A stretch of 64,000 nucleotides of DNA from an uncultured Prevotellaceae bacterium (GTDB lineage: Bacteria > Bacteroidota > Bacteroidia > Bacteroidales > Muribaculaceae): positions 1 to 64,000 of the forward strand of contig ONIL01000022.1 in NCBI GenBank assembly GCA_900317835.1, read 5' to 3'. Positions 1 through 64,000 of this stretch are shown piece by piece (position 1 is the stretch's first letter; every line of letters starts with the position of its first letter). Made by a program: the position numbers and the translations under genes. The notes under the pieces are model-generated. The model did not search any database. It had not been told where the DNA came from and saw only the letters and a program-made list of their open reading frames with translations.

Positions 1-1470
1 GCCGCGGAAGGTGAACATGAATGACAGATTCTCGGCCCACTGGTTTGTGCCCTCGTTAAAGCGGATGTTGTCGTTGGGGCCGGGGCTGTAGTCGTGGCTG
101 TCGACATACACAACATTGTAGGTGGCGTCGTTGTAGTACTTGTCGCCGTTGATGGCGAGGTTCCACACGCTACCGATGTTGTGGAACGAGTAATGGACGG
201 GGAAGTCGATGACATTCAGACCCGAGGCGCGGCTCACGTCGGGGGCATGATAGGTGTTGCCATTGAGCACTGCGTTGGTCGATGTGGGCATCGCACTGCT
301 GGTCTCGGTGCTGTTGTCGCTGTACATCTGCTGGCACGAGCTGATGTTGTCCAGCGTGTTCAGATTGGTGCTCTCATAGATGGCGATATTGTCCCAATAG
401 CTTGCATTGTTGTTCCAACTGTAGTTTTTATTCTCAGCCCAGGTGTAGAAGTAGGGCGACAGCACAGGCTGGTTGCGGTAGGTGACGCTGCCCTGGTAGC
501 GGGCGCACACCTCGGTGCACAAGAAGAAGTCGGCCTGGTTCAAGCGCTTATAGCGGTACTGCTCACCCAATGCTTGGAAGGCGGGAATATATATTTTGTT
601 GAACGTCAGGCGCGCGATATGACCGCCAGTGTCGATGCGGAAGCCGTCCACACCCATCTTGATGAACGTGCCGTAGCAGTTGATCAGGTAATCGGCCACT
701 GCGGGATTCTCGGTGTTCAGGTCAACGCAGTCACCGGCAATCTGGGCCCACCAGCGTGTGTTGTCGTCCCAGTTGAACTGGCCGAAGTGGTGCCAGTAGT
801 TGTGGTTGTCGTGATTCTGGTTGTCGGTATTCTTCATCTGCTTCAGGCGGGCGTCATACTGCTGGCCTGAGGGCAGGCTGCTGTAGTTCGTCGGCAACTT
901 GCCGCCCACCGAGTCGGTGGTGTAGGGGAGCATGCACTCGTTGATCTTGAACTGGTTGGCATTCCAGTCGCGGGTGAAGAGTTTGCACAGGTTTTCCTCG
1001 CCGAAGTTGCCCGTGTGGTTCAGCACCACGTCAAGCAGCACCTTCATTCCGCGGGCATGCGCCTCGTCGATGAGCGTCTGGAATGTGGTGTCACCGCTCT
1101 CATAGCGATGGTCAACGCGCGAGAAGTTCCTGGCGTGATAGCCGTGGTAGTCCAGGCCCGAGGCGTTCTCGACAATGGGCGTTACCCACACGGCGGTAAA
1201 TCCCAGTGCCTTGATGTAGTCCAGCTTGTCGATCAGGCCCTTGAAGTCACCTCGCCAGCACGGGTCTCCGCTGTTGGCGGCGCCAGCGTCCCAGCATTGC
1301 GCGTTATTACTCGGATCTCCATCATAGAAACGTGTGGTGATCACAAAATAGATACTCTCGTCACGGAAGTCATCCCGCGGCCCTACAAAAGCCGCCCACG
1401 CCTGCTGCACCGTTACCACAGCCAGCATAAGGGCCAGGATGATCCGGAAAATGGATTTCTGGTTTCTCAT
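1..1470 (-). CDS. GH13 alpha-amylase, secreted (3' end cut by window)
   Basis: Extracellular alpha-amylase-type glycoside hydrolase that would cleave alpha-1,4-glucans such as starch. The visible 490 residues start with a signal peptide (about residues 1-26, ending AWA). The GH13 regions follow in order: GYHARNF, DVVLNHTG (region I), GVDGFRIDT (region II, nucleophile Asp), FLCTEV (region III, acid/base Glu) and YVDSHD (region IV, stabilising Asp). All three catalytic acids are therefore present. The ATG at 1470 is followed directly by a basic n-region and hydrophobic core. The C-terminus lies beyond base 1. It could be a SusG-like enzyme, but no Cys lipobox is seen, so it looks secreted rather than lipid-anchored. 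A promoter lies just upstream. Confidence 0.9.
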   Translation of the reverse strand, partial: MRNQKSIFRIILALMLAVVTVQQAWAAFVGPRDDFRDESIYFVITTRFYDGDPSNNAQCWDAGAANSGDPCWRGDFKGLIDKLDYIKALGFTAVWVTPIVENASGLDYHGYHARNFSRVDHRYESGDTTFQTLIDEAHARGMKVLLDVVLNHTGNFGEENLCKLFTRDWNANQFKINECMLPYTTDSVGGKLPTNYSSLPSGQQYDARLKQMKNTDNQNHDNHNYWHHFGQFNWDDNTRWWAQIAGDCVDLNTENPAVADYLINCYGTFIKMGVDGFRIDTGGHIARLTFNKIYIPAFQALGEQYRYKRLNQADFFLCTEVCARYQGSVTYRNQPVLSPYFYTWAENKNYSWNNNASYWDNIAIYESTNLNTLDNISSCQQMYSDNSTETSSAMPTSTNAVLNGNTYHAPDVSRASGLNVIDFPVHYSFHNIGSVWNLAINGDKYYNDATYNVVYVDSHDYSPGPNDNIRFNEGTNQWAENLSFMFTFRG

Positions 1471-1506
1471 CTTGACAGTTTGTAATTTGTTTGGATAATA
1501 ACGGCT

Positions 1507-1538
1507 CAAATATAGCAATTTTATGCTAAAAATCACAA
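1507..1538 (-). promoter_or_regulatory. Bacteroidetes-type promoter for the amylase gene
   Basis: On the minus strand, TTG (1538-1536) is followed after 21 nt by TATATTTG (1514-1507), matching the -33/-7 consensus of Bacteroidetes primary sigma promoters. It would give a short leader before the ATG at 1470. Confidence 0.55.
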
Positions 1539-1569
1539 TATTAATCAGTTGAATTACCCGATAAATATC

Positions 1570-1585
1570 ATGCAATCGGTTGCAT
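1570..1585. repeat. Palindrome ATGCAA-N4-TTGCAT
   Basis: Sixteen-base inverted repeat ATGCAATCGGTTGCAT in the gap between the M16 protease and the amylase. The same pattern with a different centre occurs at 40777-40792, upstream of the DUF2582 gene. It may be a binding site for a dimeric regulator; this is inference from form only. Confidence 0.4.
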
Positions 1586-1622
1586 TGTGTAGGTCAAGAA
1601 AGGTGACTAAAATGAATGAAAT

Positions 1623-1660
1623 TAGGGTCTATAAAGCCCCAGTGGAGTCTATAGACCCTA
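1623..1660 (-). terminator. Perfect 11-bp hairpin after the M16 gene
   Basis: TAGGGTCTATA (1623-1633) pairs perfectly with TATAGACCCTA (1650-1660) around a 16-nt loop, 24 bases beyond the stop codon of the M16 gene. The tract that follows on the minus strand is only moderately T-rich, so it is a probable rather than classical terminator. Confidence 0.45.
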
Positions 1661-1683
1661 AAAATGATGTAATCGTTAACGGA

Positions 1684-4587
1684 TTAGTAGCCGAAGATAT
1701 CCTCAAGGGTCAAGCGACGGATCGGAGCAATCTTCTCGAGTCCCTCGATGTCGAGTTCCTTCTCGTCACCCAGGATGAGGTAACGATAGGGCTTGTTAGC
1801 CATCGACTGCTGCTCAAACTTGACGATGTCGTTCAGCTTGAGGTTGGGCAGGGCGTTGAAAACAACCGAATTGATGTCGTAGTCGAGGCCCATGCGCTGG
1901 GCGGCGAGATAGCTGTTGAGAACACCGTAACGAACAACACGGCGCGACGCCAGCTTCTTCATCAGTGACTCCTTGGCCAGGTCAAAGGCAGCCTCGCTTT
2001 GGGGAATCGTGCCCACAATGTTGTTGAACTCGTTGACGCAGTCCATCATCTTGTCGTTCTGGGTGATGATGTAGGTCATGGCATACTCGGGATGGATGAT
2101 CTCGCTGGGCTGACGGTAGTAGGCGGCAGCCGAGTAGGCCAGACCACGAGCCTCGCGCAGCTCCTGGAAGACGATACCGTTCATGCCGCCACCAAAGTAC
2201 TCGTTGAACAGGTTGATGGTTGCGGCGTGATCAGGAGCCCACTTAGTGCCCTCGTTGTGGTACTGCATCATGTAGATGTTCTTGGCATCATAGGGGGCCA
2301 GCAGGATCTCGGTTTGTGGTGTGATTTGCTCCATGTAGGGAGTGCCCACGGGAACGGCGGCCAGGTTCTTCTTGGTCTTGTGGGCCTTCTTGAGGCACTT
2401 GTCAAGATCCTTCAGGGCCATGGGGCCGTAATAGATAACGGTGTGCTTCATGTCCTTCATGCCCTTGACGAGGTTGAGCAGTTCAGCGGGCTTGGTGTTC
2501 CTGAGTTGCTGTTCGCTCATGATGTTGGTGTACTCGTTGCGGGGACCATACATGCCGTATTCACTCAAGCGGTTGAAGCACTCTTCCTGATTGGTCTTGG
2601 CGTCGTTGCGCATCTTGATAATGGCCCAAGCCATGTTGTTGTAGGCTTCCTCATCCACCTGGGCATTCTGCATCAGGTCCTCGAGGAGTGCCATAGCCTC
2701 GGGCATGTTCTCGCTTAATCCGCTCAGTGAGATATAAGTCTCGTTGTCCGAGACGTTGAACGACATGTTGCAGGCAAGCTTGTACATGCGCTGCTTGAAC
2801 TGCTGGGGCGTGAGTTTCTTGGTGCCCAGGTAGTCCAGATAGTTCAAGGCGGTTTCGTAGCGGTTGTCGGCGGTGTTGCCGAAGTCATACTTGTAGGTCA
2901 GATAGAACAGGTCATCCAGCGTGTTCTGCTTGTAGAGCAGCGGCAACTTCTTGCTTGTCTGGCCCACTGTCATCTCCTTGCTATAGTCCACAAACTGCGG
3001 CTGGATGGGCTCAACGCTTTCGTTCAGGATATTGCGAACGAAGTCGCTTTGCATGTCGCGGTTGGTGGGGATGGGGGTGATGGCAGGCTTGTCAATCTTC
3101 TTGGCGGTAGTGTCCTCGCCCATGCGCTTGTAAACACACACGAAGTTGTTGTTCAGGTGACGGTTGGCAAAGGCTACAATCTGCTCTTTAGTCATGCCAG
3201 CCATGCGGTCGAGCTTGCCGACCTCCTGTGCCCAGTCAATGTTATTGATAAAGGCGTTGACCAGTTGGCGGGTGCGGGCGCTATTGTTGTCGATAGCGCG
3301 CAGGTAGTTCAACTTGTTGTTGTTGACAACGCTCACGAGCAGGTCGTCGTCAAAGTCGCCGGCGCGCAGCTTGGCAAGCTCACCAAGCATGAGCTCGCGC
3401 ACTTCCTCAAGCGTCTGGCCATCATTGGGATAGCCCAGTAACATGAGCATCGAGTAGTCGGTCATTTGGTCGGAATAGGCACCACTCATCATCACCTTGA
3501 GGGGCTGATTCAGGTTGAGGTCCATGAGACCTGCCGTACCGTTAGAAAGCATCTCGGCCACAACATCCATGGTGTCGACCTGCAGGGTATTGCCGGCATC
3601 GAAGCGCCAGCCAAGGGCCACAAATTCGGCCTCCTGGCCCATGACGGTGGTGTCGATGGGAGCCACGATGGGCTTGAGGGGTGCAAACTCGGGACGGGTG
3701 AGGTTGTAGTTGGGCTTCCAGCTGCCAAAGTGGCGTTCCAGGATGGTGATGACCTCATCAGGGTCAAAGTCACCTGCCATACAGATGGCCACATTATTCG
3801 GGCAGTAATAGTTGTGGAAGTAGTTCTTGATATTGGTGATTGACGGGTTCTTGAGGTGTTCCTGCGTACCGATAGTCGTTTGGGTGCCATAGGGATGCGT
3901 CGGGAACATCTTGGCGTTCATGGCCTCGAAGAGCTTCCACTGGTCCTTGGCGATACCGATGTTGTACTCCTCATAGACAGCCTCGAGCTCGGTGTGGAAA
4001 CCGCGGATGACCATGTTCTGGAAGCGGTCACTCTGGATGCGTGCCCAGCGGTCAACCTCGTTGGCGGGGATGTCCTCGGTATAGCAAGTGACGTCGGTGC
4101 TGGTATAGGCATTGGTGCCGATGCCGCCAATGCCAGCCATCAACTTGTCATACTCGTTGGGGATGTTGTATTTGGCCGCCAGTTGTGAGATGCTGTCAAT
4201 CTCATGGTAGAGCACGCGACGGCGTTCGGGATCTTTCACAAGGCGATACTGCTCATAGCGCGCCTCGATGGTGTCCAGGAGGGCGGCCTCGGCTGCATAG
4301 TTGCTCGTGCCGAACTGCTGGGTGCCCTTGAACATCAGGTGCTCCAGGTAGTGGGCCAGACCGGTGGTCTCGGCGGGGTCATTACGCGAGCCGGTGCGCA
4401 CGGCGATGTGTGCCGAGATGCGGGGGCTCTGGTGGTTCTCACTCAGGAACACCTTGAGACCGTTGCTCAGGGTGTAGCACTTGGTGGCAGTGGGGTCACC
4501 CGGTACTGTGGTGCCCACGGCTGCATTGGCAGCAAGACCTAAGCACATCAGTCCTGCCAACAACATTACAAATCGTGAATGTTTCAT
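1684..4587 (-). CDS. M16 family zinc metallopeptidase (pitrilysin/insulinase-like), secreted
   Basis: Periplasmic or exported zinc peptidase of 967 residues, the usual size for a two-half M16 protein. It has a signal peptide (about 1-23) and then the inverted zinc motif HYLEH at 79-83, with His79, His83 and catalytic Glu82. A downstream Glu in VYEEYN (about 206) is the likely third zinc ligand. The C-terminal half is the inactive M16 clamshell partner, with GGGMNGIVFQELREARGLAYS near 790-810. It stands alone, with a hairpin after it and no partner gene, whereas many relatives occur as two-gene pairs. The substrate is unknown; small peptides in the envelope are typical for the family. Confidence 0.9.
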   Translation of the reverse strand: MKHSRFVMLLAGLMCLGLAANAAVGTTVPGDPTATKCYTLSNGLKVFLSENHQSPRISAHIAVRTGSRNDPAETTGLAHYLEHLMFKGTQQFGTSNYAAEAALLDTIEARYEQYRLVKDPERRRVLYHEIDSISQLAAKYNIPNEYDKLMAGIGGIGTNAYTSTDVTCYTEDIPANEVDRWARIQSDRFQNMVIRGFHTELEAVYEEYNIGIAKDQWKLFEAMNAKMFPTHPYGTQTTIGTQEHLKNPSITNIKNYFHNYYCPNNVAICMAGDFDPDEVITILERHFGSWKPNYNLTRPEFAPLKPIVAPIDTTVMGQEAEFVALGWRFDAGNTLQVDTMDVVAEMLSNGTAGLMDLNLNQPLKVMMSGAYSDQMTDYSMLMLLGYPNDGQTLEEVRELMLGELAKLRAGDFDDDLLVSVVNNNKLNYLRAIDNNSARTRQLVNAFINNIDWAQEVGKLDRMAGMTKEQIVAFANRHLNNNFVCVYKRMGEDTTAKKIDKPAITPIPTNRDMQSDFVRNILNESVEPIQPQFVDYSKEMTVGQTSKKLPLLYKQNTLDDLFYLTYKYDFGNTADNRYETALNYLDYLGTKKLTPQQFKQRMYKLACNMSFNVSDNETYISLSGLSENMPEAMALLEDLMQNAQVDEEAYNNMAWAIIKMRNDAKTNQEECFNRLSEYGMYGPRNEYTNIMSEQQLRNTKPAELLNLVKGMKDMKHTVIYYGPMALKDLDKCLKKAHKTKKNLAAVPVGTPYMEQITPQTEILLAPYDAKNIYMMQYHNEGTKWAPDHAATINLFNEYFGGGMNGIVFQELREARGLAYSAAAYYRQPSEIIHPEYAMTYIITQNDKMMDCVNEFNNIVGTIPQSEAAFDLAKESLMKKLASRRVVRYGVLNSYLAAQRMGLDYDINSVVFNALPNLKLNDIVKFEQQSMANKPYRYLILGDEKELDIEGLEKIAPIRRLTLEDIFGY

Positions 4588-4664
4588 TCCAATAGTTTTT
4601 AAGTTACGATGGTTTAACGTTCAAATACTGGGCGCAAAATTAATAAAAACCACCGAAAAAACAA

Positions 4665-4692
4665 TCCCACAACAAGTGAGATTGTTGTGGGA
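4665..4692 (-). terminator. Rho-independent terminator of the sigma-factor operon
   Basis: TCCCACAACAA (4665-4675) and TTGTTGTGGGA (4682-4692) form a perfect 11-bp stem with a 6-nt loop. On the minus strand it is followed by TTGTTTTTT. It lies downstream of the LTxxQ gene and upstream of the M16 gene, separating the two units. Confidence 0.75.
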
Positions 4693-4796
4693 GTTTTCCC
4701 GTGTGTTGTTATTTTCACAGCAATTGATTGAATTTGAGTTAGCTATTGTATCATGTTTAACTTTTATATTCTATTCGTGTGTGGCGTCTAACGGGT

Positions 4797-5234
4797 TTAT
4801 TTCTTGCGTTTCTTGGAAATCATCTCCTGAGTGAACTTGCGTTCGGTCTGCTTGAGCAGGAACAGCTGCTTCTTGGAGAGGATTTTGCTGAACTTTTCAA
4901 AGTATTTGGCTTCGATATCACCCTCCTGGACCCGTGTGTTGGACAATGCTGATGCAGCAGCCTCATAGTCACGGTCGGTGGGGTTTTTCTTCTTTTCAAC
5001 CTCGCTAGCCAGTGCCCTGGCGTTGCGGTTGACCTGATAGATTTCCCGCTCCATCTGCTCATAGAGCGGCATGAACTGCTTCTGCTGGGTCTGGGTCAGT
5101 CCCAGTTGCTCGATAATCATTTCATGCTTGGCCTGATACATGTCGGTCGCAAACTTGGACCTGTTGCTATTCTGGGCCACCGTCATGACCGAGACGGCAA
5201 GCACGGCTATCAGTATGGAAAATAACCTTTTCAT
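4797..5234 (-). CDS. Small periplasmic protein with LTxxQ motif (Spy/CpxP-like)
   Basis: Predicted exported protein of 145 residues, with a signal peptide MKRLFSILIAVLAVSVMTVAQ and then a highly charged, helical body. The motif LGLTQTQQKQF about 40 residues in resembles the LTxxQ signature of Spy/CpxP/ZraP periplasmic chaperone-sensors. Two further charged helices (EQMEREI, EKFSKIL) fit that all-alpha fold. I chose the ATG at 5234, 10 bases after the upstream stop, because the signal peptide starts there; an upstream ATG in the same frame would add residues before it. It is last in a sigma / membrane / LTxxQ operon, which suggests an envelope-stress sensor or effector. The family assignment is moderate; the export signal is clear. 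Confidence 0.7.
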   Translation of the reverse strand: MKRLFSILIAVLAVSVMTVAQNSNRSKFATDMYQAKHEMIIEQLGLTQTQQKQFMPLYEQMEREIYQVNRNARALASEVEKKKNPTDRDYEAAASALSNTRVQEGDIEAKYFEKFSKILSKKQLFLLKQTERKFTQEMISKKRKK

Positions 5235-5244
5235 CTTTTCTTGA

Positions 5245-5646
5245 TTAATTATTGTCCTCGGCATCATCTTCATTGCTCATGGCTACCGAGTCCTCATAGC
5301 TGATAATATCATAATCACTGACCGAACCACTCATGATGAAGTCCTCAACGTTGTTCTTGTCGTCGTTGAGCTTCTCGGCCACCGCACTCACGCTGTTCAT
5401 AGTGTTGGTGCTTGTGAAATGGCTGAATACCGACATCATACACCACACGCCAGCAAACATGGCGGCCATGTAGGCAAGCGGCTTGACACGCTGCCACATC
5501 GTGGGCTTGATGTCGATGGGTGTGATTTCAACATCGGGCAGCATTTCGGCCATCCGTTTGTTGAAATCATTGAAGTAATTCTCCGGCACCTTAAAGCCCG
5601 GATCCTTACCATATTTATCAAATATTGTGGAGTCTTCTTGTTTCAT
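5245..5646 (-). CDS. Single-pass membrane protein, probable anti-sigma-like regulator
   Basis: A 133-residue protein with a cytoplasmic-looking N-terminus (MKQEDSTIFDKYG), a segment PENYFNDFNKRMAEMLP typical of short Bacteroidetes anti-sigma-like proteins, one membrane helix (about 65-82) and an acidic C-terminal tail. It lies directly downstream of an ECF sigma gene (33 bases) and upstream of a periplasmic LTxxQ protein, the classic position for a membrane regulator of sigma activity. No zinc-binding HxxxCxxC motif is visible, so it is not a ZAS-type anti-sigma factor. I prefer the ATG at 5646 over the one at 5673 because the conserved-looking region begins there. The function is inferred from context. 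Confidence 0.65.
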   Translation of the reverse strand: MKQEDSTIFDKYGKDPGFKVPENYFNDFNKRMAEMLPDVEITPIDIKPTMWQRVKPLAYMAAMFAGVWCMMSVFSHFTSTNTMNSVSAVAEKLNDDKNNVEDFIMSGSVSDYDIISYEDSVAMSNEDDAEDNN

Positions 5647-5679
5647 AACGCCTATTTGACTAACAAAGGTCAAAAAAGT

Positions 5680-6240
5680 TTAATCGGTTTCACCCAAAAA
5701 TTGTTCGATTTTTTTTACAGCATGATGATATGACGCTTTCAAGGCACCCTCGCTGGTTCCTAGAATTTCGCTCATTTCGTCATACTTCATCTCATCATAG
5801 TAGCGCAGGTTGAACACCAGGCGCTGTTTCTCGGGCAGGGAAGCGATGGCCTTCTGCAAGTTGATTTGGGCCTGGTCGCCGTCAAACCACTCGTCACTCT
5901 CGAGCTGATTGACAAGGAAACTCTCATCGTCGTCAATCGAGAGCTGGTTCATGACCTTCTTCTTGTTGACAAATGTGATGGACTCGTTGATGGCTATCTT
6001 GTAGAGCCATGTCGAGAGTTTGGCATCGCCGCGGAAGTTGTCGATGCTGGTCCATGCTTTCAGGAAGGTATTCTGCAGCACGTCGTTGGCATCATCATGG
6101 TCGATGACCATGCGGCGAATCTGCCAGTAAAGCTGTGAGCTGTAGTGCTCAATGACTTTACTGAACGCCGCTTTACAGGTCGCCTGATTGCGCAGTTGCT
6201 CAACCACCAGCGCCTCGTCATATTTCTCGCGAGATGCCAT
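5680..6240 (-). CDS. ECF-family RNA polymerase sigma factor
   Basis: Alternative sigma-70 factor of 186 residues, a normal ECF length, lacking regions 1 and 3. Region 2 spans about 20-90, with the core-binding and -10-recognition segment DDANDVLQNTFLKAW and LSTWLYKIAINESI. Region 4 (about 130-180) has LPEKQRLVFNLRYYDEMKY and the helix-turn-helix MSEILGTSEGALKASYHHAVKKI. It is the first gene of a three-gene operon with a membrane regulator and a periplasmic LTxxQ protein, so it probably answers envelope stress. A TATCTTTG box lies upstream at 6263-6270, but no clear -33 element is seen. Confidence 0.9.
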   Translation of the reverse strand: MASREKYDEALVVEQLRNQATCKAAFSKVIEHYSSQLYWQIRRMVIDHDDANDVLQNTFLKAWTSIDNFRGDAKLSTWLYKIAINESITFVNKKKVMNQLSIDDDESFLVNQLESDEWFDGDQAQINLQKAIASLPEKQRLVFNLRYYDEMKYDEMSEILGTSEGALKASYHHAVKKIEQFLGETD

Positions 6241-6343
6241 CCTGGTTTTTTGTTTCGAGCCTCAAAGATAGCAATAATTTTGCCAACATGCACCAAAAGC
6301 ACCCTCATTTTATGCTTTTTTTTGCATTTCCACTAATAAATAA

Positions 6344-6381
6344 TGTCATCCCCGTTGTCGATGAGGACAGTGGGGATGACA
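6344..6381 (-). terminator. Hairpin terminator after the 265-aa lipoprotein gene
   Basis: TGTCATCCCC (6344-6353) and GGGGATGACA (6372-6381) pair perfectly. Inside the loop TGTC/GACA can extend the stem. On the minus strand it is followed by TTATTTATT. It is 26 bases past the stop codon. Confidence 0.6.
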
Positions 6382-6407
6382 CGAGATGACGTTATGAATC
6401 TGTTTGA

Positions 6408-7205
6408 TTATTCAGTGGGGAATAGGTTTCCTGATACGTTGTAATTCAGTCCGTTGCACTTGAAAGTGCCATTAAATACCAAGCACTGCTGGTAGATGTT
6501 GAATTCTACGTCGGTGAGCGTGTATGGACTCTGCGTGGAGGAACTTGCGCTGGCGGTCGCTGCGGTAATCTTGTAACCGGTTTGTGTGGGTGTTACCATC
6601 AAGCCTTTATAAGAAAGCACGGGCGCGTCAACAACACCATTGAGGTTGGAGCTGAAGTCTTGAATGATCAAATCACAGGTCTCACCGCGTGAATCGAGTG
6701 TAAACCCGTAAGACGACTGCTGATGGTTGCCAGAGTTGTTGTTCTCAGGGTTGGTGATGATGGTGTTGGTGTAAGAATAATCCAGCAGTTGGGTCGTCAT
6801 GCAAATCGCAGTCCCGTCATTGGGATTAGCCTCATTGTAACACATCATGCCTGAATCAAAGTCAATTATGCCAGGGTAGGATGTTTCGTTGCTGTTTTGG
6901 CTACTATTACTCATATAGAAAGCATTGCCCTTTAAGGGGACGAGTTTCAATTCGGGCGAGGTCAACATTTGGTTCAGGCCGTCTTTGTCCTTATAAGCAC
7001 AAATGAATTTGACGGTCATGTTGATTTGATCGAACTCAATTTGGCCTTTGCTTTGTGAGTAAACGATTGAGCCGTCATTGGAATCGATCAAGCGGGTACT
7101 GATGTTAGAATAAAGCGTATACTTGTTGACGGGGTCGTCATCTTTGTTGCAAGATGAGAACAAGACAAGCGTCAGCAGCGCAAAAAGATAAATAGTTTTT
7201 TTCAT
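6408..7205 (-). CDS. Predicted lipoprotein of unknown function (265 aa)
   Basis: Lipoprotein signal peptide MKKTIYLFALLTLVLFSSC with lipobox Cys19, followed by NKDDDP. The acidic residues right after the Cys resemble the Bacteroidetes surface-export signal. The rest is rich in Ser, Thr and Asn, alternates in beta-strand fashion and has no motif I recognise. It heads leftward in a cluster with two other lipoproteins (7485-8327 and 8448-8903) and a degraded fourth. All share a similar leader and a beta-rich body, which suggests a diverged tandem family. The substrate is unknown. Confidence 0.75.
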   Translation of the reverse strand: MKKTIYLFALLTLVLFSSCNKDDDPVNKYTLYSNISTRLIDSNDGSIVYSQSKGQIEFDQINMTVKFICAYKDKDGLNQMLTSPELKLVPLKGNAFYMSNSSQNSNETSYPGIIDFDSGMMCYNEANPNDGTAICMTTQLLDYSYTNTIITNPENNNSGNHQQSSYGFTLDSRGETCDLIIQDFSSNLNGVVDAPVLSYKGLMVTPTQTGYKITAATASASSSTQSPYTLTDVEFNIYQQCLVFNGTFKCNGLNYNVSGNLFPTE

Positions 7206-7343
7206 TTTTAAAAATATTTAGTGTATTGATAATCAATAGGAAATATAATCTAGATGGGTGCTTCCCGTGCCATGAATGTCCTTGAATTCGCTGGACAGTT
7301 GCAGTATCATCTGAATGAGATTGATTTCGACATTGGGATTTCA

Positions 7344-7487
7344 CTAAGAGAAAACGACCTTGTTGCCATCGACGGTACGGTTGTTGATCGGGCTTGCGAA
7401 AGTGAGCCTAATCTTGTCATCGTCATTAAAGCCACATGAAGTGATAGTCGCAAATGTCATGAGTGCGAAAAGATAGAATATTAACTA
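7344..7487 (-). pseudogene. Remnant of a fourth lipoprotein gene
   Basis: Directly after the TAG of the upstream lipoprotein gene, and in its frame, the DNA reads LIFYLFALMTFATITSC followed by GFNDDDK. This is a lipoprotein signal and acidic start like its neighbours, but it has no initial ATG and basic n-region. The frame stops at TAG TGA (7346-7341) after KVVFS. Past the stops another 35 codons are open in the same frame. The pattern fits a deletion that fused the 3' end of one gene to the beheaded start of the next, followed by decay. The internal ATG at 7460 could still give a 38-residue peptide. Confidence 0.4.
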
Positions 7488-8327
7488 CCAGTCGATTTCC
7501 CTGTAGTCGGGATAGGTGCGGCCCGTAGCGGTGACTGTGGCGCTGGCACCCATCATGAAATTGGCCTCCATGCGGTCGTTTACCAGGTCAACAGTTGCGT
7601 TGAACGTCTTGAACGGGTACTGGTTGGTTGTCGTCTTTGTGCTGCCCGTTGAGTCGTTGTAGGCACGGTAGATGGCCGTGGTCGGCAGATTCTCACCACT
7701 GATGGTGAAACCGTTACGCGTTACGGTGATCGGGACATTGCTGGACGTAATGCTTTCAAAGTACTTCAGATCCTTGGCATGGACGATTTGCGTGACCTGA
7801 ATGGTCGCATTCTGCCCTGCCGGTTGGATGGTGAACTGATACCTGGTTTCCTCAGTCGTGGATGATGGGGTCATATCATCATACACGATGGTGCTGTTGG
7901 TCTTGAGAAAGAAGACCTCGGGCGTGGTTGAAATTACACGGATGCCATCGGCAGTGATGTAGCGGTAGCGGATCGACGTCCCCTCATAGATATCTACATA
8001 ACCCTTGAACGACGGGTCGCTGGCCGATGACAGCTGGAAGACTGATAAGTCCTCCTTGGGCGTTGCGATGATGTCATTCAGTCTGGTGGTGTCGCCGTTG
8101 TTAATCATCTCGATCGAGGCTGTGCGCTTGTCGACGTCGATGACAAGTTTGTTTTGGGTGGTGGTGAAGCCAAGGACGTCGCCACTGGCAGTATTGACCA
8201 TGTGGTTGACCATCGGAGTATTGATGGTGACCATACGATTGTCGCGCTTGGGCTCATCGTCGTTACTGCACGATATAGCTGTGCACATCAAGGCGATAAC
8301 AGCGATCAGTAACAGGATTCTTTTCAT
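7485..8327 (-). CDS. Predicted lipoprotein of unknown function (280 aa)
   Basis: Signal peptide MKRILLLIAVIALMCTAISC with lipobox Cys20, then SNDDEPKRD, an acidic tether that fits surface export. The body is beta-rich, with repeated short hydrophobic strands (KLVIDVDKRTASIEMIN, ATIQVTQIVHAK) and a C-terminal strand pair ending YPDYREIDW. No enzyme motif is visible. It belongs to the local lipoprotein cluster; the sequence immediately after its stop codon is the remnant of another member. The role is unknown: a binding or adhesin-type surface protein is possible but unproven. Confidence 0.8.
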   Translation of the reverse strand: MKRILLLIAVIALMCTAISCSNDDEPKRDNRMVTINTPMVNHMVNTASGDVLGFTTTQNKLVIDVDKRTASIEMINNGDTTRLNDIIATPKEDLSVFQLSSASDPSFKGYVDIYEGTSIRYRYITADGIRVISTTPEVFFLKTNSTIVYDDMTPSSTTEETRYQFTIQPAGQNATIQVTQIVHAKDLKYFESITSSNVPITVTRNGFTISGENLPTTAIYRAYNDSTGSTKTTTNQYPFKTFNATVDLVNDRMEANFMMGASATVTATGRTYPDYREIDW

Positions 8328-8375
8328 GTCTGTTTATTGTCTTATTGAATGTATTAATCGCTGCAAAGATATACT

Positions 8376-8411
8376 AAAAAACAAATGGCGCACCGAATCT
8401 TGCGCCATTTG
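8376..8411 (-). terminator. Rho-independent terminator after the 151-aa lipoprotein
   Basis: CAAATGGCGCA (8382-8392) pairs perfectly with TGCGCCATTTG (8401-8411) around an 8-nt loop. On the minus strand the stem is followed at once by six T. A TATCTTTG box for the next gene (8371-8364) overlaps the end of this terminator. Confidence 0.85.
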
Positions 8412-8447
8412 TAATGATTTTTATATTAAATGACGTTAAAAACGCCT

Positions 8448-8903
8448 TTACTGGAGCTTGCCGCTATCCTCGAAGTGGCCGCCGTGGGCATCAAAGGAGA
8501 TGGAATACAGCTTGCCTTTGGGGTTAACCGTGCACGTCAGGTTTTTCAACTGGTATCTCTCGTCAGTCATTGGAACCCAGCCGGTGCTCGGCATGTCCAT
8601 GTCGCACACCAGGTTCGTGCCCATCATGATGTAGGCACTGCCGCTTGGGTTCAAGCTCGCGGGGACATTAACACGCAGGTTCATCGTCATGGGGGCTCCT
8701 GCAAACTGGATGTTGTACATGTAGATGGTGCCCATTTCCTTGTTCATGTCGATGTCAAACACGAAATACATGTCGTTTTCGCCCTCGTGGACACTTGTCA
8801 AGTTTTGGGTCTTGGGCACTTCAGGCTCGTCCTTATCATCGCCACAGGCGGCAAAGGTTAAAAACAGGGCTGCAAAAAGCAGCATTGGAATCAACTTTTT
8901 CAT
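8448..8903 (-). CDS. Small predicted lipoprotein (151 aa)
   Basis: Lipoprotein signal MKKLIPMLLFAALFLTFAAC (Cys20) followed by GDDKDEPEVP, an acidic linker. The remaining 120 residues look like a small beta-barrel or sandwich: alternating strands around GTIYMYNIQFAG, MTMNLRVNVPAS and CTVNPKGKLYSISFDAHGG. No catalytic residues stand out. It is first of the leftward lipoprotein cluster and has its own terminator. I do not recognise the family; resemblance in size and build to lipocalin-like Bacteroidetes lipoproteins is only suggestive. Confidence 0.75.
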   Translation of the reverse strand: MKKLIPMLLFAALFLTFAACGDDKDEPEVPKTQNLTSVHEGENDMYFVFDIDMNKEMGTIYMYNIQFAGAPMTMNLRVNVPASLNPSGSAYIMMGTNLVCDMDMPSTGWVPMTDERYQLKNLTCTVNPKGKLYSISFDAHGGHFEDSGKLQ

Positions 8904-9044
8904 TAATTGTTACGTTATTAGTTGTTAATACTTCTATACAGAGCTGCAAAATTACAAATAATTATCAAACCATAAAAACTATTTTCTGCTTTTAGGCTAT
9001 GGTGAGGTGGAGATGGTTGATTTTGATGAGATTTGCTGTCCTGT

Positions 9045-11282
9045 TCAATCAAGGGCTAGGCGCAGGGTAACGCCCAACATGCGGCCGTGGCCGCGTTGCA
9101 GGAAGTGGTGCTGGATCGATACGAAATAAAAAGTCTTGTATTGGGTATCGGTCAAGTTGCGGCCCCACAGTTGCAGGCTGTATCGTGGCTGCTTCCATGT
9201 CACCGATGCACCCAACAGCGCGTAGAACGGCTGATGCAGGGTGTTGGCCTCGTCCCAATAGATGTCGCCCACAGCGCGCATGTTGACAGCGAGCGAGAGC
9301 AATTTATCAGTGTCACCACCAATCTTGAAGGCATGGCTGGCCTCGGCAAACAGTGTGTGCATCGGGGCATAAGGTACGCGCTTGCCGCTATGGTCCACTT
9401 TACCGTCGTTATAGTCCTTGAAGGTGGCATGGGTAAAGCCGTAGCTCACGTTAAAATGGGTGAGTTCGGTGGGTGTCACGGCCATGGCGAACTCTGCGCC
9501 CCAGCTGTGAGTTTTGCCCGCATTGGTCATCATGCGGCCTGTGGTCGTTCCCGGCGGGAAAATCGTCAACTGGCGGTCGCGGCAGTCCATAAAGAAGACA
9601 TCCACGTCGCTTTGTACACGGTTACCCCAGCACTCAAAGTGGCCGCCCAACTCATAGTTCCATGCTTTTTCGGGTTTGTAGCCCACCATCTTGTCCACGT
9701 CGTAGTTCATGCCGATGCCCATCATCTTCATCAGCCGCTGCTGCAACACGTCACTGAACATCTGGGTATTGAAGCCTCCAGCCTTGCTGCCTCGCGAAGC
9801 AGCAAGATAGATGGTGTGGTTCTTGCCTGGCCATGGATGCCAAGTGATGCTCACATTGGGCAGTATGTCAAAAAAGTCCTTGTTGAGGCTGCCTCGCTCA
9901 TCGATGTCGATGGCCCCGTGGGCAAACAGTTCACCAGTGGCTCTCACGAACAAGCTGTAGCCGGTGTGAGTCTCGCTGTGGTAGTTGAGCCGCGCGTGTT
10001 CATAGTCCAGACGCAGTCCGGCCGACACCGTCCATTGCCCCCAGCTGTAGTGGGAATCGTGGTACAGCGAGGCTCCCCAGCTAGGGCTGGTGAAGTTGCT
10101 GCCCAGCAAGAACGAGCGGGTGTCCCATGAGATGTGGTACGTGGGCAAGGCATCGTTAAAGTGATTCTCGATCAACTGCTCAATGCCGTAGTCGTAGAAG
10201 TTCACAGGCGCATCCATGCGGTAGCGGCGATAGAAGCCGTTGATGCCTGTGAGCCAGTTGTAACCTTCAGACTGCTCATGGCCGCGAAAGATGATATCTT
10301 GGGTTACAGCATGCTCGCGGCGTGCTTGGGTGAGGGTGAAATAATCGTGCTCGGTGAAGTCCTGGTCCAGTGTCATGTTATCGTCGATGTACTGGTAGCT
10401 GGTGATGCTTGACAGGGTAAAGCGGTCGAAACTCTTGCGCACCGTCAAGCCGTCCATGACCGACGTGCGGCGGTAGAAGCAGGTGTCGTTGTAAGCGATT
10501 TTGCCGGTCTCGACCCACTCATAAGGGTAGCCCCCTTGTCGGCTGGTCACTACCGACAGCACATTGGAGACATACCAATCATTAGTGCCATGCCATTCCT
10601 GCTTCGAGCGGAAGCTGAACTGGCGTTCCCAGTCACAACGCTTGCCGTTGTGCAAGTTGGTGAACTCGCCTTTGGTGCTGTTGTATTGAGCCGACAGTGA
10701 TATTCCCAGGTCTTGACCCAGCAGTCGGTAATGGCTCGCTCCCGCGCGCCAAGTGCCGTGACTGGCGCCCTCAACCACAGCGCGTGTGCCCTGGTAATTG
10801 AGCGGCGACAGGGTATAGACGTTCATCAGGCCTCCCAGCGTGTTGCGCCCGTAAAGGGTGTTCTGCGGACCACGCAACACCTCGATGCGGAAAATATCCA
10901 TCAGGTCAAAGTCGTAGTTCTCTTTGGTCATCACGGGCACATTGTCGATGGTCAGACCCACGGCAGGCTGGTCGATGCGTGTGCCGATGCCACGGACATA
11001 CACCGTCGAGGTCATGCGGCTACCATAATCAGGGATGAACAGGTTGGGCACCAGTTCCGATGCCGACCGAGGTGACACAACCTGGTTGCGCTCGGCTTCC
11101 TGAGGGGTGACGACCGTCAGAGCCGTGGCCTGGGTGCGCATGTCGCTGCTCTGCTTGATGGCGGTCACCGTCACCTCCTGGAGCGACAGCGTGTCGCCTA
11201 TCGAGGTCGGTGCCCCTGTCGGTGTCGCTGATGCTGCGGCACACAAGAATGCCGCCATTATGATTGAAGTTGTTTTTTTCAT
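9045..11282 (-). CDS. TonB-dependent outer-membrane receptor
   Basis: Outer-membrane receptor of 745 residues: signal peptide (about 1-20), TonB-box-like DTLSLQEVTVTA, plug domain (about 40-150, with PNLFIPDYGSR, VYVRGIGTRID and IEVLRGPQNTLYGRNTLGG), then a 22-strand barrel ending LGVTLRLALD. It lacks the N-terminal carboxypeptidase-like domain of SusC proteins and has no SusD partner, so iron-siderophore, heme or cobalamin-type uptake is more likely than glycan uptake. I chose the ATG at 11282 because a signal peptide begins there; an upstream ATG at 11318 adds 12 non-signal residues. A TATCTTTG box (11295-11288) abuts that ATG, implying a nearly leaderless mRNA. The substrate is unknown. 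Confidence 0.88.
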   Translation of the reverse strand: MKKTTSIIMAAFLCAAASATPTGAPTSIGDTLSLQEVTVTAIKQSSDMRTQATALTVVTPQEAERNQVVSPRSASELVPNLFIPDYGSRMTSTVYVRGIGTRIDQPAVGLTIDNVPVMTKENYDFDLMDIFRIEVLRGPQNTLYGRNTLGGLMNVYTLSPLNYQGTRAVVEGASHGTWRAGASHYRLLGQDLGISLSAQYNSTKGEFTNLHNGKRCDWERQFSFRSKQEWHGTNDWYVSNVLSVVTSRQGGYPYEWVETGKIAYNDTCFYRRTSVMDGLTVRKSFDRFTLSSITSYQYIDDNMTLDQDFTEHDYFTLTQARREHAVTQDIIFRGHEQSEGYNWLTGINGFYRRYRMDAPVNFYDYGIEQLIENHFNDALPTYHISWDTRSFLLGSNFTSPSWGASLYHDSHYSWGQWTVSAGLRLDYEHARLNYHSETHTGYSLFVRATGELFAHGAIDIDERGSLNKDFFDILPNVSITWHPWPGKNHTIYLAASRGSKAGGFNTQMFSDVLQQRLMKMMGIGMNYDVDKMVGYKPEKAWNYELGGHFECWGNRVQSDVDVFFMDCRDRQLTIFPPGTTTGRMMTNAGKTHSWGAEFAMAVTPTELTHFNVSYGFTHATFKDYNDGKVDHSGKRVPYAPMHTLFAEASHAFKIGGDTDKLLSLAVNMRAVGDIYWDEANTLHQPFYALLGASVTWKQPRYSLQLWGRNLTDTQYKTFYFVSIQHHFLQRGHGRMLGVTLRLALD

Positions 11283-11439
11283 GGCTGCAAAGATAGTGTT
11301 TTTTCCTGAGAAATTCATATCTCAAGAGCGTGGAGCGGAAAACCTCAACGCTGCGATATCCCGATTTTCAGGCATGATGCCGCAGCATATCGGAAAAAAG
11401 ATTACTTTTGCACCCAAAAACAGGGCTAACAGTTGAAGT

Positions 11440-12099
11440 ATGGTTGAAGTATATAAAGTAACTGCAAACTTATTTGAGGAATGCACGCACATTATTTGGG
11501 ATGAGACGCGCGAAGCCGTCATCATCGACTGCGGCGTGTACAAGCCTGGAGAGCGTGAACGCTTTGTCAAATTCATTGAGCAAAACAAGCTGCACCCCGT
11601 GCGCCTGCTGCTCACCCATGCCCATCACGACCACCTCTATGGTAACGACCTGATGCGCGACCGTTACGGCTTGCTGCCCGAGGTCCACAAGGATGACGAG
11701 TGGATCATGAAGGAGCACTTGTTCATTCGCATCGCCCAGATTTACAAGACATATCCTTATGAGATTCCCATGCCCGAGCATTATCTGTCCAATGGTGAGG
11801 AAATCCCCTTTGGCAACCATAAACTGAAGGTTATCCACACGCCGGGTCACTCCCCAGGCTCGGTAATCTTCTATTGCGAGGAGGCCGGGATAGCTTTCTC
11901 GGGCGACACGGTGTATGATGACGATATAGGCAGCTCCAACTTGGCGGGCGGCAACTATGACCAGTTGATGGATTCCATCGACTATATCCTGCAGTTGCTC
12001 CCCGACGACACCGTTGTTTACCCAGGCCATGGAGCAAAGACCACCATAGGCAAGATCAAGGCTCACAACCCCTCGGTGAACGGTGGGTCAATTTATTGA
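11440..12099 (+). CDS. Metallo-beta-lactamase-fold hydrolase (glyoxalase II-like)
   Basis: Cytoplasmic 219-residue hydrolase of the MBL superfamily. The di-metal site is complete: HAHHDH (His60, His62, Asp64, His65), His in TPGHSPGS (about 137), Asp in FSGDTVYDDD (about 156) and His in YPGHGAKT (about 196). The short, compact form matches the YcbL/GloB-like hydroxyacylglutathione-hydrolase group, which often acts on thioesters; the real substrate cannot be read from sequence. The ATG at 11440 is preceded by a TACTTTTG box at 11403-11410 without a clear -33. It is monocistronic and ends in a strong shared terminator. Confidence 0.88.
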   Translation: MVEVYKVTANLFEECTHIIWDETREAVIIDCGVYKPGERERFVKFIEQNKLHPVRLLLTHAHHDHLYGNDLMRDRYGLLPEVHKDDEWIMKEHLFIRIAQIYKTYPYEIPMPEHYLSNGEEIPFGNHKLKVIHTPGHSPGSVIFYCEEAGIAFSGDTVYDDDIGSSNLAGGNYDQLMDSIDYILQLLPDDTVVYPGHGAKTTIGKIKAHNPSVNGGSIY

Positions 12100-12122
12100 G
12101 GGCAGCGTGCGACCTGAAATGT

Positions 12123-12166
12123 AAAGACAAAGCACCTCGCGGTTGAACGCGAGGTGCTTTGTCTTT
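12123..12166. terminator. Bidirectional terminator, perfect 19-bp stem
   Basis: Bases 12123-12141 and 12148-12166 are exact inverted complements around a 6-nt loop (GTTGAA). The outer arms are A-rich/T-rich, so U tracts form on both strands. It sits between convergent genes (the MBL hydrolase and the BspA-dockerin protein). Confidence 0.9.
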
Positions 12167-12214
12167 GTATGTGTTCAGCATTCGTTTGGAATGCCGAAAT
12201 CCTGATAGGGTAGG

Positions 12215-14947
12215 TTAATTGGCGTTCAGCACCATGTCGATGAGCGCACTCACATCAGCGATGTTGAACTCCCCGTCGCCGTTGACGTCGGCAGCAGATA
12301 AATCATAATTGCCGTTGCTCAACAACGTGTCAATCATATTCGTCACATCGCCGATGTTGACGATGCCGTCACCATTCATGTCACCAGCTCCACCAGTAAT
12401 GCCTATCATGTTGTTAAACAGCTTCCAGTAGTCGGCATTGGCATAAGCGTTGACCGATGCGGCAGGAACCATGAGGTTGGCATCGGTGTAGTTTTGCTCG
12501 TTAAAGACATCTTGGGTTGCTAGAACGGGAGGCGTCGTGGCCAGGCAGGTCACATCGGTCAATTGGTAATCATACATGAATGCTTGGCGCCCGATGGACT
12601 GGACATTCTTACCGATGACAACACTGCGCAACGAGTCGCATGCCATGAATGCCTGCTGCTCGATGGTAGTGATGTTATCGGGGATAACGACCCTGCTCAG
12701 CCGGCGGCAGAGGCAGAATGACCTGTCGGTAATGGTTTTGATGCCGCGGCCAAAGTTCACATCGACTAGATTATCGCATCCAAAGAATACCGACCCGTGT
12801 ATCGCCTGCAGGTTATCGGGAAGGGTTACACTCTCAAGACTGGTGCAGTTGCTGAATGCAGACGAATAGATGTCGGTGAGGCCAGTTCCAAAGTTAATCT
12901 CCTTCAAACTGGTGCAATTGGTAAAGGCTAACTCCCTAAGAACCTTCACACTGTTGGGGATGTTGAGTGTTTTCAGGCTCTTGCAACCATCAAACGAATA
13001 GAATTCGATGACCTCAAGAGAATCACCAAAGTTCAGCTCGGTAAGCGAGCTGCAATGCTGGAACGAGTAAGGACCGGTGCTCTTCAACGAATTGGGCAGT
13101 GTGACGGTCTTGAGGCTGGTGCAATCGCTGAAAGTGTCATAGTCCAAACTGGTAACGTGGCAGTCGCCGAAGTACACTTCTTCCATACTGATGCAGCCGC
13201 CGAATGCCCCCATGCCGATTCTTTCCAGCGAGTTGGGGAACTCGACATAAGGCAGCAGATCACAACCTGCAAACGCACTACTACCGATGCTCACGAGAGA
13301 ATTAGACAATGTCAATCCCGCCATGTTTTCGCAACTGGCAAATGCTTGATTGCCCACTCGAGTCACGTTGTTAGGTAGCTCAACCGAAATCAATCCGCTA
13401 TTGCGGAAGGCCAGTTCCTCGACCTCGGTGAGGCTTATAGGGAATTCCAAATGAGACACGCCGATGTAATAAAATGCATACTTGCCGATGGCCGTGACGC
13501 CGCTGGGGACGGTGGAATTGATCGATCCGGCAATCAGTTTGTTGGAGCGGCTGTCGATGATGGCATTGCAGTTGTTGCGCGAATTGTAATAGGGATTCCC
13601 GCTCGCTACTGTGATGCCGGCAATATTCCTGCACTCGGTGGTGATGCCCCATCCGATTTTCCTGACTGAGCTGGGGATGTTGAGCTCTTCCAGGCCATAG
13701 CATCTCATGAATATCTGATTTCCCATTCCCATGAGGGTGTTGGGCAGTGAGATGCTTTTCAATCCATGGAGCTCATAAAAGGCCTCATCATCGATGTATT
13801 CAACGCCTTCGGGAATATCGAGGTGTGGCAATCGGTAGCAATAGTTAAAGCATCGGGTGGGAATCACGGCAACATTGTTGCTGAGCGTCACGCTGGTCAA
13901 GGCATAGCAATTTGCAAATGCGCTGGACTCTATCGTGGTAACAGAGTTGGGCAAGACCAGTTGCTTGATGTTTGTGCAACTGCTGAAAGCACTCGAGCCG
14001 ATGGTCTCTACCGTGTAGGGGAAGGTGATGCTACGCAGGCGGGTGCAGCTGGAAAAAGCTCCAGGGCAGATTGTTACAGTGCCGTACTTGATGCTGATGT
14101 CTGTGCTGTCGGTCATCGTACCTTTGTACTTATAGGCGTTTTTGCCAATATAGATCAAGCCGTCGGGCTGGTTTTCAAACCAGGCCGTGCCGGCAAAGGC
14201 CGAACCGCCAATATAGGTGACCATCCTGGGGACGTTGATCTCTGTGAGGCTGCTGCAATTACTGAATGCCGAGCCGCCGATATAGGTGACCGAGTTGGGA
14301 ATGGTCACATCTACCAGTCCTGCACAATCCTTAAAAGCATTTGATGCAATGCCCAAGGTGCCGTTTTGGATGGTGATGCTGGTGTTCTCGGGCATCGTCC
14401 CTTTGTATTTATACAGGATTTTTCCCGCATAAACCAAGCCATCTGGCTGGCTCTCAAACCACCCCGTGTTGTCAAGCGCATTGCTGCCATACTTGACGTA
14501 GTTGTCGGGGAACGTGATGCTTGTCAGGTTTGTGCAGTAAATGAAAGAGTTATCACCAATTTCGGTGACACCGTCAGGAATCACAATGCTCGACAGATGA
14601 TTGCATCCCCAGAATGCGTTATTGCTGATAGTTTTCAGCGTGCTGGGAAGAGTGACACTCATCAAGCTGTCGCAACTGGAAAATGCACTCTTTCCGATGC
14701 CTGTAACCGTGTAGGTTACCCCCTCAAAGGTGAAAGATTCAGGAATCACCACATCGCCGCGATACTTCACATGCCCGCGAGGGTCATAACTGGGAATGCC
14801 GTCATCGGTGACCGAGACCGTAACCCTGTCGTAGTTGAATTGATAGTAAATGCCGTTGTACTCAAAGTCATAGGCACCAGCGGTCTGTATGCCCGCAAGC
14901 AACCCCATGAGTATCAACATCGGTTTAAAAAGTAGAGTTTTTTTCAT
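12215..14947 (-). CDS. BspA-type leucine-rich-repeat surface protein with C-terminal dockerin
   Basis: Large secreted protein of 910 residues: signal peptide (about 1-25), a short N-terminal beta unit (YDFEYNGIYYQFN), then about 25 tandem LRR_5 (BspA/TpLRR) repeats of about 23 residues with the pattern IGxxAFxxCxxLxxVxLPxS. A type I dockerin follows at about 855-910, with two calcium loops DMNGDGIVNIGDV and DVNGDGEFNIADV. BspA repeats typically mediate adhesion, and dockerins bind cohesins or act as calcium-folded C-terminal modules; no cohesin is in the window. I chose the ATG at 14947; a TTG two codons earlier is unlikely. It is a relative of the broken gene at 33411-37367. A promoter lies at 15007-15036. 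Confidence 0.9.
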   Translation of the reverse strand: MKKTLLFKPMLILMGLLAGIQTAGAYDFEYNGIYYQFNYDRVTVSVTDDGIPSYDPRGHVKYRGDVVIPESFTFEGVTYTVTGIGKSAFSSCDSLMSVTLPSTLKTISNNAFWGCNHLSSIVIPDGVTEIGDNSFIYCTNLTSITFPDNYVKYGSNALDNTGWFESQPDGLVYAGKILYKYKGTMPENTSITIQNGTLGIASNAFKDCAGLVDVTIPNSVTYIGGSAFSNCSSLTEINVPRMVTYIGGSAFAGTAWFENQPDGLIYIGKNAYKYKGTMTDSTDISIKYGTVTICPGAFSSCTRLRSITFPYTVETIGSSAFSSCTNIKQLVLPNSVTTIESSAFANCYALTSVTLSNNVAVIPTRCFNYCYRLPHLDIPEGVEYIDDEAFYELHGLKSISLPNTLMGMGNQIFMRCYGLEELNIPSSVRKIGWGITTECRNIAGITVASGNPYYNSRNNCNAIIDSRSNKLIAGSINSTVPSGVTAIGKYAFYYIGVSHLEFPISLTEVEELAFRNSGLISVELPNNVTRVGNQAFASCENMAGLTLSNSLVSIGSSAFAGCDLLPYVEFPNSLERIGMGAFGGCISMEEVYFGDCHVTSLDYDTFSDCTSLKTVTLPNSLKSTGPYSFQHCSSLTELNFGDSLEVIEFYSFDGCKSLKTLNIPNSVKVLRELAFTNCTSLKEINFGTGLTDIYSSAFSNCTSLESVTLPDNLQAIHGSVFFGCDNLVDVNFGRGIKTITDRSFCLCRRLSRVVIPDNITTIEQQAFMACDSLRSVVIGKNVQSIGRQAFMYDYQLTDVTCLATTPPVLATQDVFNEQNYTDANLMVPAASVNAYANADYWKLFNNMIGITGGAGDMNGDGIVNIGDVTNMIDTLLSNGNYDLSAADVNGDGEFNIADVSALIDMVLNAN

Positions 14948-15006
14948 ACTCAATAGTTTTTTGGGTTATTAATGATGTTTGGTAATAATTTTTCGTTAGG
15001 AAGTTG

Positions 15007-15036
15007 CAAATATACAGAATTTTTAAAGCGATGCAA
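15007..15036 (-). promoter_or_regulatory. Promoter for the BspA-dockerin gene
   Basis: TTG (15036-15034; TTTTG when extended) with a 19-nt spacer and TATATTTG (15014-15007) on the minus strand. The predicted leader is about 50 nt. Confidence 0.65.
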
Positions 15037-15053
15037 AATAAATCCTGTAAATT

Positions 15054-15764
15054 TCATTCCTGCATGCGGGTTTTCACTCGTTCCCAGGCATGAGAACCAA
15101 ACAAGAAGCAATCGCGCATCGTGCCCAGCATTGCCTTGAAGCGGCTCATGGGCACGGTCAAGCTCAGTTCATCCTTGCCCACCCATGGGCGAACCGAGGG
15201 GTCGAACAGTCCCAGGAAGCAGCGGTGCCCCTGACGGGCATTCTCGACGACGGTCATCGAGACCACCGTGCTGCAGCCTGATCCGAACCGGGCCACCACG
15301 GCATCGGGCTCGTTGGTGTCATAAAAAGCCCAGCCGCACAAGCCCGCAAGCATGTCGGGCGTGGCATAGAACATCACGCCTTCAAAGCCGTCGAATGACT
15401 CGGCCTTATCAGCCCTGACAAAATTCAGGTAGGGCTTGCTGGCACGGGGCATTTCCAGGCTCTTGACATAGTCGGCGACCATCTCGGGACTGCGTTTGTA
15501 CTTCTCGGTTAACGACACAAACTTGGGCACCCGTTCAGGCATGTCGCTGAAGCCGGTGTACAGTTTTCCGCCTCCGCAGCCGATGACCTCGGCGCTCAGG
15601 CTTACGGGCGTGCCTTCACGTGCTGCTTGCAGCCCCTTAAAGAAGCAGCCGCCTATCTTTGCCGTGTCGGCCATCGCCTGTTCGCTGTAGCCGAACAGTA
15701 AGGGCAACTGTGCGCCCTCCCCGAATACTTCTCGATAACTTTCAATAAAAACCTTCAAATCCAT
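15054..15764 (-). CDS. DUF169 family protein
   Basis: Cytoplasmic protein of 236 residues with the layout of the DUF169 (COG2043) family: an N-terminal helix (LKVFIESYREVFG), a Cys-containing glycine-rich stretch VIGCGGGKLYTGF and a central VARFGSGCSTVV motif. The family is widespread in anaerobes and archaea and has no established function; the conserved Cys residues suggest metal or redox chemistry, which is only inference. The ATG at 15764 (MDLKVF) fits family length; an upstream ATG would add 16 residues that look non-coding. It is monocistronic, and its upstream region faces the nuo promoter. Confidence 0.8.
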   Translation of the reverse strand: MDLKVFIESYREVFGEGAQLPLLFGYSEQAMADTAKIGGCFFKGLQAAREGTPVSLSAEVIGCGGGKLYTGFSDMPERVPKFVSLTEKYKRSPEMVADYVKSLEMPRASKPYLNFVRADKAESFDGFEGVMFYATPDMLAGLCGWAFYDTNEPDAVVARFGSGCSTVVSMTVVENARQGHRCFLGLFDPSVRPWVGKDELSLTVPMSRFKAMLGTMRDCFLFGSHAWERVKTRMQE

Positions 15765-15937
15765 AGTATTCAATATTTTGGTAATCATTTGCAAATATAA
15801 TAAAAACCCCAACGAATTACTTTTTGAGCGGATAAATATTTGGCTTTTAACTATTAAAAATGATAGCGGCTGTAGAATGGGAAAATGAAATGGGTGTTAA
15901 CTTGTTAACAACTGCAAAAAAATGGTGTCTAAAAAGG

Positions 15938-15968
15938 TTGGTCATTTAATTAAAAATGTGTATATTTG
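15938..15968 (+). promoter_or_regulatory. Promoter of the nuo-atp-nuo block
   Basis: TTG (15938-15940), 20-nt spacer, TATATTTG (15961-15968): a full match to the Bacteroidetes consensus. Transcription would start near 15975, leaving a leader of about 128 nt before nuoA. I found no other consensus promoter at the nuoH-atpD or atpG-nuoI junctions. Confidence 0.75.
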
Positions 15969-16102
15969 CACCGAGTTTAAGGGTTTCACTGCTGTTGTTA
16001 CCGCATTGTGTGCGTGTAAATAATTGTGCAGTAGGGACTTTTGAATTGTAGTTACAAATAACCTGCCAAAAATTAAAACAAACAATAGATAGAACTTCTT
16101 TT

Positions 16103-16477
16103 ATGGATTTATCAATTTTCGGAGTACAGAGCACGACTCTCGCAATCACGGCGGCCTTGACCGGCGTGTTGCTGGTAGTCGGTGCGCTGGTTATTGCGTG
16201 GCTTATCGGCCCGCGCAGCTACACAAAGAAGAAGGGCGAACCCTTCGAGTGCGGTATTCCCACCCGAGGTGACTCAATGGCCCAGTATCATGTGGGTTAT
16301 TACCTGTTCGCCATCCTGTTCCTGATGTTTGACGTCGAGACGGTCTTCCTATTCCCGTGGGCAACCATCTGTAAGAACATCGGCAGCCAGGCGTTGTTCG
16401 CCGTGGGCACTTTCCTTGTTATTCTCGTTTTAGGTCTGGCTTATGCCTGGAAGAAAGGAGCGTTGAGATGGAAGTGA
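16103..16477 (+). CDS. nuoA: NADH-quinone oxidoreductase subunit A
   Basis: Small membrane subunit of complex I (124 residues) with three transmembrane helices at about 12-34, 66-90 and 95-115. Family features are the ECGIPTRGDS loop (normally ECG..P..) with its conserved Cys, and FDVETVFLFPW in helix 2, where the conserved acidic pair lies. It anchors the NuoB/D module to the membrane arm. It is first of the nuo block and overlaps nuoB by 10 bases, so translation is probably coupled. Confidence 0.95.
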   Translation: MDLSIFGVQSTTLAITAALTGVLLVVGALVIAWLIGPRSYTKKKGEPFECGIPTRGDSMAQYHVGYYLFAILFLMFDVETVFLFPWATICKNIGSQALFAVGTFLVILVLGLAYAWKKGALRWK

Positions 16478-17076
16478 AAATCAAGTCGATGAAGCATGAG
16501 GACTTCAAGGACAATGAGTATATCGACAATCTTGTTGAGCAGTTGCGTGCTGGTGGCACCAACATCATCGTGGGCAAACTCGACCAACTGATGAACTGGG
16601 GTGTGAGCAACTCACTGTGGCCGTTGTGCTTCGGTACCAGTTGCTGCGCAATCGAGTTCATGTGCTTGGGTGCCGCCCGTTATGACATGGCACGCTACGG
16701 CTTTGAGGTGGCCCGCAACAGTCCCCGTCAGGCCGACTACATCATGTGCCAGGGTACCATCAACTACCGCATGGCTCCGGCACTGAAACGTCTTTATGAG
16801 CAGATGGCCGAGCCCAAGTATGTCATTGCCTGCGGCTCATGCACTGTGAGCGGTGGTCCTTTCAAGAACAGCTACTGTGTGGTCAAGGGCGTTGACGAGA
16901 TCATCCCCGTTGATGTTTACCTGCCCGGATGCCCGCCACGTCCCGAGGCATTTTTCTATGCCCTGATGCAGTTACAGCGCAAGATTAAGGTGCAGAAGTA
17001 CTTTGGCGGCGTGAACCGCAAGGAGAAGCTGGAACTCAAGTATGACGGAACGGCATTGAAGGAGGAAACCAAATAA
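16468..17076 (+). CDS. nuoB: NADH-quinone oxidoreductase subunit B (cluster N2)
   Basis: Peripheral-arm subunit of 202 residues that carries the terminal 4Fe-4S cluster N2, which passes electrons to quinone. The ligands are visible: tandem Cys in FGTSCCAIEFM, Cys in ACGSCTVSGG and Cys in LPGCPPRPE. The start at 16468 lies inside the end of nuoA; 20 bases separate it from nuoCD. Length is normal for the family, with a short charged C-terminal tail. Confidence 0.96.
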   Translation: MEVKIKSMKHEDFKDNEYIDNLVEQLRAGGTNIIVGKLDQLMNWGVSNSLWPLCFGTSCCAIEFMCLGAARYDMARYGFEVARNSPRQADYIMCQGTINYRMAPALKRLYEQMAEPKYVIACGSCTVSGGPFKNSYCVVKGVDEIIPVDVYLPGCPPRPEAFFYALMQLQRKIKVQKYFGGVNRKEKLELKYDGTALKEETK

Positions 17077-17096
17077 ACCTGATAAAATCCATTGAT

Positions 17097-18731
17097 ATGG
17101 CAGATATAGAAAACAAAATCACACAGTTGTGCCCGCAGGCGCAAGTCGATACCACCGGCGAGTTCCCGCTGATCACCGTTGATGACGCGCATTGGCATGA
17201 CCTGGCCCGCTCACTGAAGAACCAGTTGCACTATGACGTGCTCAGCGCCGTTGTGGGTATGGACTGGACCGAATCTCTGGGCTGTGTTTATTACCTGACC
17301 AATACAAGTACCCATGAGTTGCTGCACGTCAAGGTCGCCACTACCGACCGTCAGAACCCGCAGCTGCATTCGGTCGTTGACTTGTGGCCCGTGGCCAATT
17401 TCCAGGAGCGCGAGGTCTATGACTTCTACGGCATCGTGTTCATCGGCCACCCCGACATGCGCCGCATGTTCCTGCGCACCGACTGGGTGGGTTACCCCCT
17501 GCGCAAGGATTACGATCCCGCCAGCAACCCCCTGCGTCTCGACGACGAGACCAACGAGGATTACACTTGCCGCTGGGTCGAGGACGAGAATGGCAAGGTC
17601 ACCAAGGTGGATGGCAAGGTCTTCGAGGACGACGAGTATGTTGTCAATGTGGGCCCGCAGCACCCGTCAACCCACGGTGTGATGCGCTACCGTGCCAGCC
17701 TGGATGGTGAGATTGTCAAGAAGATTGATGTTGTGAGCGGCTACATCCACCGCGGCATCGAGAAGATGTGCGAGAACCTGACTTATCCCCAAATGCTGCT
17801 CTATACCGAGCGCATGGACTATATGGCTGCCCACATCAACCGCCACTGCATGTGCATGTGTGTTGAGAAGGCTCTTGGCCTTGAGGTGCCCCGCCGTGCC
17901 GAACTTATCCGCCTGATGATGGACGAGTTGATGCGCTTGTCTTCACACTTGTTGAGCTATGGTTGCTTGACGATGGACCAGGGAGCCACGACAGCGTTTT
18001 TCTACGGTTTCCGCGAGCGAGAATTGATTTACGACATCTTTGACCGCACTTGTGGCGCCCGCATGTCGATGAGCTACAGCACCATCGGTGGCGTTGTCGC
18101 CGACGTTCACGAGGACTTCATCAAGGATGTGCGTCACGCTTGTGATGTTATCGAGAAAAACCTCAAGGAGTACCACCAGCTCTTCACGGGCAACGTCATT
18201 GCCGTGAACCGCATGAAGGGTGTGGGCATCCTCAGCAAGCTGGATGCCATCGACTATGATATCACTGGCCCGTCAGGCCGTGCCAGCGGATGGCACTGCG
18301 ACGTGCGCAAAACCAATCCCTACTCACTGTATAACGAGTTCGATTTCGATGAGGTCGTTTACGAGAATGGAGACTCGATGGACCGCTACATGGTCCGCAT
18401 GAAGGAGATGGAGCAGTGCATCAAGATCCTGCGCCAAGCCTGTGACAAGCTCGAGGCCGAGGGTATCCAGGGTGAGTACTGCGCTCCCAAGGTGCCCAAG
18501 GTGATGAAACTGCCCGCTGGTCACTGGTACCAGCAGGTCGAGGCCAGCCGCGGCGCCTTTGGCGTGTACATCGAGAGTGACGGCAATACCAAGCCTGTGC
18601 GCGTTCACTTCCAGTCACCGTGCTTCAACCTGATTGGCGTTGTGGACTTGACATGTAAGGACAACATGATCGCCGACTTGATTACCATCACGGCATCGCT
18701 CGACTTCGTTATCCCCGATATCGACCGATAA
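17097..18731 (+). CDS. nuoCD: NADH-quinone oxidoreductase subunit C/D fusion
   Basis: Fusion of the 30-kDa (NuoC) and 49-kDa (NuoD) subunits in 544 residues. The NuoC part covers about 1-165 and has the signature HPDMRRMFLRTDWVGYPLRKDY. After a charged linker, NuoD begins near 183 with NVGPQHPSTHGVMR, contains GYIHRGIEKMCE and ends with DFVIPDIDR. The HPSTHG histidine lies at the quinone-binding site next to N2. The fusion is normal in Bacteroidetes and enterobacteria. The gap of 52 bases to nuoH holds no promoter-like element. Confidence 0.96.
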   Translation: MADIENKITQLCPQAQVDTTGEFPLITVDDAHWHDLARSLKNQLHYDVLSAVVGMDWTESLGCVYYLTNTSTHELLHVKVATTDRQNPQLHSVVDLWPVANFQEREVYDFYGIVFIGHPDMRRMFLRTDWVGYPLRKDYDPASNPLRLDDETNEDYTCRWVEDENGKVTKVDGKVFEDDEYVVNVGPQHPSTHGVMRYRASLDGEIVKKIDVVSGYIHRGIEKMCENLTYPQMLLYTERMDYMAAHINRHCMCMCVEKALGLEVPRRAELIRLMMDELMRLSSHLLSYGCLTMDQGATTAFFYGFRERELIYDIFDRTCGARMSMSYSTIGGVVADVHEDFIKDVRHACDVIEKNLKEYHQLFTGNVIAVNRMKGVGILSKLDAIDYDITGPSGRASGWHCDVRKTNPYSLYNEFDFDEVVYENGDSMDRYMVRMKEMEQCIKILRQACDKLEAEGIQGEYCAPKVPKVMKLPAGHWYQQVEASRGAFGVYIESDGNTKPVRVHFQSPCFNLIGVVDLTCKDNMIADLITITASLDFVIPDIDR

Positions 18732-18783
18732 TGTCAACGAGTGAAATAGAGAAAGAACAAAACCACTAAAAGAGATAACAGAT

Positions 18784-19866
18784 ATGTTTGACTTCGGAAT
18801 AGTCACGAGATGGTTAAATGACTGGATGAACAGCTTCATGCCAGGCTGGTTGACCACGACAATCGAGTGTGTGCTGGTGGCAGTGGGACTGCTGGTGGCT
18901 TACTCGCTCATCGCCATGTTCTACATCTTTTATGAGCGCAAGGTCTGCGGTTGGATTCAGTGCCGCCTGGGCCCGATGCGCGTGGGTAAGTGGGGCTTGC
19001 TCCAGGTGTTTGCCGACGTGATCAAGATTCTCCAGAAGGAGTTGATCACCCTGTGGCACACTGACAAGTTCCTTTTCAAACTGGCGCCTTATCTGGTGCT
19101 CATCGCATCGATGCTCACCTTTGCCTGCCTGCCGTGGGGAAAGGGCTTGCAGATTGTCGACATGAACATCGGCGTGTTCTTTATTGTCGCTGTGTCCTCG
19201 ATCGGTGTGCTGGGAATCCTGCTCGCCGGTTGGGCAAGTAATAGCAAGTACACCCTCATCGGTGCAATGCGAAGTGGCGCACAGATGATCAGCTATGAGC
19301 TGTCCTGTGGAATCTCCATCCTGACGATTGTGTGCCTGGCCGGCACCATGTCCATCACGGGCATTGTCGAGGCACAGCAAGACGGATGGTTCATTTTCAA
19401 GGGCCATCTCCCCGCCATTCTCGCGTTCATTATATATATAATCGCAGCCAACGCCGAGAACAACCGTGGCCCGTTTGACCTCCCCGAGGCCGAGCACGAG
19501 TTGACCGCTGGATACCACACCGAGTACTCGGGTATCCATTTCGGCTTCTTCTATCTGGCCGAGTACCTGAACCTGTTTATCGTGTCGGGTATCGCTGCGC
19601 TGCTCTTCCTGGGCGGCTGGATGCCCTTGCACATTCCCGGTTGGGAAGGCTTCAATACCGTGATGGACTACATCCCCAGTGTGGTGTGGTTCTTGGGTAA
19701 GGCGTTCTTCATGACCTTTATCTTCATGTGGATCCGTTGGTCTTTCCCCCGCGTGCGCATCGACCAGATGCTGGCTCTGGAGTGGCGTTACCTGATGCCT
19801 ATCGGCCTTGTTAATCTGGTGGTCATGGCCATTATCGTGACTCAGGGCTGGTACTTCGGTTCCTAA
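18784..19866 (+). CDS. nuoH: NADH-quinone oxidoreductase subunit H
   Basis: Membrane subunit of 360 residues with about eight helices, forming the quinone entry path. Signature regions are [14 protein letters not shown] near the first loop, the conserved [21 protein letters not shown] loop with its acidic residues, and [17 protein letters not shown] at the C-terminal end. It is the last nuo gene before the ATP synthase genes: atpD begins 49 bases later, with no hairpin or promoter match in between. Confidence 0.96.
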
Positions 19867-19888
19867 TTCATCAAGCAAAAAACAATAA

Positions 19889-21415
<1,527 letters not shown>

Positions 21416-21454
21416 AACCGCTTCACAGAGTTAAACATTATATAATAATATAAC

Positions 21455-21688
21455 ATGACACTCAAAATCATATCGGCTGAACAGATTGAGTTTGAAGGCA
21501 CCGTGGAACAGGTGACGCTTCCTGGCGTCATGGGCAGTTTCCAAGTGCTGAAAAACCATGCCGCGCTCATCGCTGCGCTCACCGCGGGGCGCATGAGTTA
21601 TGTGGCCGATGGCAGCACCGTGGAGCGTGACATTCACGGCGGTGTGGCCGATGTCAAGGATAATGTGGTGTCGGTTTGCCTGTATTAA
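21455..21688 (+). CDS. atpC: F1 ATP synthase subunit epsilon, short form
   Basis: Only 77 residues, against about 130-140 for the usual bacterial epsilon. The N-terminal beta-sandwich is complete (ISAEQIEFEG, VTLPGVMGSFQVLKNHAALIAAL), but the C-terminal two-helix domain that can inhibit ATP hydrolysis is missing. It should still link gamma to the c-ring. The stop codon is clean and atpB follows 9 bases later, so this is not a visible truncation. Short forms are known in some Bacteroidetes; loss of epsilon-type inhibition is inferred. Confidence 0.92.
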   Translation: MTLKIISAEQIEFEGTVEQVTLPGVMGSFQVLKNHAALIAALTAGRMSYVADGSTVERDIHGGVADVKDNVVSVCLY

Positions 21689-21697
21689 CGCAGAGTA

Positions 21698-22771
21698 ATG
21701 AAAAGCAAGATAATAACTGCGATTGTCGCCCTCGTGATTGTGGCGTTGATGGGGTGGGGTTACTACAGCACCGCCCAGCATCGTGCACACGGTCACAGCA
21801 GCGAGCTGAACCCCAAGGAGACCATTTTTGAGCACTTGGGCGACGCTTACGGCTGGGAGGTGCCCTTCAATCACAGCATGAGCATTCCGTTGCCCATCAT
21901 TGTGTGGGGACAGGACGGCCTGCACTGCTTCATGAGCAACCGCATCACTGGCGGCGAGACCTATGACGGTTTCAAGATTTCGACCAGCGAGGAGCATCAC
22001 GGCAAAGTCGTGCAAGTGCTCAATGATGGAAGCGAGTACCGTCCTTGGGATTTCTCCATTACCAAGAATGTAGCAGGCCTCATTATTGCCGCAATTGTTG
22101 TGGTGCTGATGGTGATGTCACTCAAGCGCTGGTATGTACGCAACGGCATGAAGGCTCCGCGAGGGGGCAAGGGTGCTCTTGAGTTGGTTGTGGACTTTGT
22201 CTATAGCGACACCATCCGCCCCATCCTGGGCAAGCATGCGCCCAAGTATGCGCCCTACTTGCTCACCGCCTTCTTCTTCATCCTGACGATGAACTTGCTG
22301 GGCCTGATCGTCATCTTCCCGGGTGGCGCCAACCTGACCGGCAACATTGCCGTGACGCTGGTGCTGGCTCTGCTGACGTTCCTGATCACGACCTTCAGCG
22401 GCACGCGTGAGTACTGGAAAGAGATCTTCTGGCCCGAGGTGCCCATGGCGCTCAAGTGCCCCGTCCCCATGATGCAGCTCATCGAGGTGCTGGGTATGTT
22501 CACCAAGCCGCTGGCCTTGATGGTCCGTCTGTTTGCCAACATGATGAGCGGCCACATGGTGGTCCTCGTGTTGGTATTGCTTATCTTCATTTTCACCAAT
22601 CTCTTCGGTGTGGGCGTGGGTGTCGGCACGAGCATCTTCTCGGTGGCCTTCACGCTGTTCATGCTCTTGCTTGATGTGCTGGTGAGCTTCATCCAGGCCT
22701 ATGTGTTTACCATCCTGAGCACCATCTTCATTTCGATGGCACTCGTGGAACCTCATCACAAGAAGGCCTAA
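21698..22771 (+). CDS. atpB: Fo ATP synthase subunit a
   Basis: Membrane subunit of 357 residues, longer than the usual 250-290 because of an N-terminal extension with a signal-like helix (1-25) and a soluble segment to about 125. The core helices follow, with the essential Arg in LMVRLFANMMSGH and the proton-channel helix near the C-terminus (FIQAYVFTILSTIFISMAL). It follows atpC by 9 bases, and I see no atpI. The extended N-terminus is common in Bacteroidetes. Confidence 0.95.
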   Translation: MKSKIITAIVALVIVALMGWGYYSTAQHRAHGHSSELNPKETIFEHLGDAYGWEVPFNHSMSIPLPIIVWGQDGLHCFMSNRITGGETYDGFKISTSEEHHGKVVQVLNDGSEYRPWDFSITKNVAGLIIAAIVVVLMVMSLKRWYVRNGMKAPRGGKGALELVVDFVYSDTIRPILGKHAPKYAPYLLTAFFFILTMNLLGLIVIFPGGANLTGNIAVTLVLALLTFLITTFSGTREYWKEIFWPEVPMALKCPVPMMQLIEVLGMFTKPLALMVRLFANMMSGHMVVLVLVLLIFIFTNLFGVGVGVGTSIFSVAFTLFMLLLDVLVSFIQAYVFTILSTIFISMALVEPHHKKA

Positions 22772-22774
22772 TAA

Positions 22775-23062
<288 letters not shown>

Positions 23063-23077
23063 TTATTCTAGGCTCAG

Positions 23078-23575
23078 ATGGAACTTTTCACGCCTGAATT
23101 TGGCCTGGTCTTCTGGATGTTCCTGGCATTCCTGTGCCTGTACTTCATCCTTGCCAAGTGGGCATGGCCTTTCATCATCAAGTCGATGGAAGAGCGTGCC
23201 GACCTGATTGACAAGGGTGTGGCCTACGCACAGGAAGCCAAGTCGCACCTGGACAATGCCAAGGCCGAAGCGGACAAGTTGCTTGCCCAGGCCCGTAACG
23301 AGCAGGCCGACATCCTGCGCGAAGCATCCAAGATGCGCAACGAGCTCATCGAGAATGCCCGCAGCGAGGCTGCTGACGAGGCTAAGAAGGTCAGCGAGGC
23401 CGCTCAGGTATCGCTGGAGCAGTCCCGCAAGGAGGCCGAGAAGCAACTGCGCGCCGAGGTGGGTGACCTGGCACTTCAGATTGCTGAGAAGGTGATTCGC
23501 AAGAATATCGCCAGCGACGATGCCCAGCGGGCGCTAGTTGACCAATATCTGAGTGAGGTTGAGACTAAAAACTAA
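23078..23575 (+). CDS. atpF: Fo ATP synthase subunit b
   Basis: Peripheral-stalk subunit of 165 residues: one N-terminal membrane helix (about 8-27) and a long, charged right-handed coiled coil with heptad-like Ala/Glu/Lys spacing (AKSHLDNAKAEADKLLAQAR). Length and topology are standard. It lies between atpE (15 bases) and atpH (6 bases), in the normal gene order. Confidence 0.94.
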   Translation: MELFTPEFGLVFWMFLAFLCLYFILAKWAWPFIIKSMEERADLIDKGVAYAQEAKSHLDNAKAEADKLLAQARNEQADILREASKMRNELIENARSEAADEAKKVSEAAQVSLEQSRKEAEKQLRAEVGDLALQIAEKVIRKNIASDDAQRALVDQYLSEVETKN

Positions 23576-23581
23576 CGCGAT

Positions 23582-24124
23582 ATGAGTGACGGACTAATTC
23601 CACGCCGATACGCCAAAGCGTTGTACAAGTACGCCGTCGAGAACGGCGACTCGCAGGAAATCTATGAGCTCTTGAAGAAGCTCAGTTTCCGCCACACCGC
23701 TATCGACGACCTCAAGCGCGCTGTACTCAACCCCGAAATCTCTGACGAAGCCAAGGGAGCCTATATGCTCAAGCTTGCGGGCGGCAAGCCCGGCAGCTCG
23801 CTGGACAAGTTCCTGCTGCTGGTCGTGCGCAACAACCGCGCCGAGTATCTGCAGAAGATTTCCCTCGCATACGTCGATCTCTACCGCGAGGCCCATGAGA
23901 TAGCCCATGTGGTCATCACCACGGCAGTCCCCATGCCCGAGGCCGAGGTCAATGCCATTATCGACATCGTCAAGAAGCGACTGGGAGCGATGGAACTCGA
24001 GATCGAGCAGATCATCGACCCCGAATTGATAGGCGGTTTCACCGTCAAGATCAACGGTCTGGTACTTGACGCGTCGGTAAAGAGAGAATTGAACGAATTG
24101 CGATTACAATTGCAAAAGAAATAA
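23582..24124 (+). CDS. atpH: F1 ATP synthase subunit delta
   Basis: Subunit of 180 residues linking the top of F1 to the b-stalk. It has the N-terminal helical domain beginning LIPRRYAKALYKYAVENG and the C-terminal family signature in IDPELIGGFTVKINGLVLDASVKREL. Position between atpF and atpA is standard. Confidence 0.94.
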   Translation: MSDGLIPRRYAKALYKYAVENGDSQEIYELLKKLSFRHTAIDDLKRAVLNPEISDEAKGAYMLKLAGGKPGSSLDKFLLLVVRNNRAEYLQKISLAYVDLYREAHEIAHVVITTAVPMPEAEVNAIIDIVKKRLGAMELEIEQIIDPELIGGFTVKINGLVLDASVKRELNELRLQLQKK

Positions 24125-24139
24125 CTGAATTTTCAAGAG

Positions 24140-25735
24140 ATGATTAATCCCAGTGAAATATCTGATATACTGAAACAGCAACTCATCGAGGATATCGCTA
24201 AGCGTCAGGTGGTCTTTGAAGAAGAAGGCACCGTCCTGGAGGTGGGTGATGGCGTGGCTCATGCTTATGGTCTGCACAACGTGGAGGCCAACGAGCTCGT
24301 GCAATTCGAGAACGGTGTGACCGGAGTCGCCATGAACCTGGAGGAGAGTGACGTGGGTATCATCCTGCTGGATGAGGTGGACACCGTTACCGAGAACATG
24401 AAAGTTCGCCGCACCGGTGAAATCGCATCCATCGAGGTCGGTGAGGGTCTGTTGGGCCGCGTGATCGACGTGCTTGCCAAACCCATCGACGGCAAAGGCC
24501 CCATCGAGGGCAAAAAGCTGCGTCTGCCGCTGGAGCGCAAGGCTCCTGGCGTTATCTTCCGCCAGCCGGTGAACCAGCCGTTGCAGACGGGCCTCAAAGC
24601 CATCGACTCGATGATTCCCATCGGCCGTGGCCAGCGTGAGCTCATCATCGGTGACCGCCAGATCGGCAAAACCGCCATTGCGGTGGACACGATCATTAAC
24701 CAGCGCGCCAACTTCGAGGCCGGCAAGCCGGTATATTGCATCTATGTCGCCATCGGTCAGAAGGCTTCGACCGTAGCTGCCCTCGTCAACAAGCTTGAGG
24801 AGAGCGGCGCACTGCCCTATACCATCGTTGTGGCCGCCACGGCTGCCGACTCGGCTTCGATGCGCTACTACGCACCGTTCGCCGGCGCCGCCATCGGTGA
24901 ATTCTTCCGTGACACCGGTCGTGATGCCCTTGTGATCTATGATGACCTTTCCAAACACGCTGTGGCCTATCGTGAGATCTCGCTGATCCTCAAGCGTCCG
25001 TCGGGACGTGAGGCTTATCCTGGCGATATCTTCTACCTGCACAGCCGTCTGCTTGAGCGTGCCGCCAAGATCAACGAGAATCAGGATGTGGCCAGCGTGA
25101 TGAACGACCTGCCGGCCCCACTCAAGCCCATTGTCAAGGGTGGTGGCTCGTTGACGGCATTGCCCATCATCGAGACTCAGGCCGGCGACGTGAGCGCCTA
25201 TATCCCCACTAACGTGATTTCGATTACCGATGGCCAGATCTATCTGGAGTCGGCGCTGTTCAACTCGGGAATCCGTCCCGCTGTGAATGTGGGTATCTCG
25301 GTATCGCGTGTGGGTGGTAACGCCCAGATCAAGTGCATGAAGAAGGTGGCTGGTACCCTCAAGATTGCCCAGGCTCAGTATCGTGAACTTGAGGCCTTTA
25401 CCAAGTTTGGTGGCGACATCGACCCCGTTACGGCACGCACCATCGACACTGGCCGCAAGAACGAGCGACTGCTTGTGCAGCCCCAGTACACGCCCATGCA
25501 GGTCGAGGAGCAGGTGGCTATCATCTATTGTGGTGTGAACGGCCTGTTGCGTGATGTGCCCCTGGACAAGGTGGCCGAGTTTGAGAAACTGTTCATCCAG
25601 TACCTGCGCGGCAAGCACCAGAGCGATGTGCTCGACGTGCTGCGCGACGGCAAGATTGACGACGACGTCATGTCCAAGCTCAAGGCCGCCGCTGCCCAGA
25701 TTTCGGCAAAGTATGCCGAAGTTGCCGCCAGTTAA
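24140..25735 (+). CDS. atpA: F1 ATP synthase subunit alpha
   Basis: Non-catalytic nucleotide-binding subunit of 531 residues. The P-loop is [14 protein letters not shown] (about 172-185). The arginine-finger region is near [20 protein letters not shown] and the signature [14 protein letters not shown] is clear. A long reverse-strand open frame over the same bases is a codon-bias shadow. Confidence 0.97.
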
Positions 25736-25759
25736 TACCGCAAACATTAACTTCGCAAG

Positions 25760-26650
25760 ATGTCAACATTAAGAGAACTCAAGACGCGAATTGGATCGGT
25801 AGCCTCCACGCAGAAGACGACGAGTGCCATGAAAATGATCTCGTCGTCCAAGATGCGCAAGGCTACAGGCCAACTGCAACGTCTTTCCCCTTATCGTCAC
25901 ATGGTGCAACACGTCATCAGCCACTTGCTGGTGACCGACCAGCAGTTTGACTCGCCGCTCATCGCCGAGCGTGAGGTAGGGCGTGTGGCACTTGTGGTGT
26001 TTGGCAGCGATGATGGCTTGTGTGGTGGTTTCAACGTCAACATCTTCAAGCAGTTGCTTGTCAGCATTAATGAGGTGCGCAAGCAATACGGTCAGCAGGT
26101 GGGTATTACCATCGTGCCCGTGGGCAAGAAAATGACCAAGGCGGTCCAGAAAATCACTGGCAAGGGCAAGGACATCCAGATGGAACGTGTGGCGCTCAAC
26201 ACCCGCAGCGACAGTGAGGAACTGTATGCCTTCACCGACCTGATGAAAACGCGTTTCCTGGAGCATGCCTTTGACCGGGTGGAGATGCTTTACATGCACT
26301 TCATCTCGACCGGCAAGCAGGTGTTCACGCGCGAGCAGCTGCTCCCCGTGAGCTATCAGGGTCTGGCTGATAATGTTGACCCCCGAGCCGCCAACAGTCC
26401 CTGCCTGTTTGAGCCCGATGCCAACACCATCTTCAACACCGTGCTGCCCCTGCACATCAAGTCGATGCTCCAGGATGTGTTCATCCAGAGTGCGGCCAGT
26501 GAGCAGAGCGCACGCGTGATGGCCATGCAGGCGGCAAGCGACAATGCCAAGGAATTGCTTGACGAGTTGCAGCTGGAGTACAATAAGCTGCGTCAACAGG
26601 GCATCACCACCGAGCTGCTCGACATCCTGGGCGGTCAGGTGGAACGCTAA
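25760..26650 (+). CDS. atpG: F1 ATP synthase subunit gamma
   Basis: Central-stalk subunit of 296 residues. The N-terminal helix TLRELKTRIGSVASTQKTTSAM and the C-terminal helix MQAASDNAKELLDELQLEYNKLRQQGITTELLDILGG form the rotor coiled coil. It closes the atp set; nuoI starts 37 bases later, again without promoter or hairpin. Confidence 0.96.
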   Translation: MSTLRELKTRIGSVASTQKTTSAMKMISSSKMRKATGQLQRLSPYRHMVQHVISHLLVTDQQFDSPLIAEREVGRVALVVFGSDDGLCGGFNVNIFKQLLVSINEVRKQYGQQVGITIVPVGKKMTKAVQKITGKGKDIQMERVALNTRSDSEELYAFTDLMKTRFLEHAFDRVEMLYMHFISTGKQVFTREQLLPVSYQGLADNVDPRAANSPCLFEPDANTIFNTVLPLHIKSMLQDVFIQSAASEQSARVMAMQAASDNAKELLDELQLEYNKLRQQGITTELLDILGGQVER

Positions 26651-26687
26651 TGCGAAATGTAAAGAAAACAAGAAAATAATTAGAAAT

Positions 26688-27251
26688 ATGAGCATTAAGG
26701 AGTATTTCGTCTCAATCTTTAAAGGCTTTTTCAGCCTGATTAAGGGCATGGCGGTGACCGGCAAGGAGCTGGTGACCCCCAAGGTGACCGAGCAATATCC
26801 CGAGAATCGCGCTACACTGAACATTCCCGAGCGGTTCCGTGCTACACTGGAATTCATCTATGATGAGAATGGTGTACACAAGTGTATCGCGTGCGGTAGC
26901 TGTGAGCGCAACTGCCCTAACCAGACCATCAGCATCACCAAGCGCATGGTCGATTTGCCCGACGGCAAAAAGAAAATGAAGCTCGACAAGTACATGTATG
27001 ACTTGGGCAGCTGCACATTCTGCGGATTGTGCGTGCAGGTGTGTCCCACCAACGCTATCAAGTTCAGCAACGACTTTGAGCAAGCAGTGTTCACGCGTGA
27101 GAAGCTTGTTAAGCAGCTCAATTACCTGCCCGAGAAGGACGACGCTCCCGCTCCCGCACCTGCCGCCAAGCCTGCGGCTCCTGCTGCCGAAGCGAAGCCC
27201 GCTGCTGCCGAGACTAAAGTAGAAGAACCCAAAGAAAACAAAGAACAATAA
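26688..27251 (+). CDS. nuoI: NADH-quinone oxidoreductase subunit I
   Basis: Iron-sulfur subunit of 187 residues with two 4Fe-4S motifs, CIACGSCERNCPN and CTFCGLCVQVCPT, that carry clusters N6a and N6b. An N-terminal amphipathic helix (EYFVSIFKGFFSLIKG) lies on the membrane. The C-terminal 45 residues form an Ala/Pro/Lys/Glu-rich tail (PAPAPAAKPAAPAAEAKPAA) that is not part of the conserved fold. The ATG at 26688 gives the expected N-terminus; longer in-frame starts overlap atpG. The stop overlaps the nuoJ start by one base. Confidence 0.96.
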   Translation: MSIKEYFVSIFKGFFSLIKGMAVTGKELVTPKVTEQYPENRATLNIPERFRATLEFIYDENGVHKCIACGSCERNCPNQTISITKRMVDLPDGKKKMKLDKYMYDLGSCTFCGLCVQVCPTNAIKFSNDFEQAVFTREKLVKQLNYLPEKDDAPAPAPAAKPAAPAAEAKPAAAETKVEEPKENKEQ

Positions 27252-27766
27252 TGGAATCAGTAGGTAACATCATTTTGTACTTTATCGTTGCCATCGCCAT
27301 CATCGTCTTCTCGGTGTTGACGGTAACCACGCGCAAGATTCTGCGCTCGGCAACCTATCTGCTGTTTGTGCTTTTTGCCACAGCCATCATCTACTTCCAG
27401 ATGGACTATCAGTTCCTGGGAGCGGTACAGATTGCCGTCTATGCCGGCGGCATCATGGTGCTGTTTGTGTTTGCCATCATGCTAACGCAACAGCCCGGCA
27501 AGAGTGCCGATGCCCTGGCCACGCATCGCCGCTGGTTGGGACTGACGGCTGCGCTGGCTGGAGTCGCCGTGTGCGGCTATGGCCTGTTCAGCTTTTCAGG
27601 CTTCGTTGGCCGACTGCTCAGCAGCGGGGTGGACATCAATATGGACAAGATCGGCCAATTCCTGTTGAGTACCGACAAGTTTGGCTATCTGTTGCCTTTT
27701 GAGGCCATCAGTGTGTTGTTATTGGCTTGTATCATCGGTGGTGTGGTTATCGCCCGTCGCCGCTAA
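27251..27766 (+). CDS. nuoJ: NADH-quinone oxidoreductase subunit J
   Basis: Membrane subunit of 171 residues with five predicted helices. The region YFQMDYQFLGAVQIAVYAGGIMVLFVFAIML contains the conserved Gly/Ala-rich helix 3 of NuoJ, which bends at the quinone-proton coupling site. Its start shares one base with the nuoI stop (TAATG), so translation is probably coupled. Confidence 0.95.
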   Translation: MESVGNIILYFIVAIAIIVFSVLTVTTRKILRSATYLLFVLFATAIIYFQMDYQFLGAVQIAVYAGGIMVLFVFAIMLTQQPGKSADALATHRRWLGLTAALAGVAVCGYGLFSFSGFVGRLLSSGVDINMDKIGQFLLSTDKFGYLLPFEAISVLLLACIIGGVVIARRR

Positions 27767-27780
27767 AACGTGATTAGATT

Positions 27781-28092
27781 ATGGATTTGACACTGTTTAT
27801 GTATCTCATTCCCAGCCTCATCATGTTTGGCTGTGGCGTTTATGGCTTCATCACCCGCAAGAACATGATTGCCATCATGATCTCGCTGGAGCTGATGTTG
27901 AACTCGGTCGATATCAACTTTGTGTTGTTTAACCGTTACCTGTTTCCTGGCCAGATGGACGGCATGTTCTTCTCGCTGTTCGCGATTGCCATCGCAGCGG
28001 CCGAGACGGCTCTTGCCCTTGCCATCATCATCAATGTCTATCGCATTGCCAAGAACGTGGACATCAACCAAATCACTAAACTGAAATTCTAA
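27781..28092 (+). CDS. nuoK: NADH-quinone oxidoreductase subunit K
   Basis: Three-helix membrane subunit of 103 residues. The conserved acidic residues are present: Glu in ISLELMLNSVDINFVLFNR and Glu in AIAAAETALALAIIINVYR, which line the proton path. Normal size; 14 bases after nuoJ and 5 before nuoL. Confidence 0.95.
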   Translation: MDLTLFMYLIPSLIMFGCGVYGFITRKNMIAIMISLELMLNSVDINFVLFNRYLFPGQMDGMFFSLFAIAIAAAETALALAIIINVYRIAKNVDINQITKLKF

Positions 28093-28097
28093 CGATT

Positions 28098-30095
28098 ATG
28101 CCACTAAGTTTAGCAATAGTAGTTGTAGTATTGCCCCTGCTGATGTTCCTGTTCCTGGGACTTGTCGGGGTGAAGATGGGTAGAAAAATCACTGGTGTGA
28201 TTGGCGTGCTGGCCATGCTGGTCGATACCGTTCTTGCCTATGGCGTGGCGCTCACCTATTTCTTCGGGAGCGGCCAAGGCCAGATGGTGGACGTCGTCCG
28301 CCAGGCTGTCGTTGTCGCTAATCCCGCCTGGTTGTCGTTTACCGACACGCTGGTGGTGCGCATGGGTGTCCTCGTTGACCCCATCGCTGCGATGATGCTT
28401 GTGGTGATTACCACCGTGTCGTTGATGGTGCACCTTTACAGCCTCGGGTACATGAGCGACCATGATGGCAACGCCGAGAAGGGATTCCAGCGTTACTATG
28501 CCTTCCTGGCGCTGTTCACGTTCTCGATGCTGGGATTGGTAGTGGCCACCAACATTTTCCAGATTTTCGTCTTCTTTGAGATGGTGGGTCTGTCATCCTA
28601 CCTGCTCATCGGTTTCTATTACTCGACACCCGCTGCCAACCATGCCAACAAGAAGGCCTTCATCGTCACCCGTCTGGCTGACCTGTTCTTCCTGTTGGGT
28701 ATCATGATTTTGAGCTATTATACCGGCACCTTCGACTTCGACGCGCTGGTATTCGGGCCCACAATGTCGGGTAGCCTCGAGACCGCCCAGAGTGCCATCA
28801 GCACTGCCGGCGGTGCCACCTTCCTGGGCTGCTCGGTCATGGGATGGGCGTTGACCTTCATCTTCATTGGCGGTGCCGGTAAGAGTGCGATGTACCCCTT
28901 GCACATCTGGCTGCCCGACGCTATGGAGGGTCCCACCCCCGTGTCGGCGCTGATTCACGCTGCGACCATGGTTGTCGCCGGTGTGTTCCTGGTGGCAAGG
29001 CTCTTCCCGCTATATGTCCTCGAGCAGGGTGCGATGAACATCATCCTGGTCGTTGGCGCCTTCACGGCCTTCTATGCCGCCGCCATCGCCTGCACCCAGA
29101 GCGACATCAAGCGTGCGCTGGCCTTCTCGACCATCTCGCAGATTGCCTTCATGATGACCTCGCTGGCCGTTAGCTCCAACAACAACTCGCTCATCGAGAT
29201 TCACGAGGGTTACGGCCTGGGTTACATGGCGTCGATGTTCCACCTGTTCACCCACGCTATGTTCAAGGCGTTGCTCTTCCTGTGTGCCGGTGCTATCATT
29301 CATGCCGTTCACAGCAATGAGAACGACAAGATGCACGGTCTGCACAAGTACATGCCCATCACCAGCATCTGCTTCCTTATCGGCTGTCTTGCCATTGCGG
29401 GTATTCCCCCGTTTGCCGGCTTCTTCAGTAAGGACGAGATCCTCGTTGCTGCCTATGAGCGTGGCCTAGGTTGGGGACTGTGGATGTCGATGGTGGCTTG
29501 CATGACCGCCTTCTACATGTTCCGCATCTATTACCTCATCTTCTTCTGGAAGAAACATGAGGTGCACGATGAACATCACGCGCCCAAGGATCAGCCTTGG
29601 ACGATGACCCTGCCGCTGATTATCCTTGCAGCCATCTCGTGTGTTGCGGGCTTTGTGCCCTTCCACAACCTGGTGACCTGGGACGGCCATCACCTGCACA
29701 CCGCTCTCAACTGGACGGTTGCAGGTTCGAGCATCTGTGTCGCCCTGGTGGGTATCGGTTTGGCCACGTTAATGTATTACAAGGAAAACCCGCTGCCCGA
29801 GCGCATGGCCAATGCAATGCGCGGCCTGTGGACAGCAAGCTACAAGCGCTTCTACATGGATGAGCTCTACCAGTTCATCACCCACAAGGTGATCTTCCAG
29901 GGCATCTGTGTGCCCATTGCATGGTTCGACCGTCACATCATCGACGGCTTCATGAACTTGCTGGCCGATGTGACCAATAATGTATCGTTCGGTATCCGCC
30001 GCTTGCAGTCAGGAACCATTCAGGGTTATGTGTTTGTGTATATGATAGGAGCCCTGTTGCTCGCAGTCATCACAATGATATGTATAATGTTCTAA
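28098..30095 (+). CDS. nuoL: NADH-quinone oxidoreductase subunit L
   Basis: Antiporter-like distal subunit of 665 residues with about 16 helices. Key pumping residues are visible: Glu in FFEMVGLSSYLLIGF, Lys in GGAGKSAMYPLHIWLPDAMEGPTPVSA, and Lys and His in FHLFTHAMFKALLFLCAGAIIHAVH. A long C-terminal segment (about 520-665) fits the lateral helix. Confidence 0.96.
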   Translation: MPLSLAIVVVVLPLLMFLFLGLVGVKMGRKITGVIGVLAMLVDTVLAYGVALTYFFGSGQGQMVDVVRQAVVVANPAWLSFTDTLVVRMGVLVDPIAAMMLVVITTVSLMVHLYSLGYMSDHDGNAEKGFQRYYAFLALFTFSMLGLVVATNIFQIFVFFEMVGLSSYLLIGFYYSTPAANHANKKAFIVTRLADLFFLLGIMILSYYTGTFDFDALVFGPTMSGSLETAQSAISTAGGATFLGCSVMGWALTFIFIGGAGKSAMYPLHIWLPDAMEGPTPVSALIHAATMVVAGVFLVARLFPLYVLEQGAMNIILVVGAFTAFYAAAIACTQSDIKRALAFSTISQIAFMMTSLAVSSNNNSLIEIHEGYGLGYMASMFHLFTHAMFKALLFLCAGAIIHAVHSNENDKMHGLHKYMPITSICFLIGCLAIAGIPPFAGFFSKDEILVAAYERGLGWGLWMSMVACMTAFYMFRIYYLIFFWKKHEVHDEHHAPKDQPWTMTLPLIILAAISCVAGFVPFHNLVTWDGHHLHTALNWTVAGSSICVALVGIGLATLMYYKENPLPERMANAMRGLWTASYKRFYMDELYQFITHKVIFQGICVPIAWFDRHIIDGFMNLLADVTNNVSFGIRRLQSGTIQGYVFVYMIGALLLAVITMICIMF

Positions 30096-30129
30096 TATCA
30101 ACGGTCTATCAAAATAGAAAGGATATACA

Positions 30130-31656
30130 ATGGAAATTTTCAATAATATACTGATTTACTTTGTGATCGTGCCTCTGTTGACGCTTGGAGGCCTGGCCCT
30201 GTGCAGCAATCGCGGCATCAAGGCCATCAGGACCGTTGCTGTCGTGGGTGCCAGCGTGCTCATGGTGCTGGCCATCTGGCTGGTGAGCATTTTCCTGCAG
30301 ACCCGTGGCGCTGGTGACACCAGCGAAATGATATTGCAGAGTCACGTCATGTGGTATGCTCCGTTCAACATTCAGCTCTCGCTGGGAGTTGACGGCGTCA
30401 GCGTGGTGATGATATTGCTGTCGGCGTTCATCGTGTTCGCCGGCGTGTTCGCCTCGTGGAAGATGAACCCCCTGCCCAAGCAGTTCTTCATGTGGTTCTT
30501 CCTGTTGTCCACGGGCGTGTTTGGTTTCTTTATCTCGATTGACCTGTTCACGATGTTCATGTTCTATGAGGTCGCTCTGATTCCCATGTACCTGCTGATT
30601 GGTGTTTGGGGTAGCGGCAACAAGAACTACAGCGCCATGAAACTGACGCTGATGCTGATGGGAGGATCAGCCTTCCTGATGCTTGGCTTGATTGGAATCT
30701 ATTTCCACTCGGCTCCCGAGGGTCAGCCCTTGACGATGAATATCTTGAATATTGCTCATAACGATGCCATCCCGCACAGCTGGCAGTATGTACTGTTCCC
30801 GCTGACGTTTGTCGGCTTCGGCGTGTTGGGTGCCATGTTCCCGTTCCACACATGGTCTCCCGACGGTCATGCCTCGGCGCCCACTGCGGTGTCGATGCTC
30901 CACGCCGGTGTGCTGATGAAACTTGGTGGTTACGGCTGCTTCCGCATTGCTATTTACCTGATGCCGTTTGCCGCCAATGAACTGGCATGGATTTTCCTGC
31001 TGCTGACAGGCTTCAGCATCGTCTATGGAGCGTTGAGCGCTTGTGTGCAGACCGACCTCAAGTACATCAATGCCTATTCGTCGGTGAGCCACTGCGGTAT
31101 GGTATTGTTTGCCATCCTGATGTTCAACACCACGGCGATGACCGGTGCTGTGCTGCAGATGCTCTCGCATGGTCTGATGACGGCATTGTTCTTTGCCCTG
31201 ATCGGTATGATTTATGGTCGCACCCACACGCGTGACATCCGCGACATGGGCGGTATGATGCACATCATGCCTTATCTGGGTGTGGGCTATGTGATTGCCG
31301 GTTTGGCATCGTTGGGTCTGCCGTTCCTGAGCGGTTTTGCTGCCGAGATGACCATCTTCATGGGCTCGTTCCAGCACACCGACACCTTCCACCGTGTGCT
31401 CACCATCATGGCGACCACTTCGATTGTCGTGACGGCGGTTTACATCTTGCGCGTTGTCGCCAAGTTGCTCTTCGGTGAGGTGCAGGATGAGCACCACCGC
31501 TCGCTGACCGACGCCACTTGGGAGGAGCGCCTCTCGACGGCCACGCTGATTCTGGCTGTGGCTGCCATCGGTTGCTTCCCCAACTTCTTTATTAACATCA
31601 TCAGTAGCAGCTTTGACCCCGTCGTTAAGGCGTTGCAGGCTGCATTGCCCTTGTGA
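30130..31656 (+). CDS. nuoM: NADH-quinone oxidoreductase subunit M
   Basis: Antiporter-like subunit of 508 residues and 14 helices. The conserved Glu is in FMFYEVALIPMYLLIGVWG and the Lys in LHAGVLMKLGGYG. PFHTWSPDGHASAPTAVSM is the usual loop after helix 7. Thirty-four bases separate it from nuoL. Confidence 0.96.
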   Translation: MEIFNNILIYFVIVPLLTLGGLALCSNRGIKAIRTVAVVGASVLMVLAIWLVSIFLQTRGAGDTSEMILQSHVMWYAPFNIQLSLGVDGVSVVMILLSAFIVFAGVFASWKMNPLPKQFFMWFFLLSTGVFGFFISIDLFTMFMFYEVALIPMYLLIGVWGSGNKNYSAMKLTLMLMGGSAFLMLGLIGIYFHSAPEGQPLTMNILNIAHNDAIPHSWQYVLFPLTFVGFGVLGAMFPFHTWSPDGHASAPTAVSMLHAGVLMKLGGYGCFRIAIYLMPFAANELAWIFLLLTGFSIVYGALSACVQTDLKYINAYSSVSHCGMVLFAILMFNTTAMTGAVLQMLSHGLMTALFFALIGMIYGRTHTRDIRDMGGMMHIMPYLGVGYVIAGLASLGLPFLSGFAAEMTIFMGSFQHTDTFHRVLTIMATTSIVVTAVYILRVVAKLLFGEVQDEHHRSLTDATWEERLSTATLILAVAAIGCFPNFFINIISSSFDPVVKALQAALPL

Positions 31657-31697
31657 TGAAAGTGTTTAACCTGATAATAAAAGCATAAGATAGAGAT

Positions 31698-33176
31698 ATG
31701 GATTTCAATCTGGATTATTCACAAATCTTGTATATGCCGCAGGAGATTGGCCTGTTGGTGGTTTTCGTGCTTGTTTTCTTATACGACACTTTCATGCCTG
31801 AGCGCTCCAAGCGCTTTACGGCCGTGTTCTCGGTCATCATGATGGCGCTTTACACGATATATTGCTTCTGCCTGCCTGCTGTGGCGGGAGAAGCCTTCGG
31901 TGGCATGTTTGAGTCCAGTGCCCCCACTTGGGTGATGAAGAACATCCTCAGTGTGGGTGTGCTGCTGGTGCTCCTGCAGGCTGTGAAGTGGACCGACAGC
32001 GACTTCGTGAGCATCCGCCGCGGCGAGTTCTACGAGTTGACGTTGTTGACGTTGTTCGGCATGTTCCTCATGATATCGGCACGGCATTTCCTGCTGTTCG
32101 TCATCGGTCTGGAGACCGCCTCGTTGCCTATCGCGGCACTGGCAGCCTTCGAGAAGCGTTATTACGAGTCACATGAGGCGGCAGCCAAGTACATTTTCAC
32201 TGCCATCTTCTCGTCGGCGATTTTCCTGCTGGGTATCTCGTTTGTGTATGGCATGAGCGGTTCCCTGTACTTCAGCGATATCGCCACGGCACTCATCGGT
32301 AACCGTTCGGCACTGCTGATCGCAGCTCTGGCCTTTGTCATTGCCGGTGTTGGCTTCAAACTCTCGCTGGTGCCCTTCCACCTGTGGACGGCCGACGTTT
32401 ACCAGGGCTCGCCCACAGCTGTGACCAGCTACCTGTCGGTCATCAGCAAGGGTGCTGCAGCCTTCTCGTTCCTGATCATCCTTGTTCAGGTGTTCGGCTC
32501 GGCCTACTCTCAGGTATGGGAGTGGATGCTCTATGCCCTCATCGTGCTCACGATCACGCTGGGTAACCTGTTCGCCATCCGTCAGCGCAACCTCAAGCGC
32601 TTCTTGGCGTTCTCGTCAATTTCCCAGGCTGGTTACATCATGCTTGGCGTCATCGCTGTCAACGTGATGGGTATGTCCTCGATGATCTACTACGTGCTGG
32701 TTTACATCTTCAGCAACCTGGCAGCCTTCGGTGTGATTGCCGCTATCGAGCGTCAAACGGGCAAGGTCACCATGGACGACTATAACGGTCTGTTCAAGAC
32801 CAATCCGTGGCTTGCCTTCACGATGATGCTGGCGATGTTCTCGCTGGGTGGTATTCCTCCGTTTGCGGGCTTCTTCAGCAAGTTCTTCATCTTTGTCGGT
32901 GCCTGCCATCAGGGTTCGGTAGCTATCTATGCGTTGGTACTCATCGCGTTGGTCAACACCATCATCTCCCTGTACTACTATCTGTTGGTAGTCAAGGCGA
33001 TGTTCATCCGTCAGGACGAGTGTGTGATTCCTGCGTTCAAGAGCCATTGGACCGAGCGCACAGGTCTCATCCTGTGTGTGATGGGCATCATCTTCATTGG
33101 CCTGCTGAGTTGCATCTATACTGCCATCAATGGCAGCGTCGATGCCATCAGTTCCATGTTCGCGGTTATCCAATAA
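31698..33176 (+). CDS. nuoN: NADH-quinone oxidoreductase subunit N
   Basis: Antiporter-like subunit of 492 residues. The conserved Glu is in LFVIGLETASLPIAAL and Lys residues are in GVGFKLSLVPFHLWTADVYQGSP and NLKRFLAFSSISQAGYIMLG. It is the last gene of the block and is followed by a hairpin terminator. No nuoE, nuoF or nuoG accompanies the set, so the electron donor is likely not directly NADH, as in other 11-subunit complexes. Confidence 0.96.
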   Translation: MDFNLDYSQILYMPQEIGLLVVFVLVFLYDTFMPERSKRFTAVFSVIMMALYTIYCFCLPAVAGEAFGGMFESSAPTWVMKNILSVGVLLVLLQAVKWTDSDFVSIRRGEFYELTLLTLFGMFLMISARHFLLFVIGLETASLPIAALAAFEKRYYESHEAAAKYIFTAIFSSAIFLLGISFVYGMSGSLYFSDIATALIGNRSALLIAALAFVIAGVGFKLSLVPFHLWTADVYQGSPTAVTSYLSVISKGAAAFSFLIILVQVFGSAYSQVWEWMLYALIVLTITLGNLFAIRQRNLKRFLAFSSISQAGYIMLGVIAVNVMGMSSMIYYVLVYIFSNLAAFGVIAAIERQTGKVTMDDYNGLFKTNPWLAFTMMLAMFSLGGIPPFAGFFSKFFIFVGACHQGSVAIYALVLIALVNTIISLYYYLLVVKAMFIRQDECVIPAFKSHWTERTGLILCVMGIIFIGLLSCIYTAINGSVDAISSMFAVIQ

Positions 33177-33257
33177 ATATCGATACAATCAATATTAACT
33201 TCTGATATTATTTAGCATAACCAAACAGAATCAGGTTTATTCATAACTATGATGAGG

Positions 33258-33296
33258 GGAAGCGTCGCGGTAGTCCGCCATGCTTCCTTGATTTTT
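33258..33296 (+). terminator. Terminator of the nuo-atp-nuo block
   Basis: GGAAGC (33258-33263) pairs with GCTTCC (33282-33287) and GCGG with CCGC inside, separated by a small symmetric internal loop; the apex is TAGT. TTGATTTTTT follows. It is 82 bases past nuoN. Confidence 0.7.
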
Positions 33297-33306
33297 TCCA
33301 TTGATA

Positions 33307-33377
33307 TGCGCAAATTGTTGAAAACAATAATTAGCATTTATTTGATTTTTGCGCAAAATAATGTATATATGCGCAAG
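33307..33377. repeat. Three TGCGCAA repeats upstream of the BspA gene
   Basis: TGCGCAAA at 33307-33314 and 33350-33357 and TGCGCAAG at 33370-33377, spaced 43 and 20 bases apart, in front of the BspA-SUMF1 gene. The cores TGCGCA are palindromic. They may be operator sites; a weak promoter (TTG, N19, TATATATG) overlaps the last two. Confidence 0.35.
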
Positions 33378-33410
33378 AGAATCCACTATTAACTTTTAAA
33401 AGTAGTTATT

Positions 33411-36400
33411 ATGATGAAACGACGACTAATGAGGTGGTGCGCACTTGTGGCGTGCCTGGTGTGTGCCGTAAGTGCTGGAGCCTATAACTTCGAGTCAAAC
33501 GGCATCTATTACAACATCACGAGCAGAGACCCGGCGACTGTTGAGGTGACCTACTACAACGACTACCATAAGTACACTGGCAGTGTTAATATTCCCTCAA
33601 GTGTTACCCATGATGGGACGACCTACACGGTGACGGCTATCGGTCAGGAGGCGTTTTACAAGTGTCATGACTTGACCAATGTGACGTTACCCTCTACGCT
33701 GACTGATATCCGGAACTATGCCTTCTATGATTGTTTAAAGTTGGAAAAAGTGACGCTTCCCAATAGCCTCACCTACCTTGGTGCCTATGCTTTTGCATAT
33801 TGTGGATCTGAGGCTTCTAGTTTTACTTCGGTGGTAGTTCCTGATGCTGTCATTGATCTTGGTTTTGGCGCGTTCACCGGCTGCAAAAAGTTGACTAACG
33901 TGACCCTAGGCAGTGGTGTCAGTATCATGAATGAAAATGTTTTTAAGGAATGCACTGCCCTGACCAACGTGACGTGCTTGGCGATGACTCCTCCTATCAT
34001 CTACCGTAGCGCTTTTGTTCAGAGCCACTACAGCAGTGTGAACCTTAAGGTGCCCAAGTCGTCGGTCAGCGCCTACCAGGCCAACTCTAATTGAGGCCAG
34101 TTCAGCAATATTCAGGCTCTGAATTACGACTTTATCAAGGACAATATCCCTTTCAGGATTGTGAATGCCGCTGAACAGACGGTGGCTGTGACTTATGAAA
34201 CATTCGGTGCTCACAGTGGCGTTGTTACCATTCCTGAAACTGTCACCCATGACAATGTGACTTACATCGTGACGAATATTGATTCTCAAGCTTTTCGCGG
34301 TTGTTCAAACTTGTCGGTCATCAATTTGCCCTCGACGCTTCAGTATATTGGTACTTATGCCTTCTATAACTGCACGTCGCTGACTGGTGTCAGAATTCCT
34401 GACAATGTGTGGTATGTCGCCTCGTGGGCATTCCAGGGCTGTACAAACCTGGCGTCTGTGGACTTGGGTTCTGGCCTTACCAAGATGGGCAACTCTACTT
34501 TTACTGGCTGCACGTCGCTGACAAACATCCGTTGCAGGGCCTATTCGCCACCAGCAATCATGACGGCCACGCTGTCCGACCAATATGCCACGGCCACGCT
34601 GACCGTTCCCTACATGTCGATGAGTGCTTATGAAAATGCCGACTACTGGAGTAATTTCACCACCATCAAGGATGCTGACTATGACTTCTTCGTTGATGGC
34701 CTGTACTATATCCGCACGGGTAGCAACAAGGTGAGTGTGAGCTATAGGGACAAGAATTACAATAGCTATTCAGGCGATGTGGTGATTCCCGATCAGATCA
34801 CCTATGACGGGGTAACTTACTTGGTGACCGGCATCCGTCAGAATGCTTTCTTTTCTTGTGCTGGCTTGACCTCTATTCAGTTCCCGCAATCCAGTTTAAA
34901 ACTGATTGATGGTTCTTCCTTCCTTGGGTGTACCTCGTTGACCAAGGTTGATATCCCCAACTCGGTAACCCTTGTAGGTGGCATGGCTTTTTATGGCTGC
35001 ACAAATCTGACATATGTGATCATCGGGGAGAATTGTTCTTTTACCGGTCAGTATAACGTGTTTAAGAATTGTAACAATATTCAATTCGTGACCTGCTTTG
35101 CCAAGACCCCGCCGGTGATGGATGAGACAGACTTTACCCAGGCCACTTATGCCAATGCCTTTCTCCTGGTACCACAAGAATCGGAGTCACTCTATGCTGA
35201 AGCCCCCGTCTGGAATCTGTTCCAAAACAGGGACATAACGGATTGCGACTTTATGGTTGATGGCATCTATTACAAGAAAATTTACGGCAATTATGTGGGC
35301 GTGGCTTGCAAGGACTTGAGTTATGGCTCTTATAGAGGGGAAGTCAGCGTTCCTGCGACCGTGGAATATGAAGGCGTGACCTATGAAGTGATAAAGGTCT
35401 GCAATAATGCCTTTGCTGAATGTCACTACCTGTGGAGTGTGACACTTCCCAGCACGATCACCTCCATTGATTACAATGCCTTCAGGGATTGCGCAATCAC
35501 CTCCATCATTGTGCCTGACGCTGTTGAGATGATTGCTGACGGAGCATTCAAGATGTGTCACAATCTGAGGAAAGTGACCCTGGGCAGCGGCTTCAGCTAT
35601 CTGAATGGCAATATATTCCATGACACGCCTGCTCTGAAAAAACTCATCATCGACGACACCACGCCGCCCGCGATTGAGAGCAACACGTTTGATCAGAGCC
35701 ATTACAGCGATGTGGTGATTATTGTTCCCAAGTCGTGCAAGCCAGTCTACCAGGCGGCCGACTATTGGATGAATTTCACCCACTACGGACAGAAAATCTA
35801 CGACTTTGAGAAAGACGGCGTCTATTATAACATCACCAGTACCAGCACTGTCGAGGTGACCAGTGAGACCGATTACTACGGCGACTACAGCGACAGCTAC
35901 GAGGATGCTGTTGTTATCCCCAGCTTCGTGCCCTATGGCGGCAGGACTTATACCGTCAACGCCATTGGCAACTATGCGTTCAAGATGTGCAAGGGCATGT
36001 CGCAAATCACGTTGCCCACCACCATCGAGACGATTGGCTCTTATGCTTTCCACTATTGTGAGGATCTGAGCGAGGTGGTCATCCCCTTCTCGGTGACTAA
36101 TATTAAGAACAATGCCTTCTGGCTGTGTGTGAACCTTCGCGAGGTGGTCATTCCCAACTCGGTGACGACAGTCGGCTCGATGGCCTTCCGCAACTGCTCA
36201 ATCCTGGAGAAGGTGGTGATCGGCAAGAGCGTGACCTCTATCGGATCGACTTGCTTCTATTATTGCCCGGAGATTGCCGAAGTGACCTGTCTGGCCGAGG
36301 TGCCCCCGACGCTCTATGATGAAGGCGACAACACCACCTTTATGCCGGCCGTTTACGAGAGCGCGGCTTTGAGGGTTCCCTATGGTTCACACGAGGACTA

Positions 36401-37367
36401 CTGCAACGATAGCATGTGGGGCCTATTCGCTAACATCGTTAGTAAGCAAGACGTTGAGCCGGCAATCGTTGGTGATGTGGACAACGACGGCTCCGTCACC
36501 ATTGGCGATGTGACAGCCATGATCGATCTGCTGCTGAGCGAAGAGACGCCCAATAATCTTGCTGCCGTTGACATGAATGGTGACAACGACTTCGCGATCA
36601 ATGACTTGACAACCTTGATTGACCAATTGCTGGATGATACCGCTGGCAGCATCACAACCGGCAGTTCTGCCCGCCGTGAGTTCCTCATCAATTGCTGTCA
36701 TTTCAACATGATCAAGGTGGATGGCGGCACGTTCATGATGGGTCTTGAGGGCGATGACCTTGCCACTCCCGTTCATCAGGTGACTTTGTCGGACTATCAC
36801 ATTGGCGAGACCGAGGTGACCCAGGCATTGTGGACGGCTGTCATGCACAGCAATCCGAGCTATAATCAGTCAAGCGATGACCGGCCTGTAGAGAATATGG
36901 ACTGGTACGCTTGCCAGGAGTTTGTCAATAAGTTGAGTGCCATGACTGGAGAGAACTTCAGCCTGCCCACCGAGGCCCAGTGGGAATTTGCTGCCCGTGG
37001 CGGCAATAAGAGCCTGGGATACATCTACTCTGGCAGCAACAACCTAGACGAAGTGGCATGGTATAACAGTAATTCCGGTAACTCCACCCATCCAGTAGCC
37101 ATGAAGAAGGCCAATGAGTTGGGCTTATACGACATGAGCGGCAACGTGTTTGAGTGGTGTCAGGACTACCTGGGCAACTATACTAGCGAGGCTCAGATTG
37201 ATCCTCAAGGTCCTGCTACTGGCGACACCAGGGTATGCCGCGGCTCAGCCTATCTGCGTTACAATAATAACAACTGGTTCAAATGCGGTGGCCGAACCGG
37301 TGACACCCCAACGATGGCGGCTCAAGATTCCGGTCTGCGTTTAGCCATTGAACCTGATGCCGATTAG
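33411..37367 (+). pseudogene. BspA-LRR / dockerin / SUMF1 protein gene with in-frame TGA
   Basis: One 1,319-codon frame interrupted only by TGA at 34092-34094. Layout: signal peptide (1-24), about five blocks of BspA-type repeats, each opening with a DFxVDGxYY-like unit, a type I dockerin (calcium loops DVDNDGSVTIGDV and DMNGDNDFAINDL, about 1,020-1,075) and a C-terminal SUMF1/FGE-sulfatase domain (about 1,100-1,318) with FMMGLEGDD, PTEAQWEFAARGG and GLYDMSGNVFEWCQDY. Equivalent repeat positions read DYWSNF or DYWMNF, so the stop replaces a Trp codon (TGG to TGA). The FGE catalytic Cys pair is absent. A GTG at 34161 could restart the larger part, but it would lack a signal peptide. It is either a recent null allele or a sequencing error. 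Confidence 0.85.
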
Positions 37368-37405
37368 TCCACCGGGGCAAACCCGTTGACAGTTGCTGAA
37401 TAAAG

Positions 37406-37442
37406 AAAGAGGGTAAGCCAATACAATAGCTTACCCTCTTTT
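37406..37442 (+). terminator. Terminator after the BspA-SUMF1 gene
   Basis: AAAGAGGGTAAGC (37406-37418) and GCTTACCCTCTTT (37429-37441) form a perfect 13-bp stem with a 10-nt loop, followed by TTGTTTG. Confidence 0.85.
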
Positions 37443-37527
37443 GTTTGTGCAATGGACTTGTCATGCGTCGCTGACGAACCCAGAAGCGACTTGCGGGTTT
37501 AAAGTGGAGGAAGCGTCGTGAAAAGAA

Positions 37528-37557
37528 AAGGAGCGAAAGCCTGAACTCTCGCTCCTT
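37528..37557 (-). terminator. Terminator of efp
   Basis: AAGGAGCGA (37528-37536) pairs with TCGCTCCTT (37549-37557). On the minus strand it is followed by TTTTCTTTTC. It is 32 bases past the efp stop. Confidence 0.75.
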
Positions 37558-37589
37558 GATCTACTCGATTGATTAGTGTCACGGGATAA

Positions 37590-38153
37590 TTACCTCACGC
37601 GGCCCACGTAGCTGCCGTCGCGGGTGTCCACCTCGATGATCTCGTCGGTGTCAATGAACAGGGGCACGCGAACGGTGGCTCCGGTTTCGACGGTGGCGGG
37701 CTTGAGGGTGTTGGTGGCGGTATCGCCTTTCACGCCGGGCTCAGTGTAAGTGATCTTGAGCTGGGTCTTGATGGGCATCTCGGCGAAGAGAACGGTCTCG
37801 GTAGAGGCGTCGCTGACAACTTCCACGATGTCACCTTCCTTCATGTAGTCGGCACCCGTGATGAGGTTCTTGTCGATAGGAATCTGCTCAAAAGTCTCGT
37901 TGTTCATGAACATGGCATCGTTGCCATCCATGTACAGGTACTGATAGGGGCGACGCTCCACGCGCACGTCCTCGAGCTTCTCACCGATGTTGAAACGACG
38001 CTCCAGCACGCGGCCGTCAACGACGTTTTTCAGTTTGGTGCGCATGAAGGTGTTACCCTTACCGGGCTTTACATGAAGGAATTCGATGCAGAAATACAGA
38101 TCGCCATCCAAGCGGATGCACGTTCCGTTCTTGATGTCTTGAGCATTAATCAT
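37590..38153 (-). CDS. efp: Translation elongation factor P
   Basis: EF-P, 187 residues, relieves ribosome stalling at polyproline stretches. It has the three beta-barrel domains of normal length. Domain I carries the PGKGN loop with Lys32, the residue that is post-translationally modified in many bacteria. The EF-P signature lies in domain III near the C-terminus ([20 protein letters not shown]). It diverges from rpmH, a common Bacteroidetes arrangement, and has its own promoter and terminator. Confidence 0.95.
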
Positions 38154-38205
38154 AATTGTGCTATTGTTTTATGTGAATATTGTTTGTTTCAGTCTATTGT
38201 GGGTG

Positions 38206-38235
38206 CAAAAGTAGTGATTTTGAGAAAAAAAACAA
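38206..38235 (-). promoter_or_regulatory. Promoter of efp
   Basis: TTG (38235-38233; TTTTTG when extended), a 19-nt spacer and TACTTTTG (38213-38206) on the minus strand, giving a leader of about 45 nt. Confidence 0.65.
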
Positions 38236-38263
38236 AAACTTTTCTGCAAAAATGCGTTAGGAC

Positions 38264-38294
38264 TTGTGTAATTTGAAAAAAAGGACTAATTTTG
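38264..38294 (+). promoter_or_regulatory. Promoter of rpmH
   Basis: TTG (38264-38266), 20-nt spacer, TAATTTTG (38287-38294), with a start expected near 38301 and a leader of about 45 nt. Confidence 0.65.
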
Positions 38295-38345
38295 CACCGC
38301 ATTTTGCGAAAAATTTTCGGAACAACTAAAAAACAGAGATAAACA

Positions 38346-38498
38346 ATGAAAAGAACATTCCAACCCTCGAACCGTAAGAAAGCCAACAAGCATGGCTTCC
38401 GTAGTCGTATGCGCACCGCCGATGGCCGCAAGGTGCTTGCCCGCCGTCGCGCTAAGGGTCGTTACAGCCTGACCGTCAGCGATACCGTCTATAAGTAA
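38346..38498 (+). CDS. rpmH: 50S ribosomal protein L34
   Basis: Fifty residues, very basic, beginning [12 protein letters not shown] and with the L34 signature [20 protein letters not shown]. Length is typical for L34. It is monocistronic here, with its own promoter and a hairpin downstream; rnpA and dnaA are not adjacent. Confidence 0.95.
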
Positions 38499-38552
38499 AT
38501 CCCTCGTAAAACAGGGAATCGCAACACTTGTTGCGACTCTATAACGCATCAA

Positions 38553-38581
38553 GCCGTTATGGTCCTCGCGACCGTAACGGC
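38553..38581 (+). terminator. Hairpin after rpmH
   Basis: GCCGTTATGGTC (38553-38564) and GACCGTAACGGC (38570-38581) form a 12-bp stem (one G-U pair) with a 5-nt loop. Only ATTTGTT follows, so the U tract is weak. Confidence 0.6.
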
Positions 38582-38664
38582 ATTTGTTGCTTGAATGTCG
38601 TAATTATTGCCGAGCAATCAGGAGGCATAGGAGTCAACACCAAGATTAAACAAGACTGATAATA

Positions 38665-39912
38665 ATGAAGTACAGTATCATTGCGATAGGAGATGAATTG
38701 CTCATCGGGCAGGTGACCGATACCAATTCGGGATGGATTGCCCGTCACCTTACCCCGTGCGGCTGGGATGTGGACACGGTGCAGGTCGTCCCTGACGATG
38801 CCGGCCACATCACACGTGCGATCGATCGGGCGATGGAGCATACCGACGTGGTTCTCATGACCGGCGGTCTGGGTCCGACCAAGGACGACATCACCAAGCC
38901 GACGCTGTGTCGTTACTTTGGTGGCGAGATGGTGCTCAACAGTGAGGTGGAGCGCAATGTGCGCGAGGTCATGGAGCGCCGTCACCTCAAGCTCAACGAG
39001 TACACCCGCCTGCAGGCGATGGTGCCCTCGTCGTGCCGTGTCATCCAGAACGAAGTGGGAACGGCGCCGCTCATGTGGTTTGAACGCGACGGCAAGGTGC
39101 TGGTGAGCATGCCGGGTGTCCCCTTTGAGTTGCAAGCCATGATGGAGCGTGCTGTAATCCCGCAATTGCTGGCCTGCTTCAACGACGGTGAGGACATCGA
39201 GTTCCGCACTTTTGTCGTCACCGGCATCATCGAGTCGGCGTTGGCAATGCAGCTTGACTCCTTTGAGCGCGATCTGCCTCACGGCATCCATTTGGCCTAT
39301 CTGCCTGAAGGCGGCATCATCCGCCTGCGTCTGACGGGTTCCTCGACCGATGCCCGTCAGATTAATGCTGACATGGAGCGCCTGTCACGGCAGTTGCATG
39401 ACATCCTGGGCAATCACATCATCGCCGATGGAGACAAACGTCTTCCTGAAATCTTGGGCGAGCGCCTGCGCCAGTTGGGGCTGACCCTTTCGACCGCCGA
39501 GAGCTGTACAGGCGGTAACATTGCCCGCCAGATTACCAGCATTGCTGGCAGCAGCGATTATTTCAAGGGAGCAGTGGTCTGCTATGCCAATGAGGTGAAG
39601 ATATCTCTGCTTGGTGTTGATGAGCAGGATGTCATTGCCCATGGTGTGGTGAGCGAACCCGTCGTGAGGCAGATGGTTGCTGGAGTGTGCCGGGCCCTCG
39701 ACACCGACTGTGCCATTGCTACTAGCGGGATTGCAGGCCCTGGCGGCGGCACTCCCACAAAACCGGTGGGCACCGTATGGATAGCGGCAAAATGTGGCGA
39801 CCGCGTTGTCGCTCAGGTCAAGCACTTGCCTGGAGACCGTGACCGCGTCATTACCCGCGCCACCCTTGAGGGACAATTGCTGCTTTTGTCGTTATTGAAT
39901 GAACTGGATTGA
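38665..39912 (+). CDS. cinA: CinA family protein (NMN deamidase / competence-damage protein)
   Basis: Two-domain CinA of 415 residues. The N-terminal MoCF-like domain (about 1-165) has IGDELLIGQVTDTNSGW and MTGGLGPTKDDIT and in relatives hydrolyses ADP-ribose-type pyrophosphates. The C-terminal domain (about 255-410) has STAESCTGGNIARQI and the SGIAGPGGGTPTKPVGTVW loop of NMN amidohydrolases (PncC), which recycle pyridine nucleotides. Its stop is followed after 2 bases by the next gene's ATG, so the two are probably co-translated. Confidence 0.93.
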   Translation: MKYSIIAIGDELLIGQVTDTNSGWIARHLTPCGWDVDTVQVVPDDAGHITRAIDRAMEHTDVVLMTGGLGPTKDDITKPTLCRYFGGEMVLNSEVERNVREVMERRHLKLNEYTRLQAMVPSSCRVIQNEVGTAPLMWFERDGKVLVSMPGVPFELQAMMERAVIPQLLACFNDGEDIEFRTFVVTGIIESALAMQLDSFERDLPHGIHLAYLPEGGIIRLRLTGSSTDARQINADMERLSRQLHDILGNHIIADGDKRLPEILGERLRQLGLTLSTAESCTGGNIARQITSIAGSSDYFKGAVVCYANEVKISLLGVDEQDVIAHGVVSEPVVRQMVAGVCRALDTDCAIATSGIAGPGGGTPTKPVGTVWIAAKCGDRVVAQVKHLPGDRDRVITRATLEGQLLLLSLLNELD

Positions 39913-39914
39913 AT

Positions 39915-40730
39915 ATGAGCTTCAAGAGATGTATAGTATTAGTGCTCGCCGCTCTGCTTGCCGTGCCCGTCGGGATGGCGAGCCCGGCGCGTGACGATGA
40001 CGACAAGGATCCCAGCATCCAGCGGGGCATACGCCGACTGCATCCCGAGCGTGAGCGGGCCAAGGCGATAAAACTCTTGCAAGAGCAGATGTCACGCAAG
40101 GCTGAGCCCAAAGCCGATCCCTGGGACACCAGCGGTGAGGTGTGGGGCGAGGTCGATGTGGTGCCCGTGGCCGTCAAGGACAGCGCTGCTGTCGTGGGGC
40201 GCCGCTTGGATCGAGGCGAAATCGATGATGCCGGCGTGTGCATGACTTGGCGTGATGAACCCGTCACCGTCTCCATCGACCAGTTGCTTCCTTATTTCAC
40301 GATAGAGGATGGCGTGTGCCGTTCCAAGTATGTCTCCAGTGACTCGGTGGGCAATGAGGTATATTTTGCGTTCACCATTCAGGACGGCGATAGCCTGCCT
40401 GGACCGTTACAACTATGTGTGCGCTATAGTGGCTCCGGCGCGTTTGAGTATGACCAGGCGGTATTCACCATTGACGGCTATGACTACTTGTTTTATCCCG
40501 TGGATCCTCGTCATGGTTCGCTCGATGGTGGCCTGTACTGGGCTAGCAGTGACGATGAGTTGCGCGAAGCATACAGGGATCTCGTTTACGCGCTTGCCCA
40601 TGGCCATTGGGTGATGCTCAAGTTGCAGGGTGGGGCAGGAGTGAGCCGTGTGAAGGTACTCACCGATGGCCAGAGGGATGACTTTGCCAACACCCTTGCA
40701 CTTTACCTTCTCTTGGGTGGCCAAATCTAG
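39915..40730 (+). CDS. Secreted protein of unknown function
   Basis: A 271-residue protein with a signal peptide MSFKRCIVLVLAALLAVPVGMA and then an acidic, hydrophilic stretch (PARDDDDKDPS). The rest is mixed alpha/beta; SSDELREAYRDLVYALAHG near residue 215 looks helical. I do not recognise the family. It is nearly fused to cinA (ATG 2 bases after its stop), though no functional link is obvious. The ATG at 39915 is preferred to an upstream TTG. Confidence 0.75.
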   Translation: MSFKRCIVLVLAALLAVPVGMASPARDDDDKDPSIQRGIRRLHPERERAKAIKLLQEQMSRKAEPKADPWDTSGEVWGEVDVVPVAVKDSAAVVGRRLDRGEIDDAGVCMTWRDEPVTVSIDQLLPYFTIEDGVCRSKYVSSDSVGNEVYFAFTIQDGDSLPGPLQLCVRYSGSGAFEYDQAVFTIDGYDYLFYPVDPRHGSLDGGLYWASSDDELREAYRDLVYALAHGHWVMLKLQGGAGVSRVKVLTDGQRDDFANTLALYLLLGGQI

Positions 40731-40749
40731 TGAAAACCACTAAAAACCG

Positions 40750-40828
40750 TTGCACGAGTTGCACTAAGATATGTTTATGCAACGGATTGCATGACCATTT
40801 TCGGGCATTTGCACGACTTTTTGCATGA
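40750..40828. repeat. Array of TTGCA(C/T)GA motifs including a palindrome
   Basis: TTGCACGA (40750), TTGCACTA (40759), TTGCATGA (40787), TTGCACGA (40809) and TTGCATGA (40821) lie on the plus strand within 80 bases, just upstream of the DUF2582 promoter. ATGCAACGGATTGCAT (40777-40792) is a perfect-arm palindrome like the one at 1570-1585. The array looks like clustered regulator sites. Confidence 0.45.
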
Positions 40829-40832
40829 TTTC

Positions 40833-40865
40833 TTGGCTCTGTTTTTCAAAAAACAATTACCTTTG
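40833..40865 (+). promoter_or_regulatory. Promoter of the DUF2582 gene
   Basis: TTG (40833-40835), a 22-nt spacer (slightly long) and TACCTTTG (40858-40865). The leader would be about 47 nt. Confidence 0.5.
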
Positions 40866-40918
40866 CCGCAGTTTTACAATTTATTGATTGTTTTATTAGA
40901 AGGTTTAATTTATTTTTT

Positions 40919-41122
40919 ATGAACACTGAAAACATTGGTAACTGGGCTGGTTCTGTTTGGAACGCCCTGAACGATGCGCAGAAGGCTCTTACTCTGAAGG
41001 ACCTGCGCAAGGTATCTAAGCTCAAAGTAAACGAAATGCACTGCGCTCTGGGTTGGCTCGCTAAGGAAGGCAAGCTCAACTTCGCCGAGGGCAAGGACGA
41101 CATTGAGGTGTCGTTGCGATAA
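40919..41122 (+). CDS. Small winged-helix protein (DUF2582-like)
   Basis: A 67-residue protein made of a single winged helix-turn-helix: helices SVWNALN, TLKDLRKVSKL and VNEMHCALGWLAKEGKL, then a wing ending DDIEVSLR. Matches in my knowledge are the short DUF2582 proteins of Bacteroidetes. It is likely a DNA-binding or DNA-associated protein of unknown target. The array of TTGCAYGA motifs directly upstream raises the possibility of autoregulation, which is inference only. Confidence 0.75.
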   Translation: MNTENIGNWAGSVWNALNDAQKALTLKDLRKVSKLKVNEMHCALGWLAKEGKLNFAEGKDDIEVSLR

Positions 41123-41246
41123 GCCACCGGTTAACAACCCCGAGGTATTTATCCTTGGAAATCGATATTCCTATCTACCATAGCAGCGATGGCGCGGGTG
41201 TTAAACCGTGCCATCGTTGTAGTTAATTGAGGAATAATCATGTATG

Positions 41247-41378
41247 CGAAAAACCCGAGACTCATGTGGTCTCGGGTTATCGTTCTGTAAAACAAACCAT
41301 TACTAAGCACTTTATTCACGCGTCACTTCCCAGCTTGCGTTAAACAATGAATTTTCCATAGTTCACATATTTGCTTGA
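41247..41378 (-). ncRNA. Candidate small RNA with own promoter and terminator
   Basis: On the minus strand a full promoter (41413-41384) is followed by about 130 nt that end in a strong terminator hairpin (AACCCGAGAC 41252-41261 with GTCTCGGGTT 41269-41278, then five T). No open frame of useful size with a start lies between them. Internal pairing is possible, for example ACGC/GCGT around AAGCTGGGAAGTGA. I do not recognise an Rfam family; size would allow a Bacteroidetes 6S-type or a regulatory RNA. Confidence 0.55.
41252..41278 (-). terminator. Terminator of the minus-strand small RNA
   Basis: Perfect 10-bp stem with 7-nt loop (TCATGTG on the plus strand), followed on the minus strand by a T tract (41253-41249). 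Confidence 0.7.
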
Positions 41379-41383
41379 ATGCA

Positions 41384-41413
41384 CAAAGGTAAACACATTT
41401 TTTGAATTTACAA
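41384..41413 (-). promoter_or_regulatory. Promoter of the minus-strand small RNA
   Basis: TTG (41413-41411; TTTTG when extended), 19-nt spacer, TACCTTTG (41391-41384). No protein gene lies downstream on this strand before 41123. Confidence 0.65.
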
Positions 41414-41573
41414 AAGAAAATGATGAAATTTTCAAAAAAAAATTATTTCTTTTCGTAAATAGACCATAAGAGCCTGTTATCGCCCTGAAAGCCTTTTTTG
41501 AACAACCACGAGCGACAAGACTACCGAAAACGGTAAAAAAATAGACGAATTGTAAAAATTTTCATCAAAATAA

Positions 41574-41604
41574 TTGCAAATTGCAAAATTATCGTTTATT
41601 TTTG
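41574..41604 (+). promoter_or_regulatory. Orphan promoter facing the gene-free stretch
   Basis: TTG (41574-41576), 20-nt spacer, TATTTTTG (41597-41604). Transcription would start near 41611 and enter a region with no convincing gene until rpmB at 42892. Confidence 0.5.
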
Positions 41605-42233
41605 CAATTGGATAAAGGCTTACTAATTTAAAAGGTAACAAAATGTAACTTGGGGGTGCCTCTCGCACTCTGCGCGATGTCAATCAATCACAAGCGGGCG
41701 GTCCTGGTGTTCCTGGTTCAAGAAAACGTTACCGATAGGCTAAACATGAGTCACCATCGTGACGGACCCGATAGTGGCGACAAAACATGAGAGAAATGAG
41801 ACCTCCTCCACAATCTCAAGAGCAGGTGTGGCTTGAACGCAATGGATAGGCGGCAAGGCAGACTCATTTATTATCTTATACTATCATGTGGGAACTGTTC
41901 CCCATGATGAGCTGACAGGAAAGAGGTGGACAGCTATTTGGATTTAAAGCCCAATGCGGCAAGACTAATTATTAATGATCTAAACATTCAAGTGATGATG
42001 CAACATTTGACGTTAATGATGTGTATTTGGTGGCAGGCGATAGCAATGTCGTCAATGTTTGTTGCTGCTCCTGGCTGGTCGGGGACGGCATCTGGCATCA
42101 TGCCCTATACGCTCTTATAAGATAGAATGCTATATAATAAAAGAAGTGCTACTGTTTTTTCATAATGTGTGGTTGCCAGCCAACCAATGAGTAATAATTT
42201 TTTCATAAGTGTTTTGTGGTTTATTAATTACCT

Positions 42234-42310
42234 GAAGTGGAAAAGAAGGCCAGGAGTCACAGGGACCAGGATGAATATGTTGCAGAAGTAAGGCTCCTGG
42301 CCTCCACTTC
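42234..42310. repeat. Long imperfect hairpin with 6-nt bulge
   Basis: GAAGTGG (42234-42240) and AGGCCAGGAG (42247-42256) pair with CTCCTGGCCT (42294-42303) and CCACTTC (42304-42310): 17 bp interrupted only by the bulge AAAAGA. The loop is 37 nt. No U tract follows, so it is not a simple terminator. Confidence 0.6.
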
Positions 42311-42417
42311 CTTGAAAACAGCAGCGCTCGATGAGAGACCAGACGATAAATAAAGTGATAAAAACAATGGAACCGGATGGTCAAGAGTAAAGAATTACAA
42401 GTTTGCTCCAATAGTCT

Positions 42418-42468
42418 GCTACCCATGACGAGTGGATACTGCCAGAATCCTTCTCGATCATGGGTAGC
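42418..42468. repeat. Stacked hairpin GCTACCCATGA...TCATGGGTAGC
   Basis: GCTACCCATGA (42418-42428) pairs with 42458-42468. CGAG/CTCG and GGAT/ATCC stack inside, leaving a 9-nt apical loop and one or two unpaired bases. Nineteen base pairs in total, with no T tract on either side. Confidence 0.6.
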
Positions 42469-42520
42469 CCGGCCTTGGGGGTAAAAATAGCGTGGAAATT
42501 GAAAAAGTGGTATCAATCTG

Positions 42521-42551
42521 TTGTGTAGTTCAAAAATTGTGTCTAACTTTG
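42521..42551 (+). promoter_or_regulatory. Promoter of the rpmB-rpmG-DUF4295 operon
   Basis: TTG (42521-42523), 20-nt spacer, TAACTTTG (42544-42551). The expected start near 42558 leaves an unusually long leader of about 330 nt. That leader contains hairpins, for example CTTGA-TCG/CGA-TG-TCAAG at 42622-42648 and GCCTGT/ACAGGC near 42800-42823. Confidence 0.65.
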
Positions 42552-42891
42552 CAGCCGATTTCGCGGCACATTGTCTTGCTGGGCCTGATGCTCATGCGTT
42601 AGTCAAGTCAAGAGTGTGACACTTGATCGTTGAAACTTCGATGTCAAGGCTATGATGCTAAGTGCTCAAGCGTAGGACGATATTAAAACGAGCGAGACAC
42701 CCAACTGCTTTTCCATCCCGTGATGCCGGTGGCTTCTCACGCCGGTGGGGTAGGATAGCCTTGATATGCTGGATGTCCACACCCGGAATATTGTGCTGCG
42801 CCTGTGTTTTTCTGTGTACAGGCAGGCATGTATCGCGAATCGTGAAGAGAGAAAAAGAAAACAGATCAATAACTAAACAAAACGAGAAACT

Positions 42892-43149
42892 ATGTCTAAA
42901 GTTTGTCAAATCACCGGTAAGAAGGCGATCACGGGCAACAACGTGTCGCACTCCAAGCGCAGGACGAAACGCAAATTCAACGTTAACGTCTTCAATCGCA
43001 AGTTCTTCTGGCCCGAGCAGGGACAGTGGATTCGCCTGACCGTGTCGGCTTCAGGTCTGCGCAACATTAACAAGATGGGTCTCGACGCTGCCCTGAAGAA
43101 GGCTGCCGAGGAAGGCCACCTCACTGAAATCCAAGTTATCAACAAGTAA
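42892..43149 (+). CDS. rpmB: 50S ribosomal protein L28
   Basis: L28, 85 residues, basic. It begins [11 protein letters not shown] and continues with [18 protein letters not shown], the L28 signature, and [18 protein letters not shown]. It is first in the rpmB-rpmG-DUF4295 operon typical of Bacteroidetes. Only one Cys near the N-terminus remains, so this is not a zinc-ribbon form. Confidence 0.96.
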
Positions 43150-43167
43150 GAAAGGAGCAACTGTATT

Positions 43168-43356
43168 ATGGCAAAGAAAGCAAAAGGCGATCGCGTGCAG
43201 GTCATCCTGGAGTGCACCGAGCAGAAGGGCAGTGGCGTTCCCGGTATCAGCCGTTACATCACGACCAAGAACCGCAAGAACACTACCGAGCGTTTGGAGC
43301 TCAAGAAATACAACCCTTATCTGAAACGCATGACCGTTCACAAGGAGATCAAGTAA
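43168..43356 (+). CDS. rpmG: 50S ribosomal protein L33
   Basis: L33, 62 residues, with [13 protein letters not shown] and the signature [11 protein letters not shown], ending [18 protein letters not shown]. It lacks the two CxxC pairs of the zinc-binding form, so it is the zinc-independent (C-minus) type. Eighteen bases after rpmB. Confidence 0.96.
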
Positions 43357-43391
43357 TAGAGTAGAACAACCATTTAACGACTATATAAGTT

Positions 43392-43541
43392 ATGGCAAAG
43401 AAAGTAGTTGCAACCCTTCAAACTGGTGAAGGACGCTCATGGAGCAAGGTGATCAAGATGGTCCGCTCCGAGAAGACTGGCGCTTACGTTTTTGAGGAGC
43501 GCATGGTCCCCAATGACAAGGTACAGGACTGGCTGAAGTAA
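43392..43541 (+). CDS. DUF4295 family ribosome-operon small protein
   Basis: A 49-residue basic protein beginning MAKKVVATLQTGEGRSWSK and ending MVPNDKVQDWLK. DUF4295 proteins almost always follow L28 and L33 in Bacteroidetes, as here. A role in ribosome structure or assembly is suggested by context, not shown by sequence. A terminator follows at 43566. Confidence 0.88.
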   Translation: MAKKVVATLQTGEGRSWSKVIKMVRSEKTGAYVFEERMVPNDKVQDWLK

Positions 43542-43565
43542 TCTTCGCGCAATCCAAGATATATT

Positions 43566-43607
43566 CCTGCCCGCAGGCTCACAATGAGTCCGCGGGCAGG
43601 CTTTTTT
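43566..43607 (+). terminator. Terminator of the rpmB operon
   Basis: CCTGCCCGC (43566-43574) pairs with GCGGGCAGG (43592-43600), with CTC/GAG inside the loop, then CTTTTTT. Confidence 0.9.
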
Positions 43608-43668
43608 ATGCCCCCAAAGATGATACTACAGCTTTTTTTTATGTAACTTTGTGACCCTATAATTGGAC

Positions 43669-44094
43669 ATGATCATGGCACAGAACAAATACTTCTTTAC
43701 GCTCGAGATAGCGGTGCGCGACTATGAGCTCGACAGCGAGGGCATTGTCAACAACGCCATATATCTGCATTATTTGGAGCACACCCGTCATGCCTTTGTC
43801 AAGCAGGAGGGAATCCCCTTCGGCAACATGACAAGCGATGGGCTGGTGCCTGTGGTACGTCGCATGACCATCAACTACCACACGCCGCTGCACAGTGGCG
43901 ATGTGATGTTGAGCCGCTTGTGGGTTGAGCGTGAAGGTGCCCGTTTCATTTTCTATCAGGATATTTTCAAGAAGGATAGTGGCGAGTTGGTCGTCAGTGC
44001 CGCGGTCACCATTGTGTGTATGGAGAAAAACGGACGCATCAATCGTGGCGACGAGTTGGTGGCGCGCCTTTCCAAGTATTTTGAGAAGCCATGA
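43669..44094 (+). CDS. Hotdog-fold acyl-CoA thioesterase (YbgC/FadM-like)
   Basis: A 141-residue 4-hydroxybenzoyl-CoA-type thioesterase. The signature VRDYELDSEGIVNNAIYLHY contains the catalytic Asp position and the NNxxYL element of the fold, and HTRHAF follows. It likely hydrolyses acyl-CoA or acyl-ACP; chain preference cannot be told. ATG 43669 is chosen over the upstream TTG; ATG 43675 is equally possible. A TAACTTTG box at 43644-43651 implies a very short leader. It overlaps dprA by 4 bases (ATGA). Confidence 0.87.
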   Translation: MIMAQNKYFFTLEIAVRDYELDSEGIVNNAIYLHYLEHTRHAFVKQEGIPFGNMTSDGLVPVVRRMTINYHTPLHSGDVMLSRLWVEREGARFIFYQDIFKKDSGELVVSAAVTIVCMEKNGRINRGDELVARLSKYFEKP

Positions 44095-45203
44095 CCTCAG
44101 CCAGTTCAGCTCTTGTTTATCAGATAGCCTTTGCCAGCTTGCAGGGCATGGGTGTGGATCTTGCGCGCAAGTTGCTCGATGTTGTGGGCAGCGAGGAACG
44201 GTTCTTCACCATGAATGAGAAAGACCTGCGCGCGCTCACTCGAGGCCGCAGTAAGATCTACCGTGACGATTACCGCCATGATTGCCTGCAACGGGCCTAT
44301 CAAGAGGAGACGTTTGTGCGGGAACACGGTATCAGTGCCACCTATTTTACCGACGAGACTTATCCCCGCCGCCTGCTTGAGGCACCAGATGCACCTGCGA
44401 TGATCTATACCCTGGGCAAGTGCGACCTGGAGAGTGCCCATGTGGTGAGCGTCGTTGGCACGAGGCATGCGACACAATATGGCATCCGCTTTTGCGACAC
44501 GCTCATCCGGGACTTGGCGCAGCGCCTTCCCGATTTGGTGGTGGTGAGCGGCCTGGCCTATGGCATCGACATCTCGGCTCACCGTGCGGCTCTCAAGCAT
44601 GGTGCGCCCACCGTGGCGGTCCTGCCTCGGGGTTTGAACCGCATCTATCCATCCACGCATCGTGACGATGCCATCGCTATCGTCAAGCATGGAGGCATGT
44701 TGTTGACTGATTATACCAGCCAGGACGAGGTCCAGAAGAGTAACTTCTTGGCGCGCAACCGCATTGTGGCGGCACTGAGCGACTGCACCGTCATCGTCGA
44801 GTCGGCGGGCTCGGGCGGAGCACTGGTGACGGCATCGCTGGCCATGAGCTATAACCGCGATGTGATGGCTGTTCCCGGACGTTGCGGCGATGAGTACTCA
44901 GCAGGCTGCAATAAGCTGATTGCCACCAACAAGGCCGCGCTGATCACCTGTGCCGATGATCTGATGGCTGCTATGCGCTGGGAATCAGCAAGCCCTGAGC
45001 CACAGCAACTTGAGCTGTTCCCCGACCTGACCAAGGAAGAGCAGGCTGTGATTGATGTGATACGCAATCACGGGGAAATTCACCTCAATGCTCTTGCCGA
45101 TGCACTGCAACAGCCTGTCTATAAGCTAATGAGCATTCTTGTTGAACTCGATTGCAAGAAGGTTATTGCCACCTTGCCAGGGTGCCGATATACGATACTT
45201 TAG
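44091..45203 (+). CDS. dprA: DNA-processing protein A
   Basis: DprA/Smf, 370 residues, loads RecA on incoming single-stranded DNA. It has an N-terminal helix-hairpin region (about 1-80), a Rossmann-like core with VVGTRHATQYG, VSGLAYGIDISAHRAAL and SAGSGGALVTASLAMSYNRDVMAVPG, and a C-terminal winged helix (about 310-370). The ATGA overlap with the thioesterase gene suggests translational coupling. Other competence genes are absent apart from cinA. Confidence 0.93.
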   Translation: MTSASSALVYQIAFASLQGMGVDLARKLLDVVGSEERFFTMNEKDLRALTRGRSKIYRDDYRHDCLQRAYQEETFVREHGISATYFTDETYPRRLLEAPDAPAMIYTLGKCDLESAHVVSVVGTRHATQYGIRFCDTLIRDLAQRLPDLVVVSGLAYGIDISAHRAALKHGAPTVAVLPRGLNRIYPSTHRDDAIAIVKHGGMLLTDYTSQDEVQKSNFLARNRIVAALSDCTVIVESAGSGGALVTASLAMSYNRDVMAVPGRCGDEYSAGCNKLIATNKAALITCADDLMAAMRWESASPEPQQLELFPDLTKEEQAVIDVIRNHGEIHLNALADALQQPVYKLMSILVELDCKKVIATLPGCRYTIL

Positions 45204-45308
45204 TATCTGGTCTTCAGCGGGTGTGTCAATTAAGAGTAAGAAAGATTTCTTGCCAGCGCCCAACACTAAGGCTGAAAAGACTTTCACGCTTTTTAACATT
45301 TGAATTGC

Positions 45309-45338
45309 TTGACGATTTGAAATAAAGCAGTATCTTTG
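45309..45338 (+). promoter_or_regulatory. Promoter of the nucleoside phosphorylase gene
   Basis: TTG (45309-45311), 19-nt spacer, TATCTTTG (45331-45338), with a leader of about 40 nt. Confidence 0.65.
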
Positions 45339-45384
45339 AATTTTCATTTTCCAATAAAAACTAGACTTTAAATGATAGAACGAT

Positions 45385-46266
45385 ATGAATATTGACAGAA
45401 TACCCGATTCAGAATTCATCATCAATGATGATGGCTCTGCATTTCACATCCATGTGAAGCCTGAGCAGTTGACTGATAATATCATCGTGTGTGGCGATCC
45501 AGGCCGCGTGACCATGATTGCATCCTACTTTGACACCCAGGAATGGGAGACCTCGAGCCGTGAGTTCCACGGCATCGGCGGCACCTATCACGGCAAACCC
45601 ATCATGGCGCTTTCCCACGGTATCGGTCCCGACAATATCGACATCGTGATGACCGAGCTTGATGGCTTGGCCAATATCGACTTTGCCACCCGCACTCCCC
45701 GTGCCGAGCATCGCACGCTCAACATCGTGCGCATTGGCACCTCGGGCGGTTTGCAGCCCTATGTTCCCGTTGGTACTCCGGTCATTGCGAGCAAAGCCAT
45801 CGGTTTTGACGGTGTGATCAATTATTATGCTGACCGCAACAAGGTGGCCGATCTTGACTTCGAGAAGAAATTCTGTGAGTTCGTGAAGTGGAACAAGCTG
45901 TTCGCCAAGCCCTACGTTGTTGATGCCGACCCCTGGCTGGTCGAGAAAATAGGACGTGACGACATGGTGCGCGGTTACACCATCTCGGCAGTGGGCTTCT
46001 ACGGTCCCCAGGGCCGCCGAGTGCGCCTTGACCTTGCTGAACCTGAACTGAACCGACGCATTGAGCAGTTTGAATACAATGGTGGCCACATCACCAATTA
46101 TGAGATGGAGAGCAGTGCCCTGCAGGGCATGGCGCTCATGCTGGGACACCGTGCTATGACCGTGTGCTCAATTATCGCCAATCGTGTGGCGACCGACGTC
46201 AACCCAAACTACAAGACCGCAGTCAAGGACTTGGTTATTACCGTGCTTGACCGTCTCACAGAGTAA
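45385..46266 (+). CDS. Nucleoside phosphorylase, uridine phosphorylase-like
   Basis: PNP/UDP family phosphorylase of 293 residues that splits a nucleoside with phosphate to base and ribose-1-phosphate. Visible features are CGDPGRV (phosphate loop), LSHGIGPDNIDIVMTEL, VRIGTSGGLQPYVPVGT and ITNYEMESSALQGMALMLGHRA, the last with the ribose-binding Met-Glu. The closest recognisable group is the uridine phosphorylase branch found in Bacteroidetes; purine specificity cannot be excluded. It has its own promoter and a hairpin downstream. Confidence 0.88.
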   Translation: MNIDRIPDSEFIINDDGSAFHIHVKPEQLTDNIIVCGDPGRVTMIASYFDTQEWETSSREFHGIGGTYHGKPIMALSHGIGPDNIDIVMTELDGLANIDFATRTPRAEHRTLNIVRIGTSGGLQPYVPVGTPVIASKAIGFDGVINYYADRNKVADLDFEKKFCEFVKWNKLFAKPYVVDADPWLVEKIGRDDMVRGYTISAVGFYGPQGRRVRLDLAEPELNRRIEQFEYNGGHITNYEMESSALQGMALMLGHRAMTVCSIIANRVATDVNPNYKTAVKDLVITVLDRLTE

Positions 46267-46294
46267 GGCGTTTATTGCATGAACAAATGTATCT

Positions 46295-46326
46295 GGGGCT
46301 TGCAACTGAAGGAAGTTGCAAGTCCC
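46295..46326 (+). terminator. Hairpin after the phosphorylase gene
   Basis: GGGGCTTGCAACT (46295-46307) pairs with AGTTGCAAGTCCC (46314-46326), 13 bp with one G-U pair and a 6-nt loop. TGTTCACTTTATT follows, a weak U tract. Confidence 0.6.
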
Positions 46327-46440
46327 TGTTCACTTTATTGAGTATCAAAAAGAAAAAAAAACTTAAATTGAGATGACGATATAATATTAAGGCATTACAA
46401 TGCGTTATGAAGATGTAACAATTTTAAAACATGACTGCCT

Positions 46441-46599
46441 ATGCACAAAACGACTACTTCGACTAACAAAGAAAATGACGTGATGACTGCAATTAAAGGC
46501 CCGAAGAAGGCAACCCTCGAGTTCTTGAGACAATTTGCCCGGGTTTACCAGTACAACGCCGAGTTGCCGAGAGGATTAGAGTCGATTATTGTCAATTGA
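46441..46599 (+). CDS. Conserved-looking small protein (52 aa)
   Basis: Short frame beginning MHKTTTSTNKENDVMTAIKG, then a helical segment TLEFLRQFARVYQYN and the end LPRGLESIIVN. Similar short proteins with a (F/L)(L/I)(K/R)QFAR core and a terminal L..I(I/V)(L/V)N occur in Bacteroidales genomes as I recall; the function is unknown. A terminator hairpin lies 29 bases downstream. An internal ATG (46483) would give MTAIKGPKK and is an alternative start. Confidence 0.6.
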   Translation: MHKTTTSTNKENDVMTAIKGPKKATLEFLRQFARVYQYNAELPRGLESIIVN

Positions 46600-46627
46600 G
46601 ACAATTCGCCCCTCTCCAAGGAAAAAA

Positions 46628-46659
46628 GAAACCTTCCCCATGTGATGCGGGAAGGTTTC
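46628..46659. terminator. Terminator hairpin after the small protein gene
   Basis: GAAACCTTCCC (46628-46638) and GGGAAGGTTTC (46649-46659) form a perfect 11-bp stem with a 10-nt loop. An A6 tract precedes it, so the better U tract is on the minus strand; on plus GCCTTATTC follows. Confidence 0.6.
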
Positions 46660-46710
46660 GCCTTATTCGGTGAAATGAGCGTTCGTTTTTTTCATCAGTC
46701 GCCTGTGGTT

Positions 46711-46741
46711 TTGTCCATGTCGTGATAAAAGTGTATATTTG
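46711..46741 (+). promoter_or_regulatory. Promoter of cdsA
   Basis: TTG (46711-46713; TTTTG when extended), 20-nt spacer, TATATTTG (46734-46741). The start near 46748 excludes the upstream TTG at 46739 as initiation codon. Confidence 0.7.
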
Positions 46742-46762
46742 CACCAAATATCGATATCCATC

Positions 46763-47611
46763 ATGATGAATCTGATTAAACGCATCCTCTCGGGTGCCAT
46801 CTACATAGCGCTGATTGTGGGAGCGATCCTGTTGCTGGATAATTCCCCAGTGATGTATCTGCTGGTGTTCCCGTTGCTGATTGTGTTGGGCATCAGTGAG
46901 ATGGTGACAATGGCTAAGGATGATGCGACGCAATCCTGGCTGGTAAACATTATTGACATGCTGGGTGGAGCGGGGCTGTTTGTGGCGTTCTACATGCACT
47001 ACGAGGGCGAGACGATGCAATCGCGTGCCCTGTGGCTGCTGCCCATCGCGTTCTACCTGCTGCTGCGCACCATTGTGCAACTGTACCGCCCGCAGCAGAA
47101 TGCCGTTCACAGCCTCGAGCGCTCTTTCTTCTCGCTGGGCTATGTGGCATTGCCCGTCGCATTGCTCAACTGCATCATGAGTATTACAGCACCACGGCTG
47201 CTGCTGGGGATGTTCATCTTCATTTGGCTCTATGACACGGGTGCCTACTGTGTGGGCATGCTGTTGGGCCGCCACCGCCTGTTTGAGCGGATCTCTCCCA
47301 AGAAATCGTGGGAAGGCGTCATCGGTGGAGTGGCGGTGTGCATTGCCGGGGCCTATATTACCCACTACTGGTTTGACGAGTTCTTCCAGGTTCCCGACTT
47401 GACGACATGGGTCGGCTTGAGTGTGGTCGTTGCGGTGTTTGCCACATTTGGCGACCTCGTGGAATCACTCATCAAGCGCACAGTCGGGGTGAAGGATTCG
47501 GGCAATATCCTGCCTGGGCATGGTGGTATCCTTGACCGTATCGACAGCCTGCTGCTGGTGGCTCCCGCCGTGCTGATTTATCTACTTCTCATTGTTCCGA
47601 ATATCGATTGA
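46763..47611 (+). CDS. cdsA: Phosphatidate cytidylyltransferase
   Basis: Integral membrane enzyme of 282 residues making CDP-diacylglycerol from phosphatidic acid and CTP, the branch point of phospholipid synthesis. It has about eight helices. The CdsA signature is near the C-terminus: SLIKRTVGVKDSG followed by LPGHGGILDRIDS, with its metal-binding Asp residues. The start is ATG 46763 (ATG 46766 equally possible), placed about 15 nt after the predicted transcription start. Psd or pgsA are not adjacent; an MltF-like gene follows 5 bases later. Confidence 0.95.
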   Translation: MMNLIKRILSGAIYIALIVGAILLLDNSPVMYLLVFPLLIVLGISEMVTMAKDDATQSWLVNIIDMLGGAGLFVAFYMHYEGETMQSRALWLLPIAFYLLLRTIVQLYRPQQNAVHSLERSFFSLGYVALPVALLNCIMSITAPRLLLGMFIFIWLYDTGAYCVGMLLGRHRLFERISPKKSWEGVIGGVAVCIAGAYITHYWFDEFFQVPDLTTWVGLSVVVAVFATFGDLVESLIKRTVGVKDSGNILPGHGGILDRIDSLLLVAPAVLIYLLLIVPNID

Positions 47612-47616
47612 TAGCC

Positions 47617-49008
47617 ATGAGTCATCTGCGTGGCATTATCCCTACCTTGCTGCTGGCTTGGCTGCTGGTGGCTGTGATGGCATGTCAGGGGCGCGGTGGT
47701 GATGCAGTGGCCGAGGTGCACCACTTGCCCGACACGCTCAATGTGGGCACGCTGTATAGCCCCACGGGCTTCTTCATTCTCAAGGGGGACACGATGGGCT
47801 ATGACTATGACCGCATCTGTGACTTTGCGCGTTCCCACGGCATCGCCCTTCGCTTCAAGGTGGCGCGCAGCATGGACGACATGCTGAAGATGCTCAATAA
47901 AAAGCAGGTTGACATGCTTGCATGTGAGATTCCCGTCACTGCCGAGTACAAGTCCCGCGTGTTGCATTGTGGGGCCATCAACGAGACCTATCAGGTGCTG
48001 GTGCAGCACAGTGGCCAGGGCATGATCTATGACGTGACTCAACTGATTGGCCGCGAAGTGTATGTTGAGAAGGGCTCCAAATATGAGTCCCGATTGCGCA
48101 ACCTCGATAACGAGGTGGGCGGTGGCATCATCATCCATGCCGTTGAAGGCGAGCAGGCCCTTCCCACCGAACTGATTCAGCGGGTCTCGCGTCATGAGAT
48201 TGATTTCACAATCGTGGACAGTGACATTGCCCAGATGAATCTGGCCTACTATGACAGCATCAACATCGGCTTGAGGGTCGGCTTTGTGCAACGATCGTCA
48301 TGGGCTGTTGCCAAGCGCGACCAATGGTTGGCCGACAGCATTGACTTGTGGGCGGCAAGTGTCAATGCCCAGGAATATTCCAAGCAGGTCTTGAAGCACT
48401 ATTTTGAGATTAATCGTGGACCCAAACCCGATTCAATCAAGGTGGATACTCCGTTGGTCACTCCAGCAGGAGCCATTTCACCCTTTGACCAAGTGTTCAA
48501 GAAGTATGCCCAAGAGATTGGGTGGGATTGGCGCCTGTTGGCGGCAATCGCCTATTCCGAGTCAGGGTTTAACCCCAATGCGACATCATGGATGGGAGCC
48601 CGTGGCCTCATGCAGGTCATGCCCAAGACGGCACGATCGTTTGGTGTCAAGGAGGAAGATTTGGGAAATCCCGAGGTGAGCATCCGCCTGGCGTCCAAGA
48701 TTCTCAAGGAGCTGGACGGCATCATGCGCAGTCGCACGAGTGCCGGGGACCGCATCAAGTATGTCCTGGCCTCCTACAATGCGGGATCAGGACATGTGAC
48801 CGACGCTATTGCCCTGGCACGCAAGCATGAGCTGAATCCGCGCGTGTGGGACGAGAATGTGGAGCAGGCCATGCTGTGGAAGATGGATCCCGAGTACTAC
48901 AACGACTCGGTGTGCTCCAACGGCTATTGCCGTGGCACCGAGCCGGTCGAGTATGTGGTCAAGGTGCTCACCCGGTATGACTACTACAAGAAGAATTTCA
49001 AGAAATAA
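47617..49008 (+). CDS. MltF-like membrane-bound lytic transglycosylase
   Basis: Lipoprotein of 463 residues with signal peptide and lipobox Cys23 (VMAC). Residues about 40-265 form a periplasmic binding-protein type 3 domain. Residues about 285-440 form a goose-lysozyme-like SLT domain with catalytic Glu315 in AYSESGFNP, then GLMQVMPKTARSFGV and LASYNAGSGHV. It should cleave peptidoglycan to 1,6-anhydro products. The ATG at 47617 is used, not the TTG at 47608 that overlaps cdsA. Cotranscription with cdsA links envelope lipid and wall turnover. Confidence 0.92.
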   Translation: MSHLRGIIPTLLLAWLLVAVMACQGRGGDAVAEVHHLPDTLNVGTLYSPTGFFILKGDTMGYDYDRICDFARSHGIALRFKVARSMDDMLKMLNKKQVDMLACEIPVTAEYKSRVLHCGAINETYQVLVQHSGQGMIYDVTQLIGREVYVEKGSKYESRLRNLDNEVGGGIIIHAVEGEQALPTELIQRVSRHEIDFTIVDSDIAQMNLAYYDSINIGLRVGFVQRSSWAVAKRDQWLADSIDLWAASVNAQEYSKQVLKHYFEINRGPKPDSIKVDTPLVTPAGAISPFDQVFKKYAQEIGWDWRLLAAIAYSESGFNPNATSWMGARGLMQVMPKTARSFGVKEEDLGNPEVSIRLASKILKELDGIMRSRTSAGDRIKYVLASYNAGSGHVTDAIALARKHELNPRVWDENVEQAMLWKMDPEYYNDSVCSNGYCRGTEPVEYVVKVLTRYDYYKKNFKK

Positions 49009-49036
49009 CAATATCTATAACTAAGAGACGATACTT

Positions 49037-49588
49037 ATGAGAAAGAAACAGTTAATTGTGGCTACTGTGGTAGCTCTGTCAGCATCAATGATGATGCAGT
49101 CATGCATTGGTAGTTTCGCATTGTTCAACAAGGTGAAGAATTGGAACGAGCATGTGGGTGACAAATTTGTGAACGAGATCGTGTTTGTGGCCATGTGGAT
49201 TTTGCCGGTTTATGAGTTGTGCTTCACTGCCGATTTATTGATCCTCAACTCTATCGAGTTCTGGTCAGGCACCAATCCCGCCATGGCCGAGACCAAGGTC
49301 ATCGATGGCAAGGATGCCCAGTATCTCGTGGCCAGCAACGAGAATGGCTATGTGATCACTAACATGAAGACCAAGCAGGTGACCCGCTTCAACTTTGATG
49401 CTCGTGACAACTCGTGGTCGCTCGAGAACAACGGCCAGGAGGTGAAGCTGTTCACCTTTGTTGATGACACACATGTCGACGTCATCACCCGTGACGGCAG
49501 CTACACCCGTGTGGAACTGTCACAGCCCGGTGTGCTTGCCTATCAGCAACTGGTGGGCATCGGCGGCACAGCCTTTGCCCTGCGTTAA
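49037..49588 (+). CDS. DUF3332 family lipoprotein
   Basis: A 183-residue protein with a lipoprotein-type leader (QSC, Cys23) followed by GSFALFNKVKNWNEHVGDKFVNE, one hydrophobic helix (FVAMWILPVYELCFTADLLIL) and a C-terminal beta domain. This layout matches DUF3332, a family of unknown function common in Bacteroidetes. It is third in the cdsA-mltF operon, with 28 bases between genes. Confidence 0.82.
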   Translation: MRKKQLIVATVVALSASMMMQSCIGSFALFNKVKNWNEHVGDKFVNEIVFVAMWILPVYELCFTADLLILNSIEFWSGTNPAMAETKVIDGKDAQYLVASNENGYVITNMKTKQVTRFNFDARDNSWSLENNGQEVKLFTFVDDTHVDVITRDGSYTRVELSQPGVLAYQQLVGIGGTAFALR

Positions 49589-49618
49589 GGTAAAAGCCTG
49601 AAATGACTGATAAAAAGG

Positions 49619-49646
49619 GATGGGACCGCATTCAAGCGGCCCCATC
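49619..49646. terminator. Bidirectional terminator between convergent genes
   Basis: GATGGGACCGC (49619-49629) and GCGGCCCCATC (49636-49646) pair with one mismatch around ATTCAA. ATTTTTAC follows on plus and an A5 tract precedes, giving U tracts on both strands. Confidence 0.75.
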
Positions 49647-49676
49647 ATTTTTACAAATTGCTGTGTACAATGCTGA

Positions 49677-51305
49677 TTATCTCACGACCTTGATGGTTGC
49701 GCAAGATCCGTCACTGTAGTTGACGTGTTGCAGGAACAAGCCTGTGGAGGGAGCCGAAGGCAGTTCACGGCCCGTGAGGTCATAGTAGTGGATGTCAGTA
49801 ATCTGTTTGCCTGCGGCAACTTCATTAATTCCCGAAGGCTCAATCGGGTTATTGACATAAGCGATTTCTGAACGGTTCACTTCACCGCCAGCGGTATAGA
49901 AGCTCTGTACACCCACGGCAGCAAAATCGGTGGTGTAGATATAAACCGTGTGGCGGCCATTACTCATGTAGATATCAAAGTTGATGTTGTCCTCAAACTT
50001 ATAGGGGATATCGGTCATTGCGTCCGACAGGCCGATATAGGTCTCGGGGTTGAAGGTGAACACTTGGTCATCCAGGAGGATGTTGTAATACAGCTTGTTC
50101 TCATTAAGTTTGTTGCCGTCAACATCTACAGTGGGAATAGTGAAGTGCAGCACAACCCAACCCGCATTCTGATTAACGGTGATGTCGCCATCGGTGAAGA
50201 TGGGCGTTGCAGGTGTGGCGGGGAACTCGTCAAACGCAACGAGGCCGGGAGCCACATAGTCGCTGATGATTGAGAGCGTGCTGGGACCCACATTGGTTAT
50301 CAACGAGGCAGGCCACTCGGCAACGATGTTGCGTGCCTCCTCATCAACATTGAAGACAATCTCGTCGTTGAGGTTATAGTTGAACACAGGGGAGCCGTAG
50401 GTCTCGGTGTCGACAAAGGCGTCACCAGTGAGCACATAGATGTGGCCGTTGTAGTAAGCGTCAACACCCAGATATTGGCGGGTGGGGAAGGTTGCCTTGC
50501 CGTCAACGAGGGTTCCCTTGATGAATGAGGTCGGGTTATTGTTGTTGAGGTTGCCCATGTAGATATCCTCGCCATCGATAACCACGTTAACAATGCGATC
50601 CTTGGTCATGGTGAGATCGTCGGGGTTCGACAGATAGGTCATCGTGTAGCTCTGGATATAATACATGTCGTCAGTCAGTTCGATAGGCTCATCGGTTTGA
50701 GGAGCATACACGATGTGCTGGTCGGCCATGTAGAACCAATCGGCCGTGGCGTCACACAAGCCAATGAACTTGTCGCCCAGCTGGGTGAGAACACCGTCCT
50801 GCCACGTGAATTCGATTTCGCCCTCTTCTTCAACTACAGGCATGCCCTCTTCCTCATCGTAGTGCATGCTGTAGGCATAATAGGGATCTCCGTAGTCGAG
50901 AATGTAGAGTTGAGGCAGCTTCACGACAAACTTGCCGTCACCTGCCGGTTCAGCCTTGATCCAGGGCAGGATAGAAAACCAGATGTAGCCCTGTGAGATG
51001 GGATTGTAGATGTATAGGTTTCCATCGGTGCCCTCTACTACCTTGCCGATGCCGCCATCCACATCCTGGATGTAGATGTCACCCCATCCTAGACCATAGG
51101 CAAACGACGAGGCATACATATTGTCATGAAGAATGCCCTCGGGGACATCCATGATGGGCTCTTCTTCGGCTCTAAGCTGAGAGGCGGCAGGTGCCTTGAA
51201 ATGCGAGAGCCTCATGACTGATTTGGGCGAGCGGTGCTGTGCTATGGCAAGGGTGGGCACGAACAGTGCTGCGATAAGTGTAATCAGAGTAATTGTACGT
51301 TTCAT
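49677..51305 (-). CDS. Secreted multi-domain protein with T9SS-like C-terminal strand pattern
   Basis: A 542-residue exported protein with signal peptide MKRTITLITLIAALFVPTLAIAQ. The middle is beta-rich, with acidic patches. Its last 75 residues contain ITDIHYYDLTGRELP followed by TGLFLQHVNYSDG and CATIKVVR, resembling the type IX secretion C-terminal sorting domain (a variant of the pattern YxxxGR...GxYxV...G...KxxV). No enzyme motif is recognised. It has its own promoter upstream and shares a terminator with DUF3332. Surface attachment is inferred from that tail. Confidence 0.75.
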   Translation of the reverse strand: MKRTITLITLIAALFVPTLAIAQHRSPKSVMRLSHFKAPAASQLRAEEEPIMDVPEGILHDNMYASSFAYGLGWGDIYIQDVDGGIGKVVEGTDGNLYIYNPISQGYIWFSILPWIKAEPAGDGKFVVKLPQLYILDYGDPYYAYSMHYDEEEGMPVVEEEGEIEFTWQDGVLTQLGDKFIGLCDATADWFYMADQHIVYAPQTDEPIELTDDMYYIQSYTMTYLSNPDDLTMTKDRIVNVVIDGEDIYMGNLNNNNPTSFIKGTLVDGKATFPTRQYLGVDAYYNGHIYVLTGDAFVDTETYGSPVFNYNLNDEIVFNVDEEARNIVAEWPASLITNVGPSTLSIISDYVAPGLVAFDEFPATPATPIFTDGDITVNQNAGWVVLHFTIPTVDVDGNKLNENKLYYNILLDDQVFTFNPETYIGLSDAMTDIPYKFEDNINFDIYMSNGRHTVYIYTTDFAAVGVQSFYTAGGEVNRSEIAYVNNPIEPSGINEVAAGKQITDIHYYDLTGRELPSAPSTGLFLQHVNYSDGSCATIKVVR

Positions 51306-51367
51306 AAAATGATCATTTTAAAAGGTTGAACATATGATGAATTAAAGAATGAATGGTTATTTACCTG

Positions 51368-51398
51368 CAAATATATGTAAAACATAATTGAATAGCAA
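51368..51398 (-). promoter_or_regulatory. Promoter of the 542-aa secreted protein gene
   Basis: TTG (51398-51396), 20-nt spacer, TATATTTG (51375-51368) on the minus strand; leader of about 55 nt. Confidence 0.6.
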
Positions 51399-51462
51399 TA
51401 ATCAAAGCAATTTTCTGATCTGACTATCTTGTGCAGTTTGAGGCTTGTCACCACTAGTATGG

Positions 51463-52395
51463 CTATTTGAAGAACTTGCTGTGGCGCATGAACAGGTAGC
51501 AGCATGCCATCAGCACCACCGATACGGCGATAGCGAATGGGAATCCGTATGGCCAGTTTTCCATGCCGTTGGGCACGTTCATGCCATAGTAGCCGGCGAT
51601 TACGGTGGGCACCATCAGCAGGATGGTGACGATGGTCAACGTCTTCATGATGCGGTTCAGGTTGTTACCGATAACCGACGAGTAGGTTTCCTGCTGCTGT
51701 TCAAGGATGTTGCTGTAGATGCTGGCGGTGTCAAGGGCCTGTTGCATCTCGATTTCCACATCTTCAAGCAAGTCCTCGTCGTGGGGCAGGCTGCGCAGGC
51801 GCATCTTCAGGCGAGCCATCACGGTGGCATTGCCCTTGAGCGACGTGATGAAGTAGATTAGGAACTTGCCCAGGCCCATCATCCGCAGCAGTTCGTCATT
51901 GTCCATCTTTTTCTCAATGCGTTCCTCGGCGGCATTCAACATGGTGTTCATCTGCTTGAGGTACTTGAGATACCATACCGAGGTGGAGAGCAGCAATGTC
52001 AACAGCAGGTCATAGCCTTTGGTCGCGTTCAAGCGACGGCGCCTGCTCCAGGTGATGAAGTCGTCAAGCACCTCGTTGTCATAGAAGCTGACTGTAATGA
52101 ACACGTCATCGCGGATAAGGACAACGAGCGGGGTTGTCGTGAACTGGGTTTCGCCATCCTCGTCGATGTGCTTGCGGGGCACGCGAATGAATACAAGCAT
52201 CCAGTTGTCCTCATGATCGACACGCGGACGCTCCTCGATGTCTTGGGCATCGTGGATGAAGTCCAGCGGAATAGCGAAGCGTTCCCTCAGTAGCGACAAC
52301 TCTTCAGCCGTTGGATTGGTGACTTTGATCCAACATCCCGACTTCCACTGGTTTATCTCGTTGAAGCCCTCCTTGCATTTCCAATAACTGATCAT
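51463..52395 (-). CDS. CorA-family divalent cation transporter
   Basis: Magnesium/cobalt transporter of 310 residues. A large N-terminal cytoplasmic domain is followed by two C-terminal helices (about 250-272 and 285-305), with the selectivity motif YYGMN between them. The start ATG is preceded by a strong Shine-Dalgarno stretch GAGGAGGG, unusual among its neighbours. A TATCTTTG box lies at 52430-52423, flanked by an ATGCA-N7-TGCAT inverted repeat. Confidence 0.92.
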   Translation of the reverse strand: MISYWKCKEGFNEINQWKSGCWIKVTNPTAEELSLLRERFAIPLDFIHDAQDIEERPRVDHEDNWMLVFIRVPRKHIDEDGETQFTTTPLVVLIRDDVFITVSFYDNEVLDDFITWSRRRRLNATKGYDLLLTLLLSTSVWYLKYLKQMNTMLNAAEERIEKKMDNDELLRMMGLGKFLIYFITSLKGNATVMARLKMRLRSLPHDEDLLEDVEIEMQQALDTASIYSNILEQQQETYSSVIGNNLNRIMKTLTIVTILLMVPTVIAGYYGMNVPNGMENWPYGFPFAIAVSVVLMACCYLFMRHSKFFK

Positions 52396-52515
52396 AACCT
52401 GGTCCCTCCTCGTTTAATCATGCAAAGATAATGCATTTCCTTAAAAATAGCATTCTTGAATGAGAAAAGTATCACTGCTACATCATCACAGGCTAGCAGC
52501 CCATGAAAAGAAATA

Positions 52516-52544
52516 AGGGCTGCGGCAACTGGTGCTGCAGCCCT
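52516..52544 (-). terminator. Terminator of the citrate operon
   Basis: AGGGCTGCGGC (52516-52526) and GCTGCAGCCCT (52534-52544) pair over 11 bp with one G-U; TATTTCTTTTC follows on the minus strand. It is 31 bases beyond the icd stop. Confidence 0.8.
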
Positions 52545-52575
52545 CGTTAGGGTTTCTTGAAAAACGTCCTGGGAA

Positions 52576-53746
52576 TTAGCCGAGGCGCTTCTCGAGGTTG
52601 GTGCGGATGGTCTTGATGAACTCAGCGCTGTTGACAGCCTTAGCCTCAACGCCTTCCATCAGGTTCACGAGGTCCTTGGTAACGATACCCGAGTTGAGGG
52701 TGTCGAAGCAAGCAGCCTCGAGCTGGTCACCAAAGTTCATGAGGTCCTTCAAACCGTCCTTCTCACCGCGCTTGCGCAGGGCACCGCTCCAAGCGAAGAT
52801 GGTTGCCATGGGGTTGGTGGAAGTCTCCTCGCCCTCAAGATACTTGTAGTAGTGGCGGGTTACGGTACCGTGGGCAGCCTCATACTCGTAGTTGCCGTCG
52901 GGGCTAACGAGCACGCTGGTCATCATAGCCAGTGAACCGAAGGCGGTGCTGACCATGTCGCTCATCACGTCGCCGTCGTAGTTCTTGCAGGCCCAGATGT
53001 AACCACCCTTGCTGCGAATCACGCGAGCAACGGCGTCGTCGATCAGAGTGTAGAAGTACTCCAGACCCAACTTCTCGAACTCAGCCTTGTAGTTCTGCTC
53101 GTAAACCTCCTCAAAGATGATGCGGAATTGAGCGTCATACTTCTTGCTGATGGTGTCCTTGGTCGAGAACCACAGATCCTGCTTGGTGTCGATAGCATAC
53201 TTGAAGCAGCTGTGGGCAAACGAGCGGATGGACTTGTCGAGGTTGTGCATACCCTGGAGGACGCCTTCGCCCTTGAACTCGTGGATTACCACTTCCTCGT
53301 GCTTGCCGCTAACGCCGTCAAAGACGAGCTTAGCAACACCGGGCTCGTCGGCACGCAGCTCAACACTCTTGTAAACGTCGCCATAAGCATGACGAGCGAT
53401 GGTGATGGGCTTCTCCCAGTTCTTTACAACGGGGTGGATGCTCGGGATGGTGATGGGAGCGCGGAATACGGTACCGTCGAGGATTGAACGGATGGTGCCG
53501 TTGGGGCTCTTCCACATCTCGTGCAGCTTGTACTCGTCCATGCGTTTCAGGTTGGGGGTGATGGTAGCGCACTTCACGCCAACACCATACTTCTTGCAAG
53601 CCTCAGCAGCCTCGATGGTGATCTTGTCACCAGTCTCGTCGCGCTTTACAAGACCCAGGTCGTAGTACTCACTCTTGACACAGGATGCGGGTCATCTCGT
53701 CACCGTCCATCTCCACGATGGGAGTGGTCATTTTAATTTTTTCCAT
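52576..53746 (-). pseudogene. icd: NADP-type isocitrate dehydrogenase gene with internal deletion
   Basis: The ATG at 53746 opens normally with MEKIKMTTPIVEMDGDEMTRIL, then hits a stop after three more codons. A second frame immediately resumes with VKSEYYDLGLVKRDETGDK and continues to the natural end. The family places about 14 residues (a W.MIKDKL...Y.D-like helix) between these parts, so about 41 nt are missing at about 53680. The rest is a good eukaryotic-type IDH: WKSPNGTIR, GRHAYGD-like ARHAYGDVY, IWACKNYDGDVMSD and AAHGTVTRHYYKY. The remaining 333-residue frame lacks the N-terminal part of the active site and could not be functional alone. Confidence 0.88.
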
Positions 53747-53806
53747 TCTGATTGATTAAAACAGTTTCGTTTATAAATTTGATTGATAAAAGTTATTGTC
53801 GTTATA

Positions 53807-56053
53807 TTACTTCTTCTGCGAAGCATAGAAGTTCATCAGGCAGCCCTCAGCGAGGATAGTGCGCTCGTCGGGGGTCAGGTTCTGGAAGAACAAGTGCAGG
53901 TCATGTACGCCGTCGGCAGCGATAACCTTAGCATCAATCTCCTCCTTGCCATTGATGATGGCCTCACGGATACCGGGAACGAATACCATGTCACCGGGGT
54001 TGTAGTTGAACTCAACATCGGGAGCGATGGTGAAGGGAACGATACCCCAGTTGATGCAGTTGCTGCGATAGCGCTTGGTTGCATACTCGTAGCAGATGTT
54101 GGCGTCACCACCGAGCACCTTCTGGCAGGAAGCGGCCTGCTCGCGAGCGGAACCGTCACCGGGCTTGTGTGCGAATACGCAAGAACCAAATGAGGTGTTC
54201 TCGGGCTTTGCACCTACCTTAGCGAGAGCGTCGAGCACGTTCTGCGGGCACTTGCCGTCGCGGCGCTGGTGATCCTGTTCCTGGATGCGCTTGCTCAGGC
54301 CAACGTACTCAGGCACGCGGCGTGACAGGGCGAACTCAGAGAGCTTCAGCGGGTTGGAGCGGTAGCTCGAGGTCTCACCGCTGGGGATCAACTCGTCGGT
54401 AGTGGTTACGCTGTCGTGGATAACGGCTGCCAATTCGAGCAGCATGTTGTCCTCCATGCGATACATCTTGGGCCAGTCCTTGATGTTGGGACCGTAACGC
54501 AGCTCAACGTCAGCCTCAGCCTTGTCATAGCCGTAGTAAACGCGGCGCTCATAGATCTTAGCGTCGTACTCGTAGGGCTTGTGATCGTCGGTGTAGTCAA
54601 CGTCGGTAGCAGCGGTGATGATGCCGCCGTTAGCTGCGGTAGCAGCGATGGAGCGGGCATCCATCAGGGCAACCAGCGAAATCTGACCCTGACCGGGCTT
54701 GGAACCCTCGCGGTTGGGGAAGTTACGGGTAGTGTGGCGGATGGACAGACCATTGTTGCTGGGAACGTCACCGGCACCGAAGCACGGACCGCAGAAGGCG
54801 GGCTTGATGATCACACCAGTCTCGAGCAGCTCCTCAACGATGCGCTGACGAACAGCTGCCATGTAAACGGGAACTGACTGGGGATAGGCGCTCATGGTGA
54901 AGTAGTCGTTACCGATGCTGGTGCCGCGCATGATGGAAGCGGCAGCACTCAAGTTGTCATAGGTACCGCCCGAGCAACCAGCGATGATACCCTGGTCGGC
55001 TTGTACCTTGCCGTCCTTCATCACCTTGTCAACGAGGTCGCACTGTACCTTGTCGCCAAAGCGCTTCTTGGTGTCTTCCTCGACCTGACGCAGAATCTCG
55101 ACGGGATTGGCCTGCAGTTCGTGGATTGTGAAAGCGTTGCTGGGGTGGTAGGGCAGAGCGATCATACATTCCTGAGTGCTCAGGTCGATCTTGATCATGC
55201 TGTCATAGTAAGCCACCTCACCGGGTTGCAGCACCTTGAAGTCCTCAGGACGCTTGTGAATCTCGTAGTGGTGCTTCACCTCGTCATCGGTAACCCAGAT
55301 TGAACTCAAGCAGGTGGTCTCGGTGGTCATGATGTCGATACCATTACGGAAGTCGATGGGCAGGTTCTTCACGCCGGGGCCAGCGAACTCGAGCACCTTG
55401 TTCTTTACAAAGCCGCTCTCGAAGGTAGCCTTAACGAGCGAGATAGCAACATCGTGGGGACCAACACCCTTCTTGGGTGCGCCTTCCAACCATACCAGGA
55501 CAACCTCGGGAGCGTTGATGTCCCAAGTGTTGCGCAGCAGCTGTTTAACGAGCTCACCACCGCCTTCGCCGACACCCATGTTACCGAGCGAACCGTAGCG
55601 GGTGTGGCTATCGCTACCCAGGATCATGTTACCGCACTTCACCATTGCCTCGCGGGCGAACTGGTGGATAACGGCCTGGTTGGCGGGAACGTAGATTCCG
55701 CCGTACTTCTTGGCTGCCGACAGACCGAACACGTGGTCATCCTCGTTGATGGTGCCGCCGACGGCGCACAGCGAGTTGTGGCAGTTGGTCATTGCGTAAG
55801 GCAGGGGGAATTTCTCGAGACCACTGGCGCGGGCGGTTTGGATAATGCCCACGTAGGTGATGTCGTGCGACATCATCGCGTCAAAGCGGATGCGCATCTT
55901 TTTACCCTTGCTGCCGTCTACGTCGTGACTGCGCAGGATGCCGTAGGTGATGGTGTTCTCACGAGCCTCGTCAGGCGTGGGAAGACCAGTTGCATCAGTG
56001 CGAATTTCGTTACCGTTGATTAAGTAAACTCCTTGTTTGATTAATTCTACCAT
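53807..56053 (-). CDS. Aconitate hydratase
   Basis: Aconitase of 748 residues interconverting citrate and isocitrate via a 4Fe-4S cluster. Cluster ligands are Cys in IIAGCSGGTYDN and the pair in KPAFCGPCFGAGD. Substrate loops GSDSHTRYGSLG and SFGSCVFAH, and the C-terminal swivel domain (RYRSNCINWG), are present. The length and arrangement fit the aconitase form common in Bacteroidetes. It lies between citCG and icd (60 bases), in the same operon. Confidence 0.93.
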   Translation of the reverse strand: MVELIKQGVYLINGNEIRTDATGLPTPDEARENTITYGILRSHDVDGSKGKKMRIRFDAMMSHDITYVGIIQTARASGLEKFPLPYAMTNCHNSLCAVGGTINEDDHVFGLSAAKKYGGIYVPANQAVIHQFAREAMVKCGNMILGSDSHTRYGSLGNMGVGEGGGELVKQLLRNTWDINAPEVVLVWLEGAPKKGVGPHDVAISLVKATFESGFVKNKVLEFAGPGVKNLPIDFRNGIDIMTTETTCLSSIWVTDDEVKHHYEIHKRPEDFKVLQPGEVAYYDSMIKIDLSTQECMIALPYHPSNAFTIHELQANPVEILRQVEEDTKKRFGDKVQCDLVDKVMKDGKVQADQGIIAGCSGGTYDNLSAAASIMRGTSIGNDYFTMSAYPQSVPVYMAAVRQRIVEELLETGVIIKPAFCGPCFGAGDVPSNNGLSIRHTTRNFPNREGSKPGQGQISLVALMDARSIAATAANGGIITAATDVDYTDDHKPYEYDAKIYERRVYYGYDKAEADVELRYGPNIKDWPKMYRMEDNMLLELAAVIHDSVTTTDELIPSGETSSYRSNPLKLSEFALSRRVPEYVGLSKRIQEQDHQRRDGKCPQNVLDALAKVGAKPENTSFGSCVFAHKPGDGSAREQAASCQKVLGGDANICYEYATKRYRSNCINWGIVPFTIAPDVEFNYNPGDMVFVPGIREAIINGKEEIDAKVIAADGVHDLHLFFQNLTPDERTILAEGCLMNFYASQKK

Positions 56054-56086
56054 GATAAAATTTTGATGTTAATTGATATAGGGTTA

Positions 56087-57850
56087 TTAATTCAATATCG
56101 AGTGAATAAATAAAGTGAGCGCAACCATGTCGGCACTGCCGCCTGGCGAGATGTTGAGTGCGATGTAGTCGCGGTTCATCTGCTGCATGGCTGGCTCGGT
56201 GTAGTTGTCGAGCAATTCACGGGCCTCGCGCTTGACCTGTTGGGCCTGTTCATAGCCCACACGGTGAATGACATTGGTGTCGTCAAGCTGACTCATGATG
56301 AGCAAGAGCAACCGGTGAGGGGCGGTCGAGGCGTCATCAGCAAGGTAGCCCTGATAAGCGGGCAACCAGTCGCTGAATAGCTGCGGATAACCTGCCTTGG
56401 CAAGGTCGAGGGCTCCAATCACGCGGTGAGCATTCACGGCATCGTTGCCGTGGGTGCCTGCCGTGGGAGAGAATTGTCCTGCCACTTGCATGATGAGTTC
56501 CCGCAGCTGCTTGCTTCCTACGCTGACGTCACGAGTCGAACACCAGGCTGCTGCCAGCGTGGTCAGCCCCATTGAGAACAATGCTCCACGGTGTGTGTTG
56601 ACACCACCGGTTGCATTGAGCATAGCCTCCTCAGCCTCAAGGCCGATGCGGCGAACCTCGCATGCATCGGGCACCTCATAATTCTCACCGCAGCGATGTC
56701 CATAGAGGGCCAGCCGGATGAAGTAGGGCAGTAACGAGTCAATGCTCTTGTTCATCAACCTCAGATCCATGTCGCGGTGCGCGCCGTTGTCGTTGCGGTC
56801 CACCAACCCGGGCTTGGGCGTGGTGTTGAGTTCAGTGCGCAGGGCATCACAGGCCAGGTGAGCGATGAGGTAAGGCTCGGTGGTCTGCGGTACCAGTGCC
56901 GAGGCAAGTGCTAACGAACCATCGGCCAGTGATTGTCGCACGCGTGATGCGCTCACGGGCGAACCGTCAAGCACAAAACGCACGATGGCTTTGACGGCAA
57001 TGCCATGCTTCGGCAACTGCTCGTGCATGAGTTGGTTGTAGCGTGCTGTCAATGCGTCGATGGGCTCGCTGCCCACATAGCGTGTGGTCACGCCCAGGGC
57101 GGGTGCGATGTGGCAAGCAAACAGGTCCAGATCCAGCGTGATGTGCGTGTCGGTGGCGTCGGTCACCTGCTTGAGGAAGTAGGTGGGGAACGTCAGGTCA
57201 CTGATGGCATAATCGCTACCCTCAACAACGATGACGTTGTCAAGCTCCTCGCAGGCTGCTTGTATCATGGCCAACCGCTCACTGTACCTGAATGTTGAAC
57301 GGTCCTCACGAACGGCGATGACGTATAGCGTTGTCGCCTCTTGAGCGGCTTGGTTGATGAGGTAGCGGTGCCCAAGGGTGAACGGGTTGGCATTCATCAC
57401 GATGGCAGCAGCACCATCAGGACGGTTGCCGCGCACTCGCTTCAGGTAGCTCGTGTAATTGCCGATACCTTTCACGCCATTCTCCATGAGGACGGCGCAA
57501 GGCGATTTGGCGATGGCAGTAAAGCCCATGCTCTGGAAAACCATGAGGTTTTCAGGCTTGGTGTACACTTTAATCGTCTCAGCGCCTTGTTGGGTGGCCA
57601 TGGTGATGAGGTGAGAGATGAGCTTGTTGCTCAAGCCGGTCTCACGGGCAGCCTCGCCCACGGCTATGCACTTGATGACGTTGCCCTGCAAGCCCCCGCC
57701 CACAACAATGTTGCCGTCGTCATCGGTGGCCACGGCATAGTAGTCCACGTCCTCGAGACGCAGCCCATTGTCGGCAAGGAAGCGCTCCACTCGAGTCCTG
57801 TTTGACTTGAGCGAGAGCGGCATGTCGCAGATGTCAAAGTTATCGTACAT
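56087..57850 (-). CDS. citCG: Citrate lyase ligase / triphosphoribosyl-dephospho-CoA synthase fusion (CitC-CitG)
   Basis: A 587-residue fusion of two citrate lyase maturation enzymes. The N-terminal part (about 1-330) is CitC: a GNAT-like segment with GLSNKLISHLITMA, then a nucleotidyl-transferase HIGH-like core NANPFTLGHRYLINQA; it acetylates the prosthetic group on CitD. The C-terminal part (about 345-587) is CitG with TPKPGLVDRNDNGAHRDMD, GVNTHRGALFSMG and PTAGTHGNDAVN; it makes the triphosphoribosyl-dephospho-CoA precursor. The start at 57850 overlaps citX by 11 bases; earlier in-frame starts fall within citX. Confidence 0.92.
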   Translation of the reverse strand: MYDNFDICDMPLSLKSNRTRVERFLADNGLRLEDVDYYAVATDDDGNIVVGGGLQGNVIKCIAVGEAARETGLSNKLISHLITMATQQGAETIKVYTKPENLMVFQSMGFTAIAKSPCAVLMENGVKGIGNYTSYLKRVRGNRPDGAAAIVMNANPFTLGHRYLINQAAQEATTLYVIAVREDRSTFRYSERLAMIQAACEELDNVIVVEGSDYAISDLTFPTYFLKQVTDATDTHITLDLDLFACHIAPALGVTTRYVGSEPIDALTARYNQLMHEQLPKHGIAVKAIVRFVLDGSPVSASRVRQSLADGSLALASALVPQTTEPYLIAHLACDALRTELNTTPKPGLVDRNDNGAHRDMDLRLMNKSIDSLLPYFIRLALYGHRCGENYEVPDACEVRRIGLEAEEAMLNATGGVNTHRGALFSMGLTTLAAAWCSTRDVSVGSKQLRELIMQVAGQFSPTAGTHGNDAVNAHRVIGALDLAKAGYPQLFSDWLPAYQGYLADDASTAPHRLLLLIMSQLDDTNVIHRVGYEQAQQVKREARELLDNYTEPAMQQMNRDYIALNISPGGSADMVALTLFIHSILN

Positions 57851-58343
57851 AGTCGTCAACCAATTGTTGGATGCGGGCTTTGAGCTCTTCTTGAGTGTGG
57901 CTGTGGTTGCGCATGCACCAGCGGGCCTCGTGGTCACACAACAGGCATCGGCGCGGTTCTCCACCCACCGCCTGGCGGCTGATGGGGGTGCCGTCGGCAC
58001 TCATGACATCAATGTCGAACAGCCGCCCCAGCGGGTGGCTGTCTTCGATATCACAAGTCACACGTTTGGCCTCGAGCGTCGGCAAGTCGGTAATGAGATA
58101 GGCCTCATAACCGGTCGCCAAGTCGCGGGCGCGCGTTGCGGTGACGTGGTCGCCCATGCGTTCGAGCAGGGCTGTCACTGCCGCCTGTGCTGTCACCAAT
58201 GAGTAGAGATTACGCTTGACGTTGCCAGGCATGATCACCGTCAGGCACACGAGCGTGCTGTCGGGGTACAGCTGGAGTAACTGCTGTTGCAGCTCGTGAC
58301 GGCTGTCACGGCTTTGCAGTAGGGCGTCGAGCGTAATCTCCAT
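57840..58343 (-). CDS. citX: Apo-citrate lyase phosphoribosyl-dephospho-CoA transferase
   Basis: CitX, 167 residues, attaches the prosthetic group to the Ser of CitD. Family motifs are IMPGNVKRN near residue 38, HPLGRLFDIDV (about 103-113), GEPRRCLLC and RNHSHTQEEL. It sits between citF and citCG, with overlapping ends, so the lyase set is translated together. Confidence 0.92.
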   Translation of the reverse strand: MEITLDALLQSRDSRHELQQQLLQLYPDSTLVCLTVIMPGNVKRNLYSLVTAQAAVTALLERMGDHVTATRARDLATGYEAYLITDLPTLEAKRVTCDIEDSHPLGRLFDIDVMSADGTPISRQAVGGEPRRCLLCDHEARWCMRNHSHTQEELKARIQQLVDDYVR

Positions 58344-58377
58344 CGCTGATGTCTATAGGTTAACTAAATGCTTTGAT

Positions 58378-59916
58378 TTAGCCTACAATGTTCTTGATTA
58401 CGTCTTGTACCGAGCCATCGCGGTTCAAAACGACACCGACAACCTTGTCGCCGAAGGGCAGGGGAGCGGGATCGCCAATGATCTTGCGGGCCTTGGCTGC
58501 CAGATCATGGATGTCCACAATCTTCATGCCAGCGGCTTCAAGACGCTCCTTCACCTCGGGACGGTTGGGGTTAACGGCGATACCATATTCGGTAACGACA
58601 ACGTCAACGTTCGAACCCGGAGTGATCAGGGTGGTTACCTCGTCAACCACGCAGGGGATGCGGCCGCGCAACAGCGGGCAAACGATCACTGACAGGGCGC
58701 TGTCCATAGCGGTGTCGGGGTGACCGCCTATAGCGCCGCGGATGATACCGTCGCTACCCACGAGCACGTTCACGTTGAAGTTCACGTCCACCTCGAGGGC
58801 CGACAGGATAACGACATCCAGGAAGTGGGTTGCTGAACCCGGCTCCAGCATGGCGGCATACTCGTTGGCCGATACACTCTTGTGCTTCGGGTCGTTCATC
58901 AGCGACTCGGCAGCCACCTTGTCAAATGACTGTACGTCGATGATGCGGTCGATCAGGCCTTCCTGATGCAGTTTCACCATGTGGCTGGTGATACCGCCCA
59001 GTGCATAGCTGGCCTTGATGCCCTTGTCGATCATACCCTGGCGCAGGTACTTGGTCACTGCGAGGGCAGCGCCGCCTGAGCCGGTCTGCATCGAGAAGCC
59101 GTCCTCAAAGTAACCACTGTTCATCACCACCTTGGCAGCCTGCTTAGCGAGCAGGATGTCGCGCGGGTTCTTGGTGTCGCGGATGGCACCCGAGGAAATC
59201 TTGCTTGAGTCACCCACCGAGTCAACGACAACAACGTAGTCCACGTCGGCCTCGCTGATGGCGCTGTGCTGGTTGGGATAATCTACCAGGTCATCGGTCA
59301 GGATGATGGTCTTGTCGGCATACTTGGCGTCGGGCAGTGCATAGCCCAGCGAGCCGCAGATGCTCTTGGCGTTGGGGCTGGTCGAGTAACCGGCAGCGTT
59401 ACCCAGGGGGTCGCTCGATGAAGCGCCCAGGAAGGCAACGTCTATGTGCAGCTCACCGCTCTTAATGGCATAGCCGCGCGAACCGTGTGAACGGAAGATG
59501 ACGGGATTCTCCATCAGGCCATGCGATACCTCGGTAGCGAGGGCACCACGCAAGCCGCTGGTGTGCAACTGGGTGATAACGCCGTTCTTGATGTGCTCGA
59601 TCAGGGGCTCATGCACGTCGATGAGACTCGACGAAGCCAGCGTCAGGTTCTTGAAACCCATCTCGGCGAGCTTGGCCACTACCATGTTGATGACCTTGTC
59701 ACCGCTGCGGAAGTGGTGGTGGAACGAGATGGTCATGCCGTCCTTGAGGCCGCTCTTCTTGATGGCTTCCTCGAGGGTCACGAGCTTGCCGTTAGTGCGC
59801 TGCAACTCATGGCGCGGCGTGATGTTCTTCTTCATGTGGGCGTCGTTATAGACAGCCTTGTTCATCTTCTTTGCAGCCTCGGCAATCAGGGCTGCCCTAT
59901 CTTTGATACTGTTCAT
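58378..59916 (-). CDS. citF: Citrate lyase alpha subunit (citrate CoA-transferase)
   Basis: CitF, 512 residues, near the family norm (about 510). It swaps acetyl for citryl on the acyl-carrier subunit. Recognisable regions are MTISFHHHFRSGDKVIN, FRSHGSRGYAIKSGELH, GHPDTAMDSALSVIV and EYGIAVNPNRPE. Its ATG overlaps the intact-frame citE stop (ATGA at 59913-59916), which confirms the original reading frame of citE. Confidence 0.95.
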   Translation of the reverse strand: MNSIKDRAALIAEAAKKMNKAVYNDAHMKKNITPRHELQRTNGKLVTLEEAIKKSGLKDGMTISFHHHFRSGDKVINMVVAKLAEMGFKNLTLASSSLIDVHEPLIEHIKNGVITQLHTSGLRGALATEVSHGLMENPVIFRSHGSRGYAIKSGELHIDVAFLGASSSDPLGNAAGYSTSPNAKSICGSLGYALPDAKYADKTIILTDDLVDYPNQHSAISEADVDYVVVVDSVGDSSKISSGAIRDTKNPRDILLAKQAAKVVMNSGYFEDGFSMQTGSGGAALAVTKYLRQGMIDKGIKASYALGGITSHMVKLHQEGLIDRIIDVQSFDKVAAESLMNDPKHKSVSANEYAAMLEPGSATHFLDVVILSALEVDVNFNVNVLVGSDGIIRGAIGGHPDTAMDSALSVIVCPLLRGRIPCVVDEVTTLITPGSNVDVVVTEYGIAVNPNRPEVKERLEAAGMKIVDIHDLAAKARKIIGDPAPLPFGDKVVGVVLNRDGSVQDVIKNIVG

Positions 59917-60772
59917 GCTAAGTCCTCCTTTGTCAAGATGCCCGACGCGATGGCCAGGTCGATGGTACGTTGTGCTCTGATAACCACGGGGCGGTCAACC
60001 ATCTTGCCGTTAACGGCGATAACGCCGCTGCCGCGCTTCTCGGCTCCTTGGGAGCAAAGATCTCGTTGACAATCTCGATTTGGCGGGGATTGATGATTGA
60101 CTTGCCGTCAAATCCCATAGCCTTAATCATCTCAACCTCGCGACGGAAGGTGTCCATGTCGTTCAGGTTGCTGAACACGGTGTCCAGGGCGTCGATGCCG
60201 GCAGCACGGGCAGCCGTCACGATGCATTGGCGGGCAAATTGCAGTTCCATGCCGAAGTTGGGCGAGTCACCCGTGGTGCGCTGTGCCTTCAGGTTAGCGC
60301 AGTAGTCCTCAGCGCCAAGGGCAATACCCATCATGCGCTTGCTGGCGGTGGCGATGGAGTAGGCGTTGAGTGCGCCCAGCGTGCTCTCGATGGCAGCCAT
60401 GATTTGGGTGCGTCCCACGCAACCCAGCTCGGTCTCCACCTTGATGATTTCCTGTTCGAGTTCCTTAACCTCCTCAGCAGTCTCGGTCTTGGGCATGCGG
60501 ATGACGTGAACGCCAGCCTTTACCACAGCCTCAACATCCTTCTTGCCGTAAGGGGTGTTCAGCGGGTTGATGCGAACCACCATCTCGGTCGTACCGTAGT
60601 CAATGGTCTTGAGTGCGTTGTGAACCAGCAGACGCGCAGCGTCCTTCTCGGCCATTGAGACAGAGTCCTCAAGATCGAGCATGATTGAATCGGGACCGTA
60701 GATGTGAGCGTCGGCCATCATTCCCGGGTTGTTACCAGGGACAAACATCATTGTTCTTCTGAGTCGTTGCAT
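59913..60772 (-). pseudogene. citE: Citrate lyase beta subunit gene with internal deletion
   Basis: CitE (citryl-CoA lyase) opens at 60772 with RLRRTMMFVPGNNPGMM and is normal through KSIINPRQIEIVNEIFAPKE. At about 60047 the frame shifts: the first frame runs on to a TGA at 59933, while the correct C-terminus (KRGSGVIAVNGKMVDRP..., ending ILTKEDLA) is in another frame and stops at 59913 inside the ATGA overlap with citF. The family has about 14-16 residues at this point, so about 43 nt seem lost. Active-site parts (LDLEDSV, VRINPL) are upstream and intact, so a shortened, altered protein could be made. Confidence 0.85.
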
Positions 60773-60809
60773 AACAATTTTCTCGTTTTAGATGGTTTTA
60801 ATGGGTTAA

Positions 60810-61091
60810 TTAGTCGGCCCACACGTCCTTGCCGGTGGCGCGAACAGCGGCGGCTGTCACGCGGGCGCGGATGGTGCAGTCCAGGGCTCCCTTGTCCGTG
60901 GCTTTCACCTCGGCTTGGTCGATGCCCAGGCCCTGCAGGGTCTCGGTAATAACTTTCTTGATTTGGTCGCCAAACTGGTAGGCTACCGTGCTTTCAAGAT
61001 CAATGTGCAGTCCAGCGTTGTCGTTGGGCGCAATCTGGATGAAAATGTCGCCGGATTCAAGCGTTCCGGCCATTGCCGTTTTGATCTCCAT
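60810..61091 (-). CDS. citD: Citrate lyase acyl-carrier (gamma) subunit
   Basis: CitD, 93 residues. Ser13 in TLESGDI is the expected attachment site of the phosphoribosyl-dephospho-CoA group. The remainder (LESTVAYQFGDQIKKVI, DKGALDCTIRARVTAAA) matches the family. It is first of the citD-E-F-X-CG-acn-icd operon, behind a clear promoter. Confidence 0.94.
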   Translation of the reverse strand: MEIKTAMAGTLESGDIFIQIAPNDNAGLHIDLESTVAYQFGDQIKKVITETLQGLGIDQAEVKATDKGALDCTIRARVTAAAVRATGKDVWAD

Positions 61092-61169
61092 TGTTTGAGT
61101 TAAAAAAACGATTTAAATATTAATAAAAGTTCGTTAATGTTGTCAATTAGATGGTTGCTAAAAAGCGCT

Positions 61170-61199
61170 CAAAATTAGGCATTATTTTATTACCGACAA
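61170..61199 (-). promoter_or_regulatory. Promoter of the citrate operon
   Basis: TTG (61199-61197; TTTTG when extended), 19-nt spacer, TAATTTTG (61177-61170) on the minus strand. The leader is about 70 nt. No other promoter match was found until icd. Confidence 0.7.
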
Positions 61200-61340
61200 A
61201 ATATTTTCGCTACCTTTTTTTGATGCCTTGCCATGGTGTGAAAACTACTAGTTTTTAGGTGGTTCGAAAACCATAGTTTTCATGTTTGAAAAGTGAAAAA
61301 AGGCACATTTTGTGCGCTTTTGTCTTTCATTTTGTCGTTT

Positions 61341-61892
61341 TTATTCATTTTCTTGATGAGTACTCGATATTGGGCTGGTTTGGCGATATGTGCCTGTAGA
61401 TTCGGCCGCGATGAGTTCTTGCTCGGACTGATGGTCGGGCCTGCGGTATTGTTTTGGGGCAGCACCGTTCTTCTCGAGGATGATTCGGCTCAACGCCAGG
61501 TCCAGGTCATGGAGGGTCTGCAGGCGTTTCTTGGGTGACAGCTGGCATTCCCAGATGACAATCACGTTCCATCCCGCTGCTTGCAGCAACGCCTGATTGC
61601 GGGCGTCGCGCTCGCGGTTGCGCTCGATTTTTTCCTGCCAGAAGCTTGCGTTGGTCGTAGGCTTGTGCTTGCTGCAACCGTGCCCGTGCCAAAAGCAGCC
61701 GTTCACCATGATTACAGTCCGCCACTTGCGCATCACGATGTCGGGGCGACCAGGTAACGACTTGACATACAGGCGGTAGCGGAAGCCCTGATGCCACAGC
61801 CACCGACGCACCACCAGTTCGGGCTTGGTGTCGCGTCCCCTGATGCGGCTCATGCAACGATGCCGCTGCTCTGGTGTCATCCTATCAGCCAT
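61341..61892 (-). CDS. vsr: Very-short-patch-repair-type endonuclease (Vsr)
   Basis: Endonuclease of 183 residues that nicks at T:G mismatches from deaminated 5-methylcytosine. Motifs are RIRGRDTKPELVVRR, GFRYRLYVKSLPGRPDIV (catalytic Asp) and VNGCFWHGHGC, the zinc-linked region, plus GWNVIVIWECQL. The usual partner, a cytosine-C5 methylase, is not in the window. The C-terminal 40 residues are an unconserved tail. It sits alone with its own promoter, divergent from holB. Confidence 0.9.
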   Translation of the reverse strand: MADRMTPEQRHRCMSRIRGRDTKPELVVRRWLWHQGFRYRLYVKSLPGRPDIVMRKWRTVIMVNGCFWHGHGCSKHKPTTNASFWQEKIERNRERDARNQALLQAAGWNVIVIWECQLSPKKRLQTLHDLDLALSRIILEKNGAAPKQYRRPDHQSEQELIAAESTGTYRQTSPISSTHQENE

Positions 61893-61920
61893 GTCAATAC
61901 TCGGTTTGATAATGCGATAG

Positions 61921-61951
61921 CAAAGGTAGTGAAAACTGTCGGGCCGAACAA
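61921..61951 (-). promoter_or_regulatory. Promoter of vsr
   Basis: TTG (61951-61949), 20-nt spacer, TACCTTTG (61928-61921) on the minus strand; leader about 20-25 nt. Confidence 0.6.
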
Positions 61952-62045
61952 CTCGGTTGTAATGAAAGTTCGTTTTTTGTTATAACGTTAGGTGGGATGG
62001 AGAAAATGTTGTAACTTTACACTCCCAAAACCAAACGAGGAAAAG

Positions 62046-63176
62046 ATGAAATTCAGCGAAATTTTAGGCAATGAGCAGGCTATCGGGCAGATACGTCGGA
62101 TGATTGATGCCGACCGGCTGCCCCATGCGCTGCTGCTCTATGGGGAGCCGGGTGTGCCCAAGCTGCGACTGGCGATGGCAGCTGCGCAATATCTCCACTG
62201 CCGCAACCATACCGACGGCGATTCATGTGGCGTGTGCCCGATGTGCCGCCAGCACCAGTCGTTCAACCAGGTGGATACCCATTACAGCTATCCGTTTACC
62301 AACCGCAAGGGCGACAGCAACAGTCCCTGTGACGCTAACGACTATATCGATGAATGGCGGGAATTTGTCACCAAGTATCCCGTCGAGGATTACCAGGCGT
62401 GGCTCGGGTTGTTGAAAAATGACAATGCGCAGCCGCAAATCTTTGTGCATGAGGCTGAAAACATCATCCGCAAGATGACCTTGAGTGCCTATACTGCCAA
62501 ATATAAGGTGCTGATCATGTGGCTCCCCGAGAAGCTGAAGGATGAGGCTGCCAACAAGTTGCTGAAGCTCATCGAGGAACCCTACGACGACTGCAAGTTC
62601 ATCCTCGTGAGCGATAACGAGAAAGGCATTCTGGGTACCATCCTGTCGCGTTGCCAGCGCATAGAGCTGCGCAAGCCCTCCACGCCCATGGTCGCCCAAT
62701 ATCTTGTCGATCGCTACGGTATGGACATGCAGGATGCCATGGCCCTGGCCGCTCCTGCCGATGGTAATGTCAACATGGCCGAGCGCATGGTGCAGACCGG
62801 CAGCGAGTTCCACGAGTTCCGCGAGCGCTTCATCGAGCTGATGCGCCTGTCCTATCAGCATGACCTGGTCAAACTCAAGTCCTGGAGCGAAGTCATCGCC
62901 GACATGAAGCGCGAGAAGGCTAGGCGTTTTCTCGCCTATGCCGTGCGTCAGGTGCGCGAAAACTTCATCTATAACCTGCACAATCCCGAGCTCAACTACA
63001 TGACGCGTGAGGAGGAGGCCTTCTCGACCCGTTTCTCGCCATTCATCAACGAGCGCAATGTGGAACCTATTGTAGCCGAACTGGAGCGGGCCAGCGCCGA
63101 CATTGCCGGCAACGGCAACGCCAAGCTGGTGTTGTTTGACCTCACCATCCGCCTCTCCATCCTGATCAGGAAATAA
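62046..63176 (+). CDS. holB: DNA polymerase III delta-prime subunit
   Basis: Clamp-loader subunit of 376 residues. The AAA+ N-terminal part has a degenerate P-loop (GEPGVPKLRL), as expected for delta-prime, which does not hydrolyse ATP. A zinc module follows: CGVCPMC plus an upstream Cys. LIEEPYDDCKFILVSDNE and ILSRCQRIEL are standard clamp-loader motifs (SRC). ATG 62046 follows GAGG; an upstream in-frame ATG at 61992 adds 18 residues unlike the family. Confidence 0.93.
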   Translation: MKFSEILGNEQAIGQIRRMIDADRLPHALLLYGEPGVPKLRLAMAAAQYLHCRNHTDGDSCGVCPMCRQHQSFNQVDTHYSYPFTNRKGDSNSPCDANDYIDEWREFVTKYPVEDYQAWLGLLKNDNAQPQIFVHEAENIIRKMTLSAYTAKYKVLIMWLPEKLKDEAANKLLKLIEEPYDDCKFILVSDNEKGILGTILSRCQRIELRKPSTPMVAQYLVDRYGMDMQDAMALAAPADGNVNMAERMVQTGSEFHEFRERFIELMRLSYQHDLVKLKSWSEVIADMKREKARRFLAYAVRQVRENFIYNLHNPELNYMTREEEAFSTRFSPFINERNVEPIVAELERASADIAGNGNAKLVLFDLTIRLSILIRK

Positions 63177-63216
63177 GTCATTAACCTCAATTGTACTGAT
63201 ACCGACCACGTTTTTT

Positions 63217-64000
63217 ATGAATACACCATTCCTGCAGCAAGTTGCACGTCATTATCTTGAGGCTCAAGGTCTTGAGGACTACTGTTTTGTTTTTCCCAAT
63301 CGGCGCAGTGGTCAGTTCTTCATCCATTACTTGCAACAAGAGCTTATCGCCGCCGATGGCCACAAGGGGTACCAGTTGCCTCATCTCATGCCGTGTGTGA
63401 CATCCATCAATGAACTTGTCGCCCGGCTGACAGGAACGGTTACTGCCACCGACATCGAGATGCTGTTTGCCCTCTATGACGCCTATTGCCAGGCGATGGG
63501 CGATAAGGCTCAGGAATTCGACAAGTTTGTCTATTGGGCGCAGCTCATTATCAGTGACTTCAACGACATTGACCGCTCGCTGGCCGATGCGGGCATGATA
63601 TACCGCAACCTGAGCGACCAACAGAGCCTGCGCAGCAACTACCTCACGCCCGAGGTCGAGGAAAAGGTGCGCAAGATCTTCGGTGATAGCCTTTTTACCG
63701 CATTTTTTGACACCAGCGACGACGCCGACCTGTGGCAGCACCGTGGCGAGAAATCGGATGCTGCTGCCGATGGCAAGGTCAAGCAAGAATTCCTGACCCT
63801 GTGGAATGCTCTGGAAACCATTTATCACAACTATCACAAGGTGCTGGAAATGAATCAGGTTGTCGCCCCTGGTATGCAGTTGCGGCAGGCTGCCGAGGGC
63901 GCTTCGTCGTCGTTGCCTTACAGTCGGCTTGTGTTTGTGGGTTTTGGTGTCCTCTCGGCTGCCGAAGTCAAACTGTTTGACCATTTCAAGCTCGAGGGCA
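63217..64000 (+). CDS. AddB-like helicase/nuclease protein, 5' part
   Basis: The first 261 codons, cut by the window end. It opens MNTPFLQQVARHYLEAQG and then FVFPNRRSGQFFIHYL, the start of the Bacteroidetes PD-(D/E)XK nuclease family proteins related to AddB. LPHLMPCVTSINELVARL and WAQLIISDFNDIDRSL also fit. The nuclease domain would be at the C-terminus, outside. AddB-type proteins process double-strand breaks together with AddA. It starts 40 bases after holB, probably in one operon. Confidence 0.75.
   Translation, partial: MNTPFLQQVARHYLEAQGLEDYCFVFPNRRSGQFFIHYLQQELIAADGHKGYQLPHLMPCVTSINELVARLTGTVTATDIEMLFALYDAYCQAMGDKAQEFDKFVYWAQLIISDFNDIDRSLADAGMIYRNLSDQQSLRSNYLTPEVEEKVRKIFGDSLFTAFFDTSDDADLWQHRGEKSDAAADGKVKQEFLTLWNALETIYHNYHKVLEMNQVVAPGMQLRQAAEGASSSLPYSRLVFVGFGVLSAAEVKLFDHFKLEG

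What the first reader, a model, noticed from the sequence alone, without database searches (positions are those of the whole stretch)
15938..33296. Complete ATP synthase operon nested inside the complex I operon
The order is nuoA-B-CD-H | atpD-C-B-E-F-H-A-G | nuoI-J-K-L-M-N, all rightward. The atp set keeps the usual Bacteroidetes gene order, as if moved in as a block between nuoH and nuoI. Junctions are only 49 and 37 bases, with no hairpin and no TAnnTTTG promoter match, while a full promoter precedes nuoA and a terminator follows nuoN. One transcript of about 17 kb could set the ratio of proton-pumping complex I to ATP synthase. Seen in sequence: order, spacing, absence of signals. Inference: co-transcription and functional coupling.
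Basis: partly seen in the sequence, partly recalled or inferred. Interest (0 to 1): 0.75.

Follow-up and report, generated by a model that had tools for sequence, protein, structure and literature searches.

The report
ATP synthase genes inside complex I operon
In this gut bacterium the genes for the ATP-making enzyme sit as a block inside the gene set for a respiratory proton pump; the layout is real and shared by a group of gut bacteria, and was already reported for its family in 2016.

Summary
Confirmed. The window carries nuoA-B-CD-H | atpD-C-B-E-F-H-A-G | nuoI-J-K-L-M-N on one strand, with a promoter match before nuoA, a terminator hairpin after nuoN, and neither at the two junctions. It is no misassembly: of 119 genomes of the family, 115 show at least one nested junction and 4 are cut by contig ends. 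It is also already published: Ormerod et al. [quoted passage not shown]

What I add: the arrangement was seen in seven sampled Bacteroidales families and changes once on the three trees built here. In the other Bacteroidales loci read around nuoH, nuo is contiguous and no atp gene lies inside it. Nested AtpD falls inside Bacteroidales, so an import from outside is unlikely. Standalone atp operons carry a TAnnTTTG element (16 of 18); nested ones do not beyond chance (4 of 39), so the block appears to have lost its promoter and to depend on the one before nuoA. Co-transcription is thus supported, not shown. That it sets the pump-to-synthase ratio is untested. The locus has no nuoE, F or G, the NADH-oxidising part of complex I.

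The parts
15938..15968 (+). promoter match before nuoA: TTG - 20 bases - TAnnTTTG
   Evidence: the TAnnTTTG element is found within 300 bases of nuoA in 27 of 38 nested loci against 7.7 expected
16103..16477 (+). nuoA
   Evidence: Oxidored_q4
16468..17076 (+). nuoB
17097..18731 (+). nuoCD (fused)
18784..19866 (+). nuoH
19867..19915 (.). junction nuoH-atpD, 49 bases; no promoter match, no hairpin
19916..21415 (+). atpD (F1 beta)
21455..21688 (+). atpC (F1 epsilon, 77 aa, matches the N-terminal domain only)
21698..22771 (+). atpB (Fo a)
22823..23062 (+). atpE (Fo c)
23078..23575 (+). atpF (Fo b)
23582..24124 (+). atpH (F1 delta)
24140..25735 (+). atpA (F1 alpha)
25760..26650 (+). atpG (F1 gamma)
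26651..26687 (.). junction atpG-nuoI, 37 bases; no promoter match, no hairpin
26688..27251 (+). nuoI
   Evidence: best NCBIfam match NuoI, E 4e-31, just under its cut-off
27251..27766 (+). nuoJ
27781..28092 (+). nuoK
28098..30095 (+). nuoL
30130..31656 (+). nuoM
31698..33176 (+). nuoN
33256..33298 (+). terminator hairpin plus U run after nuoN
   Evidence: z -3.28

Best explanation
It is one 18-gene locus of about 17 kb for an 11-subunit complex I (without NuoEFG) and an F-type ATP synthase. In the common ancestor of a clade of gut Bacteroidales (Muribaculaceae, Barnesiella-like and related families), the whole atp operon was moved by a single rearrangement into the gap between nuoH and nuoI, and the atp block lost its own promoter. 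It is now read from the nuoA promoter to the terminator after nuoN. Shown: gene content, order, one change of state on three trees, kinship of AtpD within Bacteroidales, absence of consensus promoter matches at the inner junctions. Inferred: the rearrangement itself and the single transcript. Plausible but untested: that joint expression matches a proton pump to a proton-driven synthase. Equally possible is that the layout persists only because breaking it would leave atp without a promoter.
For: Gene identity and order. Fixed in the family: 115 of 119 genomes with a nested junction, 4 undecided at contig ends, 0 against. Seen in seven sampled families and in 28 of 80 named loci; in 49 of those 80 nuoI follows nuoH directly, 2 end at the contig edge, 1 has an 881-base gap before nuoI. 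Nested state: one change on the NuoB+CD+H tree (110 rows, 3 of unknown state not counted, support 99), one on AtpD (57 rows, 96), one on RpoB (18 genomes, 100/100). With outgroups, nested AtpD lies inside Bacteroidales. TAnnTTTG within 300 bases upstream: nested nuoA 27 of 38 (expected 7.7), nested atpD 4 of 39 (6.0), nested nuoI 4 of 31 (2.2), standalone atpD 16 of 18 (3.7), contiguous nuoI 8 of 63 (10.5). Thinned to 85% clusters (the standalone rows only had one duplicate taken out): standalone atpD 15 of 17 against nested atpD 2 of 20, Fisher p 1.7e-6.
Against: No RNA data. Promoters of other types, and internal promoters further than 500 bases from atpD, were not tested by comparison; in the window the sigma-70-type scan found more sites than shuffles across the region (24 against 13.1), though none on the + strand just before atpD or nuoI. 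Nested nuoI has a slight excess of TAnnTTTG (4 of 31 against 2.2 at 300 bases; 4 of 15 clusters at 500 bases). AtpD of G223, which has separate operons, is sister to the nested clade (100) while its RpoB and Nuo place it elsewhere, so some transfer of atp genes is likely. In B. fragilis the nuo operon is poorly expressed in rich medium (passage of PMC7002350), an awkward promoter for an ATP synthase unless it was re-tuned.
Confidence: 0.75

Rival explanations
1. Neutral relic: the block landed there by chance and lost its promoter; conservation reflects the cost of separating a promoterless essential operon, with no benefit from matched pump and synthase levels. (It shares the anatomy and the single transcript with the best explanation and differs on why the layout is kept.)
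For: One change of state and no reversal in the sample needs only a one-way ratchet; nothing tested here shows a benefit.
Against: Conservation across seven sampled families with short junctions is also what selection for joint expression would give; the two cannot be separated with these data.
Confidence: 0.45
2. Overlapping transcription units: atp has its own start inside nuoH or of a non-consensus type, so it is expressed independently despite its position.
For: Sigma-70-type sites are in excess across the region (24 against 13.1), and real promoters need not match TAnnTTTG (11 of 38 nested nuoA and 2 of 18 standalone atpD regions lack it within 300 bases).
Against: No enrichment of TAnnTTTG in the 300 or 500 bases before nested atpD (2 of 20 clusters in both), while standalone atpD has it in 15 of 17; no + strand sigma-70-type site in the 300 bases before atpD of the window.
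Confidence: 0.2
3. Horizontal replacement: an atp operon from another lineage was inserted into nuo and replaced the native one.
For: Long stem branch (0.42) leading to nested AtpD plus G223, and G223 AtpD sister to the nested clade against RpoB.
Against: Nested AtpD lies inside Bacteroidales with outgroups, gene order D-C-B-E-F-H-A-G is that of the standalone operons in the two genomes read in full, G223 and G281, and only one atpA and one atpD are found in the window's genome.
Confidence: 0.08
4. Assembly artefact joining two loci.
For: The window is from a 65-contig draft.
Against: Same junctions in 115 of 119 family genomes and in named records such as Barnesiella sp. An22.
Confidence: 0.01

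Closest known systems
nuo-atp locus of S24-7 / 'Ca. Homeothermaceae' (Muribaculaceae), Ormerod et al. 2016, PMC4936053
   Same: F-type ATP synthase integrated within the complex I locus; complex I of 11 subunits without NuoEFG (passages read)
   Different: The passages read give no junction positions, no spread to other families and no promoter comparison; those are added here. Its supplements were not open to me
nuo operon of Bacteroides fragilis (PMC7002350)
   Same: Complex I gene set without nuoEFG (passages)
   Different: nuo is one run of ten locus tags there (passages), and Bacteroides loci have nuoI next to nuoH with no atp genes inside
Standalone Bacteroidales atp operon
   Same: Order atpD-C-B-E-F-H-A-G in the two read in full (G223, G281)
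   Different: Separate location with a TAnnTTTG element before atpD in 16 of 18
Tandem nuo then atp in Bacteroidales MAG SIG115 (L090)
   Same: nuo and atp side by side on one strand
   Different: atpD begins about 300 bases after nuoN, nuo is not split, and the lineage lies outside the nested clade

Membership tests
Nested nuo-atp locus of Muribaculaceae (Ormerod 2016) | complete F-type atp set located inside the complex I locus | tested here: met
   the paper's statement read
Nested nuo-atp locus of Muribaculaceae (Ormerod 2016) | organism belongs to the family | tested here: met
   RpoB tree places the window with f1 genomes, Nuo tree with f1 genomes and records labelled Muribaculaceae; f1 genome G117 has nuoH at the same contig start position as the Muribaculaceae isolate record L130. 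The window's own record was not named by any search
11-subunit complex I (no NuoEFG) | nuoA,B,CD,H,I,J,K,L,M,N present and nuoE,F,G absent from the locus | tested here: met
   Elsewhere in the genome only the NuoF-type domain was searched: one match, beside two [FeFe]-hydrogenase genes and a NuoE-type gene on another contig. NuoE and NuoG were not searched genome-wide
11-subunit complex I (no NuoEFG) | electron transfer from a donor other than NADH coupled to proton pumping | not testable with these tools
   needs biochemistry
F-type ATP synthase | all eight subunits a,b,c,alpha,beta,gamma,delta,epsilon | tested here: met
   epsilon is only 77 aa
F-type ATP synthase | proton rather than sodium specificity of the c ring | tested here: inconclusive
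   AtpE sequence lacks the sodium-binding residues as I recall them for Ilyobacter; the motif comes from memory, no call
Single operon | promoter match before the first gene, terminator after the last, no TAnnTTTG match or hairpin at the two nuo/atp junctions | tested here: met
   sequence signals only; sigma-70-type sites elsewhere in the region are in excess
Single operon | one transcript across both junctions | not testable with these tools
   no RNA data held

The most novel reading that the evidence does not exclude
A one-time rearrangement made the ATP synthase of a clade of gut Bacteroidales transcriptionally dependent on the complex I promoter, with loss of its own promoter and re-tuning of the nuoA promoter, so that pump and synthase have been expressed as one unit ever since; a natural experiment in coupling a proton pump to its consumer.
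Probability: 0.5. Interest if true: 0.45.

Novelty: already known. Interest (0 to 1): 0.3.

Why it matters
Muribaculaceae are among the most abundant bacteria of the mouse gut (general knowledge, no call). If their ATP synthase can be made only together with complex I, respiration and ATP synthesis are tied at the level of transcription, unlike in Bacteroides. The layout may also serve as a genomic marker for a clade above the family level.

Tried and rejected
Misassembly: rejected by the family survey.

Loss of the locus in family genome G039: it first appeared to lack both nuoH and atpD; it has atpF-H-A-G-nuoI-J-K-L(start) on one contig and nuoL-M-N on another, so this was an assembly gap.

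L090 tandem nuo-atp as an intermediate: its place on the tree is outside the nested clade, so it is a separate case.

Import of atp from outside Bacteroidales: not supported (its bootstrap had not settled and one of 14 outgroup rows fell inside the order).

The nested nuoA promoter being closer to consensus than the contiguous one: 15 of 19 against 19 of 36 clusters at 300 bases (p 0.08), 18 of 19 against 22 of 36 at 500 bases (p 0.01); depends on window size, and the full TTG plus TAnnTTTG match shows no such difference (6 of 19 against 10 of 36), so treated as a hint only.

Failed or wrong scripts: the RpoB trees used wrong reading frames for some rows (one search gave two changes of state for that reason) and one search stopped with no rows; one search replaces them. 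In one search some genomes enter twice (as G handle and named record), and its printed table gives two changes for 'nested' when the row cut at the contig end (L132) is counted as a state of its own; one change when rows of unknown state are left out. One search dropped five duplicates (L035, L043, L044, L049, L068); one search dropped L115 (short).

Papers: searches (two of them listed nothing); among what I saw only PMC4936053 reports the arrangement. PMC4936053 and PMC7002350 were read as passages, not in full; the others were seen as search listings with the start of the abstract.

Full report
Observation. The 18 genes are there as described, on one strand, and each has the named subunit as its best NCBIfam match. 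nuoA, nuoI, nuoJ and atpC stay under NCBIfam cut-offs; nuoA, nuoJ and atpC pass Pfam's, and nuoI passes general 4Fe-4S models only. Inner gaps are 49 and 37 bases. A TTG-N20-TAnnTTTG element precedes nuoA at 15938-15968. A hairpin with a U run follows nuoN (z -3.28); the junctions have neither hairpin nor TAnnTTTG match. A scan for sigma-70-type sites, a promoter type not expected in this phylum (recalled), found 24 across the region against 13.1 in shuffles, none on the + strand in the 300 bases before atpD or nuoI. The genome has one atpA and one atpD; a third match to the ATPase model on contig 24 is most likely Rho (the name is my inference).

Family survey. NuoH and AtpD were searched in 119 genomes of the family, the window's genome included. 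118 had nuoH and 113 had atpD at the thresholds used. 110 have the two on one strand 21 to 176 bases apart, match edge to match edge. Of the other nine, G064, G091, G110 and G116 show the start of atpD directly after nuoH before the contig ends, and G039 shows atpG followed by nuoI. G045, G047, G075 and G093 are cut in or just after nuoH. So 115 of 119 show at least one nested junction, 4 of 119 are undecided, 0 of 119 contradict.

Wider survey. Of 198 genomes drawn from the order, 80 had nuoH and 172 had atpD at the thresholds used (the printed atpD places were cut, so not every pair could be checked). Nested pairs were seen in 14, in seven families: f1, f22, f28, f60, f68, f88, f109. Sixteen loci from 12 other families that I fetched all have nuoI next to nuoH. 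Of 149 genomes drawn from the class, 99 had nuoH, 145 had atpD and 97 had both; 11 of the 97 have them on one contig. One of these is the window; in the other ten they are at least 53,840 bases apart. In the remaining 86 they lie on different contigs, so adjacency across a contig end is not strictly excluded there. Among 80 named loci, 28 are nested (Barnesiella sp. An22, Muribaculaceae, Paramuribaculum, Ca. Gallibacteroides, Ca. Caccoplasma, Ca. Limisoma and others, as labelled), 49 have nuoI next (Bacteroides, Phocaeicola, Alistipes, Butyricimonas and others, as labelled), 2 end at the contig edge and 1 has an 881-base gap before nuoI. The 80 are the best-scoring of 573, themselves a capped list, ranked by likeness to the NuoH of G205, so they are not a random sample. 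Every nested locus whose fetched stretch reaches nuoI has the same gene order.

History. On a NuoB+CD+H tree of 110 rows the nested state changes once, with support 99 for the nested clade (quick method; 3 rows of unknown state were not counted). An AtpD tree of 57 rows and an RpoB tree of 18 genomes also show one change, support 96 and 100/100. With 14 outgroup rows the nested AtpD group lies inside Bacteroidales (one outgroup row falls inside the order and the bootstrap had not settled). Since nuoH-nuoI adjacency is found in lineages on both sides of the nested clade, I take nesting as the derived state. One loose end: G223 has separate operons, about 11 kb apart and converging on one contig, and its AtpD is sister to the nested clade, yet its RpoB and Nuo proteins place it elsewhere. 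A transfer of atp genes to or from that lineage is likely.

Signals. The TAnnTTTG element was counted in 300 bases upstream of start codons, with Markov shuffles as control: nested nuoA 27 of 38 (expected 7.7), nested atpD 4 of 39 (6.0), nested nuoI 4 of 31 (2.2), standalone atpD 16 of 18 (3.7), contiguous nuoA 25 of 62 (9.8), contiguous nuoI 8 of 63 (10.5). With the TTG box: 11, 0, 0, 5, 11 and 2 (expected 1.1, 0.9, 0.2, 0.6, 1.1 and 1.6). After thinning the nuo rows to one per 85% cluster and dropping one duplicate standalone row, the contrast holds: standalone atpD 15 of 17, nested atpD 2 of 20, p 1.7e-6. The nested atp block thus seems to have lost a promoter that its standalone relatives keep. 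Nested nuoI shows a slight excess (4 of 31; 4 of 15 clusters at 500 bases), so a weak inner promoter there is not excluded. Related sequences make these counts less independent than the tests assume.

Function. The locus has no nuoE, F or G. The one NuoF-type protein found in the genome lies next to two [FeFe]-hydrogenase genes and a NuoE-type gene on another contig, and an NqrF, a subunit of the sodium-pumping NQR, is present. B. fragilis NUO, which also lacks NuoEFG, showed no NADH:quinone oxidoreductase activity and is thought to take electrons from another donor (passages of PMC7002350). The AtpE sequence lacks the sodium-binding residues that I recall, so a proton-driven synthase is likely. 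A proton pump and a proton-driven synthase on one transcript make sense, but a shared transcript does not fix protein ratios, and no data here bear on that.

Prior work. [quoted passage not shown] The finding is therefore already known for this family. In the searches I saw no report of its spread to other families, single origin or promoter loss; that library lacks most subscription papers and bioRxiv preprints.

Verdict. Real, conserved, already reported; the additions are its single origin across seven sampled families and the apparent loss of the atp promoter. Interest 0.3.

Noticed in passing
L090 (Bacteroidales MAG SIG115), 7437-21058: nuoA-N followed about 300 bases later by atpD-C-B-E on the same strand: a separate case of nuo and atp side by side, without nesting.
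   Followed up: partly
G223: L045 and L046: nuo and atp converge about 11 kb apart on one contig; AtpD is sister to the nested clade while RpoB and Nuo are not, suggesting transfer of atp genes.
   Followed up: partly
L154 (contig 49 of the window's genome), 1409-7688: NuoF-type protein, [FeFe]-hydrogenase of group A6, NuoE-type protein and a second group A hydrogenase in a row, next to an rpsA match: likely a NADH-dependent hydrogenase.
   Followed up: partly
window 21455-21688: atpC is only 77 aa and matches only the N-terminal beta-sandwich domain; it lacks the C-terminal helices of longer epsilon subunits.
   Followed up: no
window 12215-14953 (-), 33411-34094 (+) and 34161-37367 (+): BspA-type leucine-rich-repeat proteins flank the locus; the two longer ones carry a dockerin type I domain and the last also a sulfatase-modifying-factor-like domain.
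   Followed up: no
window row in the trees: The window's lineage has a long end branch in the NuoB+CD+H (0.35), AtpD (0.2 and 0.26) and RpoB (0.25) trees, longer than the other Muribaculaceae rows there, so it seems to evolve fast.
   Followed up: no
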